Notes under the pieces: generated by a model
What the model was told of the DNA's origin: nothing
The model's input: only the letters and a program-made list of their open reading frames with translations
Databases searched by the model: none
Source of the DNA: Ornithodoros turicata
Taxonomy: Eukaryota > Arthropoda > Arachnida > Ixodida > Argasidae
Length of the DNA stretch: 64,000 nucleotides
Assembly: GCF_037126465.1 (NCBI RefSeq)
Contig: NC_088206.1
Location: 54,044,841 to 54,108,840, forward strand
Direction of reading: 5' to 3'
In this document: one piece after another, positions 1-64,000 of the stretch
Position numbering within the stretch: position 1 is the stretch's first letter
How the letters are laid out: the number at the start of each line of letters is the position of its first letter
Made by a program: the position numbers and the translations under genes

Positions 1-286
1 GTGGTGAAAAGGGGTATAGAAAAGCTGAATAAGAATGAAATAAATAACACCTGTGATCATGTCGGTGATTTATCTAGACCGCCCCTACACCCCCTCCTGA
101 GAATTATCCACATCCTCCTAATTTATTTGCCTAGCACCCCTTGATTACACCCTTGATTACAAAGCGCGCAAGGGTTCGCCACAATACGATTTGCAGACAT
201 GAGTGTCACGTATTAACCTTCATGTGTGCTACTCTCATTGCAGCGAACCCGGGCACCCTTTTGCGTGAGGGAGCCGTTTAAACGAT
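1..286. other. No recognised feature
   Basis: I see no coding or repeat signal that I can name between the window edge and the transposase remnant. Confidence 0.4.
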
Positions 287-1202
287 TTAAGAGTGCATAG
301 TTCTGTAGGGGTATATCCGCGCAAAGGAATGTTGGCTTCGTCGCGGGTAAATAGCACCCATGGTCCCGCTGCAACCGAGACACCTCAGCATAGCAAAATT
401 GGCAGGTGCGCCGTCACATGTCAACGAGACAACTCTGATACCAGTATCATGAGCGTGGACAAGACTCTGTGAAACCAGATTTGCTCGTTGTTCTCCCCCA
501 AGACCATCAACCAAGAAGTAGCCCGGAGGAAGCTTCCACCTTCCATTGATGGCCACAGCCATGACTACAAATGCAGCCTTAGCCAGTGGAATGCAATCCC
601 CTTCTTCTCCGGCACCCATATCCACATATCCCTGGAACTTCCGTCCATCCCATTGAAGTTGCTGTCGGATTGCCATCTCATCGACCATCAGGCTGCACCA
701 GCGTAGGAAAGCCAGACTCAGCATTTTGTATTGCTTTCATCTTAACAGCCTTCAGTGCTTCTTTTGAAAATCCTGGGCTGCCATCAGTAGTTTGGTACCA
801 CTTTCCAAGTGTCTTTGGATGAGGCAGACAGGTATCAAACACGCTCCTCACATAGTCATATGCCCGAGGTGAGAAGAAGTGCAACGTTAGTGCAAATGCT
901 CTCAGCTCAGGTGAATACTGTGTTGGTAAAGCTTTCCCAGTCTTCTTTGCTACTTGTCGCTTCAAAAGTTCTTGGTTTGCAGCACCAAGGCTCTCGAGGA
1001 CAGATGCATTCTCTTCAAGCAGTATCTTCTGTCGTGTTAGATCCCTGATTACATTTTTCAGATCAGCATTTCGCTTTTTTAGTCTTCGGTTTGCCTGTTG
1101 GAGCCTCTTGATCTGCTTGTTGCTTTTGATATGTAATGAGGTATACCACTTCACTCTTGCCCTCAGGAATGCTTTTTCTGCCGTATCAGCTGAAGGTATA
1201 AC
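287..1202 (-). pseudogene. P-element/THAP9-like transposase remnant
   Basis: The minus strand encodes the middle of a P-element-family transposase in two overlapping frames. The first (about 1202-678) begins after a plausible splice acceptor (TTCTAG at about 1208-1203). It has a Lys/Arg/Leu-rich coiled coil followed by the conserved block around YSPELRAFALTLHFFSPRAY. The second (724-287) contains SLMVDEMAIRQQ and later TCDGAPANFAM, which match the DDE-like catalytic core of P-element/THAP9 transposases. The frame changes near position 700, inside the conserved block, so the gene is frameshifted. The C-terminal third of the family is missing after 287. A THAP-domain exon on the same strand at 4792-5060 could be the 5' part of the same gene. 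The family assignment is by recognition of motifs, not by a search. Confidence 0.75.
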
Positions 1203-2815
1203 CTAGAACAGATTCATTTACTAGGTTTACTAGGTTTACTATGGTGTTCCCTTCTTTCTGTTCTTCCTAGTATAATTCCCATGCCAGTTTTGTGCAAGTT
1301 GTCTATAAAACCTTATTTGGTTTCCCACTCTTCAATGCCCGTTATCAGCATCACGTGATGCGGATATGTTTCAGCAGTATAGAAGTTAGTCACGGGAAGG
1401 AACATGGTGCGTTGTTGAACTGCTGTTATCATAATTGATCATTAACATCATCCACTGATGCGCTCCACATACCATATGCACTTTATTTTGTATTTTGCAT
1501 GGGGGCATCTTCATACTCATGATTGGTGTATTCAGGAAAAGAATCACGCCATGCTTTGTGTTGAAAGGTCATCATTTTATTGATTCAATCATGTATTGTA
1601 CAATGCAGAATTAGTAAGTGTTACTGAAATCAGTACTGAATCATCTTCAAATTAAATCTTCTCAATAACAAGTGGAACATGCGTGCTCTCAAACAAGTGT
1701 TAGGGAAAATCAAACACATAGCAATTAATGCACATTTATTTTTATTTATTTATTCATACTGTTGGTCCTCGTCATGTGGACCGTTACAGGAGTTGGCCAC
1801 GGCATCTACAAATGGCAAGTGTTAGGCAGACAAACAACCGTAGGTGGGAGGCTGTTCCAGTCCTCTATAGTGCGCGGGTAAAAAGAAAACTAAAAAATGT
1901 CAGTGTTAGCGGAGAACGGCACTAAGGCGTGCATGTGTTTATGCCTAGACTTTAAATCACCACGTACCAGGTACGAACAACTACGATGAAAGTGATACAA
2001 TTGAAACAAGTGCCGAAGCCGAAGGATACGAAAATGCTCCTCAATTGGAACCAAGTTAACCCTATGACACAAACCAGTAGCAGATGTAGTCGCACGGAAA
2101 TCTTTACAAATGAAGCGACACATGCTTTGCCATCTAGGACAATTAGTATAATAATCATGCTCGTCCTGATGGACTCCAGCATGCTAGACTACTGAGTCGG
2201 TTTTGCAGGTGCATACCCATAGCGGACCTCACCTTATCCAAGACTCGTGATGATTGTGCGCTCGTAGAAGGCGCAAACAGGGAAGTGCTGCTGGACATTG
2301 CCTCAGCCTACATCATCGAAAAAAATTCCAAGCGCATATTTAGTATCAGTCATCGTGTAACAATATCCATTTATGAGGGTAACAACACCATAAACAAGGA
2401 GCAACCCTCAGTATACAAACCTGTCAGATTTCGCTGCAGGAAGGTCTGGTTGGGCACTCAGTAGAAGATGAACCACCACTGTCCTAGGTACACAGCAATT
2501 ACACCACATCAGTATGTATACATCGTAAACCTCATTGGAAAAGAAAAAACCTAAAACATCAAACGGAAACTTGAATAATAATAAATTTGAATAAATAAAG
2601 AGACAGCACTTTGCCTTACAGCTGCAAAGCAGCTATGAACGTTTCCGGACATTAAAATAAAATCTCATTAAATCCTCATTAAATTTAATAACAAATTTCA
2701 GCGTGAATACCTCTTCTGGCTCGTCCACATCCATACTGACAAGACGGTCCCACAGCAGCCGAGAGACGTCCTATAATTTCATACACGTTAGACACAAGGT
2801 ACATTGGGTTCCATC
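1203..2815. other. Non-coding, probable intron or repeat DNA
   Basis: No convincing coding sequence. This would be intron if the THAP exon and the transposase exon belong to one minus-strand gene. Positions 1728-1925 look like the antisense 3' end of a non-LTR element (see separate entry). Confidence 0.35.
1728..1925 (-). repeat. Probable antisense LINE 3' end
   Basis: A short (TTTA)n run is followed by GC-richer sequence. This is the layout expected of the reverse complement of a CR1/L2-like LINE tail, and it resembles the (TTTA)n start at 14932. There is no intact reading frame. The call rests on layout only. Confidence 0.3.
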
Positions 2816-2990
2816 CAGTGTTGTACCCGCTACCCGAAAAAAGTAGCGCAATACCGATACGCGCTACCTGAGCAAAAAGTAACGAAATCCCGATATCGTT
2901 ACACGTACCTAAAAGTAGCGGAATACCGCTACCGTTACCCGTAAAAAGTAACGGGATACTTCATGCGCTACTTTTTAGGAAAGAAACAAA
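2816..2990. repeat. Degenerate GTAACG/TACCCG repeat block
   Basis: The motif TACC(C/G)...AAAAGTA(A/G)CG recurs about five times, in partly inverted arrangement. It resembles the subterminal repeats of the hAT-like elements at 6353 and 27331 but has no recognisable ends here. Confidence 0.4.
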
Positions 2991-3147
2991 CAGTATCGTT
3001 GATGACGTACTTCAAACGTCTTAAAATAATAAATTATAAAATAAAACAATAGCTCAAAATAATAAATGATAATAAAATAAAATAATATCCCAAAATAATA
3101 AAGCGATGTCCAATGGAGGTGACACTTAGGTCGCCTGGAGGGGTCTA

Positions 3148-3262
3148 GGACTTTTCGGTACAGGACATTTCGGTACAGGACCTTTCGGTACTGACATTTC
3201 GGCACACGGACCCTTCGGTACGCGGACCTTTCGGTACACGGACATTTCGGTACACGACCACA
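3148..3262. repeat. Short tandem repeat, unit about 14-20 bp (TTTCGGTAC)
   Basis: About seven or eight imperfect tandem copies of a unit containing (A/C)TTTCGGTAC(A/G). It is a minisatellite with no coding meaning. Confidence 0.7.
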
Positions 3263-4785
3263 CCTCTGGAAGGTGGTCTCCGGCTTCTTAGTCATAAAAC
3301 GATGACTTTCTTCTTTTTTTTTTTCGAGTACCTAAAATTGCGAGTACCTAGATTATGCATTAATCATGCAATGCGTTGAACCTGCTTTTGTCCAATTGAA
3401 AGCGACTGTGCTCAAAGTGTCATCACGTGTTCTAGTCCGGTGCTCCGAAAAGTATGATCTTCGCCTATTTTTTCCGAAGGGATAGCTCATGAATATAACT
3501 GTCGATTATCATGAATTTGAGCGAATTTGGCACGGTCTTCATGTTGGTGGGGTCAAAAAGTGACATTTACTTGGCAAATTTCCGAGCCAGTTCGCAAATA
3601 TTCACATAATTAAACATACGATACGTTACATCTACATCAGGAGGTGGCACAAACCTAATAAGAACAAATGCCATAGACTGCATGGTTCCAGGTGGTGTAG
3701 GTTTTTTGTTATAATTCAGTGACGTTTTGTGGAACACCCTGTATAAATCATACAGATTCGAGCAGAAATGAATGCAGTCGCGAATGAAGGCTGATCACCC
3801 TTCAGCTATGAAACTACAATCTCCAGACATTACTTTTTCTACCCTAGATGAAAAAAAGTTGCTCTGATGCCTGCAGGCATTTTACCTGATATATAGGATG
3901 CTGATATGGGAAGGAGACCCACTGTATTGCTACTCTCCTGCAGGACATATATAGCGAAAAGAATATTAAGGATCTTGCACAACCTAAGTTGCTGCTCATA
4001 GGATAATAGAGAGCACTAGTGTTGTCTAGTGAAGCATTGCTTGCAGTGTTCACTCAAGAGTCGTGAAGACGTGAAAGGGACCTTAGCACTGCCACATCCG
4101 CGGTGGCGAGAGATTCCCAAAGGTGTCCACAGGTACCCCGAAATTTGTAAATTTTCTTAAAACTCACAAGAGGACAAGGCCTGTTGTGGTGAAGCAAAAT
4201 TGAATGACTTCTGTCTTTCTGTCCTGTTCCTGTGTCTGAAAAAGTGCCGATGATGATGGGAGAGCTGCCTGAAAAGTGAAATTGCGTGCGACTGAAGCAT
4301 GCCATCCACTAGCACCATCCTGTAGCTCAAAAAATATTTGAGTGTACAGTCGGGACTTGACAGCAAATATATACAGCCAACAATTTCTTTGTGTATCATA
4401 CCGGCTGTAGTGAAAACTCTTCCTCCACAGGGGCCGTGCTAGTGGATTCCTGGAAATTACATTGAGCACATTGTCACGACATTGCTGTCAAAATTATTCC
4501 AGCAAAAAGCAGTTTAATTGCTCCACCTAACTCAATCTGCACAGTAAGAAATATAATGTACGTGTTGAACATTTGGATAGCCACATCAGCCTCACAAGAA
4601 GGGCCCCATCAGCACCTTTGTTGTTTGGATTTCTAACAAACTACAACCTTGAGCACAATAGTCCCTTTTGCCTGACACAATGACCAGATTAGACTGCCCG
4701 CTATGTTTATACACGCACGTCCTCTCCCTGGTAGACACACGCGCGGGGTTTAATGTGTGTTGAGCCCTCCGGAAAGTATTTGTCG
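3263..4785. other. No recognised gene
   Basis: AT-rich non-coding sequence. The motif ACACCCTGTATA near 3735 resembles the terminus of a dispersed arthropod repeat also seen at about 9010 and (reversed) at 37236. Several short open frames on both strands have no recognisable domain. Confidence 0.35.
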
Positions 4786-4791
4786 TCTTAC

Positions 4792-5060
4792 CGGACCCTG
4801 TAAGAAGACAGTTGGAACTGCGCCTGGACGAAGACGAACAAAAGATGTTGACGTTCGGTCGAGGTCCTCGGGACGAAAGAGCTTCGAGCAAACTCTGGCC
4901 CAGTTCGGCGGAATCCAGTCCACATCTTTTCCGAAGGCCTCAATCCATTTCGCTTGTTGTTCCTGATATTTCGGAAACCTATGTGTACGAGAAACCATCC
5001 AAAAATATTCGTGGCGCATTACTTTCTTTGCTGCGCTACTACTTTCAGTTTGCTCGCAGC
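4792..5060 (-). pseudogene. Degenerate THAP-domain exon
   Basis: The minus strand encodes a THAP-type zinc-finger segment with RTHRFPK, then WIPPNWARVCSKLF, then FVRLRPGAVPTVF, the familiar order of THAP conserved residues. A plausible splice donor (GTAAGA) follows at 4791-4786. Two C2CH zinc ligands look lost. The first Cys position reads Arg (in RVVGC), and the family's CxxH reads CSKL, so His is Leu. With the P-element-like block at 287-1202 on the same strand, it may be exon 1 of a THAP9/P-element gene. A stand-alone THAP relic is the alternative. Confidence 0.65.
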
Positions 5061-5079
5061 CAACGACACGATTGAAAAT

Positions 5080-5585
5080 TATACTTACGCATGAAACGGA
5101 ACTCCGGGATCCTTATTCAGAGAACGAGATCTGCAGCGCTGCACAAGGCAGCTGGGCATCCCGAAACGTTCGAGAAAGAATTTCTGCCAACTACAAACGC
5201 GAAACTCCACGCAATTACAAGCGCCTGCAATAAATAACAATAATAACAATAAATAACAACTCCGCTCACCAAACTGGAGCGCAGGGCAATACGCGAGAGG
5301 GAAGGGTGAGGGAAGGTTGTTTGCCCCATAAAAAATGGCGTCGCCGAAACTTCCGGGCTGCTCTGAGAGTGACGTCATGCTCACTCCTTAGCTTTCTTTC
5401 CTCCATGAGTTGTAGTGAATGTTACAGTGGGATTGCCACATATGTTGACTGTTTCAAACAATGTGTATCATCTGCGGGAAGTTGTTGGATGTAACGACGT
5501 ATTGAATTGGGCATTTCACGCGCTTCAACGTCCAATCTTGCGGTGCTGCTTCGGCATTTGTACAACACGGGTACGTACCATTTTC
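5080..5585. other. No recognised gene
   Basis: No domain or repeat family that I can name. Small open frames here are unsupported. Confidence 0.3.
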
Positions 5586-5589
5586 TGCA

Positions 5590-5795
5590 TTTTCAGTCAA
5601 TATGGGGTGTACAAGGGCAATATGGGGCCCATATTGCCAGGATGTTTCCCATATTGGCTCAAACTGGGCAATATGGGTCCCATATTGCCCAGTTTGAGCA
5701 AATATGGGGGAAATCCTGGCAAACGGGCCCCATCTTTGATCTGTATCGCCAATGACCAGCCAATATGGGTCCAATATTGTGTACTACTTGGGACA
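5590..5795. repeat. Palindromic CAATATGG-rich repeat
   Basis: (C)CAATATGG and its complement recur about ten times, with a long imperfect palindrome around 5640-5700. The right edge (CCAATATTGTGTACTACTTGGG, near 5772-5793, here split by family variation) resembles the right terminus of the element that hosts the Polinton at 44.2 kb, so both are likely members of one MITE family. Confidence 0.55.
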
Positions 5796-6352
5796 GTACA
5801 AAGTACTAGGCAAAGTACTTTAGGTACTTAGGATGTGCCCTGCCAATTTAATTTGAAGCACTTTGCATTTTACTGTTTTGCAGCTATGTCTTGCTATTTT
5901 AGCAAAACGTTAAAGCCAGCATTCTTGGCAAGTGCTGTCATATTGGAATGAAAATGCGACTTAGTTGGAACACATATGCCGTTTTCGTTATGCATTACCA
6001 GGAAAGTTCAACGCTGGATAGCCTCTTACACATATAATGCCTTGATACGCAACCCATGCAAAAATCTGGAGTGGGACCAGTTCAAAGTGGATTATCGGAC
6101 AGGAAACACTTTGAATGTCTGACTATTTAGTGAATGGCACCAGTTGAAAATGGAACCAGTTTCATGATAGTTCCACCTGAAGTGGAACCAGTGGAACTGA
6201 TCCGCTGGTCCCCTCTGCTAAATGGTCCCGGATCCGACCACTGAGCAGCTGGGATTACTGAATGTATGGCCGAAAATAATGCGTAGAAATGCACATAGTG
6301 TTCAAGTAAATATTGTTTATTCTACTAAAAGCATACACTGAGCAGTAACAAA

Positions 6353-7279
6353 CAGAGTTCGAGGTAACTCGTTACAAGTAACTCGTTACTGTAACTAAGT
6401 TCCTTTTTTTGGTAACTTGTAACTTAACTCGGTACTTTTACACCGTGGTAACTTTCAGAGGAACTCGTTCCTTTTTCAGGTAACTCTGCCAAAGTAACTT
6501 CAGTTAAGTTCCAAGTTACTTTTCACTCGCTTTTCACTCACATCCACACATTTTCTTGCTTTCTCTTTGGTTCCTTCATGGCATTTTTTACCATAAAACG
6601 TGATATTCAATCAATTACAGTATTTTATTCAGGAAGTAAGAACCGCTGCCATTGAAATGAAGCTGAACCATTGTGCGCCCAGAGGGAGTAAGATGCAAAG
6701 CGTTCGAATAGACCTCTACCAGAGAAACGTCATCATGACGTTGGCTGACAGGCTCAAAGCGACACGAATCGGAAGAAGAGGGCTGGGTTCCACGAACGGG
6801 CACTTGTTCGCTGCCTCCCATTGAAAGAAAAGCAGGACCGAGGGCCACGTTCCTTTAAGAGACCATATCGTAATCCCCTCAAGACCGTGGCTTTCGGGTG
6901 CGGCCTTGTTTACCTCTAGCTTCGAGCGTAGTTCAATTCTACCAAATTTGTGGCGCTGTCGAACACTATGACGTCATTTGTTTACAATCAGGGAGTGGTC
7001 TATTGTTGGACATAAACAAAAACGATCTAAGCGTGTTGCACTCCTCCGCAGGCAACTCAAGGTCTAACTCAACTGCTCACGCGCGCTTCACCTTCGTAAT
7101 GCTATTTTGTGTCCCAACTCCCAAGTAACTTGGAAGTAACTCGTTCTTTTCTTTAAGTAACTCAGTAACTGCGAGTTACATTTCAGGCTGAAGAACTTCG
7201 TTATTAACTTAGTTACATTTTTCACACGGTAACTTAACTTGTAACGAGTTCTTTTTGACGGGTAACTTCTCAATCTATG
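6353..7279 (+). mobile_element. Non-autonomous hAT-type element, copy A
   Basis: A 927-bp element bounded by a perfect 8-bp target duplication, GTAACAAA (6345-6352 and 7280-7287). The ends are CAGAGTTCGAGG and, read inward from the right, CATAGATTGAG. Both subterminal regions are packed with AACTCGTTAC-type repeats in both orientations. There is no transposase frame. A second copy in opposite orientation at 27331-28209 shares the ends and the interior. The 8-bp duplication and CA-starting termini fit the hAT superfamily; that assignment is inference. Confidence 0.85.
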
Positions 7280-7317
7280 GTAACAAATAATCAATGCGTC
7301 TCCGTGTACGTAGCAGT

Positions 7318-7475
7318 GTTGGGGGTACTCGTTACTGTGTAACTAAGCTACTTTTTTCTCTAACTTTTAACTTAACTCGTTGCTTTTGACCTGTAACTTC
7401 ATGAGGAACTCGTGTATTTTTTAGGTAATTTTGTCAAAGTAACTAGGAGAAAGTTCGAAGTTCCTTTCGCTCGAT
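7318..7475 (+). repeat. Partial hAT-type terminus
   Basis: The left-end pattern of the 6353 element (GTACTCGTTACTGTGTAACT and following) recurs here without a matching right end. It is a truncated third copy. Confidence 0.5.
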
Positions 7476-7888
7476 TCTAGTCTACAAACATCGCGAGCTA
7501 CGTCCTCCCACCCCTCCTCCTTCCCCTATAGTGACTTGAGACGACGGCAGCGTGCACGGCGGTTCTGACTGCCTCGTTGTTACACAGTGAACGTTACAAA
7601 TTCTGTTTTGGCCGTACATTAGGAGGCTCAGGTGTCGCTCACCTTTGCGACGAGCAGTGTACTTATAATGACAGAGGGGTAGTAGGGTCAAAACTTGGCA
7701 CGGTTGAACGATATGTGCGTAGAGGACAACTCATAGAACAAACTCTAGAACCTATAACGAGATCAAAATCGTCCAATCCCTCCCTAAAAAAGCACATAAA
7801 TATAGACTATTTTCGCCTTATCAGATATTCACATAGTTTTTGTATATCAAAACTGTTTTGAAACGACTTGCATCGCCCATTGTGAGAT

Positions 7889-8146
7889 CAAGATCGAATT
7901 AACTATAGAAAGATCAAGAACTAAAAAGTATACAGATTGTTTTTTTTTGTTTTGTTTTTTTTTTAGACAGATTTTTCATAAGAGGGCTAGAGACATAAGG
8001 CTAGAGACATGCTGTTTTCAAGATCGAATTAACTATAGAAAGGTCAAGAACTAAAAAGTATACAGACTGTTTTTTTTTTTTTTTCTTTTGAGACAGATTT
8101 TTCATAAGAGGGCTAGAGACATAAGGCTAGAGACATGCTGTTTTCA
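7889..8146. repeat. Direct tandem duplication, about 130 bp unit
   Basis: Two adjacent copies (about 7889-8018 and 8020-8146), each running from AGATCGAATTAACTATAGAA through a poly-T run to GGCTAGAGACATGCTGTTTTC. They differ by a few bases and by the length of the T run. Each copy also holds a nested duplication of GGCTAGAGACAT. Confidence 0.85.
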
Positions 8147-8238
8147 CTTCTATCGTCTCTGGGCCGGCGGACGTTCTTGGGCATATGTTGTTCAATCGTC
8201 AAATGACTCATTACCTAAAAAGCGTTAATTGACTTTTT

Positions 8239-8460
8239 AAGTCTAAAAGCTGCGAAGTTGTCCCAATGAGAACATCTGTTCCTTTCGGTGACCTGATATC
8301 GTAGCCGTTTTCACACTCTTAAAAATGAACTTCACCGCATAGCGCGCTCCTATCCAACCATTATCTCGAATGATATCGTTATCTGTTCTGATTTGTTGAA
8401 AACGGGAGGCGTACGCCTTTTTGTGACACTTATGCTGTTCATAATCGCAAAGATGCGGGC
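8239..8460. repeat. Half foldback MITE inside another repeat
   Basis: Positions 8239-8312 match the outer arm of the foldback element at 37.3 kb (GAAGTTGTCCCAATGAGAAC). The left half of a TTCACCGCATAGC-type MITE (arm, then GGCGTACGCC centre) follows from about 8313. No right arm is present. Confidence 0.6.
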
Positions 8461-9615
8461 ATGTTCCTGCCCCCATGAAGCTATAACAGTTTATCGCCGG
8501 ACCGGCGTGGAGCACAAGACGCGCCGATAACAAGGCGGGTGACATTCCACCATACGTTGATAAGCGGCAAACAAAAATGATTCCGCCTCTTTTTTCCCGA
8601 CCTGTTTTTTTTTTTTTTTTCGGCCTTCTATCTTTCATGGGGGCAGGAGCAAGTCCTCCTCTCCACGAATCGTTGCGTCTGATTTCGTGCGCCGTTGAAT
8701 ACCCGAAACTTTGAAGCCTCAATTTCGGGAATTTTTTTGGGCAGTTCCATTTGCAATATCGAGCGGATTTCTTGGTGGATCTGACTAAGTTCGCTACGGG
8801 CTCTCAAATTCTGTAAAAAAAAAAAAAAACGTTAGGTTGACTTGGGAAATTTTGGAGTTCAATTAAAGAACTTCAATTTATTTTAATTAAAATCAAATGA
8901 AAATATTTTTGCAAGATGGCAAATTCAGTTGCCACACAAGTGCCGTTTACCCCGTATTTTTCCGTCGCCCCGTTTTTTTTTTATAAAGTCCGAATGACAC
9001 GTTTTTTGAAACACCCTGTATGGTACGACTAAATACATTCCTGTCAGTTGGAGATTTATTCCATGTGCCACTGTTGTATGCTGCGTATGACCAATAAAGA
9101 AAAGAAAACGCTTATTTGGCCATGTGTTTTGCGGTTTCCCATAGATCGCGAGCAGATGAACTCTACCAGTTTACTTTCGTATCTATGTTGTTGTGCTTGT
9201 GGAGATGTTGCCCTCTTGGTATCAGTAAGATATGGCAATCGCAATGTTACACAACTGTGCATTCACCGGTCCGCTCTTTCGCCTCGGAGATGCCAGTGTC
9301 AATGCGGTTCAGAGCCCATAGTGTTGACCACAACACGGAGAAGTTATGATGGTCAACGACCTCTTCAAATGAAAACACAGGCCACTGCGCCGCGTCTTCA
9401 TGACTATGCATTTGTAACCAAGAAGAAGCACTATATTTCAATCCGAATGCTTGTTCACACTTCAGCAGCATCACTTACGAGTCTCCGGGACATTCGTGTT
9501 TCGAAATCAAAGCTGGCGGTGCTTCGGCTCCAACTCCATAAAAGGTTTTGCCAAGAAGAGCAGACGTGTCGCCTGTAGAGCGTTCAGTTCATCACATGTC
9601 CTTTCCACGACGTAA

Positions 9616-9993
9616 GATGAACAACGCCGCCTCCTGCTCGTTCGGCTTGCCGGCCCCGCGACGCCGGACAAATCCCAAAAAAGAAAGAAAAGACGGCGCG
9701 GCCACATGACGTCAGCGGCTGGCAGCCGAGAGAGGGGGCATTTCTGCCGCGAGATTTAAAGCTCCCTCGCGCGCTCCCTGAGCCCTGCGATACATATTCG
9801 CACAAAAAGTTTTAGCGTAGCGCGCAATCCTGGCGCGCGACGAAGCTTTGAATCTCGCGGCAGAAATGCCCCCTCACTCGGCTGCCAGCCGCTGACGTCA
9901 TGTGGCCGCGCCGTCTTTTTCTTTCTTTTTTGGCGATTTGTCCGGCGTCGCGGCGCCGGCAAGCCGACCGAGCAGGAAGCGGCGTTGTTCATC
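9616..9993. repeat. Foldback element with about 150-bp arms
   Basis: Positions 9616 to about 9765 are the near-perfect reverse complement of about 9845-9993, with a short unique centre. Arms begin GATGAACAACGCCGCC. There is no coding capacity. Upstream, 8461-9615 holds poly-A/T runs and no recognisable gene. Confidence 0.8.
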
Positions 9994-10214
9994 GGATGCA
10001 GATCGCGACATGTACGACCTTTCTCTTCACCATAGGTTCGGAATCTTTAGACTCTTATCCTGTTTCTCTTCAAGTTCATCCTAAGTTTCAAAAAAGGAAC
10101 ATCTAATTAATAGTAATCAAAGCATCACGGTCAGCACTTACACCTGCTAACATCAGAACAAGCAGTATGTGCAGTCCGTTTGGCGTTTTTTCTTTCGTTT
10201 CTTCGCCGTACGCC

Positions 10215-12345
10215 GTGTACTGCTTGCGACACACTTAACTGATATCTCCAGCCTCCGTAAAAGCGGGTTACCGAACCAAGTTGCTGTGCTACCGTCGCCT
10301 TCGCGTCACTTCCGTTCCCCTAGTGGTGGCGGGGCTGCGCAGCGCCACCAGACGGGAGAGATGGCGATCCGATAACCGCGCGACGTCTGCTAGCTCCAAA
10401 TGCGTCGACGGGGCAGCGCTTTCCTCGCTTATGTTTCAAAAACAGTAAACAGGAACAAAAGAAAACAGGTTACAATTCCCATTCCACTCCGCAATCCGAG
10501 GAAAGCGCTGCCCCGTCGACGCATTTGGAGCTACCCGATCGAAGAATCCGACAAGACTCCAACAGAAATTCTAATGGTCCATTAGAATATTTGAACGACC
10601 ATCAAAACAGCTTTTCGGCCCATTAACAACTCCTAGAGGTCCAACAGGACTATTGGTGGTCCGACAAATTCTGTCGCACAGATCGTCAGGTTTGCCGAAT
10701 GGCCCCACAAAAAGACCTGATGGCCGCTGGCGGCCCAACAAAGGTATCCAACTGCCCAGCAGGTGAGCTTAGTGGCCCTACAGGAGAACCCAATGGTCCA
10801 TCAACGAGGCTTTGCGGTCAAACAGGTGATGCCTCATAGTAGACCAGGAGCCCTTAATGGGACATCAGATATATGGCATAGCGTATAATCGCTAAAACAC
10901 TCCATGCAAGATGCCGTAAAGGACGTAACTGCGGAAGATAAAACGGAAACTACGTCCTGTCCTAGTTTTGTCCTTTAGTGTTTGTTTGTATCGAAAGTTC
11001 TATGTGTTATAATAAATCAGCAACGCTGTAGCCGACGTTCCTGCAGTATTCGATATTGCAGCTGCTCGCATTGTCCTGACAGGCCGATAGACCTCCAACC
11101 GTCAAGCTACTAATGTTTTATGCCGTCTGACCCATTGCGACTCAGAATATTCTAATATTGCTTCAGGATTCAGTAAAATATGGTTCCTGACATGTGACCC
11201 CCATAAAACTTCCCTAAAACTGATCAGCGCTCAGAGACTCACACTGCGAACGCCCCATCGTGTAAAGACGATTAAACATCGCGCGACACTCGCAGCCTAT
11301 AAAAGGCCACGTGCCATGCGCCAGTACCATAGGCATCCATAACACGACCGGGAGCTTCACATCTGAATGCCCCCTTCCGTATATCCGCCGGATGTCGCAT
11401 GTCGGCAGTTTAAAAAATTTTCCTGGTCCTGACGGAGTTCTCTGATGGAATGGAGTGTTACGAGAGAGAAAAAACGCGCGATTGCACTGCGAAAGTTCGA
11501 TTCTCGATTGACCTACAGAATGTCTCAACCAAAAGCAGTAAGAAACACAAACGTTGTGTTAGTCTTGGGTTAATACCCCGAACCATTCCTCACTTCAATG
11601 TGGCTTGTGCGAATAAATGAAATAAATTTAGACACCTCACCCCTTCTATTTAACCGCGGCAGCAAACAGGACTCTCGGATTCGCCAAATCACGAACGACA
11701 ACCTTGAAGTATAGTATTTGTGCTATCTGCATCCACTCCCACTTTGATACCAGTACTTCAAAGGAAATGGACACTGGCATCCGAAGTGAGCTTTTGGGCC
11801 TTCAGTTCTGGAGAGCTTTTTCTCTAATTTTCTTTTTTGCTTTCTCTGTTTACTTCTTGAAACGTTTCGTGCACTGCATGTTTTGAAAAGTCTTGGACAC
11901 AAAATCAAAAGAAAGAACTGAAGCAAAGAGAGTTTAAATTGTGTCATGGCAGGTGTCGGAAAAAAGACAAAAAAAAACATTTTAATTTTTTACTGCTATT
12001 TTTACTTTTGTGGAGCTCCCATCAAGCCATTAGACCCTTAGGTCCTAATGGTCCCATCAAACCGCTAAACCTTTAGTCCTATTGGAGATGTTCGAAATTA
12101 CGATAGGGCTATTGGCCTAATGGTTCCATTAGGATTGGCTCTGATGGATTTTTCGATCGGGTAGCAGACGACGCGCGGTTATCGGATCGCCATCTCTCCC
12201 GTTTGGTGGCGCTGTGCAGCCCCGCCGCCACCAGGGGAACGGAAATGACGCGAAGGCGACGGTAGCAGAGCAACTTGGTTCGGTAACCCGCTTTTACGGG
12301 GTCTAGAGATATCAGACAAGTGTGTCGCAAGCAGTACGTATTATC
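10215..12345. repeat. Nested inverted-repeat elements
   Basis: Outer arms of about 175 bp (10215-10393 and about 12163-12345) are inverted copies sharing GGTTACCGAACCAAGTTGCT and GGCGATCCGATAACCGCGCG. Inside, 10396-10430 and 10496-10533 form a smaller palindrome (AAATGCGTCGACGGGGCAGC). From about 10534 to 12163 a 1.6-kb block starts CTACCCGATCGAA and ends with its complement. The block carries degenerate repeats of the type GGTCCAACAG/CCATTAG and looks like an element inserted in the older one. No recognisable gene is present. Confidence 0.65.
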
Positions 12346-14930
12346 GTCAGAACTCTTCCGAGATATCGAGGATGTGTTTCCAGGAATCATTGTCATCGCA
12401 CTGTCTTAGAAAGTGATCTAAAACGCACGCATACACTGCACAAGAGATACACGTAAAGAAGACAAAACCAACTTGCTGGAACACGATGCGACACTACGCT
12501 GCTTCCAAGTTCAAACTGTCACTTTCGTCCTCTGGGCGTTTGGATTTGAATTCAAAGCCGCACGCCATACCGTGGCGCCCTCATAGTTATTGCATCTGCA
12601 ATTACCTTTTCTTCCTTTTTTCTTTTCCGAATTATTTAGCATAGTTTGTGTCATTTTTTGAACATGTCTTCTGACATTTTGCTGGTGCTTATGATATTCA
12701 CCAAGAATACGAGCACGAATGGAGTTACAGCACATATTTTATCTCCGAGGCGGTTGGATAAAAAGTGACAAAAAAGATCATGCATATGCAAAAACAGAGC
12801 AAAGTAGTAGACCAATCAAAACCTTGGCAAGAGTGGACTCTTGCCCCATGAGATCTCAAAAGGGGAAGCCAGCTTGGGATCTCAAGTGGGTTAATTGACC
12901 ATTCTGGGTGCAAAATGGTACTGAAGCTCCAGTTCAAACTTCTGGAACCATCCGAGGCCAGAGTGGTACCACTGATTTCACCAAAGTGGAACCAGCCACA
13001 CCACTTGGGGATCACGCTGAGTTCATCCACGTCGAACTGGAACCAGTCCAGATTCAATTGGAACCATTCTGGGACCAGTCCAGTTTTTTGCCTGGAAATG
13101 CAATGTGCGAATACTGCCCGGGAATATCCCCATGACACGGTTCGTTCAGTGAACGCCAGGGGGCTATTCCCAAACTTCTCGGCGCCAATACCCTGACTGA
13201 TCCGAGATAACCCGCCTAGTGTGATGTTCCCGTACTAATCTTTGGAGATAACGTGCCAGGAAATCTGATGGGGGAAAAGAGCACAAGCCAACAGAGATTA
13301 TACGTTTCTGAACTTTCCCCCCATGCTGCTTTCTGAAATACAGTATGTTTCAAAAAAGAACATGGAGAAAATAAAAATAGGATGAAGCACAATGTAAACC
13401 TTCGTTTTTTATATGACTGTGGCCTGGAGCAGTGTAATCCATGTGACCAATTTAGAAAAAGTAAAATGAAAAGCGAAAGCATGCGTCTCTTTGACTATTC
13501 CTTTGCTTCATGATGTAATCCAATCACACATTGCGATATATAATGATTATTAGTTGTCAATGCAGGAAACAATAACAAAAAACACTAGAACCGTGCATTG
13601 GGGGAACTGAAATGACAAGACCAAGTCATCTTGCTGCCGGCTGCACTGTCATAATATGTGCGTGTCGTTGCATTCCATTCTTTTAACAAAAGCATAGATG
13701 CACTAGTTCTTTCTCAACATTTCAAGCCTCTCAACAATAGATGTTACTCTTTGAATATGCTCTTTAAAGGCACAAAAATTGTTTTTGGCACTTTATTTTG
13801 TGATTTGTCTCGATTCGTCCAAGTTTGGGTACTTGATTACTTGTTGGTTGGATTGGCTCAGGTCTCCCTTCAACTCCGCGTAATAATCTTGCGCACTTAT
13901 TTATTGAGAGGGTACTAGGAAAAAAGTAGATTAAGTACGGTACGAAGTACACGATTCGAAATGTACTTAAAGTACGACTTGAGCACTTGGTACTTCGAAT
14001 ACTTCCGACCCCTGCGCATGAATAGCCCGTGTGCGCACCGCATTACAGTGCGCGTTTGCAATGCTGGTAAGGTACTTGATTTCTACAGGCCGTCCTTGAC
14101 AGTACACGTCTCTAGAAGCCTACAACTACAGCTTCATACAGTGCATAGTAAGATGAAAGGGGTCCCGTACGTGAACATCCTCGTCGTCTATGGGCAAGTC
14201 ACCGACGATAACCACAGATTGAGCCTTTGTTGCGACCGTCATCACGCTGGGCTGCACTTTATGGCGCACAAATCGACGAACCACAAGCTCGTACCTGACA
14301 ACCCCTCATCTGGAGGACTCCTTCCATCACAGGCTGCAGAAGGGCTCCAACGATGTTATGGCCCCAAGCTCCTTCTTCTTCGTCGTTGTCGTGAAACGTG
14401 GAGCATAGCTCACTGGCCACAGAACACTGATTTAATCACGAGATTAGCGCACTATGAGAAACGCTGAGTAGGTGATATGTATAGGAGATTATTGACAAAA
14501 GGATAGTGTGAGACAAGCAGCGCCCAGAAGGACGAGCAAACGAGAGGATGGCAGAAAGCGTGAGGGGATGCCTTCCGAACGGAAGGGGGTGACCAAGGAG
14601 GTGTTATGGTAAGATGAATAGCGACAACGGATAGGAACGAATAGGACAACGGAGGAAAGGAATGCGGCAGAGAAATAAGTTGAGGGGGGGGGGGGGGGAC
14701 GCGACAGCGGAAGAGTGTAGGAAAACTAACATCCGACGCGAACCCAAAAGGAGGGGGATCCATGGCTGCGCATGGTGAGCTAGTTCTGGCCTTGAAAGAA
14801 AGGTGGAGGCCGCAGACCTGTGGAGCTGATCAAATCATCATTTGGCAGATCAAATAAAGAGTTTTGAGTTCGCGCGCCTTTAGCTGCCTTTCGTTGTCTA
14901 CTATGACATCGTCTACTGCCTGATCATCAC
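12346..14930. other. Repeat-rich, no recognised gene
   Basis: Positions 12905-13090 (and 6060-6240) hold degenerate GGAACCA(G/C)T repeats. Position 14682 has a run of Gs. A 168-codon open frame at 13961-14467 shows no domain that I recognise and I do not call it a gene. Confidence 0.35.
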
Positions 14931-14931
14931 T

Positions 14932-15120
14932 ATTTATTTATTTATTTATTGTACGTCAAAGCCCGCAAAGCGGGTACAACATGACGGAGTGGAGCATAGC
15001 AGAATAATGGAGACAAATGAACATAAGAGAAAATCAGGCACGTGATACATCCCATAGGGTACAATAGGCAAGAATATATGTACAAAATCACAAGGCAAAA
15101 AATAGCAAAACACCAAAAAA
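14932..15120 (-). repeat. Antisense LINE 3' tail
   Basis: It starts with a (TTTA)n run followed by a GCCCGCAAAGCGGGTACAAC hairpin. This is the reverse complement of a typical CR1-like 3' end. No coding part is attached in this orientation. Confidence 0.4.
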
Positions 15121-15151
15121 CTATCAGATCACTATCTCTATCATTCAGTGC

Positions 15152-15511
15152 ATGCAGAACAAGGCACTCCGCGCAATAGGTAGCGCCAGCTTTGACGCAT
15201 CAATTGAGCCAATTTTGCATAGGTATAGTATTCTAAGTGTATTTGTCATCTTCAAGTTAAAGCTGCTTACTAAGATATTTATTGAATTCACATACCGTCC
15301 AGATACGTTCACCACTACCTTTGGTATCAGTGACCATTGTGCACCTTATGGTCTACGCCATGCGCTGAGACTTTTGACTCCTCAGTGCAGAACAGATTAC
15401 GGACGCCAAAAGATTAGTTTTCTAGTGGCGTCGTTTTTCAATGAACATTATGAGCTCGTCAGCTCATGCACGTCACTCAAGGATATAAAGCAACGTCTGT
15501 TATCTGACTAG
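15152..15511 (+). pseudogene. C-terminal fragment of a non-LTR reverse transcriptase
   Basis: A 119-codon frame resembles the post-thumb end of Jockey/CR1-group reverse transcriptases: it begins QNKALRAIG, then has a run of short hydrophobic helices, and ends KDIKQRLLSD. It lacks the catalytic domain and is a truncated relic. Orientation is opposite to the LINE tail just upstream, so these are two separate insertions. Confidence 0.55.
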
Positions 15512-15637
15512 TATGCTTACGCACGGAATGCATTTCTATAGTGGCTGCGTATGCTTACGGACGTCGTGTTTTGATGTGTTTGTTATTGCAGTCTATGCAT
15601 AGGGACGTGATGTTTTAGTGCGTTTGTTATTATATTG

Positions 15638-15963
15638 CATGGAGGAAGGAAAAATAAGGAGGGAGTGTGACGTCATTTTGCACGATTCCGGAAGTTTGGG
15701 TGAGGAGAAGCAACTGGGACAAACAATTCTCCTCTCCCAGCTCTCTAGCATCACGCCGGGCGCGACAAAACGTCATCCACGCTGGCAGCTGCCCCAGTTT
15801 GTTTGTCCCAGTTGTGGTGAAGTCTCACCGCAGATTGGCTGCCTCCAGTCACCTGATCGATATGACGTCCTCATGATGCGTACTATATGTCGTCACTTCC
15901 ACTACACTTTTGTGATTCGGAAAGAAACGGTCGTGCTCCCTCCTTAGTTTTCCTTCCTCCAAG
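15638..15963. mobile_element. hAT-type MITE with 8-bp target duplication
   Basis: A 326-bp element with inverted ends C(A/T)TGGAGGAAGGAAAA and GGAGGGAG. It is flanked by a perfect direct repeat TTATATTG at 15630-15637 and 15964-15971. It has no coding capacity. Confidence 0.85.
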
Positions 15964-16494
15964 TTATATTGTGAGCGTTTTCTGGTTCTTAGTAGCTTGG
16001 GTCGCGTGCTTTTTGTTGCTGCTGCTGCTGTTCGCGTGCTGCTTTAATGATGTTGTGTTGTGTGTATTTTGTTGTGGCTCTTCCTAGACGGGGGTTTGGT
16101 TCCCTTTTGCAGATCACTAATAAATGAAACAAAACAAATGAAACAAACAAAACAAACATTTTCGACTGAGGTGTTACAGCGATAGCTCTACCAGGGAGGT
16201 TTTGCACCACTGATGGTGATTATAGCGAACTATAGCGAGCATAGCAGAAACGTAGTTACGTACGCCACATTACGTGGTGCAGTGGATACGCCAGAGAATT
16301 TCCGATAGGAGGCGGAGCGAGGGGGCAGCCGCCCCGGGCTACTTCGCCAGAGGGGGCACCGGACGGCAGGTACCGGGAGTTATGTTGGACAATAAAACGG
16401 GAATCGAGATATTAACATCGACATCAGATACCGAAAGAGGGAGTGATTTTCCAGCTACCTCACTACTCGATTGGGCCTGTGTGTCTTTTTGTAC

Positions 16495-16650
16495 GTGAAC
16501 GCACCCACCACTCCCCGTCGACCCAGGACGCACATTCCCCCAGGCCGTCAGTCGTGACGTTGCCCACCTCTGTGAGGTCGACAACGGCGAGCCTTTTCAC
16601 GAGCACCACCACCACTACCCACCACTCGCAACCGTACGTGCTTTGATCTA
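16495..16650 (+). repeat. SINE 3' portion
   Basis: Plus-strand 3' part of a Ruka-type SINE. The order GACCCAGGACGC, GTGACGTTGCCCACCT, GTCGACAACGG matches the reverse complement of the copy at 30480-30720. The tRNA-like head is missing. Confidence 0.55.
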
Positions 16651-16679
16651 GACCACGGCTAGAACGTTCGACATACCTT

Positions 16680-16833
16680 CCCAAGCAGCACAATGTACTG
16701 AAAGTCGAGTTCGATAGGGGTGGACGGGTAGGTGAAAGGCCTTGAACAGGCTCGTGAAACTAAAAAGACATTGATAAGACACATACCGTCCACCCCTATT
16801 GCACTCGACTTTCAGTGCATTGTGCTGCTTGGG
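16680..16833. mobile_element. Short foldback MITE with CCCAAGCAGCACA ends
   Basis: A 154-bp, almost complete palindrome: CCCAAGCAGCACAATG at the left and CATTGTGCTGCTTGGG at the right, with long inner arms. The same terminal sequence starts the element at 43133 that hosts the Polinton. Confidence 0.75.
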
Positions 16834-17069
16834 TTATTATTGATCATAAACGTATATCGTCGCACTTTCAATGAAGCAAGGTTGAAAACAAGCTTGTTGT
16901 CTATTCTGACTGTTATTCGACGAAATTCGACAAGAGCAGACGTCAGATGTTGAGAGTATTCCGGAGTCCCCTCAACGTCACTCCCTGAGATCCAACGAGG
17001 ACGCGACCTTGAGAAAAGGAATGCAGCGGCCGTGTGGGCGTCTCATAGGGTTACGGTAGAGTCACTAAA

Positions 17070-17160
17070 TAACGATGAAAGATGAAAGTCACTGAAAAGG
17101 TTAGCCAGCTGTAGGGATCGAACCCACATCTTTTCAGTGACTTTCATCTTTCATCGTTGA
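17070..17160. repeat. Hairpin containing a tRNA-like B box
   Basis: Arms ATGAAAGATGAAAGTCACTG and complement flank a 30-bp loop. On the minus strand the loop reads GGGTTCGATCCCTAC, a Pol III B-box-like element. It is probably a foldback derivative of a tRNA-derived SINE; no complete tRNA fold is present. Confidence 0.45.
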
Positions 17161-17229
17161 TTTCTTAGGCATTTGAGGCTTGTTTGTATCTGTCCCTTCT
17201 ATGTTGTTCCAGCCTCAGAACATCAGTTT

Positions 17230-17637
17230 CTTTCTTGTTCACTAAATAAGCTACGCTTCAGAGTATCGACACTGAGATCCAAAGGAGAGCAGGAGAGCCA
17301 TCTTGTTTCCGCACCACACCTGTATCATCCCCATTTGAGGATCAAAGATGGCTAACATAATGCTCCCTGTAGGATAGAGAAGCGTGTATGATTGTTGTGC
17401 GATAATCCATGTATTGTCCACCTGAGCGTCCAGAACATGTCAAGGTGAGCTCAAGACCGTCAACTGCTACTCGTAAACAGAAGGAACATTTCACCTGCGC
17501 ACGATAGATGGCATCCTGCGCTAACGTGCGCTGTGCGCGTGCGCATGGGCAGCGTGGCGCGGAAACAAGATGGCGCATGCTCGCTCTTGGAACTCAGTGT
17601 CGATACTCTGAAGCGTAGCTTATTTAGTGACTCTAGG
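17230..17637. repeat. Foldback element
   Basis: Arms of about 75 bp (CTAAATAAGCTACGCTTCAG and complement, then CATCTTGTTTCCGC and complement) enclose a unique centre. It has no coding capacity. From 17638 to 18300 I see only non-coding, CACGTG-containing repeat-like DNA. Confidence 0.7.
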
Positions 17638-18308
17638 TTACGGGGCGTCTGGACGGCACCTTTTCTCCTCTGACCGAAAGTATGCTTCATGTGTTAATAC
17701 GCTGGCTTTTCGGAAGCAAATTCTGCCTTACCACACTCCATGACAGCTTTCAGGCGGTATAGAGCGGTGTCGGCACTGAAGTGCCACTCCAGGCTCGCAA
17801 AACGGCGTTTATCTTATTTAGTCCATGAAAAGAAGATACCTCAGGGGCTCAATATGCGAAATTTCAGTCCTGTTTGGAACGTTGGGCCTTTCTGACAATT
17901 TTTGAACATCTGCTGATCTGCACAAGTTTCGATGACGCGTGGAGCAGATGAGGTCATGTCGTGCCCACAAATTACAGTGATGTCATGTTCTGGAGAGAGC
18001 GCTCGTCTCCTTGCAACAACGCCAGCGTCGTGGGCGGGTCACGTGGTGGAGAAGTCACGTGACGCTGATCGAAAGAGGGGGAAAATGTGAGAGATATCTT
18101 CAACCTCCTCCTGTTTTCTCGAATGTCGTAGCGGTCGGAGGATATGTCACGTGGTGCTCCGCTAAAGGGCTAAAGAACTGTTCACAGTGTCGGCTTGTAG
18201 TCACGCTGCTCACCTTTGGGACGTTTCCATCAAGAAGCTCAAAAGGGACGAGTGCACGTTACATCCGAGCCTGTAGCGACGCATGAGCAGAGGTCATAGC
18301 CGGCGTTC

Positions 18309-18515
18309 TTTCTTCAACAACAACAACTTTATTTGGAGATGATGAATGGAGAGTTTCATCGCCAGGGTTGATACTCTACCCCAGTACTGGTGGTGATCTG
18401 AGGAACAACAACAACAACTTTATTTTCGGTCTTGGAGAGTGGGGAGTTTCATCGCAACAGGCGATACTCTACCCCAGTGCGTGGTGGAATGGGGGGAATA
18501 AAATAACGAGCCCCT
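18309..18515 (-). repeat. LINE 3' UTR present in two tandem units
   Basis: Two successive units of about 90-110 bp each read (minus strand) CTGGGGTAGAGTATC, GATGAAACTC, then AATAAAGTTGTTGTTGTTG. Either the 3' UTR is internally duplicated or the element inserted next to the tail of an earlier copy. Confidence 0.75.
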
Positions 18516-21500
18516 TTACAATAACGATCGAAGTCCGATGGTGTCCAGAAATGTCAGAAGAGCTTTGAGCGCAGAGCGTTGCTGGGCTGGATTGGGCCAG
18601 GGACCAAGCAATTTCGGTAGGGAGAGAGGGCGAGAGTCCAGCTGACGAAGAGACTCGGAGAGTGTGGTTCGGGAAGGTTCGTAGTGAGGGCAATGAAGAA
18701 GAATGTGCTCCAGATCCTCAAGAGCACCACAGTGGCAGCAGGTGGGAGAATCAATTTGTCTCAAGCGGTAACGCCACTGAGCTGTAAAGGCCACATCGAG
18801 GCGCATGCGGTGGGTTAATGCAGCATCCTGACGAGATGTGTTTCGTGGCATGCGGAAAGCGAGCGTGGGATCAACTCTGTTCAACATAGAGGGGGGAAGA
18901 ATGTCGGTTGTCCGTTGGCGGGAAGCCAGGGGTGTCACTAGACGTCGCAGAATTGAACGGCGGTCTCCTCTGAGCAGAACAATACGGCTCCGGTTCCGAG
19001 ACGAGAGTGCTGCTTCTGCGGCGCTGTCGGCCTGCTCGTTCCCCACGACACCACAATGGGCTGGAACCCACTGGAGAACTAGCCTGTGGCCTGCGGCGTA
19101 GATAGTGTGGTAAGCCATTAACACGTCTGTGACTAGGGGTGCGGATGGGCCTCGTATGCCGGAAGTTGCAATTGCTTGAAGTGCAGATTTGGAGTCTGTA
19201 AAGACTGCCCATTCCCGGGGTGGAAAATCAGCGATGTGTTGTAGAAAGAAAAGGATGGCATAGAGTTCCGCAGCTGTGGAGGAGGTTGGATGTGAAAGGC
19301 GTCTTCCGTGCACGACACCTTCGGATGGAATGACGAAGGCTGGGGCGGACTTGTTGTTTCGGGATGCGCCATCAGTATATGTTGCCGTAAACGTAGAAAA
19401 CTTCTCGTTTACCAGAGCATGAAAATGGGCTCGGAGGACTTGAGGGGGGACCTGATCTCTTCTTTGCAGAAGGTTTGGGAGGCGTACAAAAGTGGGCGGT
19501 ACCGGTAGAGACCAGGGGGCTTCCGGCGGTATAGTGTCCTTAGTTATGAAGCCAGTGAGAGTCTGGCGTGTCCTCTGCGCTACTCGATAGAAGTCGCTTC
19601 CAGGGCGGTATCAAATTTTCCTGAGTAGCGGGTGGCGGGGAATGTGGGCACGCAAACGGAGGTAGTGCCGAGCCGTTTCCCGTTCACGGAGAACTTCAAT
19701 CGGGAGCTCACCAGCTTCAGCCAGTACTTGTCGTGTTTCAGCCATTCTTGGAACTCCGAGGCATCGACGAAGGCTTCGAGCAAACAGGGACCGAAGCGTA
19801 TTTAATGAAGTTGTTGATATCCTCTGCAGAATAGGAAGGCTGTAAAGCACAGTTGCCCTCACCAATGCCGCGTGAACCGCGAGCAGGGAACGCTGATCAC
19901 AGCCCCATCCTGGGCCAGAAAGATGTTGGATTGCGGGGAGCCATCGCTGCACTTTAGTTTCAAGGTGTTTAATGTGCCGAGCCCAGCGCAAGTCCGAGTC
20001 GATTACCACGCCAAGGAAGCGGTGAAAGCGTACTGGTTCTAGCTTCTTTAAACCAAGCCAAAGTGGGAAATTGGCCATAGCTTTACGCGTGAAAGGGAGC
20101 TCGACACACTTTTCGGGTGAAAGGTCCATCCCGAGGTGCGTCAGGTACGTATGGATATTGTTTAAAGCGAGCTGCAGGCGGCGCTGGAGAGCCGGGCGTG
20201 ATTTTCCTACTGTCCAAAGGGCGACGTCATCTGCATACACGGAGAACGACACTTTGCGAGGAATTACTGATTGTAGGCCGGCCATCACCACGTTAAAGAG
20301 TGTCGGGCTGAGAATGCTTCCTTGGGGGACTCCTTGGGGAACAGGATGCTGAGGGCTTTGGCCTTGGGACGTACGGACAGCGACAGTTCGGTCCGTAAGG
20401 AAGTCTTGGAGCCAGATGAAGAGCCGACCGGATACTCCAAACGAGCGCAAGGCATGCAGCACACAAATGTGCGAGACGGTATCATAGGCGCGCTTGATGT
20501 CGAGGAAGACCGATCGGACGATCCGTCGATGGGCTCGAGCATGTTGAACTGTAGAGACTAGGGCGAGAACTGGATCCATGGAGCTTCGGTGGCGACGAAA
20601 TCCAGCCATTTCGTGAGGGAACGCACGTCGTTTTTCGAGCCACCAGTCGAGGCGATGCAAAACCATTCTCTCCATCAGTTTCCCCACACAGCTTGTCAGG
20701 CTCACCGGGCGAAAGGAGGATAGGGCATTTGGGGGCTTGCCTGGTTGCAGGATGGGAACAACCAAGGCCTCCTTCCATGTATGTGGTAAAGATCCTTGTT
20801 GCCAAGACGTATTATAGACATGAAGGAGAGCTTGGAGTGACCGCCCGTCAAGGTTTCGTAGGGTGGCATAGGTGATTTTATCGGGCCCAGGGGACGAGTT
20901 GGCGTTCACAAGCTTCAACGCTGCCTTTAGCTCGATTAGTGTGAAGTCGCGGTCCATAACTTCCGGGGGACGGGGCCAGTCGTGGTGAAGTTCAGCCGTC
21001 AAACTGTGGACAAAACTGCGGTGTAGGGGCGTGGTCGAGGCAGCCGCCGGAGTCGTTAGTACCATACAGAAGTCCGTCGCAAGCGTGTTCTCGTCTACAC
21101 GCTGAACGATAGCCAAGGCCGCGAGAGGATTCTTTTGAGGGGGCGCCCCCTTCAGAGATCGGATTGTCCGCCAGATCTTCGTGGCCGGATCGAACGGTGA
21201 AAGGTGCACGGTGGCAAAACTTACGCCAACGCTTCCTGTCCTCGTTTTTAAGTTCTCGTGTTACTTTAGCTTTCATCCGGCGGTATTCCACAATGTCCGT
21301 AAGTTGCCCTGTCCGACGAGCCGTTCTTTCTGTTCGGCGACGTAATGCTCTAAGGTGATTAATAGCGGGGGAATGGCCGATATGGCCTGTTACCCTTTTA
21401 GACATGACCACCGCGTCCTGAATACCGCGGGTAATTGCTTGAGAGAGAGCCTCTGGGGACATACTGGTGTGCACAGATGTTCTGAGGCCCGCACGAAAAC

Positions 21501-22206
21501 GTCTCCAGTTTGTGAAAGAAATCAGTCCAGCAGTTGCTGAGAGGGGCAGTCTGTCGTGCGAAATATATAGAGGAAAATGATCGCTACCTCTAGTGTCGAC
21601 GTCCGTAGCGCACGACAAGTGGCGAATTATGTCGGTTGAGGACCACGAGAGGTCCAATACATCAAGTGACATTGGGGATCGCATGTAAGTGGGCTCGCGG
21701 TTGTTCAGCAGGCACATGTTATTATTCTCCATTGCCTCTAACAACCTCCTTCCCCTACTGTCCGTCCTTCGGCTTCCCCAGGCCGAGTGATGTGCATTGA
21801 AGTCCCCTAGCACAAGCGCCGGGGCTTCCAGAGAACCAAGTAAGCGTTCGAGGTCACTCCACGGGACCTGTACCGCGGGACGGATATAGATACTGACGAC
21901 CGTTAACAGCATGGGGCCAAGGCGGATCCTGCATGTGACGTAATCATAAGAGCGATGACAAACTGAGCCGATGGGTGCAGCAACGAGGTCATTGCGAACG
22001 TATAGCGCTGCTCTACTCTCAGGGGAATGATGAGAGCGATAGATTGTGTATCCACTAACACGATGTGTACAATCCATGCCGTGTTCGCATATAGCTATGA
22101 AAGGGAACTTGTACTGTTGGAGATGTAATTTAAAATCTGGGAGCTTGTTACGCAGGCTTCGAGGATTCCACTGCATGGCCAGGGCGTTTTTATACAATTC
22201 CGTCAT
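18516..22206 (-). pseudogene. LINE ORF2: endonuclease, reverse transcriptase, RNase H
   Basis: Start ATG at 22206 overlaps the ORF1 stop by 17 nt, the usual coupled arrangement. The AP-endonuclease region (to about 21200) has QWNPRSLRNK and LVLGDFNAHH with GSDHFPL. The reading frame shifts near 21200. The reverse transcriptase follows (about 21209-19611) with FRPVSLTSCVGKLMERM, QGVPQGSILSP and the catalytic YADD. A single TGA at 19613-19611 interrupts it. The same frame then continues through TYTDGAS, STAAELYAI, FTDSKSALQAI and GNEQADSAAEAA, the four RNase H acidic positions, to the stop at 18516. The TGA is compatible with CpG decay of an Arg codon. Confidence 0.85.
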
Positions 22207-23494
22207 GCTGATGCGAAGATAATGCCTCCAGTGCCAGAAGCGCTTGAACCTCGGGCAGTTGCGACGCACCAGGAAAAGCAGAGACAATGGCCTTAAGGGC
22301 AGCGAGTACCGCTGAGAAGAGTCCCAGAGGAGGCATATATTGGGGGGCTGATGAGGGTGCTGGTTCCGTCACACTGGCGTAGGTGTTTGTAATCTGTCTT
22401 GATGAACGAGGAGGCGGTGCGCTTGTGATAGGCGTAGCCGCGACTGTGTTCAGCGACCCTCGTTTACCTGGTGCAGATCGAGGGGGTAGTGCAGGAAATT
22501 CTTGTGCATTTGTACGAGACGGGAGTGTGGCACTAGCATCCCTAGGAGCGTCAGACGGAAGTCGTAGGGTTCGGTCTTGGTGCCTCTTGGTGGCGGCGGT
22601 CTTGACAGGACATAAAGAAAATGATGCGGGATGGCTGGATTTGCAGTTAGCACACTTTGGCTCTCTTTTATTGTTGCAGTCTGATATCCGGTGAGGTCCG
22701 GCGCAGATGCCACACCGTGTAGAACCTCGGCAATTTCGTGCAATATGGCCAAATCGTTGGCAGTTATAACACTGTATGGGGCCTTCTATGTACTCTTGGA
22801 CTGTGAAGGTCTGAAACCCAAGGGCAATTCGAGGAGGAAGACGGATTGTAAGTTCAAAAGTCAGGATAACGCTCCGTAACGGGGTGAACACATCACTGCC
22901 ATCTTCTGCTAGGGAATGCCGAACCTGTCGCCGTGCTGATAAAACCCCTGCGTCTTTAAGATAGAGCACGAGGTCGTCGTTCGAATACTCTCTTGGAACA
23001 TCATATATCTTGCCCATATTTCTGGCGTACGATTGGGGTATGGATGGTATCACCGGAATACCAGCTAAGCACTTAGCAGACAAAAGGTTGCGGGCGGCTG
23101 CTTCGGACCGTACGGAGACGAAGAGAGAACCATCTCGGTGGAAACGGTGGTGCATAACCTGTTGTTGGGTTAGCAGGCGTATCTCACTAGCGACCGCATT
23201 AGGATTCACCTTCCAGAAGGAGTAGTCAGTAGTTGCTGGTCGAAACAGTATGGGAATACCGCCGGCTCGGTTCTTCTTGTAGGTGACAGTGGTGAACGGG
23301 TCATGAAGTGAAGTGGTAAGGTTGCTATCGTTCATCGCATCTGTCTGCTGAGGAGCTGGCGGTGCCGAAGTGTCCATTGTGTTATCGGGAACATTCACGA
23401 TCTGTGGAATGTTGGGATCACCAGAGGAAGGGCTCCCTACCCGTTGGCGTTTGGCAGGGCTGACGGGGACCTGTTGACCTGTGGTAAGAGTCAT
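22190..23494 (-). CDS. LINE ORF1, gag-like nucleic-acid-binding protein
   Basis: Open frame of 434 codons starting MTLTTGQQVP. The C-terminal half carries three zinc knuckles: C242-C245-H250-C255, C261-C264-H268-C273 and C281-C284-H288-C295. They are followed by a Ser/Pro/Thr-rich tail. Proteins of this form coat LINE RNA and help target-primed integration. The stop overlaps the ORF2 start. It is intact, unlike ORF2. Confidence 0.85.
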   Translation of the reverse strand: MTLTTGQQVPVSPAKRQRVGSPSSGDPNIPQIVNVPDNTMDTSAPPAPQQTDAMNDSNLTTSLHDPFTTVTYKKNRAGGIPILFRPATTDYSFWKVNPNAVASEIRLLTQQQVMHHRFHRDGSLFVSVRSEAAARNLLSAKCLAGIPVIPSIPQSYARNMGKIYDVPREYSNDDLVLYLKDAGVLSARRQVRHSLAEDGSDVFTPLRSVILTFELTIRLPPRIALGFQTFTVQEYIEGPIQCYNCQRFGHIARNCRGSTRCGICAGPHRISDCNNKREPKCANCKSSHPASFSLCPVKTAATKRHQDRTLRLPSDAPRDASATLPSRTNAQEFPALPPRSAPGKRGSLNTVAATPITSAPPPRSSRQITNTYASVTEPAPSSAPQYMPPLGLFSAVLAALKAIVSAFPGASQLPEVQALLALEALSSHQHDGIV

Positions 23495-23589
23495 AGAGAC
23501 GTTGGACCTCCCGTCCAGATTACGACGGGAGGTCCGTGATGGTTCGATTTCTTTTTCAACGGCTCTGAAAAAGCCTGAAAAGTGATCTG

Positions 23590-23700
23590 AGGAATGAAAT
23601 AATGAACCCTTTCAAAATAAGGACCGAAGCCCTATGGTGTCCAAAAAGGTCAAAAGAGCTTTGATGGCAGAGCGTTAGTGGGCTTTCTTCAACAGAAGCA
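23590..23700 (-). repeat. Second LINE 3'-end fragment
   Basis: Diverged copy of the ORF2 C-terminus and early 3' UTR seen at 18480-18590 (ATGGTGTCCA, AGAGCTTTGA, GCAGAGCGTT), in the same orientation and directly upstream of the LINE 5' end. This gives a head-to-tail arrangement. Confidence 0.6.
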
Positions 23701-24009
23701 TAGCCAGCTCACAATTTATAAAGGAGAAGAAAAGACGCGGACGAATGCACTATGCGAGTGCGAGCTCCAGTGTCACCCAATAGTTAAAAGGTTGATAGCC
23801 AAGTGTGAGATGCAGGCCCCTTTTGTAATTTGCAGGCCGAAATAACTTTGGACTATTGTCGTTCAGTAGAGTTAGGTTCAAGGTATTCAGCCATTCGATG
23901 AGTTGTTCTCCTTTGACACAGCACGTCTTATTTCCCCGTTGGGAATGTTGACAAGTCGCCGTTCATAATTCTGCACTCTTAGAAAAGGTGGTGGCGGTGG
24001 CGGTGGTGC

Positions 24010-24135
24010 TGAAAGACCTCGTCGTTGTCGGCCTCACATAGGTAGGTAACGTCACGACTAACGCTCAGGGGGAATGTGCGTCCTAGGCCGACTTCTAAGG
24101 GAACTGTGCCGACATATCTCTGACAGCGTCTGAAG
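24010..24135 (-). repeat. Antisense SINE fragment
   Basis: It contains CGTTGTCGGCCTCAC, GTGCGTCCTAGGCCGACTTC and GGAACTGTGCCGACAT, the reverse complement of the SINE tail shared with 30480-30720. There is no tRNA head. Confidence 0.6.
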
Positions 24136-24142
24136 AAGCCTA

Positions 24143-24391
24143 AGCTCTAAGAACAGAGCTTTACCGCATAGCACATTCCTAGCCAACCATCATCCCGAAT
24201 GACAACGTTTTCTCCCTTGATTTGATTAAAACGGGGAGCGTACGCCATTTTTGCGGCAATTATGAACTGCATTACGCCACAAAAATGACGTACGCCCCCC
24301 GTTTCCAGCAAATCAGGAGAGACAGCGATGTCACTCGGGATGATGGTTGGCTAGCAGCATGCTATGTGGCGAAGTTCATGTATAAGAGTAT
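24143..24391. mobile_element. Foldback MITE (TTCACCGCATAGC family)
   Basis: Long palindrome. The arms match the family (CATAGCACATTCCTAGCC; GATGATGGTTGGCTAGCAGC). The centre is GCGTACGCC, unit, GACGTACGCC. Confidence 0.75.
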
Positions 24392-25011
24392 GGAGCATGG
24401 GCAGATATTGGGAAGCGGCTGTTGGAAAGGGGATCATGCACCATATTGTTCTGATCATCCAGTACTGCGGGCATCTTGAATGGCAGCTTCGTATGACCCT
24501 TTTCGTGAATTTGGACGAAGCACGTCTTCGAGCAAGACATGTCCGTATAGTTCCATAGTACCACTTCAGGCAGCAAAGGACAAGCCCCGAGGCGTGTCTG
24601 GAAAAACTTTCTGTAAACTTCTGTTTCTTGCTTATAGTGGACACACTCAACGCAGTCGAGTAGATCACGGTTATACATTAGAACCATTTTATTCTAAACA
24701 ATGTTTCGTAATTCTCCTCACTATACCAAGGACTCGTATTCTCTCCACGAACATCTTTTCAGAGGAAAGTAGATGATATTATAGAGCGGAATTTAAAATG
24801 GTTGTACGAAGTCGCCTTCCGCTCTCTATCTTCCGCAGCAGACGACGAAGCGTGCCAACCTGCGCGAGGCACGCACAACCCGATTCCACAGCGGACTTGG
24901 AGCTCTCTGCTCAGCGGCACGCCGGGGAGGGAGATCCTTCACATGGGGCGTGGGGGAGCACCGCTCTGTACGCGACAGCCTTATTAGAGCCTTGTGTAAC
25001 AACATCTCAAG

Positions 25012-26921
25012 ATGGCTCAGGTGATGCCCCCCGTCGAAGACCCGGCAGTGGCTGAAGCTCTCCCGGACCTCATACAGTTCGGGTTCCATGACCGCAAGGA
25101 GTCGCAGGTACAGTCACTTGTAATGCGGAGACTGTTTTGTGTTGCCAAGCACGACTTGTATCGGTTAAGGCCTGCTCTAATGTCGGTAAATCTTGTGGTA
25201 GTGAAGCACAGCCTAAAGCAACGCGTCCTAACTGCAAGACTCTTTTGCGTGTTTCCTTATGCTGCATGAAATCGGCATAAAAATGTTTCAAGGGAATTCC
25301 CACCCAATATTATTACTAGCTGTCCCCCTTGTAGTCAACGTCTGCTGCTTCCACGTTCTGCCATGTCCAAACTTCAGAGCGGAATATTTCAGACAAGTAC
25401 AAAACAATATTTATAGTTCCTGGTTGGCATTCATGTAGGATCATCACAGCCATTTGACTTGCGCGCAAAAGCGTGCCTCATACGTCACAAATACGTCACT
25501 CCAAAACCGGATGAGTGAATGCCGTTCTTGGGATTTTCAATATGTGCAACTTCGAGGTACACAGTATGCGGCTTCTTTTAAGAACGCGTTGGAAAGCGAT
25601 GGTGGGATGTTTTAACGCCAAGACTGCCAAGTACCTGTTGGGGTACAAAATACAAAGGGGGTTCAGAACGATGGAGAACCACGAATTCGGATGTGTGAAG
25701 TTTAGGGATGCACCCAGTGATGTTGGACACTACAGCTAAAGTTAAGACGCTGGTAGAACGAAGGAAAAAGCTATAGGAAGCGAGTTAGTAGACCGTGCTC
25801 CCAGTTCATTTGAGTGGTAAGCGATCGGTGTACCACCGTTACAGTTGTCGCCCGTAAAGTTGAGCACAACATGTTACATGTGGCACTGTGTAACGCCGTG
25901 GAAGACCGTTCTATGCAGTGAAGCGCTATACGTAGTGTTACTTTTATGCATGTCTACCACTACTCCGCAGGTTACGCTGGACGGAGATTCTGAGGACGAC
26001 GCCGCCATCGTGACGCTAGACGACGGTTCCGTCTGGAAACCCTATTGGCAACCATCTCACGAGGCCATTAGGGCTTCAGGAGAGCACGCCCTCGACCTCA
26101 AAGAGCGTGTTACAACCCCTAGATCTATACGGGAAGATGTTGGGTCGCCAGACAGCCTCGACGTCGATCACTTGGCCATCGATCCATCCTTCGCATCTGA
26201 AAAGACGGAACCTGTGGGAGAAGTCGGGGACTTCCAACACGACGCGCCACGCAGCGAGAAGCCATCACGTGACCTAGCATCACTTGTCTCAGACGTCCAT
26301 CCAGCAGTACCTCCCGTTTCTGAAGTAATACTTCCACCTCCACACCTTCAAGTTCAAAAAACGCAGAACATCTTTGATGATAAACCCGAAAGGACGTCAA
26401 GCCCGTTGAACATGCACGGTCTCCAGCACAGCGCGGCAGACTTCACAAGACGTCTCATATTTCTAGAAAGGAGTCATTCCAGTGACAGCGACACTACTCA
26501 TAAGAATTGTTTGTCGGAACAGACCGGTGGCCTGTCTACTATTCCGGAAGTTTCTGAACGTGACTTCAAGAACTCACTGGGCACATCGAAACTTAGCATG
26601 GCTGATAAGTCTTCATCGACTACTTCACTGTCAGCTTCACCGAAGTCTTCGATGTCAGGGATGGGATCCGGACATACTCCGGTCACGCATGAACTGCGCT
26701 TCCTTTCTAACTGTGCGACACAGACTGACTTGTCCGATGTGGACGCATCTACGTCGACAGATCTGCGGTCCGATACAAAAATACCTTTCCACAAACTGTT
26801 GGTGATGATTATGAGCACAACCATGACGTGCGTGACCTGCGTCTACTTGTTTTATGTGCTTGCATTGTACTTGAAGGCTTTGTACGAGAGTGGCTTCAAG
26901 CAATATCTCGGGCCTTTATAG
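25012..26921 (+). CDS. Two-exon gene, unrecognised protein with C-terminal membrane segment
   Basis: Exon 1 is 25012-25107 (ATG to CAG|GTACAG). Exon 2 is 25971-26921 (after CTCCGCAG), and the join keeps phase 0. The product is 348 aa. It begins MAQVMPPVEDPAVAEAL, continues acidic (GDSEDDAAIVTLDDGSVW), then has a long Ser/Pro/Thr-rich, probably disordered middle. Near the C-terminus is one hydrophobic stretch of about 25 residues (LLVMIMSTTMTC onward), followed by a short tail. That layout suggests a tail-anchored membrane protein with the bulk in the cytosol. I recognise no family. A longer single-exon reading from 25845 exists but has a poor start and ignores the clear acceptor. Confidence 0.65.
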
Positions 26922-27330
26922 GAGTACATAACTAAATTGGGCTCTTACGAGCCAGGGAAATTATACAGTTGTCCAAGTTGTCCTTGAAGTAATTGCACAT
27001 AAATATTTATTTGCTTGCGTGGTCGTGGTGTATGGTGCTTTTGGGCAGCGGGCTATGGGGACTTCTACCGTGTTTTAGTATCCTTAGTGTCCATTTTCGT
27101 TTACTTAGGTGGCTATCAGGCAAGTTGGTACCGAACTGATTTACTTTTCATTACCACAGTACACACGGGAAACAGCTCGTTTGCAGGCGTAGGTCAGACC
27201 TAATGCATCCTATCTGAATCAGTCCAGGACTCGTAATCTGTTGGGACAGTTGTACAGAGTGACTCCCGATATCCACTGCATAACGGATACAGAAGGCGTA
27301 CACTTCCTATTTTGGTTCGTTGGTTCTGAG

Positions 27331-28209
27331 CATAGATTGAGAAGTTACCCGTCAAAAAGAACTCGTTACAAGCTAAGTTACCGTGTGAAAAATGTAACTA
27401 AGTTAATAACGTTAAGTTCTTCAGCCTGAAACGTAACTCGCAGTTACTGAGTTACTTAAAAAAAGAACGAGTTACTTCCACGTTACTTCAGACACAAAAT
27501 AGCATTACGCAGGTGCAGCGCGCATGAGCAGTTGAGTTAGAGCTTGAGTTGCCTGCGGAGGAGTGCAACACGCTTAGATGGTTGTCGTTTATGTCCAACA
27601 ATAGACCTCTCCCTATTTGTAAACAAATGACGTCATAGTGTTCGAGAGCGCCACAAATTTGGTAGAATTGAACTACGCTCGAAGCTAGAGGTGAACAAAG
27701 TCGCGCGCGAAAGCCACGGTCTTGAGGCGACTTCGATATGTTCCCCTTCCTTCAATGAGAGGCAGAGAACAACTGCCCATTCGTGGAACCCAGCCCTCTC
27801 CTTCCGATTTGTTTCGGTTTCAGTCTGTCTACCAATGTCATGATGGCGTTTCTCTGGTAGAGGTCTATTCGAATGCTTTGCATCTTACTCCCCGTGGGTA
27901 CACAATGGTTCAGCTTCATTTCAATGTCAGCGGTTCTTACTTTCTGAATAAAATACTGTCATTGATTGAATATCTCGTTTCATGGCAAAAAATGCCATGA
28001 AGGAACCGGAGAGAAAGCAAGAAAATATGTGGATGTGAGTGAAAAGCGAGTAAGAAGTAACTAGGAACTTAACTTAAGTTACTTAGGCAAAGTTACCTGA
28101 AAAAGGAACGAGTTCCTCTGAAAGTTACCACGGTGCAAAAGTACCGAGTTAAGTTACAAGTTACCAAAAAAAGAAACTTAGTTACAGTAACGAGTTACCT
28201 CGAACTCTG
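27331..28209 (-). mobile_element. Non-autonomous hAT-type element, copy B
   Basis: An 879-bp element in reverse orientation relative to the 6353 copy, with the same termini and AACTCGTTAC-type subterminal repeats. It is flanked by the perfect 8-bp duplication GTTCTGAG (27323-27330 and 28210-28217). Confidence 0.85.
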
Positions 28210-28714
28210 GTTCTGAGCATGAGTTGCGGTCAAGCTCTCAAGGTTTACTACCGAAAGTAATGTTTCAGTTTCTGGTACATGAGAAACTCGGCTATTTCTT
28301 TCCGGTTCTGTTTTCGTTTGTAAGATAATCAGTACCGGTTTCCATTCCCAGAAGCAGTACGTCGTTTCTGTTTTCGTTTCTGTGCTTGATCTTCGGCAAC
28401 GACTTTGGCGTGCGCTCAACAGTTGTGGATTTGTGCGGATTGTATTTCATTGCTTGGTAGTCTGCCTAAGTTGCGTGCCAGAATGTCAGTATTTATGTTC
28501 ACCCTTTCGTTTCCAAAACTGTGAACGGTATATGGTAAAGTCATAGGCTTTCAGCATAACCACGATCTCTGCTCATATGACATCTTATGATATGACATCT
28601 TGCCACACACCATATGACATCTTATGGATACAGCACCAGCCGGATATAGCTGCATACTCAGTTAAACAAGTTAACAGAATAGCCAAGCAATTGGATGCGT
28701 GTTGCGTGTTTACT

Positions 28715-28995
28715 CGTATACGTGGTAGCGAAGGTCGTGCCGAAGACTGGAAGGTGGTGTGTTCGAATCCTACCACCGGCTGTGCTGTCCGAGGATTTCC
28801 CTGGGTTTTCCGGCAGACTTCCCAGACGAATGTCGGCACAGATCTCCTTGAAGTCGGTCCAGGACGCATACTAACCCCCCTTGTCCCTCACACCTTACTG
28901 CTGTCATCTCTCCATCTGTTAGCGTCTGTACGACGCTCATTGCCACGGTTCTTCCGTTTTCTTGTCTTGTTCTATTGTGGAGCACAATTTGTACT
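28715..28995 (+). repeat. Ruka-type tRNA-derived SINE
   Basis: tRNA-like head with an A box (GTGGTAGCGAAGG) and B box (TGTTCGAATCC). The body follows (CCTGGGTTTTCC, GAATGTCGGCACAG, GAAGTCGGTCCAGGACGC), then a CT-rich tail. The body matches the other SINE copies in the window. Confidence 0.75.
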
Positions 28996-29289
28996 ATAGA
29001 ATTGCCGTTCGTTATGCTGACTGACGTGTAGTGTACCTCTCCAGCAACTTGCCTGTGTGTTGACTGGTTAAGTCAAACCCGAGAGAAGTACCAGCTAACC
29101 AAAGTGTGACGACGTCCTGCAGCACGAAATCTGTGAAGCACGAAATCCGTTTCCCTTTCGGTTTCTGGTAACAGAAACGATCCACCCCGCGTGAAAGCGC
29201 GGACTGAGGTAATCTTCAATACGGCTAGACAGGCGCCTGTATTGTCTTCGAGTGGAGAAATGATCTATGGAGCAAGTTCCCGCGTAGTT

Positions 29290-29823
29290 CAGGCGACATG
29301 TAAGTTTCAGCAGATTTCGCGTCCTTTCAAACCATAAACTACGTGCGAGCTAATTAGTTTTTCAGTGTCGTTCCAAGTCGCCACTACTGAACATTGTACT
29401 CGTTCTATAGAGCGGGGATAATCCCTGATTTCTGGAGCAGATCCTGTTTTCTTGTGTTTCCGAGACCGTCAGAAGAGAGGAAGGTTTTTGCAATGGAAGA
29501 GAGCAAAGTTCTACGTACAGAAAAGGCTGTGTCTGGCGTAAAAAACCTCAGTACAATCATATGGATTTAATAATATTGCGTGGGCGTAAGTTTTGACATA
29601 CAATAGGCTAACTAAGTGCAGGAAGAACTATTGAATTTATTCTTCTCGTTTCTTCTTTTTTATTATTATTATTTACTCTTCACAACCAAGATGGCGAAGC
29701 GCGCGCTGTTACTTGTTCGTGCTCAGCGCACGCTCGTCGGAATGTTTGGTAAGCTTAGACATCTTGTCCGACTTACTGACAATACACGATTCGGTAAACC
29801 TGTCCAGGTAACCACAGAACCCG
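29290..29823 (+). promoter_or_regulatory. Upstream region of PIMT gene, duplicated at 63.3 kb
   Basis: Segments such as CATAAACTACGTGCG, CCAAGTCGCCACTA, AGATCCTGTTTTC and GTGCTCAGC(G/C)CACGCTCG recur in the same order at 63300-63830. The shared block runs through the first exon. It probably contains the promoter and 5' UTR; I see no clear TATA box. Confidence 0.55.
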
Positions 29824-32800
29824 ATGCTGCGTCAAGCATTCGTCGCCTCCGTTCTAGCGATATCTCTCGCATGTCCAGCAATGGCTTGGCTATCCTTTCA
29901 TGGCCTCAATAACAATGAATTGGTCAACTACTTAAAAAGTGAGTGCCGCGTCCTCTCCGTCTAGTGGTGTGTTTTTACGAGCATTATATCTGCGGGCATA
30001 GGATGGCGGGCGGGCAATATATAGGAGGTTCAACTGATGTACATTATTCACAGAACTCATCACAGAACGATAATATATCGTTCTTTCACCTGATTTGTTG
30101 CAAATAAGAAGCATATACGCCTTTTTTGAAACTTTGTGTCGCGCAAACCTTCTCTTTTCAACAAGTCAGGAGAAGAAAGCGATGTCATTTGGAATGACAG
30201 TTCGTTCAGGACGATGGCGATGTTATGTGGGATATGGTGCATTATGTTCCAGCGATGTATACAGTCAATGTACACTCTAATGGGACAACTTAACTGCGTA
30301 AGCATTTCGGAGCCAACTGCCATATCCTGAATGATCGTGTTCTTTCTTTTTTTCTTCAGATTTTTTTTAAGTTGAGTCTCACGCCTTTCTATGTCAGTTT
30401 GGATGCATGTTAAAGGACCATGGAAGGAACCCGAAAAAGGTGTCAGGAGGAGTAGAACTCATTATTACAACCTGTGGGATGCATACCGTGAGATGGTGGT
30501 ACTGTTGAAAGAGCTCGCCCGTTGTCGGCCTCACCGAGGTGGGCAACGTCACGGGATTGTGCGTCCTGGGCCGACTTCTAAGAGAACAGTGCCGACATAT
30601 GTCCGACCACGCCTGAGGGAAACCCAGGAGAAACCCAGACAGCGCAGTGCCGGCACCGCGATTCAGAACCGAGTACCTCCCAGTCTCGTCGTGACATGGC
30701 CAGTACAACCCACTCGTCCAGCTACGCCAGCAGAGCGCAGATCTCATGTCAGAATCCGCGAGGAATATACATGTCGTTTTCACCGCTTCCGGTTGGTGCA
30801 AAACGACATCCGGTTTCACAGCAAACATGCTCTGCGCCAACCACTGTGTCGATTGATACAGTCATGATTGATACAGTTTGAGGAGAGATGGGGCCGTACG
30901 CGCCTTTTTGTGCCAAATCGAACTGCACTGTTAAAATAGAACTTCACCACATAGCACGCTCGTAGCCAACAATCATTCCGGATGATATCATTTTGTGTCT
31001 TTATTTGCTGGAAATGGGAGGAGGAGCCTATCTGGGACACATTATGCATGTCCCAGATAGGCCTCTCCTCCTGTTTTGAACGAATCATGACACAGAATGA
31101 TATCATTCGGTGTGGTGGTTGGCTAGGAGCGTGTTATGTGGTGAAGTTCCATTTTAACAGCGTGTTGCCACGAAAGGCGTACGCGTCCCGTTTTCAACAA
31201 ATCAAGAAAGCAAACCACATAATTCTACATGGCGGCTGGTCCCGAGCGTCCTTAGTCGCGGAAGGACCGGAAGTCTTCGTGGCACCGGAAGTTGCGGCGG
31301 TGCTTACCCGAGAATGTCGTGTATAGCTGGGAGGGGATCACCGCTCGCTGCGCGCATTCATTGTAAACTATTTTCCTCAGGAAATTCGCCCTTCCCAAAT
31401 GAAATATTTTGAGCGACAGTTGCTGTAGGTAGTGTGTTCGTATCAAGCTCTAAAAAATTGTGCTCGAAGTGCTTTCCACGCTACCTCAATTGCCACGAAA
31501 TGCCGTACGCCCCCCCCCCCCTCTCTCTCTCTCTCTCTTTAAATCTGGAGCGACGACGGGGTATCATTCGACGCATCGCCGCAGGACGCGGCATGCGATG
31601 AAGTTCTGGCGAAAAACAGCGAGCGATATAGAGACAACACCGGACAGAATGAGACTATACTGCTAAAATACAACTTCACCACATGGCACGCTCCAAGCCG
31701 ACCACCATTCCGAATGATATCATTCTGTGTCATATTTCGTTCAAAACAGAGGGAGGAGCCTATCTGGGGCATGCATAATGTGTCTCAGATAGGCGCCTCC
31801 TCCCATTTTCGGCAACTAAGGACACCAATTGATATCATTGGGAATGATGGTTGGCTATAGGAGCGCGCTATGTGGTGAAGTTCTGTTTTATCAGTGTAGC
31901 AACTGCTTCAATGGGAAGACTACACTTCACGCAACAGGTCCATGTCTATCTGTTTGTACAATCTAAAGCAGAGCTTCACGGCATAACACGCTCCTATAAT
32001 CAACCCTCATCCCGAATGACGACGTTTCCTCTCTTGATTTGATGAAAAGAAGGGGCGTACGCCATTTTTGCGGACTTATGGACTGCATAATACCACACAA
32101 AAATGGCGTACGCCCCCCGTTTTCGGCAAATCGAGGGAAGGAACGATGTCACTCGGGATGAGGGTTGGCCAGGACCGTGCTGTGTGGTGAAGTTGTGGTG
32201 TGGTATGGTGGTGTGGTGGTTAAGAGTGTAGGAGGCTCCCTACACTCTGAAACAAAAGCGCGTAAAACCTGAACCAATCACCATACAGAATGCTGTTGTT
32301 CCTTTCCCTGCTTCGTTGAAAGACAGAAACGTACGCCTTTTTGTGGCAATTTGGGTTTATGCTAATTGAAGGGATAATGTTAGGTCAAAGAGCTGGTAAA
32401 GTTTTACGGCTACTTCACCGAAACAGAACTTCACGGCATATAGCACGCTCCTCGCAAACCATCCCGAATGACATCGCTCTCCCCTGATTGGTCGAAAACG
32501 GGAGGTGCACGCCTTTTTGTTACTGTCACAAAAAGCCGCACGCCCCGCCCTTTCCTCAACACAAAAGTGACAAAGCTACTGCTGTTTTAAGAGCGTAAAA
32601 GGAAACGAAAAGTAATTTTAGTCTTTTCGGTGGATAGGTGTGTTGCCACGAGAATGCACGGAACTCTGAGAAGCTTAAGGGCCTTACCAGCTCCGGTGGC
32701 GCAGCGGTAACGCGTGCGCTTGGAGACTGGGAGGTCCGCGGTTCGAATCCGCGGGCCGGCTGTGCCGTCTGGGGTTTTTCCTGGGTTTCCCTCAGATGTG

Positions 32801-35800
32801 TAATAGGCGTATGCCGGCACAGTTCCCCTGGAGTCGGCCCATGGACGCAGCTATCCTCCCCCCGAGCGGATTCCGCTCGGTCTTCCACTTCACCCTTTCC
32901 TCTCCTCCTCTCCACCACCTTTCCCTTCCCGATAAACATGCCGCCTAATCAGGCAGGCAGACCTCTCGGGTTCCTCCCAACGACACTCCTCCTCCCCCCT
33001 TAAGGGTCATTTGCAGTGTTGAGGAGTAAAAGGACTCCAGGGCCGAATGTCTAAAATGGGGAGTAACCGTAATGTAGGGGAACTATAGAAGCTGTACTTG
33101 CTCCCCAGTCTACTAAATTTTCCCCCCTTAGAATGTATCAGACGCGCACTAAGCGCTTGTTGTTATTGTCTTAGCTTGCAATTTTGCTAACTTTGATGTT
33201 CTCAAAACAAGGGTATACAACGGCATTTACACATAGACAGTAGTGAGATGAGCGCTTGGCAAGCGGTCAATGCGAATATAGATCTCATTCACTATGTCGT
33301 AGCAACGGCAGTCAAAATTGTATTGGACGGAATTGTATTGTATTGTATTGTGATGGATGGGGAAAAATGTTGACGGGTTTAGAAAAAGGGGCAATATTTA
33401 CGATAATTTTTACAGGGGCTGGAATAGTTGTCAGCGACAGAGTGGAAAGCGTCATGAAATCTGTGGACCGCGGAAACTACACCAGCCACAATCCGTACGA
33501 GGATTCGCCACAGCAAATCGGGTACGCTGTTACCATCAGCGCTCCGCACATGGTATGGATTGGTTTCTATGGACTATATAGAGGCTACATAATAGCATAT
33601 GCAGCACGCCCAGGCACTAGAATCCCTGAAGGATCATCTGCACGATGGTGCCAGGGCGCTAGATGTCGGATCCGGCAGCGGCTACTTAACGGCTTGCATG
33701 GCTTTGATGGTGAGCCGGATTTTCTGCCGTAAGAAGGAAGAGGCTCCAGTTTGTTGTGCGCCATTATAGTGACAGTTGGAAATATTTACCATTGCATGCT
33801 AAACTACCCAGATCGGCAACAACGGATTGGTTGTAGGCATCGATCACATTCCAGAGTTGGTGAACATGTCTATCAAGAACATCAAGAAGGATCAACCGGG
33901 CCTTATCGAGTCCCAGAGGATCAAGATGATTGGTTAGTGCTCAGGACGTAGGCAGACGGAAGAGCTGACGTAAATGTTTGCACTGTGCTACATGGGGAAA
34001 TGTGCCAGGAAATGTAAAGATTTGTGGCTGTACCTTAACCGCGACTGTGGCGAAGCGAAAGCTTACTGGCAATCAGCTGGCCAAAGCGTTCTGGCTCTTC
34101 CACCTACACGACTGCTTACGAACCAAATCCGCACTGCACATCGATCCCCACCACAATCTTTTCAGCAGATGTCAGCCTTATTTGTACGAAAATTAGAATT
34201 ATCTGAACAAAATTCTGAGAAATTTACTGTCACTTTCAGCGAATTCGTGTTGTCATAACACGGCGTCCTTTTTGCCTGGAAATTACTGCAAATGACGCTC
34301 ACCCTTGTCAACAACGAAGTTTTCTGCGTACACTCCGCCGACAAACGAACGGGCATAATATTTCAGTATGACAGAACACGCGCACAGTTCAAATATGGCA
34401 GAATCTAACGACTCACCGGTTGTGTTCGTCTGTTCTGTGTTTCACTTTCAGCCTCAGAACGGTTACTTTGCATCGTGTTCTACAGAACACACTCTAAGAA
34501 AAAAGGGTGTGAAAAGGTGGTAACTTCTATAGTTACCACCTAGGTCAACATAGCGTCTGCACTCTAAAAACAGAACTTCACCGCATAGCACGCTGTGCGC
34601 CAATCATTGCCACAAATGATAGGGTTATTGCTTCTGATTCGAAGAGAGGAGGAGGCGTACGCCTTTTTGTGGCAATTTGGATATATGAAAATTACCACAA
34701 AAAGGCGTACGCCCCCCTCTTCCAATCACAAGCGGTAGCTCTCTCATTCGTGGCAATGGTTGGCGCGCAGCGTGCTATGCGGTAAAGTTCTGTTTTTGGA
34801 GTGTGATAAAGGGTGTAACAGGGTGGCAAAAGCAATTATCATATACCCAAATTGCTGCAAAAAAGGCGTACGTCCCCCTCGCTCACCGAATCAGAAGTGG
34901 TAACCCTATCATTCATGGCAGAGAGTGAGGTAGCAGGTAGAACTTTGCAACCTTTTAGGCACAACATATGCGAGAAATATTACCTCCTAAAGGGTGTAAC
35001 TGCTCCACCCTTTTTTCTGAGAGTGCACGTGGCACAAATCGTGTGTTCACAAGAGCGATACGGAACATTCTAGTGGAAGTAAACGCTAAAAAACACTGCT
35101 CACGGGGCAGAAGGTTCGCCGCATGTTTCGTTGAGCATTCGTACTGTGCCGGAACATCAGGAGTGGCACCCTGTACACTTAGCACACGACACCATCTGCG
35201 CCTTTTCGTGTCGTCTGCTGTCGAAAATCTTGTGACAGCGCCGCATATTCCCTATGATTGCCAGTGCGCAAAAACAGGTGACGTTGAGCGCTTACACTTC
35301 ATCGCATAGCAACCAGTCCGCCAACCATTGCCACGAATGATAGGGTTATCGCTCTTGATTTGAAGAGACAGAGGGGCGTACGCCTTTTCGTAACAATTAC
35401 CATATATCGAAATTCCTACAAAAAGGCGTACGCCTTCCTTGCTCTTTGAATGAGAAGCAGTAACTCTATCATTCGTGGCAATGGTTCGCGTACTACGTGC
35501 TATGCGGTGAAGTTCTGTTCTGAGAGTGTACGCGGCGCCAGAGGGTCATGACGTTCTTCATCACGGGCATCTTCCCCTGCGTTCTAAAAACTGAACTTCA
35601 CCGCATAGCACGCTCTGCGCCAACCATTGCCACGAATGATAGGGTAATCTCTTAGATTAGAAGAGAGAAGGGGGCGTACGCCTTTTTGTGTCCATTTGGA
35701 TACACTCTAAAAACAGAGTTTCACCGCATAGCACGCCGTGTCCCAATCATCGCCACGAATGATAGGGCTATCGCTCCTGATTCGAGGAGAGAGAGGGGCG

Positions 35801-37130
35801 TACGCCTTTTTGTGGCAATTTGGATATATGGTAATTGCCACAAAAGGGTGTACGCCTCCCTCTCTCTTCAAATCAAAAGCGATAACCCCATCACTCACGG
35901 CAATGGTTGGCACACAGCGTGCTATGCGGTGAAGTTCTGTTTTTTTCTGTACATGATAATTGACACAAAAAGGCGTAAGCCTCCTTCTGTTTTCGAATCA
36001 GAAGAGATAACCCTATCATTCGTTGCAATGGTTGGCGCAAAGCGTGCTATGCGGTGATGTTCAGTCTTTAGAGTGTGGGGCATATCTGGCGAGTCTCGTT
36101 CATATGAATACGCGGAACGTGAACGTCCAACAGGGACTGCTGCTCTTTCCTGACTGTCAGCACTCGTGTGAGATATTTACTCGAGTGTTTCCTACTGTAA
36201 CGTATTTGCTTTTTGCGGTTGGAAAGGAACGTTGCCTATTTGCGTTTAAACGCGTCCTTCCAGCAGCGTTCACTGAACCTGTGCGTTTGCGATCCGTCCG
36301 TCGCTTGCAAAAGGTATGGGTTTGCGGGCGGGCGCATCGCTTTCGGACATGTCGAATCATCATAACGTGGACACGACGCGTCTGACGACTCCCTTTTTGT
36401 CGATGTCACCCAACAGTTGGAGATGGCCGAGATGGATTCGCTCCGGACAGTCCCTACGATGCCATTCATGTTGGAGCGGCCGCCCCGGAATTGCCCATGA
36501 AGGTAGCCGGACTTCTAGTTTTGTTTAACGTGCTTGAACTGTGCTTTTGCCTTCTTCACAGCTGCTGCAGCAGTTGAAGACTGGAGGTCGCATGATCTGT
36601 CCGGTTGGTCGCGGAAGCTTCAGCCAGACACTGGAGCAAATTGACAAGCTTCCAGACGGGACGGTGAAGAGAACCGAGCTGGCTGACGTGGCGTTTGTGC
36701 CACTCACGGACAGAGAATCCCAATGGCCCTCTAACAGGTTGCTATCTTGCTGCATTTAAACCTCCGCACGTCGCAGTCGCAAGTTTGCAGACTGCGCAGC
36801 ACCACACCGGAAACGCTGCAGGCACGCACGATCCGAAGCGGTAAATGCTGGTATAGAATGACAAAGCAGTGTTTATACAACATGACAATGACACGATATG
36901 CCACTCAGCTGAGGTTGTGCGGATTGAAGCCTTCAGTTGTGTGCCGAAATATTTTCATTAGCAATATATAAGACCGTGGTGGTTACATTCCTGGATGATG
37001 TACCATCCCCGAAGTGGAGCAGAAATGCGCAGCACCTGTGCATTTCCAGAACAGCGTACGGGAGAGGTGCGCACTAGTTGAAGTATTCGTTTGATCTACA
37101 TGAATTTATTCTTTTCTTTGCAGAGCCTAA
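29824..37130 (+). CDS. Protein-L-isoaspartate O-methyltransferase, seven exons, with N-terminal extension
   Basis: Repairs isoaspartyl damage in proteins using S-adenosylmethionine. Exons: 29824-29938, 33416-33552, 33605-33709, 33812-33932, 36417-36502, 36562-36737 and 37124-37130. All junctions are GT/AG, phases agree, and they join to 248 aa. Landmarks are [17 protein letters not shown], the substrate-side TISAPHM, the SAM loop [14 protein letters not shown] (D104), [31 protein letters not shown] and GGRMICPVG. The canonical family start (MAW...) is Met20 here. Nineteen residues precede it and form a signal-peptide-like hydrophobic stretch ([15 protein letters not shown]), so the ATG at 29824 could give a secreted or ER form and that at 29881 a cytosolic form. 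Introns are full of MITEs and a SINE. A second first exon lies at 63830. Confidence 0.9.
30480..30720 (-). repeat. Antisense Ruka-type SINE
   Basis: It contains, in reverse, the same body as the other SINEs (GTCCTGGGCCGACTTC, ACAGTGCCGACATATG, GGAAACCCAGGAGAAACCC, GCGCAGTGCCGGC). The tRNA-like head is degraded. It lies inside PIMT intron 1. Confidence 0.65.
30926..31162. mobile_element. Foldback MITE
   Basis: Starts CACTGTTAAAATAGAACTTC and ends with the complement (TTTTAACAGCG). The centre is the palindrome CTATCTGGGACA...TGTCCCAGATAG. The flanking dinucleotide is TG on both sides. Confidence 0.8.
31658..31896. mobile_element. Foldback MITE with TA flanks
   Basis: Same subfamily as 30926 and 41410. 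Flanked by TA at 31656-31657 and 31897-31898. Confidence 0.8.
31964..32196. mobile_element. Foldback MITE, GGCGTACGCC-centre subfamily
   Basis: Outer arms CTTCACGGCATAACACGCTC and complement; centre GGGCGTACGCCATTTTTGCG and complement. Partial copies follow at about 32250-32360 and 32420-32560. Confidence 0.7.
32689..33003 (+). repeat. tRNA-derived SINE, well-preserved head
   Basis: A box TGGCGCAGCGG and B box GGTTCGAATCC at tRNA-like spacing, then the common body (GGTTTTTCCTGGGTTTCCC, ATGCCGGCACAGTTCCCC, GAGTCGGCCCATGGACGC). A long CT-rich 3' region reaches the run of Cs near 33000. It lies in PIMT intron 1. Confidence 0.8.
34560..34803. mobile_element. Foldback MITE
   Basis: CACTCTAAAAACAGAACTTC left and complementary right arm ending TTTTTGGAGTG. 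Centre GGCGTACGCC. TG on both flanks. A half copy follows at about 34845-34930. Confidence 0.75.
35293..36078. repeat. Array of foldback MITEs
   Basis: A full copy at about 35293-35528, a left half at about 35579-35700, a full copy at 35703 to about 35945, and a right half at about 35945-36078. All have the arms CTTCACCGCATAGCACGC and centre GGCGTACGCC. The array occupies PIMT intron 4. Confidence 0.75.
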
Positions 37131-37235
37131 ACAGATGGACAGACAAGCTGCAAGAGGGCTCAGCAGTTGTCCTGCAAATGTTACCGTGCCAAATATAATC
37201 TCGCGATAGACTTGCATAAACGTTCTTCGTTCATA

Positions 37236-38030
37236 CAGGGTGTATCAGCTAAATGCGAACAGCTTTTTAAAAATCCATATATCATTTTTTTCGAGATGAA
37301 GTCAGTTGCAATATAATATATGCTGAAGGGCAAACTCCTAAGGCAATATCCTAATTAACTTTCAATGACTTTTAATTAGAAAAGCTACGAAGTTGTCCCA
37401 ATGAGAACATCTGGTCCCTTCCGTCACCTGATACCGTAGCCGTTTTCAGAACAAAAATCCGCTCGATAGATCGTCCGCAAAAAATTTGTGAACGAACACC
37501 ATCTTTTCTTTGCACATCTTCGGAGACGCGTCTTTCCTTCGCCCCCAATGTGATAGGGTGAAGGATCACACTCGTCTCTTGCGTCCTGGAAAAAGATCGC
37601 AAAACAGAAAATGATGCCCAAGATAAGGGCAGTTTCGATAGCGTCACCGGATACATTTGTTTTTGTTGTTTCTGCAAGTTAAGATCATCTTCGACGCATG
37701 AGGGGGCCCTGTGCTCCTTCACCCTCTCACATTGGGAGTGAAGGGAAGACTCTTCTCTGGAAATGCGCAATGAACAAAATAAAGAAAAAAATTGTGCTCC
37801 TTCACGAATTTATTGCGGACGGATTTTTGTTCTGAAAACTGCTACGGTATCAGGTAACCGAAGGGACCAGATGTTCTCATTGGGGCAACTTCGTAGCTTT
37901 TATAATTCAAAAGTTATTTATTGAAAGTTAATTAGGACATTGCCTTAGGAGTTTGCTGGTGCCCTCTTAAGGAGTTCCCTTCAGCGTATGCTATATTGAA
38001 CTGACTTCATCTTGAAAAAAGTGGGTTTCT
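37236..38030. repeat. Foldback element with about 200-bp arms
   Basis: Left arm from ACAGGGTGTATCAGC through GAAGTTGTCCCAATGAGAAC to TCCGCTCGATAG. The same segments recur inverted at about 37800-38030. The middle (37490-37790) is unique. A partial copy lies at 8239. The region 38030-39125 shows no gene that I recognise. Confidence 0.7.
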
Positions 38031-39149
38031 GGAACGTCTGTAAATAGCTTATTTGGGAAGCTATACATGTATACAAGGAGCAAGAGTGCAAAAACTGCCA
38101 CGTAGAAAGTGCCCAGTACATCTGTTCTTGAGGAACACCATCCCCTCGGTAGCCACTGGGTCACACGAGACATATTCAATGGTTCTACCAAATGAAAAGC
38201 ACCGCAAATAATGTAACTATTAACGATACTGCAAGAAAATGTTAAATGCACGTGATGACATGTGGTGTTGGAATCTGCGATCCTGGTTGTTTTTCGCGTC
38301 CTGAAATCCCCGGAGTTTCCGAAAAATCGGGAAGACAAAGATTTGGGGACCCGATGAGAGTACTGCAAGCCTGTACTGTTAGCGCAATCGCCACGCAGAA
38401 TGGTGGCAGAGTATGACTGGCGGAACTGTAGGCAGAGTGAGCAGCCTTCACATTATATTGCACAACGGACAGGTGGCTGCAACTAGGGGCCCGACGCGAA
38501 ATGCACACGAGCTGTGGGAACAGAGGATTGTTTCAGATGCATGCATCCCTGGACTGAAACTACAACGAAGTGATAGAATGCGACGCAAAGTGTGCTACAG
38601 GTATCACGAACTACAAATGCACGGCGGTCATTAGAACGTCGATCTGAAGCGAAACTGCAGTTTCGCTACCAAAAAGCTGAGAAAGGCATATGCAGCAGTG
38701 GGACTCAGAACGTCTGCTCCATCACTCATGTTTTCCCATCATAGAAGCTCACTTGTTGCACCTGTTCTTTGTGCTAAAGTGATGTTACTACGGAAGGTAA
38801 TGCACATCAACGTACCAACATTTCCAGAAAGCCGTCATATTGTGTCAAGGAAACAGCTAACGGGGGAACTCGAAGCGGGAGCGAGCGAGCGCGATACGAT
38901 GATCACGATAGCAATCGTCTGTCTCACAATATCGTAAATCCGTGAGTGAATGCGATTTTTTCGTATTTACAGTATAATCATTCACAAAACCACAAACATG
39001 CACCTGTAAACCAAACAAAAAATGAATCTTATAATGTCAAAAGTAGAAAGTGACGGAATGACGAACATTTAATCCCACTTGCACTCACTATACATTGTAC
39101 TATTCCATTCATCACATTCGGAAACAGTCTTTGAGAGCAACAACGCAAG

Positions 39150-39321
39150 AGGCGTACGCCTTTTTTGTGACACTTATGCTGTTCATAATTGTCACAAAAA
39201 GGCGTACGCCTCCCGTTTTCGACAAACCAACCGTTTCGACATAACGATATCATTCGAGATGATGGTTGGCTAGGAGTGTGCTATACGGTGAAGTTCATTT
39301 TTAAGAGTGTAGGTGGTAACT
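39150..39321. mobile_element. Foldback MITE lacking its left outer arm
   Basis: The GGCGTACGCC palindromic centre and the right arm (GATGATGGTTGGCTAGGAG, ending TTTTTAAGAGTG) are present. The left arm is missing. Next to it, 39310-39365 is a GGTGGTAACT/AGTTACCACC palindrome. Confidence 0.65.
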
Positions 39322-39399
39322 ACAGAAGTTACCACCTTTTCACAGCCTTTTTTTTCTTCTTAGAGTGCGAGACGACGAGAGACGACGATACTAAAGAGT

Positions 39400-39690
39400 T
39401 TTGATACATCGTACACTATCGCTTTTGCGTACATAAGGGATATCGTGGTGGTTCTACGCACTGCAAGAGGGTCGTTATGTTTTGCGCGTGCGCCGAACCA
39501 CCAACACTAGTGGTTTTGGTATATCGTACGCTATATCGCATTTGCGTACATAAGTGGCAGCGTGGTGCTTCTGCGCAATGCGCAAAGCTCTGCTTCTGTC
39601 TTGCGCGTGCGCAGAACCACCAACGCTATCCCTTACGTACGCAAAGGCGATAGCGTACGATGCACAAAAACTCTCTATTATCATGAGCGA
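39400..39690. repeat. Foldback with internal duplication
   Basis: Arms of about 75 bp (AAGAGTTTTGATACATCGTA ... and complement ending AAAACTCTCTA). An internal repeat of ATCGTACGCTAT and TTGCGCGTGCGC is also present. There is no coding capacity. Confidence 0.65.
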
Positions 39691-39699
39691 CGCTCGCGA

Positions 39700-41360
39700 C
39701 GTTGAGATGAGCACAATTTCTAATTCGGTTGATATGACTGTTCCTCGATGTTAAGAATCCCTCTGATTTCGACTGAAATCAACACCACTAGTGTACCACT
39801 TGTAAAGTTTCTAGTGAAAATCGGAATAATTGTTTACTTGCTTGTGAATGATTTGATATCAAGGCTATTTGTAGCTTTAATTAAGGAACTATTATGATAG
39901 TATTCATTAGCTTTGGTATCTGTTTGCGTGTCGTGCATATTACTTGTTCTCTCACGGCATTCACGATGTCTAATTTTTTTTCTTATTTCAGCTCCTCAGT
40001 CACCACCGCCGAGTTGTATGTATTGCGAATTTGTTTATTTGATTGGATAATAGTATGTGAATTCTTTTCAGATGTGCGTGGCTACTTACGCTATTGTTTG
40101 CAGTGTAAGCGATGATACTGTGTCCTACGAATCGTTTAAAAAATATTTTCGTTCTGTATCCAGCGTGGTTGGATCCCAACTCGCACAACATTGGTAATCT
40201 TTGATAGTGTATTTATAAATCATTCGAAAATGTTTTCCTTCTCTAGATCTTCCAGGCCACTTCTATGGAGTTAATGAAGGTCTGCAGGAGAGGATGCCTA
40301 GATGCCTAGACTATAATTATGATGTGTTTTGGATGATCTACAATTATGGTAAATCGAAAATAAAATGGGAATACTTCCCCAAAATCTATGTGTAGCTATT
40401 CATGCTATCTCGAAGGACTGTGTGCTGTCTTGTCTCGTGTTTTTCATTTTCTCTTTTTCAAGTGTGAAGGTTTCTGTCCAGTGAAGGTTTGTGTTTTTCT
40501 CCTTCACTCAATTGGCATTCCAAATGGCACTCTTCCCAGCACCATTGGTATTACAATTGGCAATAATAAAATATCTTGAGCGTACATTTGTTTATGACTA
40601 ATCTTTGCATGTGTGCATGTCGGCGCTCAGGTGGCTGTCTGATGGCGAGGGTCATTGCTCTGGTATCTCACATTGGTAGATAAAAGACCGTGATAGGTAG
40701 AACTCCCTTCTATCCTACTGGCATGTATTCTGGGGATGAGCGTCCTTCGAAGAAGTCCTTCGCCATACTTACGTCCATACTATGCGTGCCTGTAGTACTC
40801 CATAACCTGTTCGCTTTCAGATGTTCCTGCTAGCTTATCTGTAAATATCTTTGCGAATTTGTTCATTGCATTTAGCTGCCTTTGCCATCAAATTACCAAA
40901 TTTCAACCTTAATATGGCTCTTTACCTTCTCAACTTCACGAGCTAATCTGTAACCTACCTTCTCATCAACGCAGACTACATACAGGCTGTTCTTTTTTTT
41001 TTTGTTTTTTTTTTTTTGTTTAGCTATAAGAACAGCATAGATACCATATTGCCGGTGGGTTATACGGCATTCTGGTGAACATTCTCTCGAATAGCGTATG
41101 TAGCTACTGTGTGACTACTTACCTAAAATTCGTTAAATAACTCATGGATTATAGGAGGTTATGGGCAAAACTGAGACAGCAGAATGAAAGCATCTCTATT
41201 TTTTTAAATTCTCAAACGGGCAGGTGCGTATGTGTACAGACTAAAAGAAAAGGTAAAAGGACAGTTAAAACTATCATGTGCAAATATCTACCAGAAGTAA
41301 ACAGGCTTGGAGGATTTCAGAAGCAGCCGAGCTTCCACTTCCGAGCAGTACGCGGTACAT
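39700..41360. other. No recognised gene
   Basis: AT-rich sequence with poly-T runs near 41000. None of the short frames has a domain that I can name. Confidence 0.35.
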
Positions 41361-41409
41361 CCATGCACTCTATAAGAATAAAGGGTGTGAAAAGGTGGTA
41401 ACTTCCATA

Positions 41410-41638
41410 CACTGTTAAAATAGAACTTCACCACATAGCACACTCTAAGCCAACCACCATACCGAATGATATCATTCTGTGTCATGATTTGTTCAGGAGC
41501 AGCCTATATGGGACAAGCATAATGTGTCCCAGATAGGCGCCTCCTCCCATTTTCATCAAATAAGGACACAGAATGATATAATTTGGAATGACGGTTGGCT
41601 AGGAGCGTGCTATGTGATGAAGTTCTGTTTTAACAGTG
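41410..41638. mobile_element. Foldback MITE at a resolvable insertion site (TA target)
   Basis: Starts CACTGTTAAAATAGAAC and ends GTTCTGTTTTAACAGTG, flanked by TA on both sides (41408-41409, 41639-41640). The flanks GGTGGTAACTTC and GTTACCACC are contiguous, without an insert, at about 34520-34545. That supplies an empty-site comparison and fixes the ends. Confidence 0.85.
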
Positions 41639-42131
41639 TAGTTACCACCAAGGTCACCATAGCGTCTGAGAAAGGGTGTAAAAGGGTGGTAAAAGCAATC
41701 ATCATATATCCAAATTGCTACAGAAAGGCGTATGCCTCCCTCGCTCACCCAATCAGAAGCGATAACCCTATCACTCGTGGCAACGGTTGGCGGACAACGT
41801 GCTATGCTGTGAAGTTCTGTTTTGAAAGTGAGGTAGCAGGTAGAACTTTGCAAGCTTTTAGGCACAACATATGCGACAACTATTACCTCTTGAAAGGTGT
41901 AACTGCTCCACCCTTGTTTCTAAGAGTGTACATTGGACAATAGAGGCTGTGACATAATTTCCGCTGACAGGGCGCGCTGTCGCCCTCACAGGAGATCGGA
42001 GTAAAGAAGAACTCAAAGCTGGTTTCTGCGATCCTGTCGGTACCAAATTTGACACTTTAGACGTTTGTGATTCCATTCGCTACGAGGTAGTCCTTATCTC
42101 AGCTATGTGTTATGTGAATGATACTAGGTTG

Positions 42132-42381
42132 CACTCTTAAAAATGAACTTCACCGCATAGCACACACATAGCCAGCCATCGTCTCGAATGATATCGTTAT
42201 CTGCCCTGATTTGTTGAAAACGGGAGGCGTACGCCTTGTTTTGTGACACTTATGCTGTTCATAATTGTCACAGAAAAGGCGTACACCTCCCATTTCCAAC
42301 AAATCAGGGCAGATAACGATATCATTCGCGATGATGGTTGGCTAGGAGCTTGCTGTGCGGTGAAGTTCATTTTTAAGAGTG
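42132..42381. mobile_element. Foldback MITE, intact 250-bp copy
   Basis: CACTCTTAAAAATGAACTTC to complement. Centre GGCGTACGCC. TG on both flanks. A half copy of the family is at about 41690-41830. Confidence 0.85.
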
Positions 42382-42384
42382 TGT

Positions 42385-43130
42385 ATCTGCAGTAGTATAG
42401 TACTGCATACTGACTCCGTATCGCTCTCAGTCAATCTGGTATCAGCGACGTGACATCAGCCACTCCAAAGGAATCGGACGATTGGCTTATCGTGTTTTCC
42501 AACACTTTGTAAAACTTCTACGTTCTGATAAGACTCGCTATTGCATCCACCTTATGAGCTCCGTGAGTGCAGATGGTTCTGTGAGAGCACCGTGTGCTGC
42601 CTTATTTCTCCAGCAAACCATGCAAAAGTAAAGAAATCACACCTTCACTACAGTTATCGCTTATCAACAACAAAGAAGTTCGCTGACGCGAGTTACGGGG
42701 AGGTTTCAGGAGATCGTCGTGCCTGTGGATCTGGAGGAAGATAGAGTGACAGGTGCGCACATAGGTGGTAAGTGGCATGAGAGAGTAGCAGCAGCGCGCG
42801 GGGCAGGGGAATCAAAAAGAAGCCGCACATTAGGGAGCTTTAGCACATCGGAAGTGTTCCAGGGGAACAACCAAAGACAACAACCGGTGCCGCAATAGGT
42901 TAACAAATGAGGGTGAGCAGTGTGACGTCACAAGGACTCCAACGCCTCAAGAGCGCGTTTTTTTCATTACCTTGATTCCCTGTTGCTTGTATCATTACAA
43001 TAATTAACGGTTGAACGTGATGAGCTGCAGAAGTGTCGAAATGAGGGGAAACTACATGTGGGAACCACAGAACATACTAAAAAGACAGCAGACCGAACGA
43101 ATATTACTGAAACTTCTTGTCAACCACGAG
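42385..43130. other. No recognised gene
   Basis: No domain or repeat that I can name between the MITE and the CCAATATTGG element. Confidence 0.3.
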
Positions 43131-43132
43131 AC

Positions 43133-44240
43133 ATCCCAAGCAGCACACCATCATTGGTCCAGTATCGGTCCAACATTGGCAGTCAATATAAGTTACATAT
43201 GGTCCAATATTGGCCGTGCAACAGAGACCGATATTGTGCCAATAAACTGCCAATATTGGTCCAATGTTGCAAGCCCGTTGTATGCCAATGAAAAATAGGG
43301 ATGATCTGTAGCTATAGTAACTTCCATACCACCCTTGTTTTAATTGGTTTTAATATGCATCACGACGACAGGAACGCGTCATATTACAAGTCATTTTTGC
43401 TTTTGATTACTTTGTTATATTTTTGTGTAGATACTCAAACTTTGTCATCGGCGGAGCGCAGTGGTAAGATAGTAAGACAGAATCAATGGCAATGTTAACA
43501 AATTTTATGCATAACCCGCACCTGGTGTAAAAGGGAGCGTAACTCTCCTGCGACGGTGAGGGACATACGTCTTAGCAACTAACAATCGATCTGTAATTAT
43601 TCGAGGCGCTAACGTACAACAGCAGTGTTCATCCCCATCAAGAATTGTGTTTTTTATTCGAACTGCCGCCTGCACTGTCGTTATCTGCTTCGCCGCCCAT
43701 AAACCCGATTATTTTTGTGCGTGACGTGAGGCGTGTTACTCGAGTAATTTTTAGCAGCATATGGACCATACAAATCAGAACTAGTTGTTGCCATAATATT
43801 TCGTGGGACCACAAGTTATATTTTATTAATACTATTCTGGTTTTTTCACTCACATAACGCATTTTGGAAATATCATAGTACAGCCATGTTTCACCCGGGA
43901 TTACCAATAGAGTGCCAGTGAAGGTGCGTTGGTTGAAAGCTGGCTCCATTGGCACTTTGGTTTAGTGGCAAACCGATGTAACGCCAATGAAGCGCCATCT
44001 TTCATTGAGCAACCCCAGAACGTCATTATATGGGTGGCATGACCTCAAACTGCAATAACAATGGTATTCTGGTTATTTTCTAACATGGATGTTCAGTTTT
44101 GTACACTTCCGGTTTAGCAAAGATAACATCAATAGAGCTAATAAAGCGCCATTTCTTGGTTTTTCACTGGCTTGATTTGGCCTCCTTAAGCCCAATTAAA
44201 TTGGCATAGTGCCAATATTGGACCAATATTGTGAGCTGTT
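43133..44240. mobile_element. MITE-like element that hosts the Polinton (left part)
   Basis: It starts ATCCCAAGCAGCACAC. Its right end (GTGAGCTGTTTGGGAT) is the complement with few changes and is split by the Polinton: the last few bases lie at 58216-58227. It contains CCAATATTGG-type palindromes at 43150-43270 and 44205-44232. Confidence 0.6.
44235..44240. other. Polinton target-site duplication, left
   Basis: GCTGTT, repeated exactly at 58216-58221. Six bases is the duplication size typical of Polinton integrases. Confidence 0.9.
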
Positions 44241-44995
44241 AGTAGTATAGATATAGACTGTATAATTTTCGAGCGGCATAAGAACCGAGCGGCATAAGAA
44301 CCGAGCGGCACAAGAACCGAGCGCTATAACGGCCTCTTTTTTCTAATCCAAGATGGCCGATTCTAAGCCAACACAATCCAGTTCTAAGCCAACACAAGCC
44401 AAATCCAAAGCCATCTGATTGGCCACCATTAGCTCCGCCCACTTCACACGTTGATTGGCCCATGCTAAGCCTACTGATCTTTGATTGGTTGACCGTAGCT
44501 CCTTCATGCTAATTAATTGGCTCCGCTCCCACTTCACACGCTGATTGGCTCATGCTAAGCCTTGACTGAGCATTGGTTGGTTTACCGTAGCTCCACCCCT
44601 TCATGCTAATTACTTGGCTCCGCGCGCCCCCGTTGATTGGCCACCGCTACTGATCGCGCGCGCGTTGATTGGTTCACCATAGCTCCGCCCCCACCCGTTT
44701 ATGTTCATTACTTGACTCCACCCCCGGCTTCACGCTGATTGGCCGGCGCGACCGCTGATTGGTCCAGGCGCGGCTGCAGCGACCCCGCTGCGGCCCTATC
44801 TCAGATGTCCAAACTTACCCATCTGATTGGTCCATTCTAAGCCACTCTCCCAGCCCCCCCATCTGATTGGCCGCCGCCACTGCCTTCACCGGCACCCACC
44901 AGACGGCCCTATCTCAGATGTTCAAACTTATACCGATTGGCCCGCCACCAGACGGTGCGCGGCGGCGGCGGCGGCGGCTTCAGATGGTTCTAACC
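44241..44995 (+). repeat. Left terminal inverted repeat (755 bp)
   Basis: Reverse complement of 57445-58215. Outermost are three 16-bp tandem units (GCGGCATAAGAACCGA type) against four on the right. The rest carries about 13 ATTGG/CCAAT motifs, several GCTCCGCCC boxes and repeated CATGCTAA(T/G) octamer-like motifs at irregular spacing. The inner end has repeats of CTATCTCAGATGT(C/T)CAAACTT, one degenerate copy of which lies just inside the TIR at 45004. Confidence 0.95.
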
Positions 44996-45039
44996 CAATG
45001 TCTCTATCTCATACATCCAAACTTACCTCGTGCCACCAG

Positions 45040-45297
45040 ATGGCGCGACTCAGGTGCATCAACTCCACGCGGTTCCGCTTCGAGGCGTCACACGAGCGAG
45101 AGAACTTCGTCGAGATGTGCTGCCACATATTGCGCTCCCGTATCACCGCAAGCAAGTTGCGGGAAATCATACGCGAAATCTTGGACGAGTACCTGTCGGC
45201 TTACAGGGAGCAATCACTGCGCGAGCTTCAGGAACTATGTCAGGAAGAAATAAGAGTCCTGGAGACGATCATCAATCGCTCTAGGAGCTATGGATGA
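45040..45297 (+). CDS. Small Polinton protein, unknown function (85 aa)
   Basis: Charged, helical-looking protein ending with a run of Arg/Glu/Leu residues (LREIIREILDEYL, LRELQELCQEEIR), likely a coiled coil. An in-frame ATG at 44998, only two bases inside the TIR edge, would add 14 residues, and the open frame continues back into the TIR, so the start is uncertain. AATAAA follows the stop at once (45299-45304), so its mRNA may end before the ATPase gene. It matches no family that I recognise. Confidence 0.6.
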   Translation: MARLRCINSTRFRFEASHERENFVEMCCHILRSRITASKLREIIREILDEYLSAYREQSLRELQELCQEEIRVLETIINRSRSYG

Positions 45298-45348
45298 AAA
45301 TAAAGATGCATCACACCTCGGTACACAGTCTGCTCGAGTTATTCCACG

Positions 45349-45966
45349 ATGCGCATGCAGTTCCAGCACCCTGCTCGAATTCTCATCTCCGGCGCGTCCA
45401 TGTGTGGGAAGACGGTGCTCACGCAGAATATAATGAGACATCCCGAATTATTTAGCATTCCACCACAGAAGATACTCTACGTACGAAAGTATGCAGCCAG
45501 CTGGGAAAAGGATTTCGACGGTGTGGAGTTTATGGACAGGATACCCGCAGATTGGGATGAGCGATACCCCACTCTCATAGTTATTGACGATCAAATCACG
45601 GAAAAGGGGGTTCTATCGGAGGTAGAGTCGCTGTTTGTACGTGGTAGCCATCATAAGAATGCGTCCGTGATCCTGATCACACAAGCCTTGTTCTATCACA
45701 ATGCCGCTTTTCGAACGATATCGCTGAACGCCAGTTATATCGTATTGTTCCGGAACGCGCGGTCCGTACAACAGATCGAAACCTTCGGACGTCAGGTATT
45801 CGGGAAACAGGGGCTCTCCTATTTTCTCGATGCATATAACCAGGCGACGGAGAAGGCGCACGGTTATTTAGTTGTGGATCTGCACGCGCAAACACCTCCC
45901 TCTCGTAGCCTGCGAACGGGTATTTTACCGCACGACCGGCAGTTCCTGTTTACGCCCGCGAAATGA
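45349..45966 (+). CDS. DNA-packaging ATPase (FtsK/HerA, A32-like)
   Basis: 205 aa. Walker A is GASMCGKT (residues 15-22). Walker B is LIVIDD (76-81). Then comes the family block RGSHHKN with a downstream ITQ sensor (Q112). Such ATPases pump genomic DNA into the capsid in Polintons, adintoviruses and poxvirus-like relatives. The length is typical for Polintons. The stop overlaps the next start as ATGA. Confidence 0.93.
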   Translation: MRMQFQHPARILISGASMCGKTVLTQNIMRHPELFSIPPQKILYVRKYAASWEKDFDGVEFMDRIPADWDERYPTLIVIDDQITEKGVLSEVESLFVRGSHHKNASVILITQALFYHNAAFRTISLNASYIVLFRNARSVQQIETFGRQVFGKQGLSYFLDAYNQATEKAHGYLVVDLHAQTPPSRSLRTGILPHDRQFLFTPAK

Positions 45967-46337
45967 CGGCCGATCTTAGAAGACATCTCACGCTCCTCAA
46001 AGTATTGGCCGCCAGCAAACCGACGCACCGCGCAGAGTTACTTAAAGAGCTCAGCTGCGACGACATTCGAATCCTTTCGGAAATCTGTCTGAACATTCTA
46101 CGCGGAAATATCCCACTTTCGACGGAACTTCATAAAAACCTGAAGAAACACAAAAAAATCCTCCGCTTCCTCGCCTACAAGTCACTTCATAAGTGCCCCC
46201 GGCAGTTGAAGAAATATATTAGGGGACAACGAGGTGGTCTCATTCCCATACTTCCACTGCTCCTCTCAGGGCTATCAAGTCTCGTGGCGGGAGTCGCCGG
46301 GCGAGCGATATCCAAAGCCATCGGTCATGGCTCATAG
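45963..46337 (+). CDS. Small virion-type protein with hydrophobic tail (124 aa)
   Basis: The N-terminal two thirds is helical and rich in Leu/Lys (LLKVLAASKP, LKKHKKILRFL). The C-terminus after QRGGLIPILPLLL is Gly/Leu/Ala-rich (LSSLVAGVAGRAISKA), an amphipathic or membrane-active pattern. Small proteins with a basic middle and a GG-hydrophobic tail recur in Polintons and adintoviruses and are suspected capsid cement or membrane-lytic factors. That role is inference. It overlaps the ATPase by 4 nt and the next gene by 11 nt. Confidence 0.7.
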   Translation: MTADLRRHLTLLKVLAASKPTHRAELLKELSCDDIRILSEICLNILRGNIPLSTELHKNLKKHKKILRFLAYKSLHKCPRQLKKYIRGQRGGLIPILPLLLSGLSSLVAGVAGRAISKAIGHGS

Positions 46338-46782
46338 AATAGAAATAGGTGAAGTTCTGAAATCTAACGATTCGGACGATGTAAAAGTGGGCAAAATACT
46401 AGAAGCCCTCTATTACTTGCTGAAGCGAGCTCACTATCATCCTCCTCCTCCTCCTCCTCCTCCTCCTCTGGAACCTGTCCATTCGGTGCCCGAACCGGAA
46501 CCCAATCCATTCGATTTTAATCTTCTACCCTCCGGCGTTGATAAAGCACGCGCGAAATCTGTGCTGAAAGAATTGAAGAAAGTATTCACCTGGCAGGCGG
46601 ATAATGTGCTAGTATATAGAGGGAAGCGAATCAATCGCTCAAACATTGTGGCTCTCGTGAGCTACTTAGCACGTCGTAGCGCGCTCATCAAGAAACCCCG
46701 CTGGTACAAAAAAGTATCGAAAATTATAAGCGCTCTGAAAATACACCGCATTGCTCGCTGGAGCAAATATGGGGCCCTATAG
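46327..46782 (+). CDS. Conserved Polinton-type protein with poly-Pro linker (151 aa)
   Basis: ATG 46327 (MAHRIEIGEV) was chosen because it overlaps the upstream stop by 11 nt, as at neighbouring junctions. The protein has an N-terminal helical part, a run of nine prolines (CCT repeats at about 46440-46467), then a folded segment NLLPSGVDKARAKSVLKEL ... GKRINRSNIVALVSYL. I have the impression of similar segments in other Polintons, but the function is unknown to me. A role in virion assembly is suggested only by position. Confidence 0.7.
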   Translation: MAHRIEIGEVLKSNDSDDVKVGKILEALYYLLKRAHYHPPPPPPPPPLEPVHSVPEPEPNPFDFNLLPSGVDKARAKSVLKELKKVFTWQADNVLVYRGKRINRSNIVALVSYLARRSALIKKPRWYKKVSKIISALKIHRIARWSKYGAL

Positions 46783-47794
46783 AAAGATCAAGGAGAAAGG
46801 GTTAGGTGGAGTGGATCGGTACCGACGTTATCACAAGCTCACGCACGCAGAAGCCGTGGAACAGCTGAAAAAAGAAGATGCTTACACCCTTCACAAGCCA
46901 GTGAAGAAAAAATTTAAGCGGCGCTCCATCATCGCAACTCACGTGCGGGATTTATATCAGGCAGACCTTCTGGATATGCGCAAATATCAGAAATTTAACA
47001 AGGGCTTCAGGTACATCCTAACGGTCATAGATACGCTATCGAGGTACCTGTACATGGTCCCCATTCGCACAAAGCGCCCGCAAGACGTAAAGAAAGCCTT
47101 CCAACGAGTTTTCCGTCACGGAATTCCGAAGAATTTGCTCACGGATCGCGGGAGCGAATTTTGGGGTTCCCCAGTTCGTCAGTACTTTCAGTCGCTGCTA
47201 AATCACTATAGCACACAAAGCGGAATGAAAGCGGCCTCCTGTGAACGCGTGCAGAGAACAATTAGGGAAAGAATAGCCAGGCATTTCACTAGTACGGGGA
47301 AGTTTAATTATATCAACGCGCTGCCGAAGATAGTGGCCGACTATAACGACTCGGTACACTCTGTCACGGGCGAAAAGCCGAAAAACGTGAACGCCGGAAA
47401 TGAAGTAGCTCTGTTCAACAGATTGAATCGTAAGACGACCCCGCGCGAGAGCAAGTATAAATCAGGGGACCAGGTGCGGCTCGCGTTAGACCGCGGCGTG
47501 TTCGCCAAAGGCTACGATCAAAGGTGGACGGCCGAAGTGTTCGAGGTGTCGCGAACGAGAAAGACCGATCCGCCCGTAGTGTACGTGAAAGATTCGACGG
47601 GAAAAGAAATACTGGGATCATTCTACGAGCAGGAGCTGCAGCCAGTCCACCATCTTTCCTCGTACGATAAGCGACTCATATCCGCGGTGATTAGAAAGAA
47701 GAAAATTAATGGGGTATTGCACTACTTGGTTCGTTGGTTCGGATACGCCAAAGATCACGATTCTTGGGTGCCCGCCGACGATGTCAGAAAATGA
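46769..47794 (+). CDS. Polinton integrase, rve core plus chromodomain
   Basis: 341 aa from ATG 46769. Retroviral-type DDE core: D66 (QADLLDM), D126 (LLTDRGSEF), E159 (KAASCERVQRT). After a basic SH3-like segment (KSGDQVRLAL) it ends in a chromodomain-like fold (LISAVIRKKKINGVLHYLVRW ... WVPADDV, about 302-341, here in pieces) that could steer integration to marked chromatin. No N-terminal HHCC zinc finger is visible; the first 50 residues hold DAYTLHKPV before the core. It inserts the element and creates the 6-bp duplication. It overlaps both neighbours by 14 nt. Confidence 0.95.
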   Translation: MGPYRKIKEKGLGGVDRYRRYHKLTHAEAVEQLKKEDAYTLHKPVKKKFKRRSIIATHVRDLYQADLLDMRKYQKFNKGFRYILTVIDTLSRYLYMVPIRTKRPQDVKKAFQRVFRHGIPKNLLTDRGSEFWGSPVRQYFQSLLNHYSTQSGMKAASCERVQRTIRERIARHFTSTGKFNYINALPKIVADYNDSVHSVTGEKPKNVNAGNEVALFNRLNRKTTPRESKYKSGDQVRLALDRGVFAKGYDQRWTAEVFEVSRTRKTDPPVVYVKDSTGKEILGSFYEQELQPVHHLSSYDKRLISAVIRKKKINGVLHYLVRWFGYAKDHDSWVPADDVRK

Positions 47795-49058
47795 ATTTTA
47801 CGTGTATCTGCTCTCGAACGCCAGCATGGACCTGTACCCGTCCAACACGTTGAATGACTTCACGATCGCGTTAGATAAGCCGCTACACCTGGATGATTCG
47901 TACGTCGTCGGTCTAGAGGGATTTTCCATTCCCAACAGCTTCCTGAACGTGAACCAAGCGCCTGATAACCTGATAACGCTATCAACGGAGAAGTGGCAAA
48001 CGAAACAGCTCACGTTCGAAGACACGGACACGCTACTGAATAAAATATTCCCCGAATATGGGATAGAGTGGACTTACGAGGAAGATCACTACGTGTTTAA
48101 GCTACCGTCGCGCGTGCGCTCGGCGAAACTAATCGACAGACCGCTGCATCTCGCCTTTGGAATCGTCGACATCGATGGAGATCACCGGGAGGGCGGTAAA
48201 GTACGCGCCGTCCCAAACGTGTTACCGCTCGCGGAGGAAAGAGCCGTTATGATGCGAGTTCGCCGGGTGATAGTGATCAATAACGATCTAATTTTAGAAC
48301 CCCGATCGCTCATTACCGACACATTCAACGAATTCTTCAGAGCGACGAACGATACAGAATCACGGGTGGAATACAAAGACAACACTTACTCGCTTTCTCT
48401 CCCGACGAATTTCAACTTGTCGACCGAGTTCCTGGACCTCATTCAGGTGAAGCACATCCACGTTGAAGGATCCCGAAAGCACATCACGTGTAATCCCATA
48501 GTGAAGACGTACCGCATCCACATAAACACTCGAGAGACGGAAAGTCGGCGCATTTCACTTCCACCGAATTACTACGAAACACCCGAAGCTCTCGTGAGCG
48601 CCATCCATGAGCGTCTGCAGCCGGAGGCTTCCCTCATGTACGATGCATGGGCGAGGAAGTGTTCGTTGAGCTTGCGGGAAAACGTGTCGCTTACATTATC
48701 CGATTACTTTGCGTACCTACTGGGTTTCGGCGCGAAAACCGTATTTACGGAAAACGATACGGGCGTCGACGAAGTGACCATAGATCTTCCCATTAACTGT
48801 ATTATGATATACACGGATCTCGTCACGCCCTCCGTAGTGGGAAACGGGCGGCATCCGATACTGAAATTAATTCCATTCGTATACGATAGAACGAAAGAAC
48901 AACTGAGTTTCAGCTTTCTACCCGTTCAGTATTTTAAGTTAGTGCAGCGCGAAATTTCCTCAATCACCGTCTCCATACGCGACGACACCGGTCGCAAGCT
49001 ACCGCTACAAAATCGCGGTAGATCGACGCTGACGCTGCACTTTAAGCATGTACACTAA
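47781..49058 (+). CDS. Minor capsid (penton-like) protein
   Basis: 425 aa from ATG 47781. The N-terminus EFYVYLLSNASMDLYPSNT, followed by FTIALDKPLHLDDSYVVGLE, is the hallmark opening of the Polinton minor (penton-type) capsid protein, expected to form the five-fold vertices. The rest is beta-rich without notable motifs. The length is in the range for the family. It overlaps the integrase by 14 nt and the next gene by 11 nt. The assignment as penton rather than another capsid component is from memory of the family. Confidence 0.85.
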   Translation: MSENEFYVYLLSNASMDLYPSNTLNDFTIALDKPLHLDDSYVVGLEGFSIPNSFLNVNQAPDNLITLSTEKWQTKQLTFEDTDTLLNKIFPEYGIEWTYEEDHYVFKLPSRVRSAKLIDRPLHLAFGIVDIDGDHREGGKVRAVPNVLPLAEERAVMMRVRRVIVINNDLILEPRSLITDTFNEFFRATNDTESRVEYKDNTYSLSLPTNFNLSTEFLDLIQVKHIHVEGSRKHITCNPIVKTYRIHINTRETESRRISLPPNYYETPEALVSAIHERLQPEASLMYDAWARKCSLSLRENVSLTLSDYFAYLLGFGAKTVFTENDTGVDEVTIDLPINCIMIYTDLVTPSVVGNGRHPILKLIPFVYDRTKEQLSFSFLPVQYFKLVQREISSITVSIRDDTGRKLPLQNRGRSTLTLHFKHVH

Positions 49059-49392
49059 AGCGGTACCAATCTACGGATTTGGCGTTCCGACGGTATACAG
49101 GTCGCACCTGTACCAGAGGGGAGGCAATTTCTTTTCTCAGCTCGGGCGTTTCGCTATTCCACTCTTTAAACGCGTATCGCCCTACTTAAAAAAGACGGCT
49201 GTTGCGGCCGCTAAGCGCGTGGCCAAAAATCTGTCGGAGGGAGACTCTTTCCGAAGTGCGCTTAAAAGATCGGCGAAAGATACGGGCCGTGAAATTCTCC
49301 GCGACCTCGGAGGGGCTGGCGGGCGAAGAAAGAGGAGAAAACCGGACGTCTTCGACGGCATAAATCACGCTGGTTGCGCGGCCACAATTTAG
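49048..49392 (+). CDS. Basic core/PX-like virion protein (114 aa)
   Basis: Starts MYTKAVPIYGFGVP, has YQRGGNFFSQLGRFAIPLF, then a Lys/Arg/Ala-rich helix (KKTAVAAAKRVAKNL) and a basic tail GGRRKRRK. This order is typical of the small PX-like/DNA-core candidate proteins next to Polinton capsid genes. It could coat DNA or help membrane escape; this is inference. The major capsid gene starts 7 nt after the stop. Confidence 0.75.
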   Translation: MYTKAVPIYGFGVPTVYRSHLYQRGGNFFSQLGRFAIPLFKRVSPYLKKTAVAAAKRVAKNLSEGDSFRSALKRSAKDTGREILRDLGGAGGRRKRRKPDVFDGINHAGCAATI

Positions 49393-49399
49393 TTGCGAG

Positions 49400-50695
49400 A
49401 TGGACACGATTAACGTCGTACATCCCGACACTCCTCTGTTGGATAAGTCGGAAACACAGTTATTTTCCGTGCCGGGAACGCAGTGGCATATACTGAAGGG
49501 GGAATATGAGGTATTCTACCCGGTCGCTGACATATCCTCCGTCATAGAGTTCCAGCTTTCGAATTTGGGGCACCACTATCTCGATTTGAACTCCGCGTAC
49601 ATAGTGACGAAAGTCCGCATCGTACGTGACGATGGTTCGCTACCGGAAACACAGGCTGGCGATCGGACGACCTACGACGAGGTCTACCCCGTCAACGCGT
49701 TCGCCAGCACGCTTTTCAAGAACGTAGCCGTCTTCTTGAATCAGACCATGATTGCGAATAATGATTTGTATAGCTATAGAAGCTACTTGGATATTTTGCT
49801 TCACGCCAGCACCACGGAGCAAAATACCGTGCATAAAGCAGGTCTGTACACGCAAGAAGAAGCGCGTCAAACGGAAAACAACATTCGCGCTCGTGGACCG
49901 GCCGAACGATACAACCTCACACGTGGCGGCAAGACCATCGACCTGGTTTCCAAGATCAACTCGGACATTTTCCTGCAGCCTAAGCTACTCATATCGGGAG
50001 TGGAAATTAGGCTTGTTTTTTATCAAGGCTCCGACGCGTTCCGCATTATGAAGACCGATCAGGAGCAGCACACGCATAGAGTGGAAATCATGAGTGCCAC
50101 CTTGTACATAAAGAAAATCACCGTGTCTCCCAGCCTATTCCTCGGACACGAAACGGAATTGCAGAAGCGCAAGGCTCTCTACACACTTGCCGGAAGTGAA
50201 TCGCGTATTCGTTCGCTACCAGTTGGCAACCTGGATGCATGCCTGGAAGATTTATTTCCTGAGAAGATACCGTCTAAGGTGGTGGTCGCATTCGTGCCCA
50301 CCCTAGCCTACCAGGGAGCATTCAATCGGGACCCGTACCGATTCGTGAACTGCGACATTGAGTCGGCGACGCTCACCGTGAACGGGACGCAGCGAATAGA
50401 CACGTTCGACTTCAGCAATAACCTGAACCACCGAAGCTACTTCAACCTCCTGGAGCAGCTGTGTGAGAAGCACGTCTCCTACGAATACGACCACTACGTT
50501 GGAAACAAGTTCCTACTGTACTACGACCTGGATCCCGATCAATCCTCCGTCCACCTGTCACCGATCAGGCGTGGAAACGTTCGTCTGCAGCTCAAGTTCC
50601 GACGTGCCTTGGCCGAACCCACGACCGTATTGATACTGTCCGAGAGTGTGCGAATTATGTCCATCGATAAGAACAGGAACGTCACACTGGATTAG
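49400..50695 (+). CDS. Major capsid protein (double jelly-roll, hexon-like)
   Basis: 431 aa. Features of the Polinton major capsid family: SSVIEFQLSNLGHHYLDLNS near the N-terminus, YPVNAFASTLFKNVAVFLN, SYRSYLDILL, VDL-type SKINSDIFLQPKLLISGVE, KKITVSPSLFLGHE, and the C-terminal VRLQLKFRRAL ... IMSIDKNRNV. These proteins form trimeric capsomers of an icosahedral shell. The frame is complete. The protease starts 2 nt after its stop. Confidence 0.92.
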   Translation: MDTINVVHPDTPLLDKSETQLFSVPGTQWHILKGEYEVFYPVADISSVIEFQLSNLGHHYLDLNSAYIVTKVRIVRDDGSLPETQAGDRTTYDEVYPVNAFASTLFKNVAVFLNQTMIANNDLYSYRSYLDILLHASTTEQNTVHKAGLYTQEEARQTENNIRARGPAERYNLTRGGKTIDLVSKINSDIFLQPKLLISGVEIRLVFYQGSDAFRIMKTDQEQHTHRVEIMSATLYIKKITVSPSLFLGHETELQKRKALYTLAGSESRIRSLPVGNLDACLEDLFPEKIPSKVVVAFVPTLAYQGAFNRDPYRFVNCDIESATLTVNGTQRIDTFDFSNNLNHRSYFNLLEQLCEKHVSYEYDHYVGNKFLLYYDLDPDQSSVHLSPIRRGNVRLQLKFRRALAEPTTVLILSESVRIMSIDKNRNVTLD

Positions 50696-50697
50696 CA

Positions 50698-51132
50698 ATG
50701 TTCGAGCAAGATATCGAGAGACTCCTGAAGTACAACGATTACACTTCGGCACTCTTCCGCGGTGTATACGCTCGAGACGATCGTCTGCCCGCACTGGATA
50801 GACCGGGTATAATCGTGGTGAACACCGATCGGCGACAGCAAGCTGGGGAGCACTGGATTTTGTACGCGAAAATGAAGGATGACCTCATCTACTTTGATTC
50901 CTTCGGATTGCCGCCCATCGAACCCGAGCTGAAACGCCTCACCGTCGACGAATATAATGATGTCTGTATCCAAAGCCTGTATTCTCCAATGTGTGGTGTG
51001 TACTGTTGTATCGCGGCGACATTGTTGGCGAAAGGGAAATCACTGAAGAGCATTGTATCCCTGTTTTCCGATAATCTCGCCGCTAATGACCTAAAATCAA
51101 TAAAGCTGCTAGAAAAGTTGTTTGTCGCTTAA
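50698..51132 (+). CDS. Adenain-like maturation cysteine protease
   Basis: 144 aa. Catalytic set in the adenovirus-protease order: H52 (GEHW), D67 (YFDSFG), Q92 (IQSLYSP), C99 (PMCGVYC). It would process capsid precursors during maturation. It lies last in the forward structural cluster. A polyadenylation signal AATAAA (51099-51104) lies within the final codons, about 25 nt before the stop. Confidence 0.93.
   Translation: MFEQDIERLLKYNDYTSALFRGVYARDDRLPALDRPGIIVVNTDRRQQAGEHWILYAKMKDDLIYFDSFGLPPIEPELKRLTVDEYNDVCIQSLYSPMCGVYCCIAATLLAKGKSLKSIVSLFSDNLAANDLKSIKLLEKLFVA
51099..51104 (+). terminator. AATAAA near the end of the forward late cluster
   Basis: Inside the protease frame, 26 nt before its stop. 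Cleavage 15-30 nt downstream would fall at or just after the stop and end the structural transcripts. The opposite-strand gene has its own AATAAA at about 51203-51198. Confidence 0.5.
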
Positions 51133-51215
51133 AAACGCCTGGCGTCCTTTATTCTCCCCCACGCGAACGCATAGAACACACTGTTTTTTACCGTCGTGTT
51201 TTATTAACTTTTTGT

Positions 51216-51458
51216 TTACATGGCGCGTCGCTGGCCTCGACCAGCGACGGCAAATGGTTGCTGTTGGTCGTTCGTTTGCGGCGTGATAGACAGCAACCCA
51301 CGTCCGCGACCCCTTCCGCGCTGCTCTTCAAAATAGCTAGGTGGAGGCGGTTGTGGTTCACTATAGGGAGGTGGTAATGGAGCCTCCTGGCCTCCCACCA
51401 CAAGAACACGGATATGCGACCCTTCCGGCAAACGGTGACCACAGGTTGGGCATTGCAT
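51216..51458 (-). CDS. Small Cys-motif/proline-rich protein A (80 aa)
   Basis: Starts MQCPTCGHRLPEGSHIRVLVVG, where a CPTC knuckle and a short beta-like block lead into a tail with PPPY (late-domain type, a binding site for Nedd4-family WW domains) and RGRGRGRG. It is paralogous to the gene at 51919 over the first 22 residues. Upstream, an apparent 55-nt intron (51513-51459, GTGAGT...TTTCAG) ends exactly before the ATG, so the start could be the first ATG of the spliced mRNA. Two genes of this type lie back to front with the structural cluster and may be early or regulatory. The function is unknown. Confidence 0.75.
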   Translation of the reverse strand: MQCPTCGHRLPEGSHIRVLVVGGQEAPLPPPYSEPQPPPPSYFEEQRGRGRGRGLLSITPQTNDQQQPFAVAGRGQRRAM

Positions 51459-51513
51459 CTGAAATATGCGCGCAAGTCTATAGCTATTGGAGTGAAAATA
51501 AGTTGGTACTCAC
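51459..51513 (-). other. 5' UTR intron of protein A gene (55 nt)
   Basis: Donor GTGAGT at 51513-51508, acceptor TTTCAG at 51464-51459, directly before the ATG. Confidence 0.6.
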
Positions 51514-51599
51514 TGTTGCTCTTTCGGTGGTGAGACTGCGGCGGGTAACGCGAACCACCCCCACCGAGTATAAAGATTTACAACTTCGCGAGGGGAATT

Positions 51600-51918
51600 T
51601 TCTTTTTTCTTCTTTTTCTTCCGGATAAAGCGCGTCGTTTCACTTAGCGTGAACCCCTCCTCAACAGACAACTACGATTTATAGGCATTGGCTGGAAGCG
51701 TTTATTAAGCGGTAGATGATAGCGCGAAAGAAAAAAAAAAAAAAAAAAAACATACATGGCTTCGAAGCGGTGCTCCTCATATGCGGCGTGAGCAAAGCTG
51801 TTGGCTGTGATGGCACTCAGTAGAACAAAGAGGAAGGCGTAGAAGCGATGTTATGACCGGTCTATAGTCCAGCTATGGTTGAGCACAGAAGAAGAAGGTA
51901 GCACGTGCACTTGATGGC
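51600..51918. other. Gap between the two reverse genes
   Basis: It contains a run of about 20 As (51729-51750) and a minus-strand AATAAA (about 51708-51703) that could terminate protein B. No frame that I trust. Confidence 0.5.
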
Positions 51919-52113
51919 TCACCTGTCGGGCGGTGTTGGTGGCAGCATCGGCGAGAGCGCATTCAAATCAATGCATATATATTCCGGCTCCGGCGAGGGC
52001 TGCAGTGGTGGCTGTGGTGGTGGTGATGTTGCGTCCCGTACCTTAGGTCCGATGACCAAAACGCGGAAGTGCGATCCTTCCGGTAAAGGCCGAGAGCAGG
52101 TTGGACAGTTCAT
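51919..52113 (-). CDS. Small Cys-motif/proline-rich protein B (64 aa)
   Basis: MNCPTCSRPLPEGSHFRVLVIG is nearly the same as the start of protein A. The tail is PPPQPPLQPSPEPEY ... PPTPPD, without PPxY. A 61-nt intron (52174-52114, GTAAGT...TTTCAG) ends right before the ATG. The upstream exon stays open in frame through the junction (QTEI then MNC), so a longer N-terminus cannot be excluded. The conserved head and divergent tails suggest duplication followed by specialisation. Confidence 0.7.
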   Translation of the reverse strand: MNCPTCSRPLPEGSHFRVLVIGPKVRDATSPPPQPPLQPSPEPEYICIDLNALSPMLPPTPPDR

Positions 52114-52174
52114 CTGAAACACGTGAAAAAAAAGCTATACCCATTGAATGACGTGTAATCTATTCAGTACTTAC
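52114..52174 (-). other. Intron before protein B start (61 nt)
   Basis: Donor GTAAGT at 52174-52169, acceptor TTTCAG at 52119-52114. Confidence 0.65.
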
Positions 52175-52475
52175 GATTTCAGTCTGGGGTGGTTGCAATC
52201 GGGTGAGCAGTGGATGAGGTCTGGGCTCACGAGATCGTTTTTGTAGGCAACCCCTCCTTTCCACGCTCGCGCAACCTTGTTTCGTCTGAATGCGCAAACT
52301 TGTTTTGAACACGCTGAACGCACAAAGTTCGTGATGGTTGTTTATGTGGTGCCGTGATATAAAAATGTGGATCGTCTGCCGGCCTTCTAGGTTTTGAAAC
52401 CGAAATCTGTTTACACCGTCTTGACAACATTTTCTGCGACTGAGCTCGCCACGGAGTTTGGTCGTGAAGTACGTT

Positions 52476-53175
52476 TTGATATTGGACAGGTGGCCCCATG
52501 GCGACCCAGTTCCTCGGAGAAACCTTGAAATATTTTTTTTTTCGCTTGGGTCCGATGCGCGAGCGCGCGCGAAGGACATTTGGAAACTGCATAAGCGAAC
52601 CCTTTTGTTTTTGGCGCTTGTTTCGGCAATGAGCGGGTGGGCTCGTAGGGATATTTTCCTTCAGATAGACTTGTCTCATCAAGCACAACAGTTTACTTTT
52701 GGTTTTAATACGTGTGGCCTCGGAAAACATGATTTACGAGGTGACCCAGTTTCTCGTTACATCACCTTGACGCAACATTTTTTTCACTAGGGCCCGCCAC
52801 GATGGGTGGAAGTGCGTTTTTTATATTAAACAGATGGCACCGTCGTGTTGGGGCTTGTCTCAAGGTGACCCAATTTCTCGTTACATTACCTTGACGCAAC
52901 TTCCCCGAGAATAAAACAAAGCTCACCATTCTATAGTATAAACTCATTTCGGCCATGAAGCGCATTTTGATATAAAACAGGCGACCTCAACGTGTTGGAA
53001 CATGCAACCGACTCAAGGTGACCCAATTTCTCGGAGAAGACCTATTTACATTACCTTGACGCAACATTTTCTTCGACGGTGAATGCTCACCATTGCGGCC
53101 GCGCGCGCGCGTTCTGATATTAAACAGATGGCCCCCAACGCGGCCTCATCCTCGAGGTGCCACATGATTTACGAT
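52476..53175. repeat. Degenerate repeats in the divergent control region
   Basis: Two interleaved motifs recur. GGTGACCCA(A/G)TTTCTCG appears near 52498 (mutated), 52740, 52862 and 53017. In the last two it is followed by ACCTTGACGCAAC, so TCAAGGT and ACCTTGA form an inverted pair. GATATTAAACAGATGGC appears at about 52476, 52824, 52969 and 53116; the last three are 145-147 bp apart. There is no coding capacity. The block lies between the reverse pair and PolB. Confidence 0.8.
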
Positions 53176-53227
53176 CGCGTGGAAACAAGCGAGCCCCGAC
53201 GTGTTGGCGCATGTAGCGTGGATGCCT

Positions 53228-53236
53228 GTTTATAAG
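53228..53236 (+). promoter_or_regulatory. TATA box of PolB
   Basis: TTTATAAG, about 50 nt upstream of the spliced start codon. It gives a short 5' UTR. Confidence 0.65.
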
Positions 53237-53285
53237 CCGCGCGATCGCCTCAGGGGGGGAACAGTCTGCTTTCACTCGCTTCACA

Positions 53286-56200
53286 AGTAAGTTATTCCCT
53301 CCTTTACTTGTTGCACGTTTCTTACTGATGCGCGTTTATTTTCAGTGCCTCGGTGTGTGTTCTGCTTTTTTGATCCTCACGATATCGAGGATGAATCGGA
53401 CGACGACGACGATTCTCGGGACGGCGCACCTCCTACACTGTCTGCTCACGTGATGCGATCGCACCCCGACGTGGATACATCCTTCCTGCCCTTCTTCCAG
53501 ACTGACGCCGCATTTAGAGGTATCGTCAAAAGATTCACGCTATTGGCATCTGTTCACGATCAGGGAGTAGAGGATTTGCGACAATATTTAATGAGTCACT
53601 TTCACGATATGCTCGCCATATTGAGAGCGCAAAGAATACCCTTTAGGTTTTGCATTTGTTCCGATGTTTTAATGGTGAGGGAAACTCGGGGGGAGATAAC
53701 CGCGCACATAGCCCACTTTATGGCGTTTGCTCGCGAAGTCCACAGCGATGGAGCCGTCGCGAATACCCTAATGGACGCGATTCAGGAGTCCACGGGACGC
53801 GTAGAAAATTATCAGCGGGAAGGGAGCGGGTTCGTGTCCACCGACGTCCAAAAGGTTCAAATATGCATTTCCGCGGTGAAAACTAAAAAATTCGGATGCA
53901 AAGGGGCACTTCCCGATCATTTGGCTAAACGCAGGAACGTGCTGACGAATATTCATTTACCAGCACATAAGGAGGGTGAGTGTTTTAAATACAATACGCT
54001 TGCCCTCCTGCACCCGCAGGAAAGTAATTCGTGGAAAAAATGTGAAAACTATGCCGCGGAGTACTGGTGGCCTAGTCGCTTCCCCGTTTCCTACTCTAAT
54101 CTGGACGAATTCGAAGATAAAAACAAGATATCCGTGTACGTATACGAGTACGTCGATCAGGGAGTGCACGTGTCGCGATCCCCAAAACTCGAGTATGAAA
54201 AGAAAATTCACTTATTGGCTGTAGATGAACATTTTTTCGGAATCAAGTCTCTCGAGCGCTTACTGATGAGAGACAACAGGCGTTTCGTATGCGAGCGTTG
54301 CACGCGCTCTTTTAACAAGGAAGAGAGCATGGCGAAACATCGTCGCCTGTGCGCGGACGTAAACGAAATCATATTGGAATTTTGCGAACCGGGCAAAAAC
54401 TTTGTAGAGTTTACTAAAATACAGTACAAGCAGCAGTACAACTACGTCGTCGCGTTGGACACGGAGAGCGTACTCGCGCCCAGTGGTGTTGGCATGCAGC
54501 GTCACGTCACCTCGAGCTTTTGTGCCGTGCTCGTACGCACCCACGACTCGAAGGTGATGCGCATCAGGACGCACCACGGTGAAGATTCTGCGAGGCAGTG
54601 CGTCAGAGCTTTGATGGAAATGCGGGACGAGATGATCGCCCTGAACGCCTGCCCCGCGGAAATGGTGCTGAATGATGAGCAACGAGCGCGGCACAGAGCT
54701 GCCACCCACTGCGCGTACTGCGGGCGGGAGTTCGCGCAAGATGTATCCCGTGTCCGGCACCACGACCATTCCAAGCGTTGTACTGCCGGCGAGACAAATT
54801 ACATCGCGACGCTGTGCAACCCCTGTAACGTAGCGTGCACGACGCGGGAAAAACTGCCCATCATGGTGCACAATCTGGCCTACGATTTGGCCGGACTACT
54901 GCGGGAATTTCACCTTCTCGGGTGGAAGCGAGCTCCCTTCATCGTGGCCAGTTCCATGGAAAAAATCCGATCGTTCGAAATTGGCACCTTCCTATTCAGA
55001 GATACCATGCAGTACCTAAATTCGTCGCTGGGAGAGCTCGTGGAAACCGTCAAATCCATGGGGGGCGCAGAGGCGTTCCAATGCCTGAAGCAGGTATTTG
55101 GAGACGACTACGAAATTTTGCTTCGTAAAGGTGTATTCCCGTACAGCCACGTTAGCTCGTTCGCGGTCTATGACGAATTGGCTCTGCCGGCAAAATCCGC
55201 CTTCCGAAACGATCTGACGGGGGAGGATATAAGCGACGAAGACTATCAGTACGCGCTGCACGTATTTGAACGTTTTGGATGCTCGAATCTGAGGGATTAT
55301 AATGCATTGTACCTGAAAACGGATGCCCTGTTACATGCTGACGTAATGCAGCACTTCCGGCGCCTGTGCTACGACGCGCGCGGATTGGAATTGCTTCATT
55401 GTGTTTCGCTGGCATCCTATTCGTGGCAATGCGCTCTAAATTACACGCGGGCAAAATTGGAGCTGATCATCGCCGAGGACATGTACCGGACCATCGAATC
55501 GGGTGTTAGAGGTGGACTCTGTCAGGCGAGCAGGCGTCATTTACGGGCTAACAACCCGCTGTGCAGTGGCTACGATCCCGATAAAGAGGAGGTGTACATA
55601 TCGTACATAGATTGCAACAATCTTTACGGATTCAGTATGATAAAGCACCTCCCCGTCGGCGATTTCGAATGGGTCGAGGATTTTAGCTCCGTGGATTTTA
55701 TGCGTCATCCCACAGATTCGGATGTGGGATACGTGTACGTGTGCGATTTGGAGTATCCAAAATCTATCCACGCGCTGACGCGGTACTTCCCCCTGGCTCC
55801 TGAGAAGGCGGTCGTCCCGAAGGAATGGCTCTCACCATTCCAGCGAGGGCTCCTCGAAGAGTTAATGTATCAGCCGGCGAACAGCAAAAAACTGCTGCTC
55901 ACGTGCAAGGACAAGGTCGAGTACGTTGTTCATTACGCGCTGCTCGCACTCTATTGTAGACTGGGCATGCGGGTGACAAAAATTCACAGAATTCTAAAAT
56001 TTCGTCAGGCACCATTCCTGCGTCCCTACATTGAGGACAATGTTGCCAGACGCGTCGCATCGAGCACGACGTTCGAGAAAAATTTCTATAAAATCTCAAA
56101 TAATGCGGTCTTCGGGCGTACGTTGCTAAATAAATTTAATATGCGAGACATTCGAGTAGCCTTCGATGAGGAGACGGCGAGTCGCCTCGGGAGTCAGGCG

Positions 56201-56881
56201 GAATGCGCGCGAATGGAAATTTTGTCCCCCGATTGTGTCATGTTCGAAATGCGCAAGAGAAAAGTGCGATGCGATTTCCCCCTGCAGATTGGCTTCACGA
56301 TTTTAGAACTGAGTAAGTTAACCATGTACTCGTTCTATTATGAAACCCTGCTGAGCAAGCTCACTTGTCCGGTGATTACCTGCTACTTTGACACGGATTC
56401 TCTGATCCTCGGCCTATTCTGCAAGGACTACGAAGATCAGTTACGCGCGATCGCCGACGACCATTTAGACTTGTCTTCCTTCGATCGTGATCATCCACTG
56501 TATAGCGAGAGGAATCGCGGTAGACTTGGCGCGTTCAAAAGTGAAACGGGTAGCGTACCCATCGAGGAAGTAATATGCCTGAAAGCCAAAATGTACTCCA
56601 TCAAATTAGCCGGGGGAAAACAAATTGCAAGAGCTAAAGGGGTCAAAAAGAACATTGTGCGCAAACACCTCCTCCATGACACGTACCGCGATACCCTATT
56701 CAAGCACGACAGCGTATCGCACGAACAGGTGTCAATAGTGGGAAAGAAACAGTGCATGTACACCGTCAGAAATGTGAAGAGAAGTCTGATGGCGTACGAC
56801 GACAAACGATATCTCTACAATGACGTGGACTCCTACCCGTACGGAAGTTGCGAATATGGTAAGCTCGAGTGGATGACGTAG
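53286..56881 (+). CDS. Protein-primed DNA polymerase B
   Basis: 1178 aa. The open frame has no ATG at its beginning. Removing a 59-nt intron (53287-53345, GTAAGT...TTTTCAG) joins an A at 53286 to TG at 53346 and makes ATG CCT CGG. Domains: N-terminal C4/C7/H35/H40 finger; second finger C316-C319-H332-C336; exonuclease I D372/E374 (LDTES); an HNH-like zinc segment C456-C459...C491-C494; Exo II VHNLAYD (508-514); Exo III Y656/D660; polymerase motif A YIDCNNLYG (D756), motif B KISNNAVFG (916-924), motif C YFDTDS (1014-1019), then KAKMYS. All catalytic positions are kept. It copies the linear genome from a protein primer. Confidence 0.95.
53287..53345 (+). other. Intron splitting the PolB start codon
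   Basis: GTAAGT donor at 53287-53292, a pyrimidine-rich tract, and TTATTTTCAG acceptor. The join gives CACAATGCC with A at -3. Confidence 0.75.
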
Positions 56882-56978
56882 ATAGCGGGATTTCACACGG
56901 CATTCTTTCCCCCGCCGCCGCACAGATAATGCGGTGGATGAGTAGGAGTAGCGTCATTTGACCTGCGTCACTGGAAGG

Positions 56979-57395
56979 ATGTGGTACCTCGTTCTCTTCT
57001 CGCTCGTCTCGTGCGCACTGGCGTTGGATGCCGGCAACTGTACGGCGAGCATCAAGCTGGAGAAGGATAAGCACACGTACGCGCACGAATGCCCCGGCGA
57101 CATCTTGGCCATCAGAGAGTGGCACGTGGTACCTATGCGGTCCGGCATTAACCTGGACAGGAACGCTACTGGATCGTTGCGTACGTGCCTTCACTCGCTG
57201 GACGTGAGCGACAGCTACGAAGATATCCAGTGCACGCGGAAGTGCCAACTCACGGAGGACGAAATTTTTCTCAGCCGCTGTCCCGGAGACGTCTACATGA
57301 TCCGTCACTTCCGTGGAACCATGCCCAGCATCAAGGGAATCAACCTCTCCAAAACTGCCATGCTTTTCCTCAAACATGTACTCAATAAACGTTGA
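56979..57395 (+). CDS. Secreted two-module cysteine protein (138 aa)
   Basis: The start MWYLVLFSLVSCALALDAGNC is a clear signal peptide with likely cleavage after ALA. The mature part holds two related modules, ECPGDILAIRE ... GINLDRNATG and RCPGDVYMIRH ... GINLSKTAM, each with CPGD(I/V)xxIR and P-x3-GINL. There are about eight cysteines, fitting disulphides in a secreted or ER protein, and one N-glycosylation sequon (NCT) and another (NAT). I recognise no family. It lies between PolB and the right TIR. AATAAA at 57384-57389 overlaps its last codons. It is an accessory gene, perhaps captured from a host. Confidence 0.8.
   Translation: MWYLVLFSLVSCALALDAGNCTASIKLEKDKHTYAHECPGDILAIREWHVVPMRSGINLDRNATGSLRTCLHSLDVSDSYEDIQCTRKCQLTEDEIFLSRCPGDVYMIRHFRGTMPSIKGINLSKTAMLFLKHVLNKR
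57384..57389 (+). terminator. AATAAA at the end of the PolB/secreted-protein unit
   Basis: It lies within the last codons before the stop at 57393-57395. No other AATAAA follows PolB, so both genes may share it. Confidence 0.5.
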
Positions 57396-57444
57396 AAGGT
57401 ATTTTTTTCCCTGTCTGTTCGATCTCATAGAGCTATCTGAGATA

Positions 57445-58215
57445 GGTTAGAACCATCTGAAGCCGCCGCCGCCGCCGCCGCGCACCGTCTGGTGGCGGGC
57501 CAATCGGTATAAGTTTGAACATCTGAGATAGGGCCGTCTGGTGGGTGCCGGTGAAGGCAGTGGCGGCGGCCAATCAGATGGGGGGGCTGGGAGAGTGGCT
57601 TAGAATGGACCAATCAGATGGGTAAGTTTGGACATCTGAGATAGGGCCGCAGCGGGGTCGCTGCAGCCGCGCCTGGACCAATCAGCGGTCGCGCCGGCCA
57701 ATCAGCGTGAAGCCGGGGGTGGAGTCAAGTAATGAACATAAACGGGTGGGGGCGGAGCTATGGTGAACCAATCAACGCGCGCGCGATCAGTAGCGGTGGC
57801 CAATCAACGGGGGCGCGCGGAGCCAAGTAATTAGCATGAAGGGGTGGAGCTACGGCAAACCAATCAATGCTCAGTCAAGGCTTAGCATGAGCCAATCAGC
57901 GTGTGAAGTGGGGGCGGAGCCAATTAATTAGCATGAAGGAGCTACGGTCAACCAATCAAAGATCAGTAGGCTTAGCATGGGCCAATCAACGTGTGAAGTG
58001 GGCGGAGCTAATGGCGGCCAATCAGATGGCTTTGGATTTGGCTTGTGTTGGCTTAGAACTGGATTGTGTTGGCTTAGAATCGGCCATCTTGGATTAGAAA
58101 AAAGAGGCCGTTATAGCGCTCGGTTCTTGTGCCGCTCGGTTCTTATGCCGCTCGGTTCTTATGCCGCTCGGTTCTTATGCCGCTCGAAAATTATACAGTC
58201 TATATCTATACTACT
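57445..58215 (-). repeat. Right terminal inverted repeat (771 bp)
   Basis: Reverse complement of 44241-44995 with one extra 16-bp unit (four instead of three) and at least two substitutions. Confidence 0.95.
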
Positions 58216-58221
58216 GCTGTT
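58216..58221. other. Polinton target-site duplication, right
   Basis: GCTGTT, matching 44235-44240. The following TGGGAT completes the terminus of the host MITE. Confidence 0.9.
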
Positions 58222-58227
58222 TGGGAT

Positions 58228-59010
58228 AGCAGCAAGTTCTCCATAGTGAGAACACGAAAAACGTCCTCTTTGCCAACGTCCCTCCAAGTCGCCATTCGCG
58301 TCGTGGCTTCATGACGGGCGTCACCACGTGTGAACCAGGTATTAGAGAGCTCCTATCCGACGTCTACCTGTCCACGTTTCCCGTTTGCTCGACGTGTCTA
58401 CGATCACTTCATGCTGGAAAGGTTCCGGCACTCGCACGGTGCTAATGCTATGTCTACCAGACCATCCCGACGGGACTTAGTCTGTGAACGACTCATCTCT
58501 CCACAAATGCCGTCTGTGCAGATCCGGCGTCTCGATCATGCCCTCATGCACTGTGCAAGTCAATACAGTATTTAGGGATCAACTTTGGTCACCTTGAAGG
58601 AGAGTTCAGCGATAAGATGCAGCATAGGCAGCACAGGCCGACGGCCCAACGTCGGTGCGCCGGCGGTAACCGACACGACCGGGTCGGCCCCCGACGATGG
58701 ACCGCCATCCGGTTTACAACACGGCGATGTCAATGGTCCGTTTTCGGCATCCAGTATCATACCTAAACACCTTCCCGACATGCCGCCAATGCACTTAACG
58801 GGTCCCTTCTTTCCCCAAACGAGTGTTCAATGAAAACAATATGTCGTCATAGAAAACAGTTTATTGCATAACATAGTCATCAGCTGCATGGGTTCTTTAT
58901 TACATCACAAGCAATGAAAAAAAAATAGTGTTGTATAGAAAGTATACTGTTATCTGTCCTGCACATATGTAGTACATATTTACCTCACAATTTTTTTTAA
59001 ATTCCGTGTT
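58228..59010. other. No recognised gene
   Basis: Flank of the Polinton insertion. Short frames only, with no domain that I recognise. Confidence 0.35.
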
Positions 59011-59014
59011 AGCG

Positions 59015-59215
59015 CCGCGAAGCAACTGTGGCTATGAGCGGCGTACAGACGTGGACAGATGGAGAGAGTACTGCTGGAAGGAGTGGGGGGTTAGTATGCG
59101 TCCTGGGTCGACTTCAGGGGGAACTGTGCCGACATTCGTCTGGAAAGGCTTCGGAAAACCCAGGAAAAACCTCTCAGACAGCACAGTCGGTGACAGGATT
59201 CGTACCACTTCACAA
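59015..59215 (-). repeat. Antisense Ruka-type SINE
   Basis: Reverse complement of the shared body (CGTCCTGGGTCGACTTC, GGAACTGTGCCGACATTCG, AAAACCCAGGAAAAACC, GACAGCACAGTCGG) and a degraded B box (GGATTCGTACC). The T run at 58990 is its tail. Confidence 0.7.
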
Positions 59216-59519
59216 ATGTTCACATACCAGAGGTTATATGGAACACGTACAACAACCTGAGAACCCGTATGGCACATGTCGTATAACTCGTACTACTATC
59301 TTTAAGAGAACAAAGAAAATATTTGTGCGCCTTTTCCTAACAGAAGGCAGAACCAGAACCAGTATGGCACATGTAGTACGACTCGTACTTTCCCGTCGTC
59401 GTTGTAGTGATTTTTTTGGGTTGCACTACAGAATACAGGAGCTTAAATGCCTCGGAGCCCAACGACGAAATCAGCAAATTTCGTTTGTCAGCGTCCAAGC
59501 TAACTCTGGCTATCTCTAG

Positions 59520-60515
59520 AGAAGCGTGAAACCTTTTTTTTTTTCAATCCTCCTTGCCGGGGTCGGAGTTCCTGGTCCATTGAACCGATGTGGGGTAGCC
59601 GCGTTAGGTGATGACCCGTCTGCAGGGTTCAGCATCTCGTTGCCACTGTAGTAACCCCTAAAGAGGAGGAACACTCAAGTCGGAGGCCAGGGAACAACTT
59701 CTTCTTCTTCTTCTCCCCAGGAAGATGGCAGCGATCCGCAAGGGAACAACTGTTTAATCACGATGTATCATGGCGGTTCGAATCCTCGGGGTGCGTGCCA
59801 GGCAGCAGGTGATGCGTGGGTGGCAGACAAGCGTCGTCTTCAGCAACTACTACAGTAGTCTTTAAGAGAACCGTGAAAAATATTAATGTATCAACAAGAT
59901 GCCTTTTCTTATACATTGGCTTTCTGGCTATCAAAGCTTCTTATTATGGATACCCAAATCGTTATAAAACAAACAAAGACAACACAGCATACCAGATTGT
60001 ACTTCCTGTAAGTAAACATCACAGCGAGATAGGTTCATAGTGGTGTAACCGAATTGCGGGGTGAATTCGGAAAGAGGAAGATATCTTCGGGTAAGGATTA
60101 CACTATTTGAAAAAACGTGCACCACACTGCAAGACGCATTACGGAATATAGAGCAAATAGCTAGACCGTTGTCAGCATGACACGACAAGACCTGCTAGAA
60201 AAATCTTGACCATCGTCACTGGAACAAAGGCTCCAAGGCAGAAATCTTGTGATTGACTCTTCATCGATACCCTCCATCAGGGCGTTGATTTCGTTTCGCA
60301 CGGCCCGGTAATGGTCCAGTGTGCATTATGAATTGAAGATCACGATAGCTTCTCAACACCATTAGAAAAAAAAATGGCATTATGCATCGTATCGGCGGAC
60401 GGATTAATGCAGAACAATTTATTCACTAACGAATTTGTTTTTATTTGTAACTTCAGTATTTCACATTACCACAAAAACTTGGCTTGAACTGAAGATGTCC
60501 AGGCCTCAAGTTTTG
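59520..60515. other. No recognised gene
   Basis: A T run at 59530 is followed by repeat-like DNA (CTTGCCGGGGTCGGAGTTCC) that I cannot assign. It also has a CTT microsatellite near 59700. Confidence 0.3.
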
Positions 60516-60717
60516 TAGGCATGCAGGAGTTGGAAGCACAGCTTCAGCACACCGTCAACCTGAAGAAATGGTTATGTCAAATATACTATGCATGCGCTTC
60601 CACACTTTACAGAACCAAATTCTCTTCAAAGCATAACCCGTTGTCCGAAATGCAACGCAAAAAGTATGATGAAGCACTAAAACCGAAACCATGTGATGCT
60701 GCGCGCACTGCAATTCT

Positions 60718-60992
60718 CTCTTTTTTTTTTTTTTTCGTGTTAGCACCGCAAAGCAACTGTGGCTATGAGCAGCGTAGAGATGTGTACAGATGGAGAGAGG
60801 ATAGCAGGAAGGAGTTTGGAACAGGGGGGATAGCGTGCGACCTGGGCCGACTTCAAGGGGAACTGTGCCGACATTCGCCTGGAAAGTGTGCAGGAAACCC
60901 CAGACAGCACAGCCGGTGTGGGGATTCGAACCCGCGTCACCCCCCTCGGCGTGGAAAGCGGCGACCCTAACCACTATGCCACGGGAGCTGGT
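60718..60992 (-). repeat. Ruka-type SINE, complete, reverse orientation
   Basis: On the minus strand the head is AGCTCCCGTGGCATAGTGG (A box) and GGTTCGAATCC (B box). Then come CCGGCTGTGCTGTCTGGGG, GGCGAATGTCGGCACAG and GAAGTCGGCCC, and it ends in an A run (the T run at 60720 on the plus strand). Confidence 0.85.
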
Positions 60993-61598
60993 GCAAAGTT
61001 TTGAGAGAAGCCTTCTAGAGCAGTGTCATCCATGTTGAAAAGCATCTACGAGTAACGTTTATCCATGCGAGGAGTACCATAGAAAGAAATAGCACTTACC
61101 TGCGAGGGATCGCTTCAAAAATGTCGAAATTCCTCGAAAGTTTCAGTGGCACGGCAGCATACACGTTTGTTACTCACAACAAGGACGAGTTTCCGACCCT
61201 GCAAACACGCAGGGTTCATCACAATCAGCATGAAACTTCAACAGCCGTTATCTATAAGCCCGTTTAGTAGTCGGCATTACCTACCTGCGGAGCTGAAAAG
61301 CATGAGGGCGGGCAGGCGAACACATGTTACCAGTAGATTTGGAGTGTGCCGCATATTCCTATAGTCCACCATAGACAGGTTCACTGATCGTACACACTTT
61401 TCGTCTTCCTGGTCCCTCAGGCCGGTCATGTTCTCTGTTGATTAAGACTGCCTTGAATTATTATAGCTTTGTACCGAATGTCAAATGCACCAGATTTATT
61501 CTGGCTACCCCTGGTCATCGCACTGTTAAGCGTGACACCCCATTGCCGAATGTTTGGGCAGTTTATTCCTGACTTTTCACCTCGTTCAGCAACTCTAA
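60993..61598. other. No recognised gene
   Basis: No recognisable domain, repeat or RNA signal. Confidence 0.3.
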
Positions 61599-61817
61599 GG
61601 CCCGGTTTCACCAACGCTGGTTAACTTTGAACCGAGATCAAGGGTTGCTAAAACTTGAGGTTAGCACTCAGTTCCTTTTTATAAACGTTAACTGGTGACG
61701 TGATGAGTGTTTCAGTGACAATAACGCCCTTCAGTGAAGCAGAGTCAAGTGTCAAATTCAAGTTAAGGGACCGTTGATCTCGGTTCAAATGTTAATTGGC
61801 GTTGGTGAAGCAGGGCC
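61599..61817. mobile_element. Harbinger-type MITE with TAA duplication
   Basis: 219 bp. Ends GGCCCGGTTTCACCAACG and its complement CGTTGGTGAAGCAGGGCC, with longer arms (AACCGAGATCAA). Flanked by TAA at 61596-61598 and 61818-61820, the target type of PIF/Harbinger elements. Confidence 0.85.
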
Positions 61818-61820
61818 TAA

Positions 61821-62580
61821 ATAATAAATCAACCAGAAAATTAGCTATATTACTTTTGACAACGCATGATATTGGGGTCATAAGCAGTGAATATTTCGAT
61901 GGCAAAGATTATGGTGCTCTTATTCTTAAAGGTACTGTAAAGCAACAGGCATACAATTTTATACTGCTGGCTCATTTGACAGCCTTGGTGCTCAGTATAC
62001 AAACGGCACAAATTTCGTTCAAAATCACCTTATAGGTTTTTTAGAAAATCCACGTTAATAATACGGGCAACCCTGTGTCCAAGACCCGACACGAACTCCG
62101 CAGTTCTCGCCATATAGGGCGGCGATCATAAACATGCCAATTACAACGGGAGCGTATAGCGACATCTGTGGACCGCTACCATCACCATGCCTACTTGCGG
62201 GACGTGGTGCATGTTTGCGTAGGTGACTCTCATGGCGATTCTACTGACAGTTTGTTACTCGTTTCCACGATGTACCAACGTTCTTACATCTTGAGCGAAT
62301 ATATGTCGGGAACTATCTCGTTTGAACAAACTTTTCAAAGAAAGTTCACGAAGCCGACTACTTAGCCCATGACTTAGCCGATAGAGGGTTGGGGACATGT
62401 AACACTGTTGCTCGACGAATAGGAGATTGTTTCCCACCAGGCGTCGCTCCGCGTCTTTTCACCGCAGTTTCAGTCGTGATTAAAAAATATTTAGAATTTC
62501 CTGTCGCACATAAAATTTGCAATGTGGGCTCCTTTAAGAATAAGCTGTCAAATGCCGCTTCCAATATTAACAGCTTGCCT
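61821..62580. other. No recognised gene
   Basis: Non-coding as far as I can tell; no named repeat. Confidence 0.3.
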
Positions 62581-62586
62581 GCTGCT

Positions 62587-63078
62587 TTACAGTACCTTTA
62601 ACATTGTAGGCATGCTCACGGAGACGGCTGACGTTAAGATAACGGCCAGTCTGACCAATATAGATAATATCTTGTCGCACGACAAAGGTATTATAAACCA
62701 CATTGGAGCAACATGCAACGAAAGGCTGCCTGTGCTTTGTTCGTTGCGTGTTGTTCCAATGTGGTTTATAATACCTCTTTGCCGTGCGACAGGGTCTATA
62801 TTGGCCAGACCGGCCGTTTTCTTAACGACCGTCTCTGTGAGCATGCCTACAATGTTAAGAATAAGAGAGATGGGTGGTTGGTTGCACATTGCTCAGAGTG
62901 TGGCTGCGAAGGAATGTTTCATGCTTGTACCAAATCTAGTAATCAACTCAATAGGGAAATAACTGAAGCTAAGGCAATACATGATAAAGATCAAGGCTGT
63001 GTGAGTACTCCGTCTGTTGCACTGTCACAAAAGGATTTAAAACTCTTAAGTAGGGCATCGTGTTGCACTATGACGTAA
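62587..63078 (+). pseudogene. Penelope-like GIY-YIG endonuclease fragment in inverted duplication
   Basis: The plus frame 62713-63078 encodes a GIY-YIG nuclease: VVYNTSLPC, RVYIGQTGRFLNDRL with the catalytic Arg, CEHAYN, HCSECGCE, and a later Glu (NREITEA). This is the layout of the C-terminal endonuclease of Penelope-like retroelements. The segment about 62593-62735 is the reverse complement of about 62735-62875 with changes, so the GIY-YIG half is duplicated head to head. No reverse transcriptase part is seen. Confidence 0.75.
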
Positions 63079-63299
63079 CGTCATGTGCGACGGACGGTCT
63101 GCTTTGAGCTCTTGTTTGGGTGTCTCCTTTGCTCTGCTGTCCGTGTCGTTTTTCCACTTTTCCTCTTCTACATGTCGTACCAGCACGCCAAAACATTAAC
63201 GTTGCCCAACATGAACCTGCCTGCCTACTTTACGTTTTCTTCCGAATTCTTGGGCATGAGTTCCTCCTCCGCAATATTTTTCTGCCTCTCTTTGCTTGT

Positions 63300-63829
63300 G
63301 TTTTTGCAGACATTACTTCGTTTCAAAACATAAACTACGTGCGTGCCAATTACTTTGTTCCGTGTCACTCCAAGTCGCCACTATCAAACAACAGCGGGAA
63401 TAGTTATTTATTCTTGGATTTGTAGATCCTGTTTTCTCCTGGGTCAACACCGGCTGGACAGAGACCGCCATGACCGTCTCTCTTTAACAGTATATGCCTT
63501 TGTCCAAGAGAACTTGCAAGAGACATTCAGCCAAGTCGTGTGTAGACTAAACTGCTGCGCCTGGTGTAAAAAATCTGAACATAATCACGTCAATTAAACA
63601 ATGTTGCGTGTGCATAAATTTCAGCATAAAATAGGCTAACTACGTGCAAGAGGACCTATTTGACTGTTCGCAACTAAGCCCGCGAAGCGCGCGGTGTCAT
63701 TTGTTCGTGCTCAGCCAGCGCTCGCTCGTCGGAATGCTTGCGTTTAGCTTAGACGTGTTGCCGGACTTACTTACTGTCAGTACACTGTTGTGTTCTCTCC
63801 ATTACGATTTTAGGTAGCCACAGTACGCA
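63300..63829 (+). promoter_or_regulatory. Duplicate of PIMT upstream region
   Basis: Same order of shared segments as 29290-29823 (CATAAACTACGTGCG, CCAAGTCGCCACTA, GTAGATCCTGTTTTC, TCGTGCTCAGC), with small differences. Confidence 0.6.
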
Positions 63830-63944
63830 ATGCTCCACCAAGCATTCGTCGCCTCCGTTCTAGCGATATCTCTCGCATGTCCGGCCATGGCTTGGTTATC
63901 CTTTCATGGCCGGAGTAACAATGAATTGGTCAACTACTTAAAAA
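63830..63944 (+). CDS. First exon of a second PIMT-like gene (partial)
   Basis: 115 nt, the same length and phase as the exon at 29824, followed by GTGAGT at 63945. It encodes [19 protein letters not shown], then [19 protein letters not shown], so the signal-like leader is kept and only a few residues differ. The remaining exons would lie beyond the window. It could be a working paralogue or an orphan duplicated exon. Confidence 0.75.
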
Positions 63945-64000
63945 GTGAGTATCGCTCCCTCTCCGTTTATTGACGTGTTTTTGCGACTATATTACGAGTA

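What the first reader, a model, noticed from the sequence alone, without database searches (positions are those of the whole stretch)
44241..58215. Complete, apparently undamaged Polinton in a tick-type genome
Seen directly: 6-bp target duplication, 755/771-bp TIRs that differ mainly by one 16-bp unit, and open frames for PolB, integrase, ATPase, protease and both capsid proteins with their catalytic residues. Known: Polintons with capsid genes are considered virus-like. Inference: recent insertion, possibly still mobile or virion-forming.
Basis: partly seen in the sequence, partly recalled or inferred. Interest (0 to 1): 0.9.

Follow-up and report, generated by a model that had tools for sequence, protein, structure and literature searches.

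The report
Young virus-like Polinton in soft tick
A 14-kb virus-like mobile element (a Polinton, or Maverick) sits freshly inserted in the genome of the soft tick Ornithodoros turicata, one of many young copies whose virus-shell genes show signs of having been needed while the family spread.

Summary

Three results go further. (1) In sampled copies, changes private to one copy are near neutral in INT, PEN and MCP, while changes shared by copies are depleted of amino-acid changes; four virion/protease genes pooled, p = 5e-14. So virion genes were under selection while the family spread. (2) Copies are mosaics: 13 of 16 carry unrelated DNA from exactly 24 nt after the protease gene, though their late genes are 96.8-100% identical to the window's. 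(3) PolB has no ATG at its conserved start; a predicted 59-nt leader intron would form it as A|TG, in 11 of 11 copies read.

A young member of a recently active Polinton family. Virions, transcripts and present mobility were not tested.

The parts
44235..44240 (.). target site duplication, left (GCTGTT)
44241..44995 (+). left terminal inverted repeat, 755 bp, with 16-bp tandem units
45349..45966 (+). packaging-type ATPase (Walker A/B); family match weak
   Evidence: (AAA_14 18.3 bits, cut-off 27)
45963..46337 (+). small late ORF of 124 aa, hydrophobic glycine-rich C-terminus; overlaps the ATPase stop as ATGA
46327..46782 (+). small late ORF of 151 aa with polyproline run
46769..47794 (+). integrase: rve core plus C-terminal chromodomain
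   Evidence: rve E 1.4e-8, Chromo E 4.8e-7, both above cut-off
47781..49058 (+). penton (vertex) protein
49048..49392 (+). small basic late protein of 114 aa (core-like by composition; inference)
   Evidence: shared variants 2 N / 13 S
49400..50695 (+). double jelly-roll major capsid protein, 431 aa
50698..51132 (+). adenain-type cysteine protease
   Evidence: Peptidase_C5 E 0.001, 19.3 bits against cut-off 21.3; adenain 1avp E 0.012; H52/D67/C99
51157..52562 (.). exchangeable cassette, type A: no blastn match to the start of this stretch in 13 of 16 copies; left edge 51156/51157 in all 13
51216..51458 (-). small ORF m1 (80 aa): N-terminal CPTC motif, PPPY and PPSY motifs
51459..51513 (-). predicted 55-nt leader intron of m1, acceptor cag next to ATG
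51919..52113 (-). small ORF m2 (64 aa); 72 nt around its start are 74% identical to those of m1
52114..52174 (-). predicted 61-nt leader intron of m2, acceptor cag next to ATG
53287..53345 (+). predicted 59-nt leader intron of PolB (GTAAGT...TTTTCAG); joining exons gives A|TG
53346..56881 (+). family B DNA polymerase, about 1178 aa, with N-terminal zinc-finger-like region and Cys/His-rich insert
   Evidence: its 47-48% relative P0020 passes PF03175
57445..58215 (-). right terminal inverted repeat, 771 bp
58216..58221 (.). target site duplication, right (GCTGTT)

Best explanation
A young, coding-complete insertion of a Polinton (Maverick, a virus-like DNA element) in Ornithodoros turicata, one of a large and recently active family. 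Shown here: anatomy, capsid folds (by model), copy family, different 6-bp target duplications, selection on virion genes, mosaic copies. Inferred from known Polinton biology: PolB copies the linear element from its ends, the integrase inserts it with a 6-bp staggered cut, and the ATPase, protease, major capsid and penton package it. Inferred from this evidence: the family spread mainly through capsid-dependent cycles (particles re-entering germ cells) rather than by bare transposition, because variants carried by more than one copy are strongly depleted of amino-acid changes in capsid genes, while changes private to one copy are near neutral in the larger genes. Also inferred: PolB, and m1 and m2 in type A, need nuclear splicing of a 55-61-nt leader intron, which in PolB makes the start codon itself, whereas the late genes form one packed unit; and copies exchange an accessory cassette by recombination.
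For: Ends, TSD and TIRs. Integrase family matches above cut-off. Capsid folds (74, 81). PolB motifs and its 91% and 47-48% relatives in O. turicata. 117 scored integrase matches, 76 spanning 1-347 without a stop (my count). Four different 6-bp duplications in the 4 of 20 sampled copies with both ends in view. N/S relative to a context-matched neutral expectation: singletons INT 0.91, PEN 1.03, pX 0.64, MCP 0.90, PRO 0.79; shared by 2-4 copies 0.38, 0.32, 0.18, 0.19, 0.52; shared by 5 or more 0.12, 0.30, 0.00, 0.43, 0.14 (39, 30, 29, 28 and 28 sequences, the window included). Fisher p: INT 9e-9, PEN 9e-6, pX 0.008, MCP 2e-6, PRO 0.03; pooled PEN, pX, MCP, PRO 5e-14. Cassette edge at 51156 in 13 of 13 non-A copies; in the 7 type B copies the five late genes are 98.2-100% identical to the window, and PolB starts at 96.4-99.5% in the 3 type B copies read. 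Leader-intron pattern: 3 seen, at most 2 in 1000 shuffles.
Against: No RNA, particle or polymorphism data. Only 9 of 28 copies (window included) with all five late genes covered keep all five open. Four stop variants in INT are shared by 2-4 copies, so some defective copies were duplicated or share recurrent changes. Purifying selection shows past need for the proteins, not present activity. ATPase and protease assignments are below family cut-offs; PolB itself misses PF03175. The copies were chosen through their integrase match, and PolB and the ATPase were not tested for selection. Recombination could be gene conversion between integrated copies. The leader-intron pattern was defined after it was seen, and one of three other type A copies has a changed m1 donor.
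Confidence: 0.77

Rival explanations
1. A purely intracellular transposon: integrase and PolB do the moving, and the capsid genes ride along or serve only inside the cell.
For: Many copies in one genome; no particle has been looked for. In 11 of 39 sampled copies the fetched stretch holds no MCP, the homology breaking inside the penton gene or the next small gene; at least three of these are internal deletions.
Against: Shared variants in PEN, MCP, pX and PRO are depleted of amino-acid changes about as strongly as in INT. Among the broken copies compared, no capsid-less lineage spread to several sites was seen: the three internal deletions have different junctions, and of 8 non-element stretches compared, L051/L053 are one duplicated locus (99.9% over 3.1 kb), while L079/L081 share 0.7 kb at 93% but break at different places. 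The sample is small.
Confidence: 0.2
2. The mosaic structure comes from gene conversion or unequal exchange between integrated copies in the tick germ line, not from recombination of replicating element DNA.
For: Many copies sit in one genome; a locus duplication is seen on contig C40; such exchange needs no virus cycle.
Against: The swapped cassettes show no blastn match over about 0.77-1.4 kb, yet homology ends at the same base in 13 of 13 copies. Type labels need at least 4 changes on the late-gene tree and type B is rejected as one clade (p-AU 0.0002), though A (0.166) and C (0.057) are not and most forks are weak. None of this separates the two settings cleanly.
Confidence: 0.3
3. An old, silent family in which this copy merely looks fresh, with apparent young copies due to host segmental duplication or assembly error.
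For: L051 and L053 are such a duplication; 31 of 117 integrase matches carry stops (my count).
Against: Different 6-bp duplications at different sites; five matches to the m1 region, the window among them, at 100% over 385 bp on four contigs; private divergence of the window copy 0.09%.
Confidence: 0.05
4. PolB is damaged at its start in this copy (no ATG), so the copy is not coding-complete.
For: First in-frame ATG is at 53453, 36 codons into the conserved frame.
Against: The same donor, acceptor and missing ATG are in all 11 copies read (window, 4, 6), including copies only 90-94% identical in the region. A RefSeq relative begins with M at exactly this residue.
Confidence: 0.1

Closest known systems
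Maverick/Polinton elements of vertebrates (Barreat and Katzourakis 2021, PMC8097293; abstract and passages seen)
   Same: TIRs, 6-bp duplications, PolB, integrase, ATPase, protease, major and minor capsid genes; intact copies in one genome; purifying selection on virion genes read as reinfection
   Different: Those intact elements are described as having eight intronless ORFs (seven in Xenopus tropicalis). Here PolB appears to need a leader intron for its start, a cassette is exchanged between near-identical copies, and the host is a chelicerate
Adintoviruses / Eupolintoviridae (definition in passages of PMC11071296; renaming in passages of PMC12451622)
   Same: PolB, rve integrase with C-terminal chromodomain, hexon-type capsid; penton and adenain-like protease
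   Different: OTU-like N-terminal domain of PolB and BLASTp recognition of the hexon were not tested. In the viral structure library a Cotesia bracovirus protein ranks first (24% identity but TM only 0.38) and a MELD virus protein fifth
Adintovirus-like insertions in hard ticks (PMC10675110; abstract and passages seen)
   Same: Integrase-bearing elements of this order in tick genomes
   Different: That survey covers nine hard-tick genomes; its 453 adintoviral loci are all derived from integrase sequences and all in Ixodes. This is a soft tick with whole, young, capsid-bearing copies
Mavirus and Sputnik virophages
   Same: Major capsid and penton folds
   Different: Protist hosts (recalled); no evidence here of dependence on a giant virus

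Membership tests
Polinton/Maverick | 6-bp target site duplication | tested here: met
   GCTGTT here; three other copies CACGTA, GAAGTG, TGCACC
Polinton/Maverick | long terminal inverted repeats (5'-AG ends recalled) | tested here: met
   755/771 bp, ends AGTAGT
Polinton/Maverick | retroviral-type integrase | tested here: met
   PF00665 35.3 bits against cut-off 32.6; D66/D126/E159
[quoted passage not shown]
   Exo and pol motifs present; 47-48% relative P0020 passes PF03175, but the window protein does not. Protein priming not tested
Polinton/Maverick | FtsK/HerA-type packaging ATPase | tested here: inconclusive
   Walker A/B present; AAA_14 below cut-off; no PDB match
Polinton/Maverick | adenovirus-type cysteine protease | tested here: inconclusive
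   Peptidase_C5 19.3 bits, cut-off 21.3; 1avp E 0.012; H/D/C present
Polinton/Maverick | double jelly-roll major capsid protein | tested here: met
Polinton/Maverick | single jelly-roll minor capsid (penton) | tested here: met
Adintovirus/Eupolintoviridae | integrase with C-terminal chromodomain | tested here: met
   PF00385 30 bits against cut-off 25.1
Adintovirus/Eupolintoviridae | PolB with N-terminal OTU-like domain | not tested
   No OTU family among the Pfam hits (E up to 0.1); no fold of this part was made
Adintovirus/Eupolintoviridae | hexon reciprocally recognisable by BLASTp among adintoviruses | not tested
   No adintovirus reference set was compared

The most novel reading that the evidence does not exclude
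O. turicata carries an endogenous DNA virus that is still circulating in its germ line as a recombining population: particles carry one conserved late block while an early cassette is swapped between at least three types, and expression of the polymerase is gated by host splicing because the start codon itself is made at the exon junction.
Probability: 0.4. Interest if true: 0.8.

Novelty: new member of a known kind. Interest (0 to 1): 0.6.

Why it matters
According to the abstract of PMC8097293, Maverick particles had not been observed (2021). An animal vector genome with many young copies, capsid genes under recent selection and predicted splice junctions gives concrete, checkable marks of activity: spliced PolB and m1/m2 RNA, nuclease-protected element DNA, and insertion polymorphism. 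The cassette exchange shows that near-identical elements in one genome differ in gene content, which a consensus-based repeat library would hide.

Tried and rejected
Viral-contig scans with integrase, PolB and P0020 found no relatives; the MCP alignment was too diverse to scan. NCBIfam, PHROGs and PDB sequence searches added transposase-type matches and chromodomain matches for the integrase, weak adenain matches for the protease, and otherwise only weak or no hits. Breaks near 48092-48100 in several copies were checked as a possible shared, amplified insertion: only L051/L053 share the sequence there, as one locus duplication. TIR divergence as an insertion clock was dropped. The idea that PolB is broken at its start was tested and set aside. 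Types A and C are not shown to be non-clades on the late-gene tree (p-AU 0.166 and 0.057); 10 of its 14 inner forks are open. Genome-wide searches for MCP, PolB, P0005, P0026, the element's end and its left flank did not complete.

Misses: of 20 copies sampled for ends, 4 showed both ends, 9 one and 7 none; of 20 sampled for the PolB start, 4 covered it. Fixed-size fetches miss a feature when copies differ in length, so these are misses, not negatives. Dropped before counts: INT of L087 and all genes with under 95% cover. The 39 copies are every third of the 117 and do not include the window, which was added as one more row. The accessory stretch was fetched for 16 of those 39, chosen among those with late genes present; PolB pieces for 3 type B and 3 type C copies.
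Full report
Observation. The element runs from 44241 to 58215 and is bounded by GCTGTT on both sides. A 726-nt inverted match at 99% some 12 kb apart cannot be chance.

Host. The genome in which the window lies has contigs C6 of 74,607,816 bases and C3 of 108,618,500 bases. These equal the contig lengths listed for two Ornithodoros turicata proteins (P0005, P0020). The window is therefore from O. turicata, a soft tick.

Family. One search scored 117 integrase matches at 89-100% identity out of 7234 first-look candidates, so the number is a lower bound. By my count 31 contain stops, and 76 span residues 1-347 without a stop (small indels not excluded). Of 20 copies sampled for their ends, four, the window's included, had both ends inside the fetched pieces; they show four different 6-bp duplications. 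I then took every third of the 117 copies (39) and fetched the integrase-to-protease stretch. Their integrase genes are 92.2-99.8% identical to the window's; in 11 of 39 no MCP is in the fetched stretch. Of 28 copies (window included) with all five genes covered at 95% or more, 9 keep all five open. The window copy has 4 private changes in 4380 sites; its nearest sampled neighbour differs at 9 of 4380. Without a calibrated tick rate I give no age in years.

Selection. Variants private to one copy should mostly arise after insertion; variants carried by two or more copies were mostly transmitted. Against a neutral expectation that keeps each mutation's three-base context, private variants stand at 0.91 (INT), 1.03 (PEN), 0.64 (pX), 0.90 (MCP) and 0.79 (PRO), while shared ones stand at 0.12-0.52, with 0.00 for pX at 5 or more copies, where only 3 variants exist. 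The numbers of sequences, window included, are 39, 30, 29, 28 and 28. The private/shared contrast is significant in each gene (p 9e-9 to 0.03) and in PEN, pX, MCP and PRO pooled (410 N: 204 S against 43 N: 94 S, p 5e-14). Pairwise dN/dS is 0.13-0.34 among pairs under 1.5% apart and rises to 0.28-0.55 in the most distant class, which for MCP is a single pair. Against the reading: four stop variants in INT are shared by 2-4 copies, and L051/L053, one duplicated locus, make some private changes look shared in INT. PMC8097293 (abstract and passages seen) made the same kind of argument for cyprinid fish and read it as particle formation and reinfection. Here it is found inside one tick genome. Limits: the copies were chosen through the integrase, and PolB and the ATPase were not tested.

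Mosaic copies. Directly after the protease gene the window carries 51157-52562. Of 16 copies fetched there, 3 have this DNA (type A, 97.9-99.4%). Seven (type B) show no match over about 768 nt and rejoin the window at 52563 at 95.5-97.9%. Six (type C) share about 850 nt with B at 90-94% and then differ. Homology to the window stops at base 51156 in all 13 non-A copies, although the five late genes of these 16 copies are 96.8-100% identical to the window's. PolB of two of three type B copies is 99.2-99.5% identical to the window over the stretch read; the third is 96.4%, with a dip to 85% near 54400-54600. In three of three type C copies PolB is 90-94% identical up to about 54400 and 97-100% beyond. 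So near-identical late genes are combined with different early regions. Cassettes B and C encode a 111-aa minus-strand ORF without a family match above cut-off, open in 3 of the 4 copies looked at and stopped early in the fourth; type A has m1 and m2 instead. On the late-gene tree the labels need at least 4 changes; type B as one clade is rejected (p-AU 0.0002), A and C are not (0.166, 0.057), and 10 of 14 inner forks are open. The m1 region has 42 matches in the genome (40 of 71 candidates scored), five of them, the window included, 100% identical over 385 bp with the top score. Recombination of replicating DNA and gene conversion between integrated copies are both possible.

Leader introns. 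The PolB frame starts at a GTG. Immediately before its second base lies TTTTCAG, and 59 nt upstream a GTAAGT donor preceded by A; joining gives A|TG. All 11 copies in which this stretch was read (window, 4, 6) keep donor, acceptor and the preceding A, and none has an ATG there, including copies only 90-94% identical in the region. A RefSeq relative starts with M at this residue. The small minus-strand genes m1 and m2 have the same layout with cag directly before ATG; in one of three other type A copies the m1 donor differs. Over 51133-53500 the pattern occurs 3 times, and at most twice in 1000 shuffles; the pattern was defined after seeing it. No RNA was examined.

Mechanism. By analogy with known Polintons, the element replicates from its ends with PolB, packages DNA with the ATPase, protease and capsid proteins, and inserts with the integrase. 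The selection result makes a capsid-dependent cycle the likeliest way the family spread. Particles, transcripts and current activity remain untested.

Relation to what is known. Of eight Polinton features listed, five were met and three (PolB priming, ATPase, protease) were inconclusive; none was tested and not met. The adintovirus label is left open, since two of its defining features were not tested. A published survey of hard ticks (PMC10675110, abstract and passages seen) reports 453 adintoviral loci, all from integrase sequences and all in Ixodes. My searches of the paper library joining tick or soft-tick terms with Polinton terms (14 of 15 papers listed, 6 of 6, 10 of 1,449) listed no paper that, by title and start of abstract, describes this family. 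The library lacks most subscription journals, so this is no proof of absence.

Noticed in passing
window 18516-23611, minus strand: Non-LTR retrotransposon remnant: zinc-knuckle ORF1, endonuclease, reverse transcriptase and RNase H spread over separate or overlapping frames, so apparently broken (named from sequence features by recall, no search run).
   Followed up: no
P0005 (O. turicata LOC135398663, on a contig of the length of C6, the window's contig): A RefSeq gene model joins the start of the 151-aa late ORF, a large part of the major capsid protein and a part with PF02014 (Reeler domain, name recalled); either a gene-model artefact or a fusion of element and host gene.
   Followed up: no
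window 51216-51458, minus strand: m1 carries PPPY and PPSY; PPxY motifs are recalled as ubiquitin-ligase and viral budding signals, which is odd for a virus type expected to lack an envelope.
   Followed up: no
window 52497-53065: Short direct repeats (38-nt family and relatives) between the cassette and PolB, partly shared with type B copies; possible control or origin-like repeats.
   Followed up: no
L051, L053, L075, L076 (window-equivalent 48092-48100): Homology to the penton gene breaks at nearly the same place in these copies, with different sequences beyond, except L051/L053 which are one duplicated locus.
   Followed up: partly
L079 and L081: The non-element sequence beyond their breaks shares 0.7 kb at 93%, probably another repeat.
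   Followed up: no
window 44270-44323 and 58117-58186: The 16-bp units in the terminal repeats number about 3.4 and 4.4 copies.
   Followed up: no
window 45349-51132: Eight genes packed with overlaps (one an ATGA stop-start) in an animal genome; how downstream cistrons are translated is unknown, and no clear splice acceptor was seen by eye directly before their ATGs.
   Followed up: no
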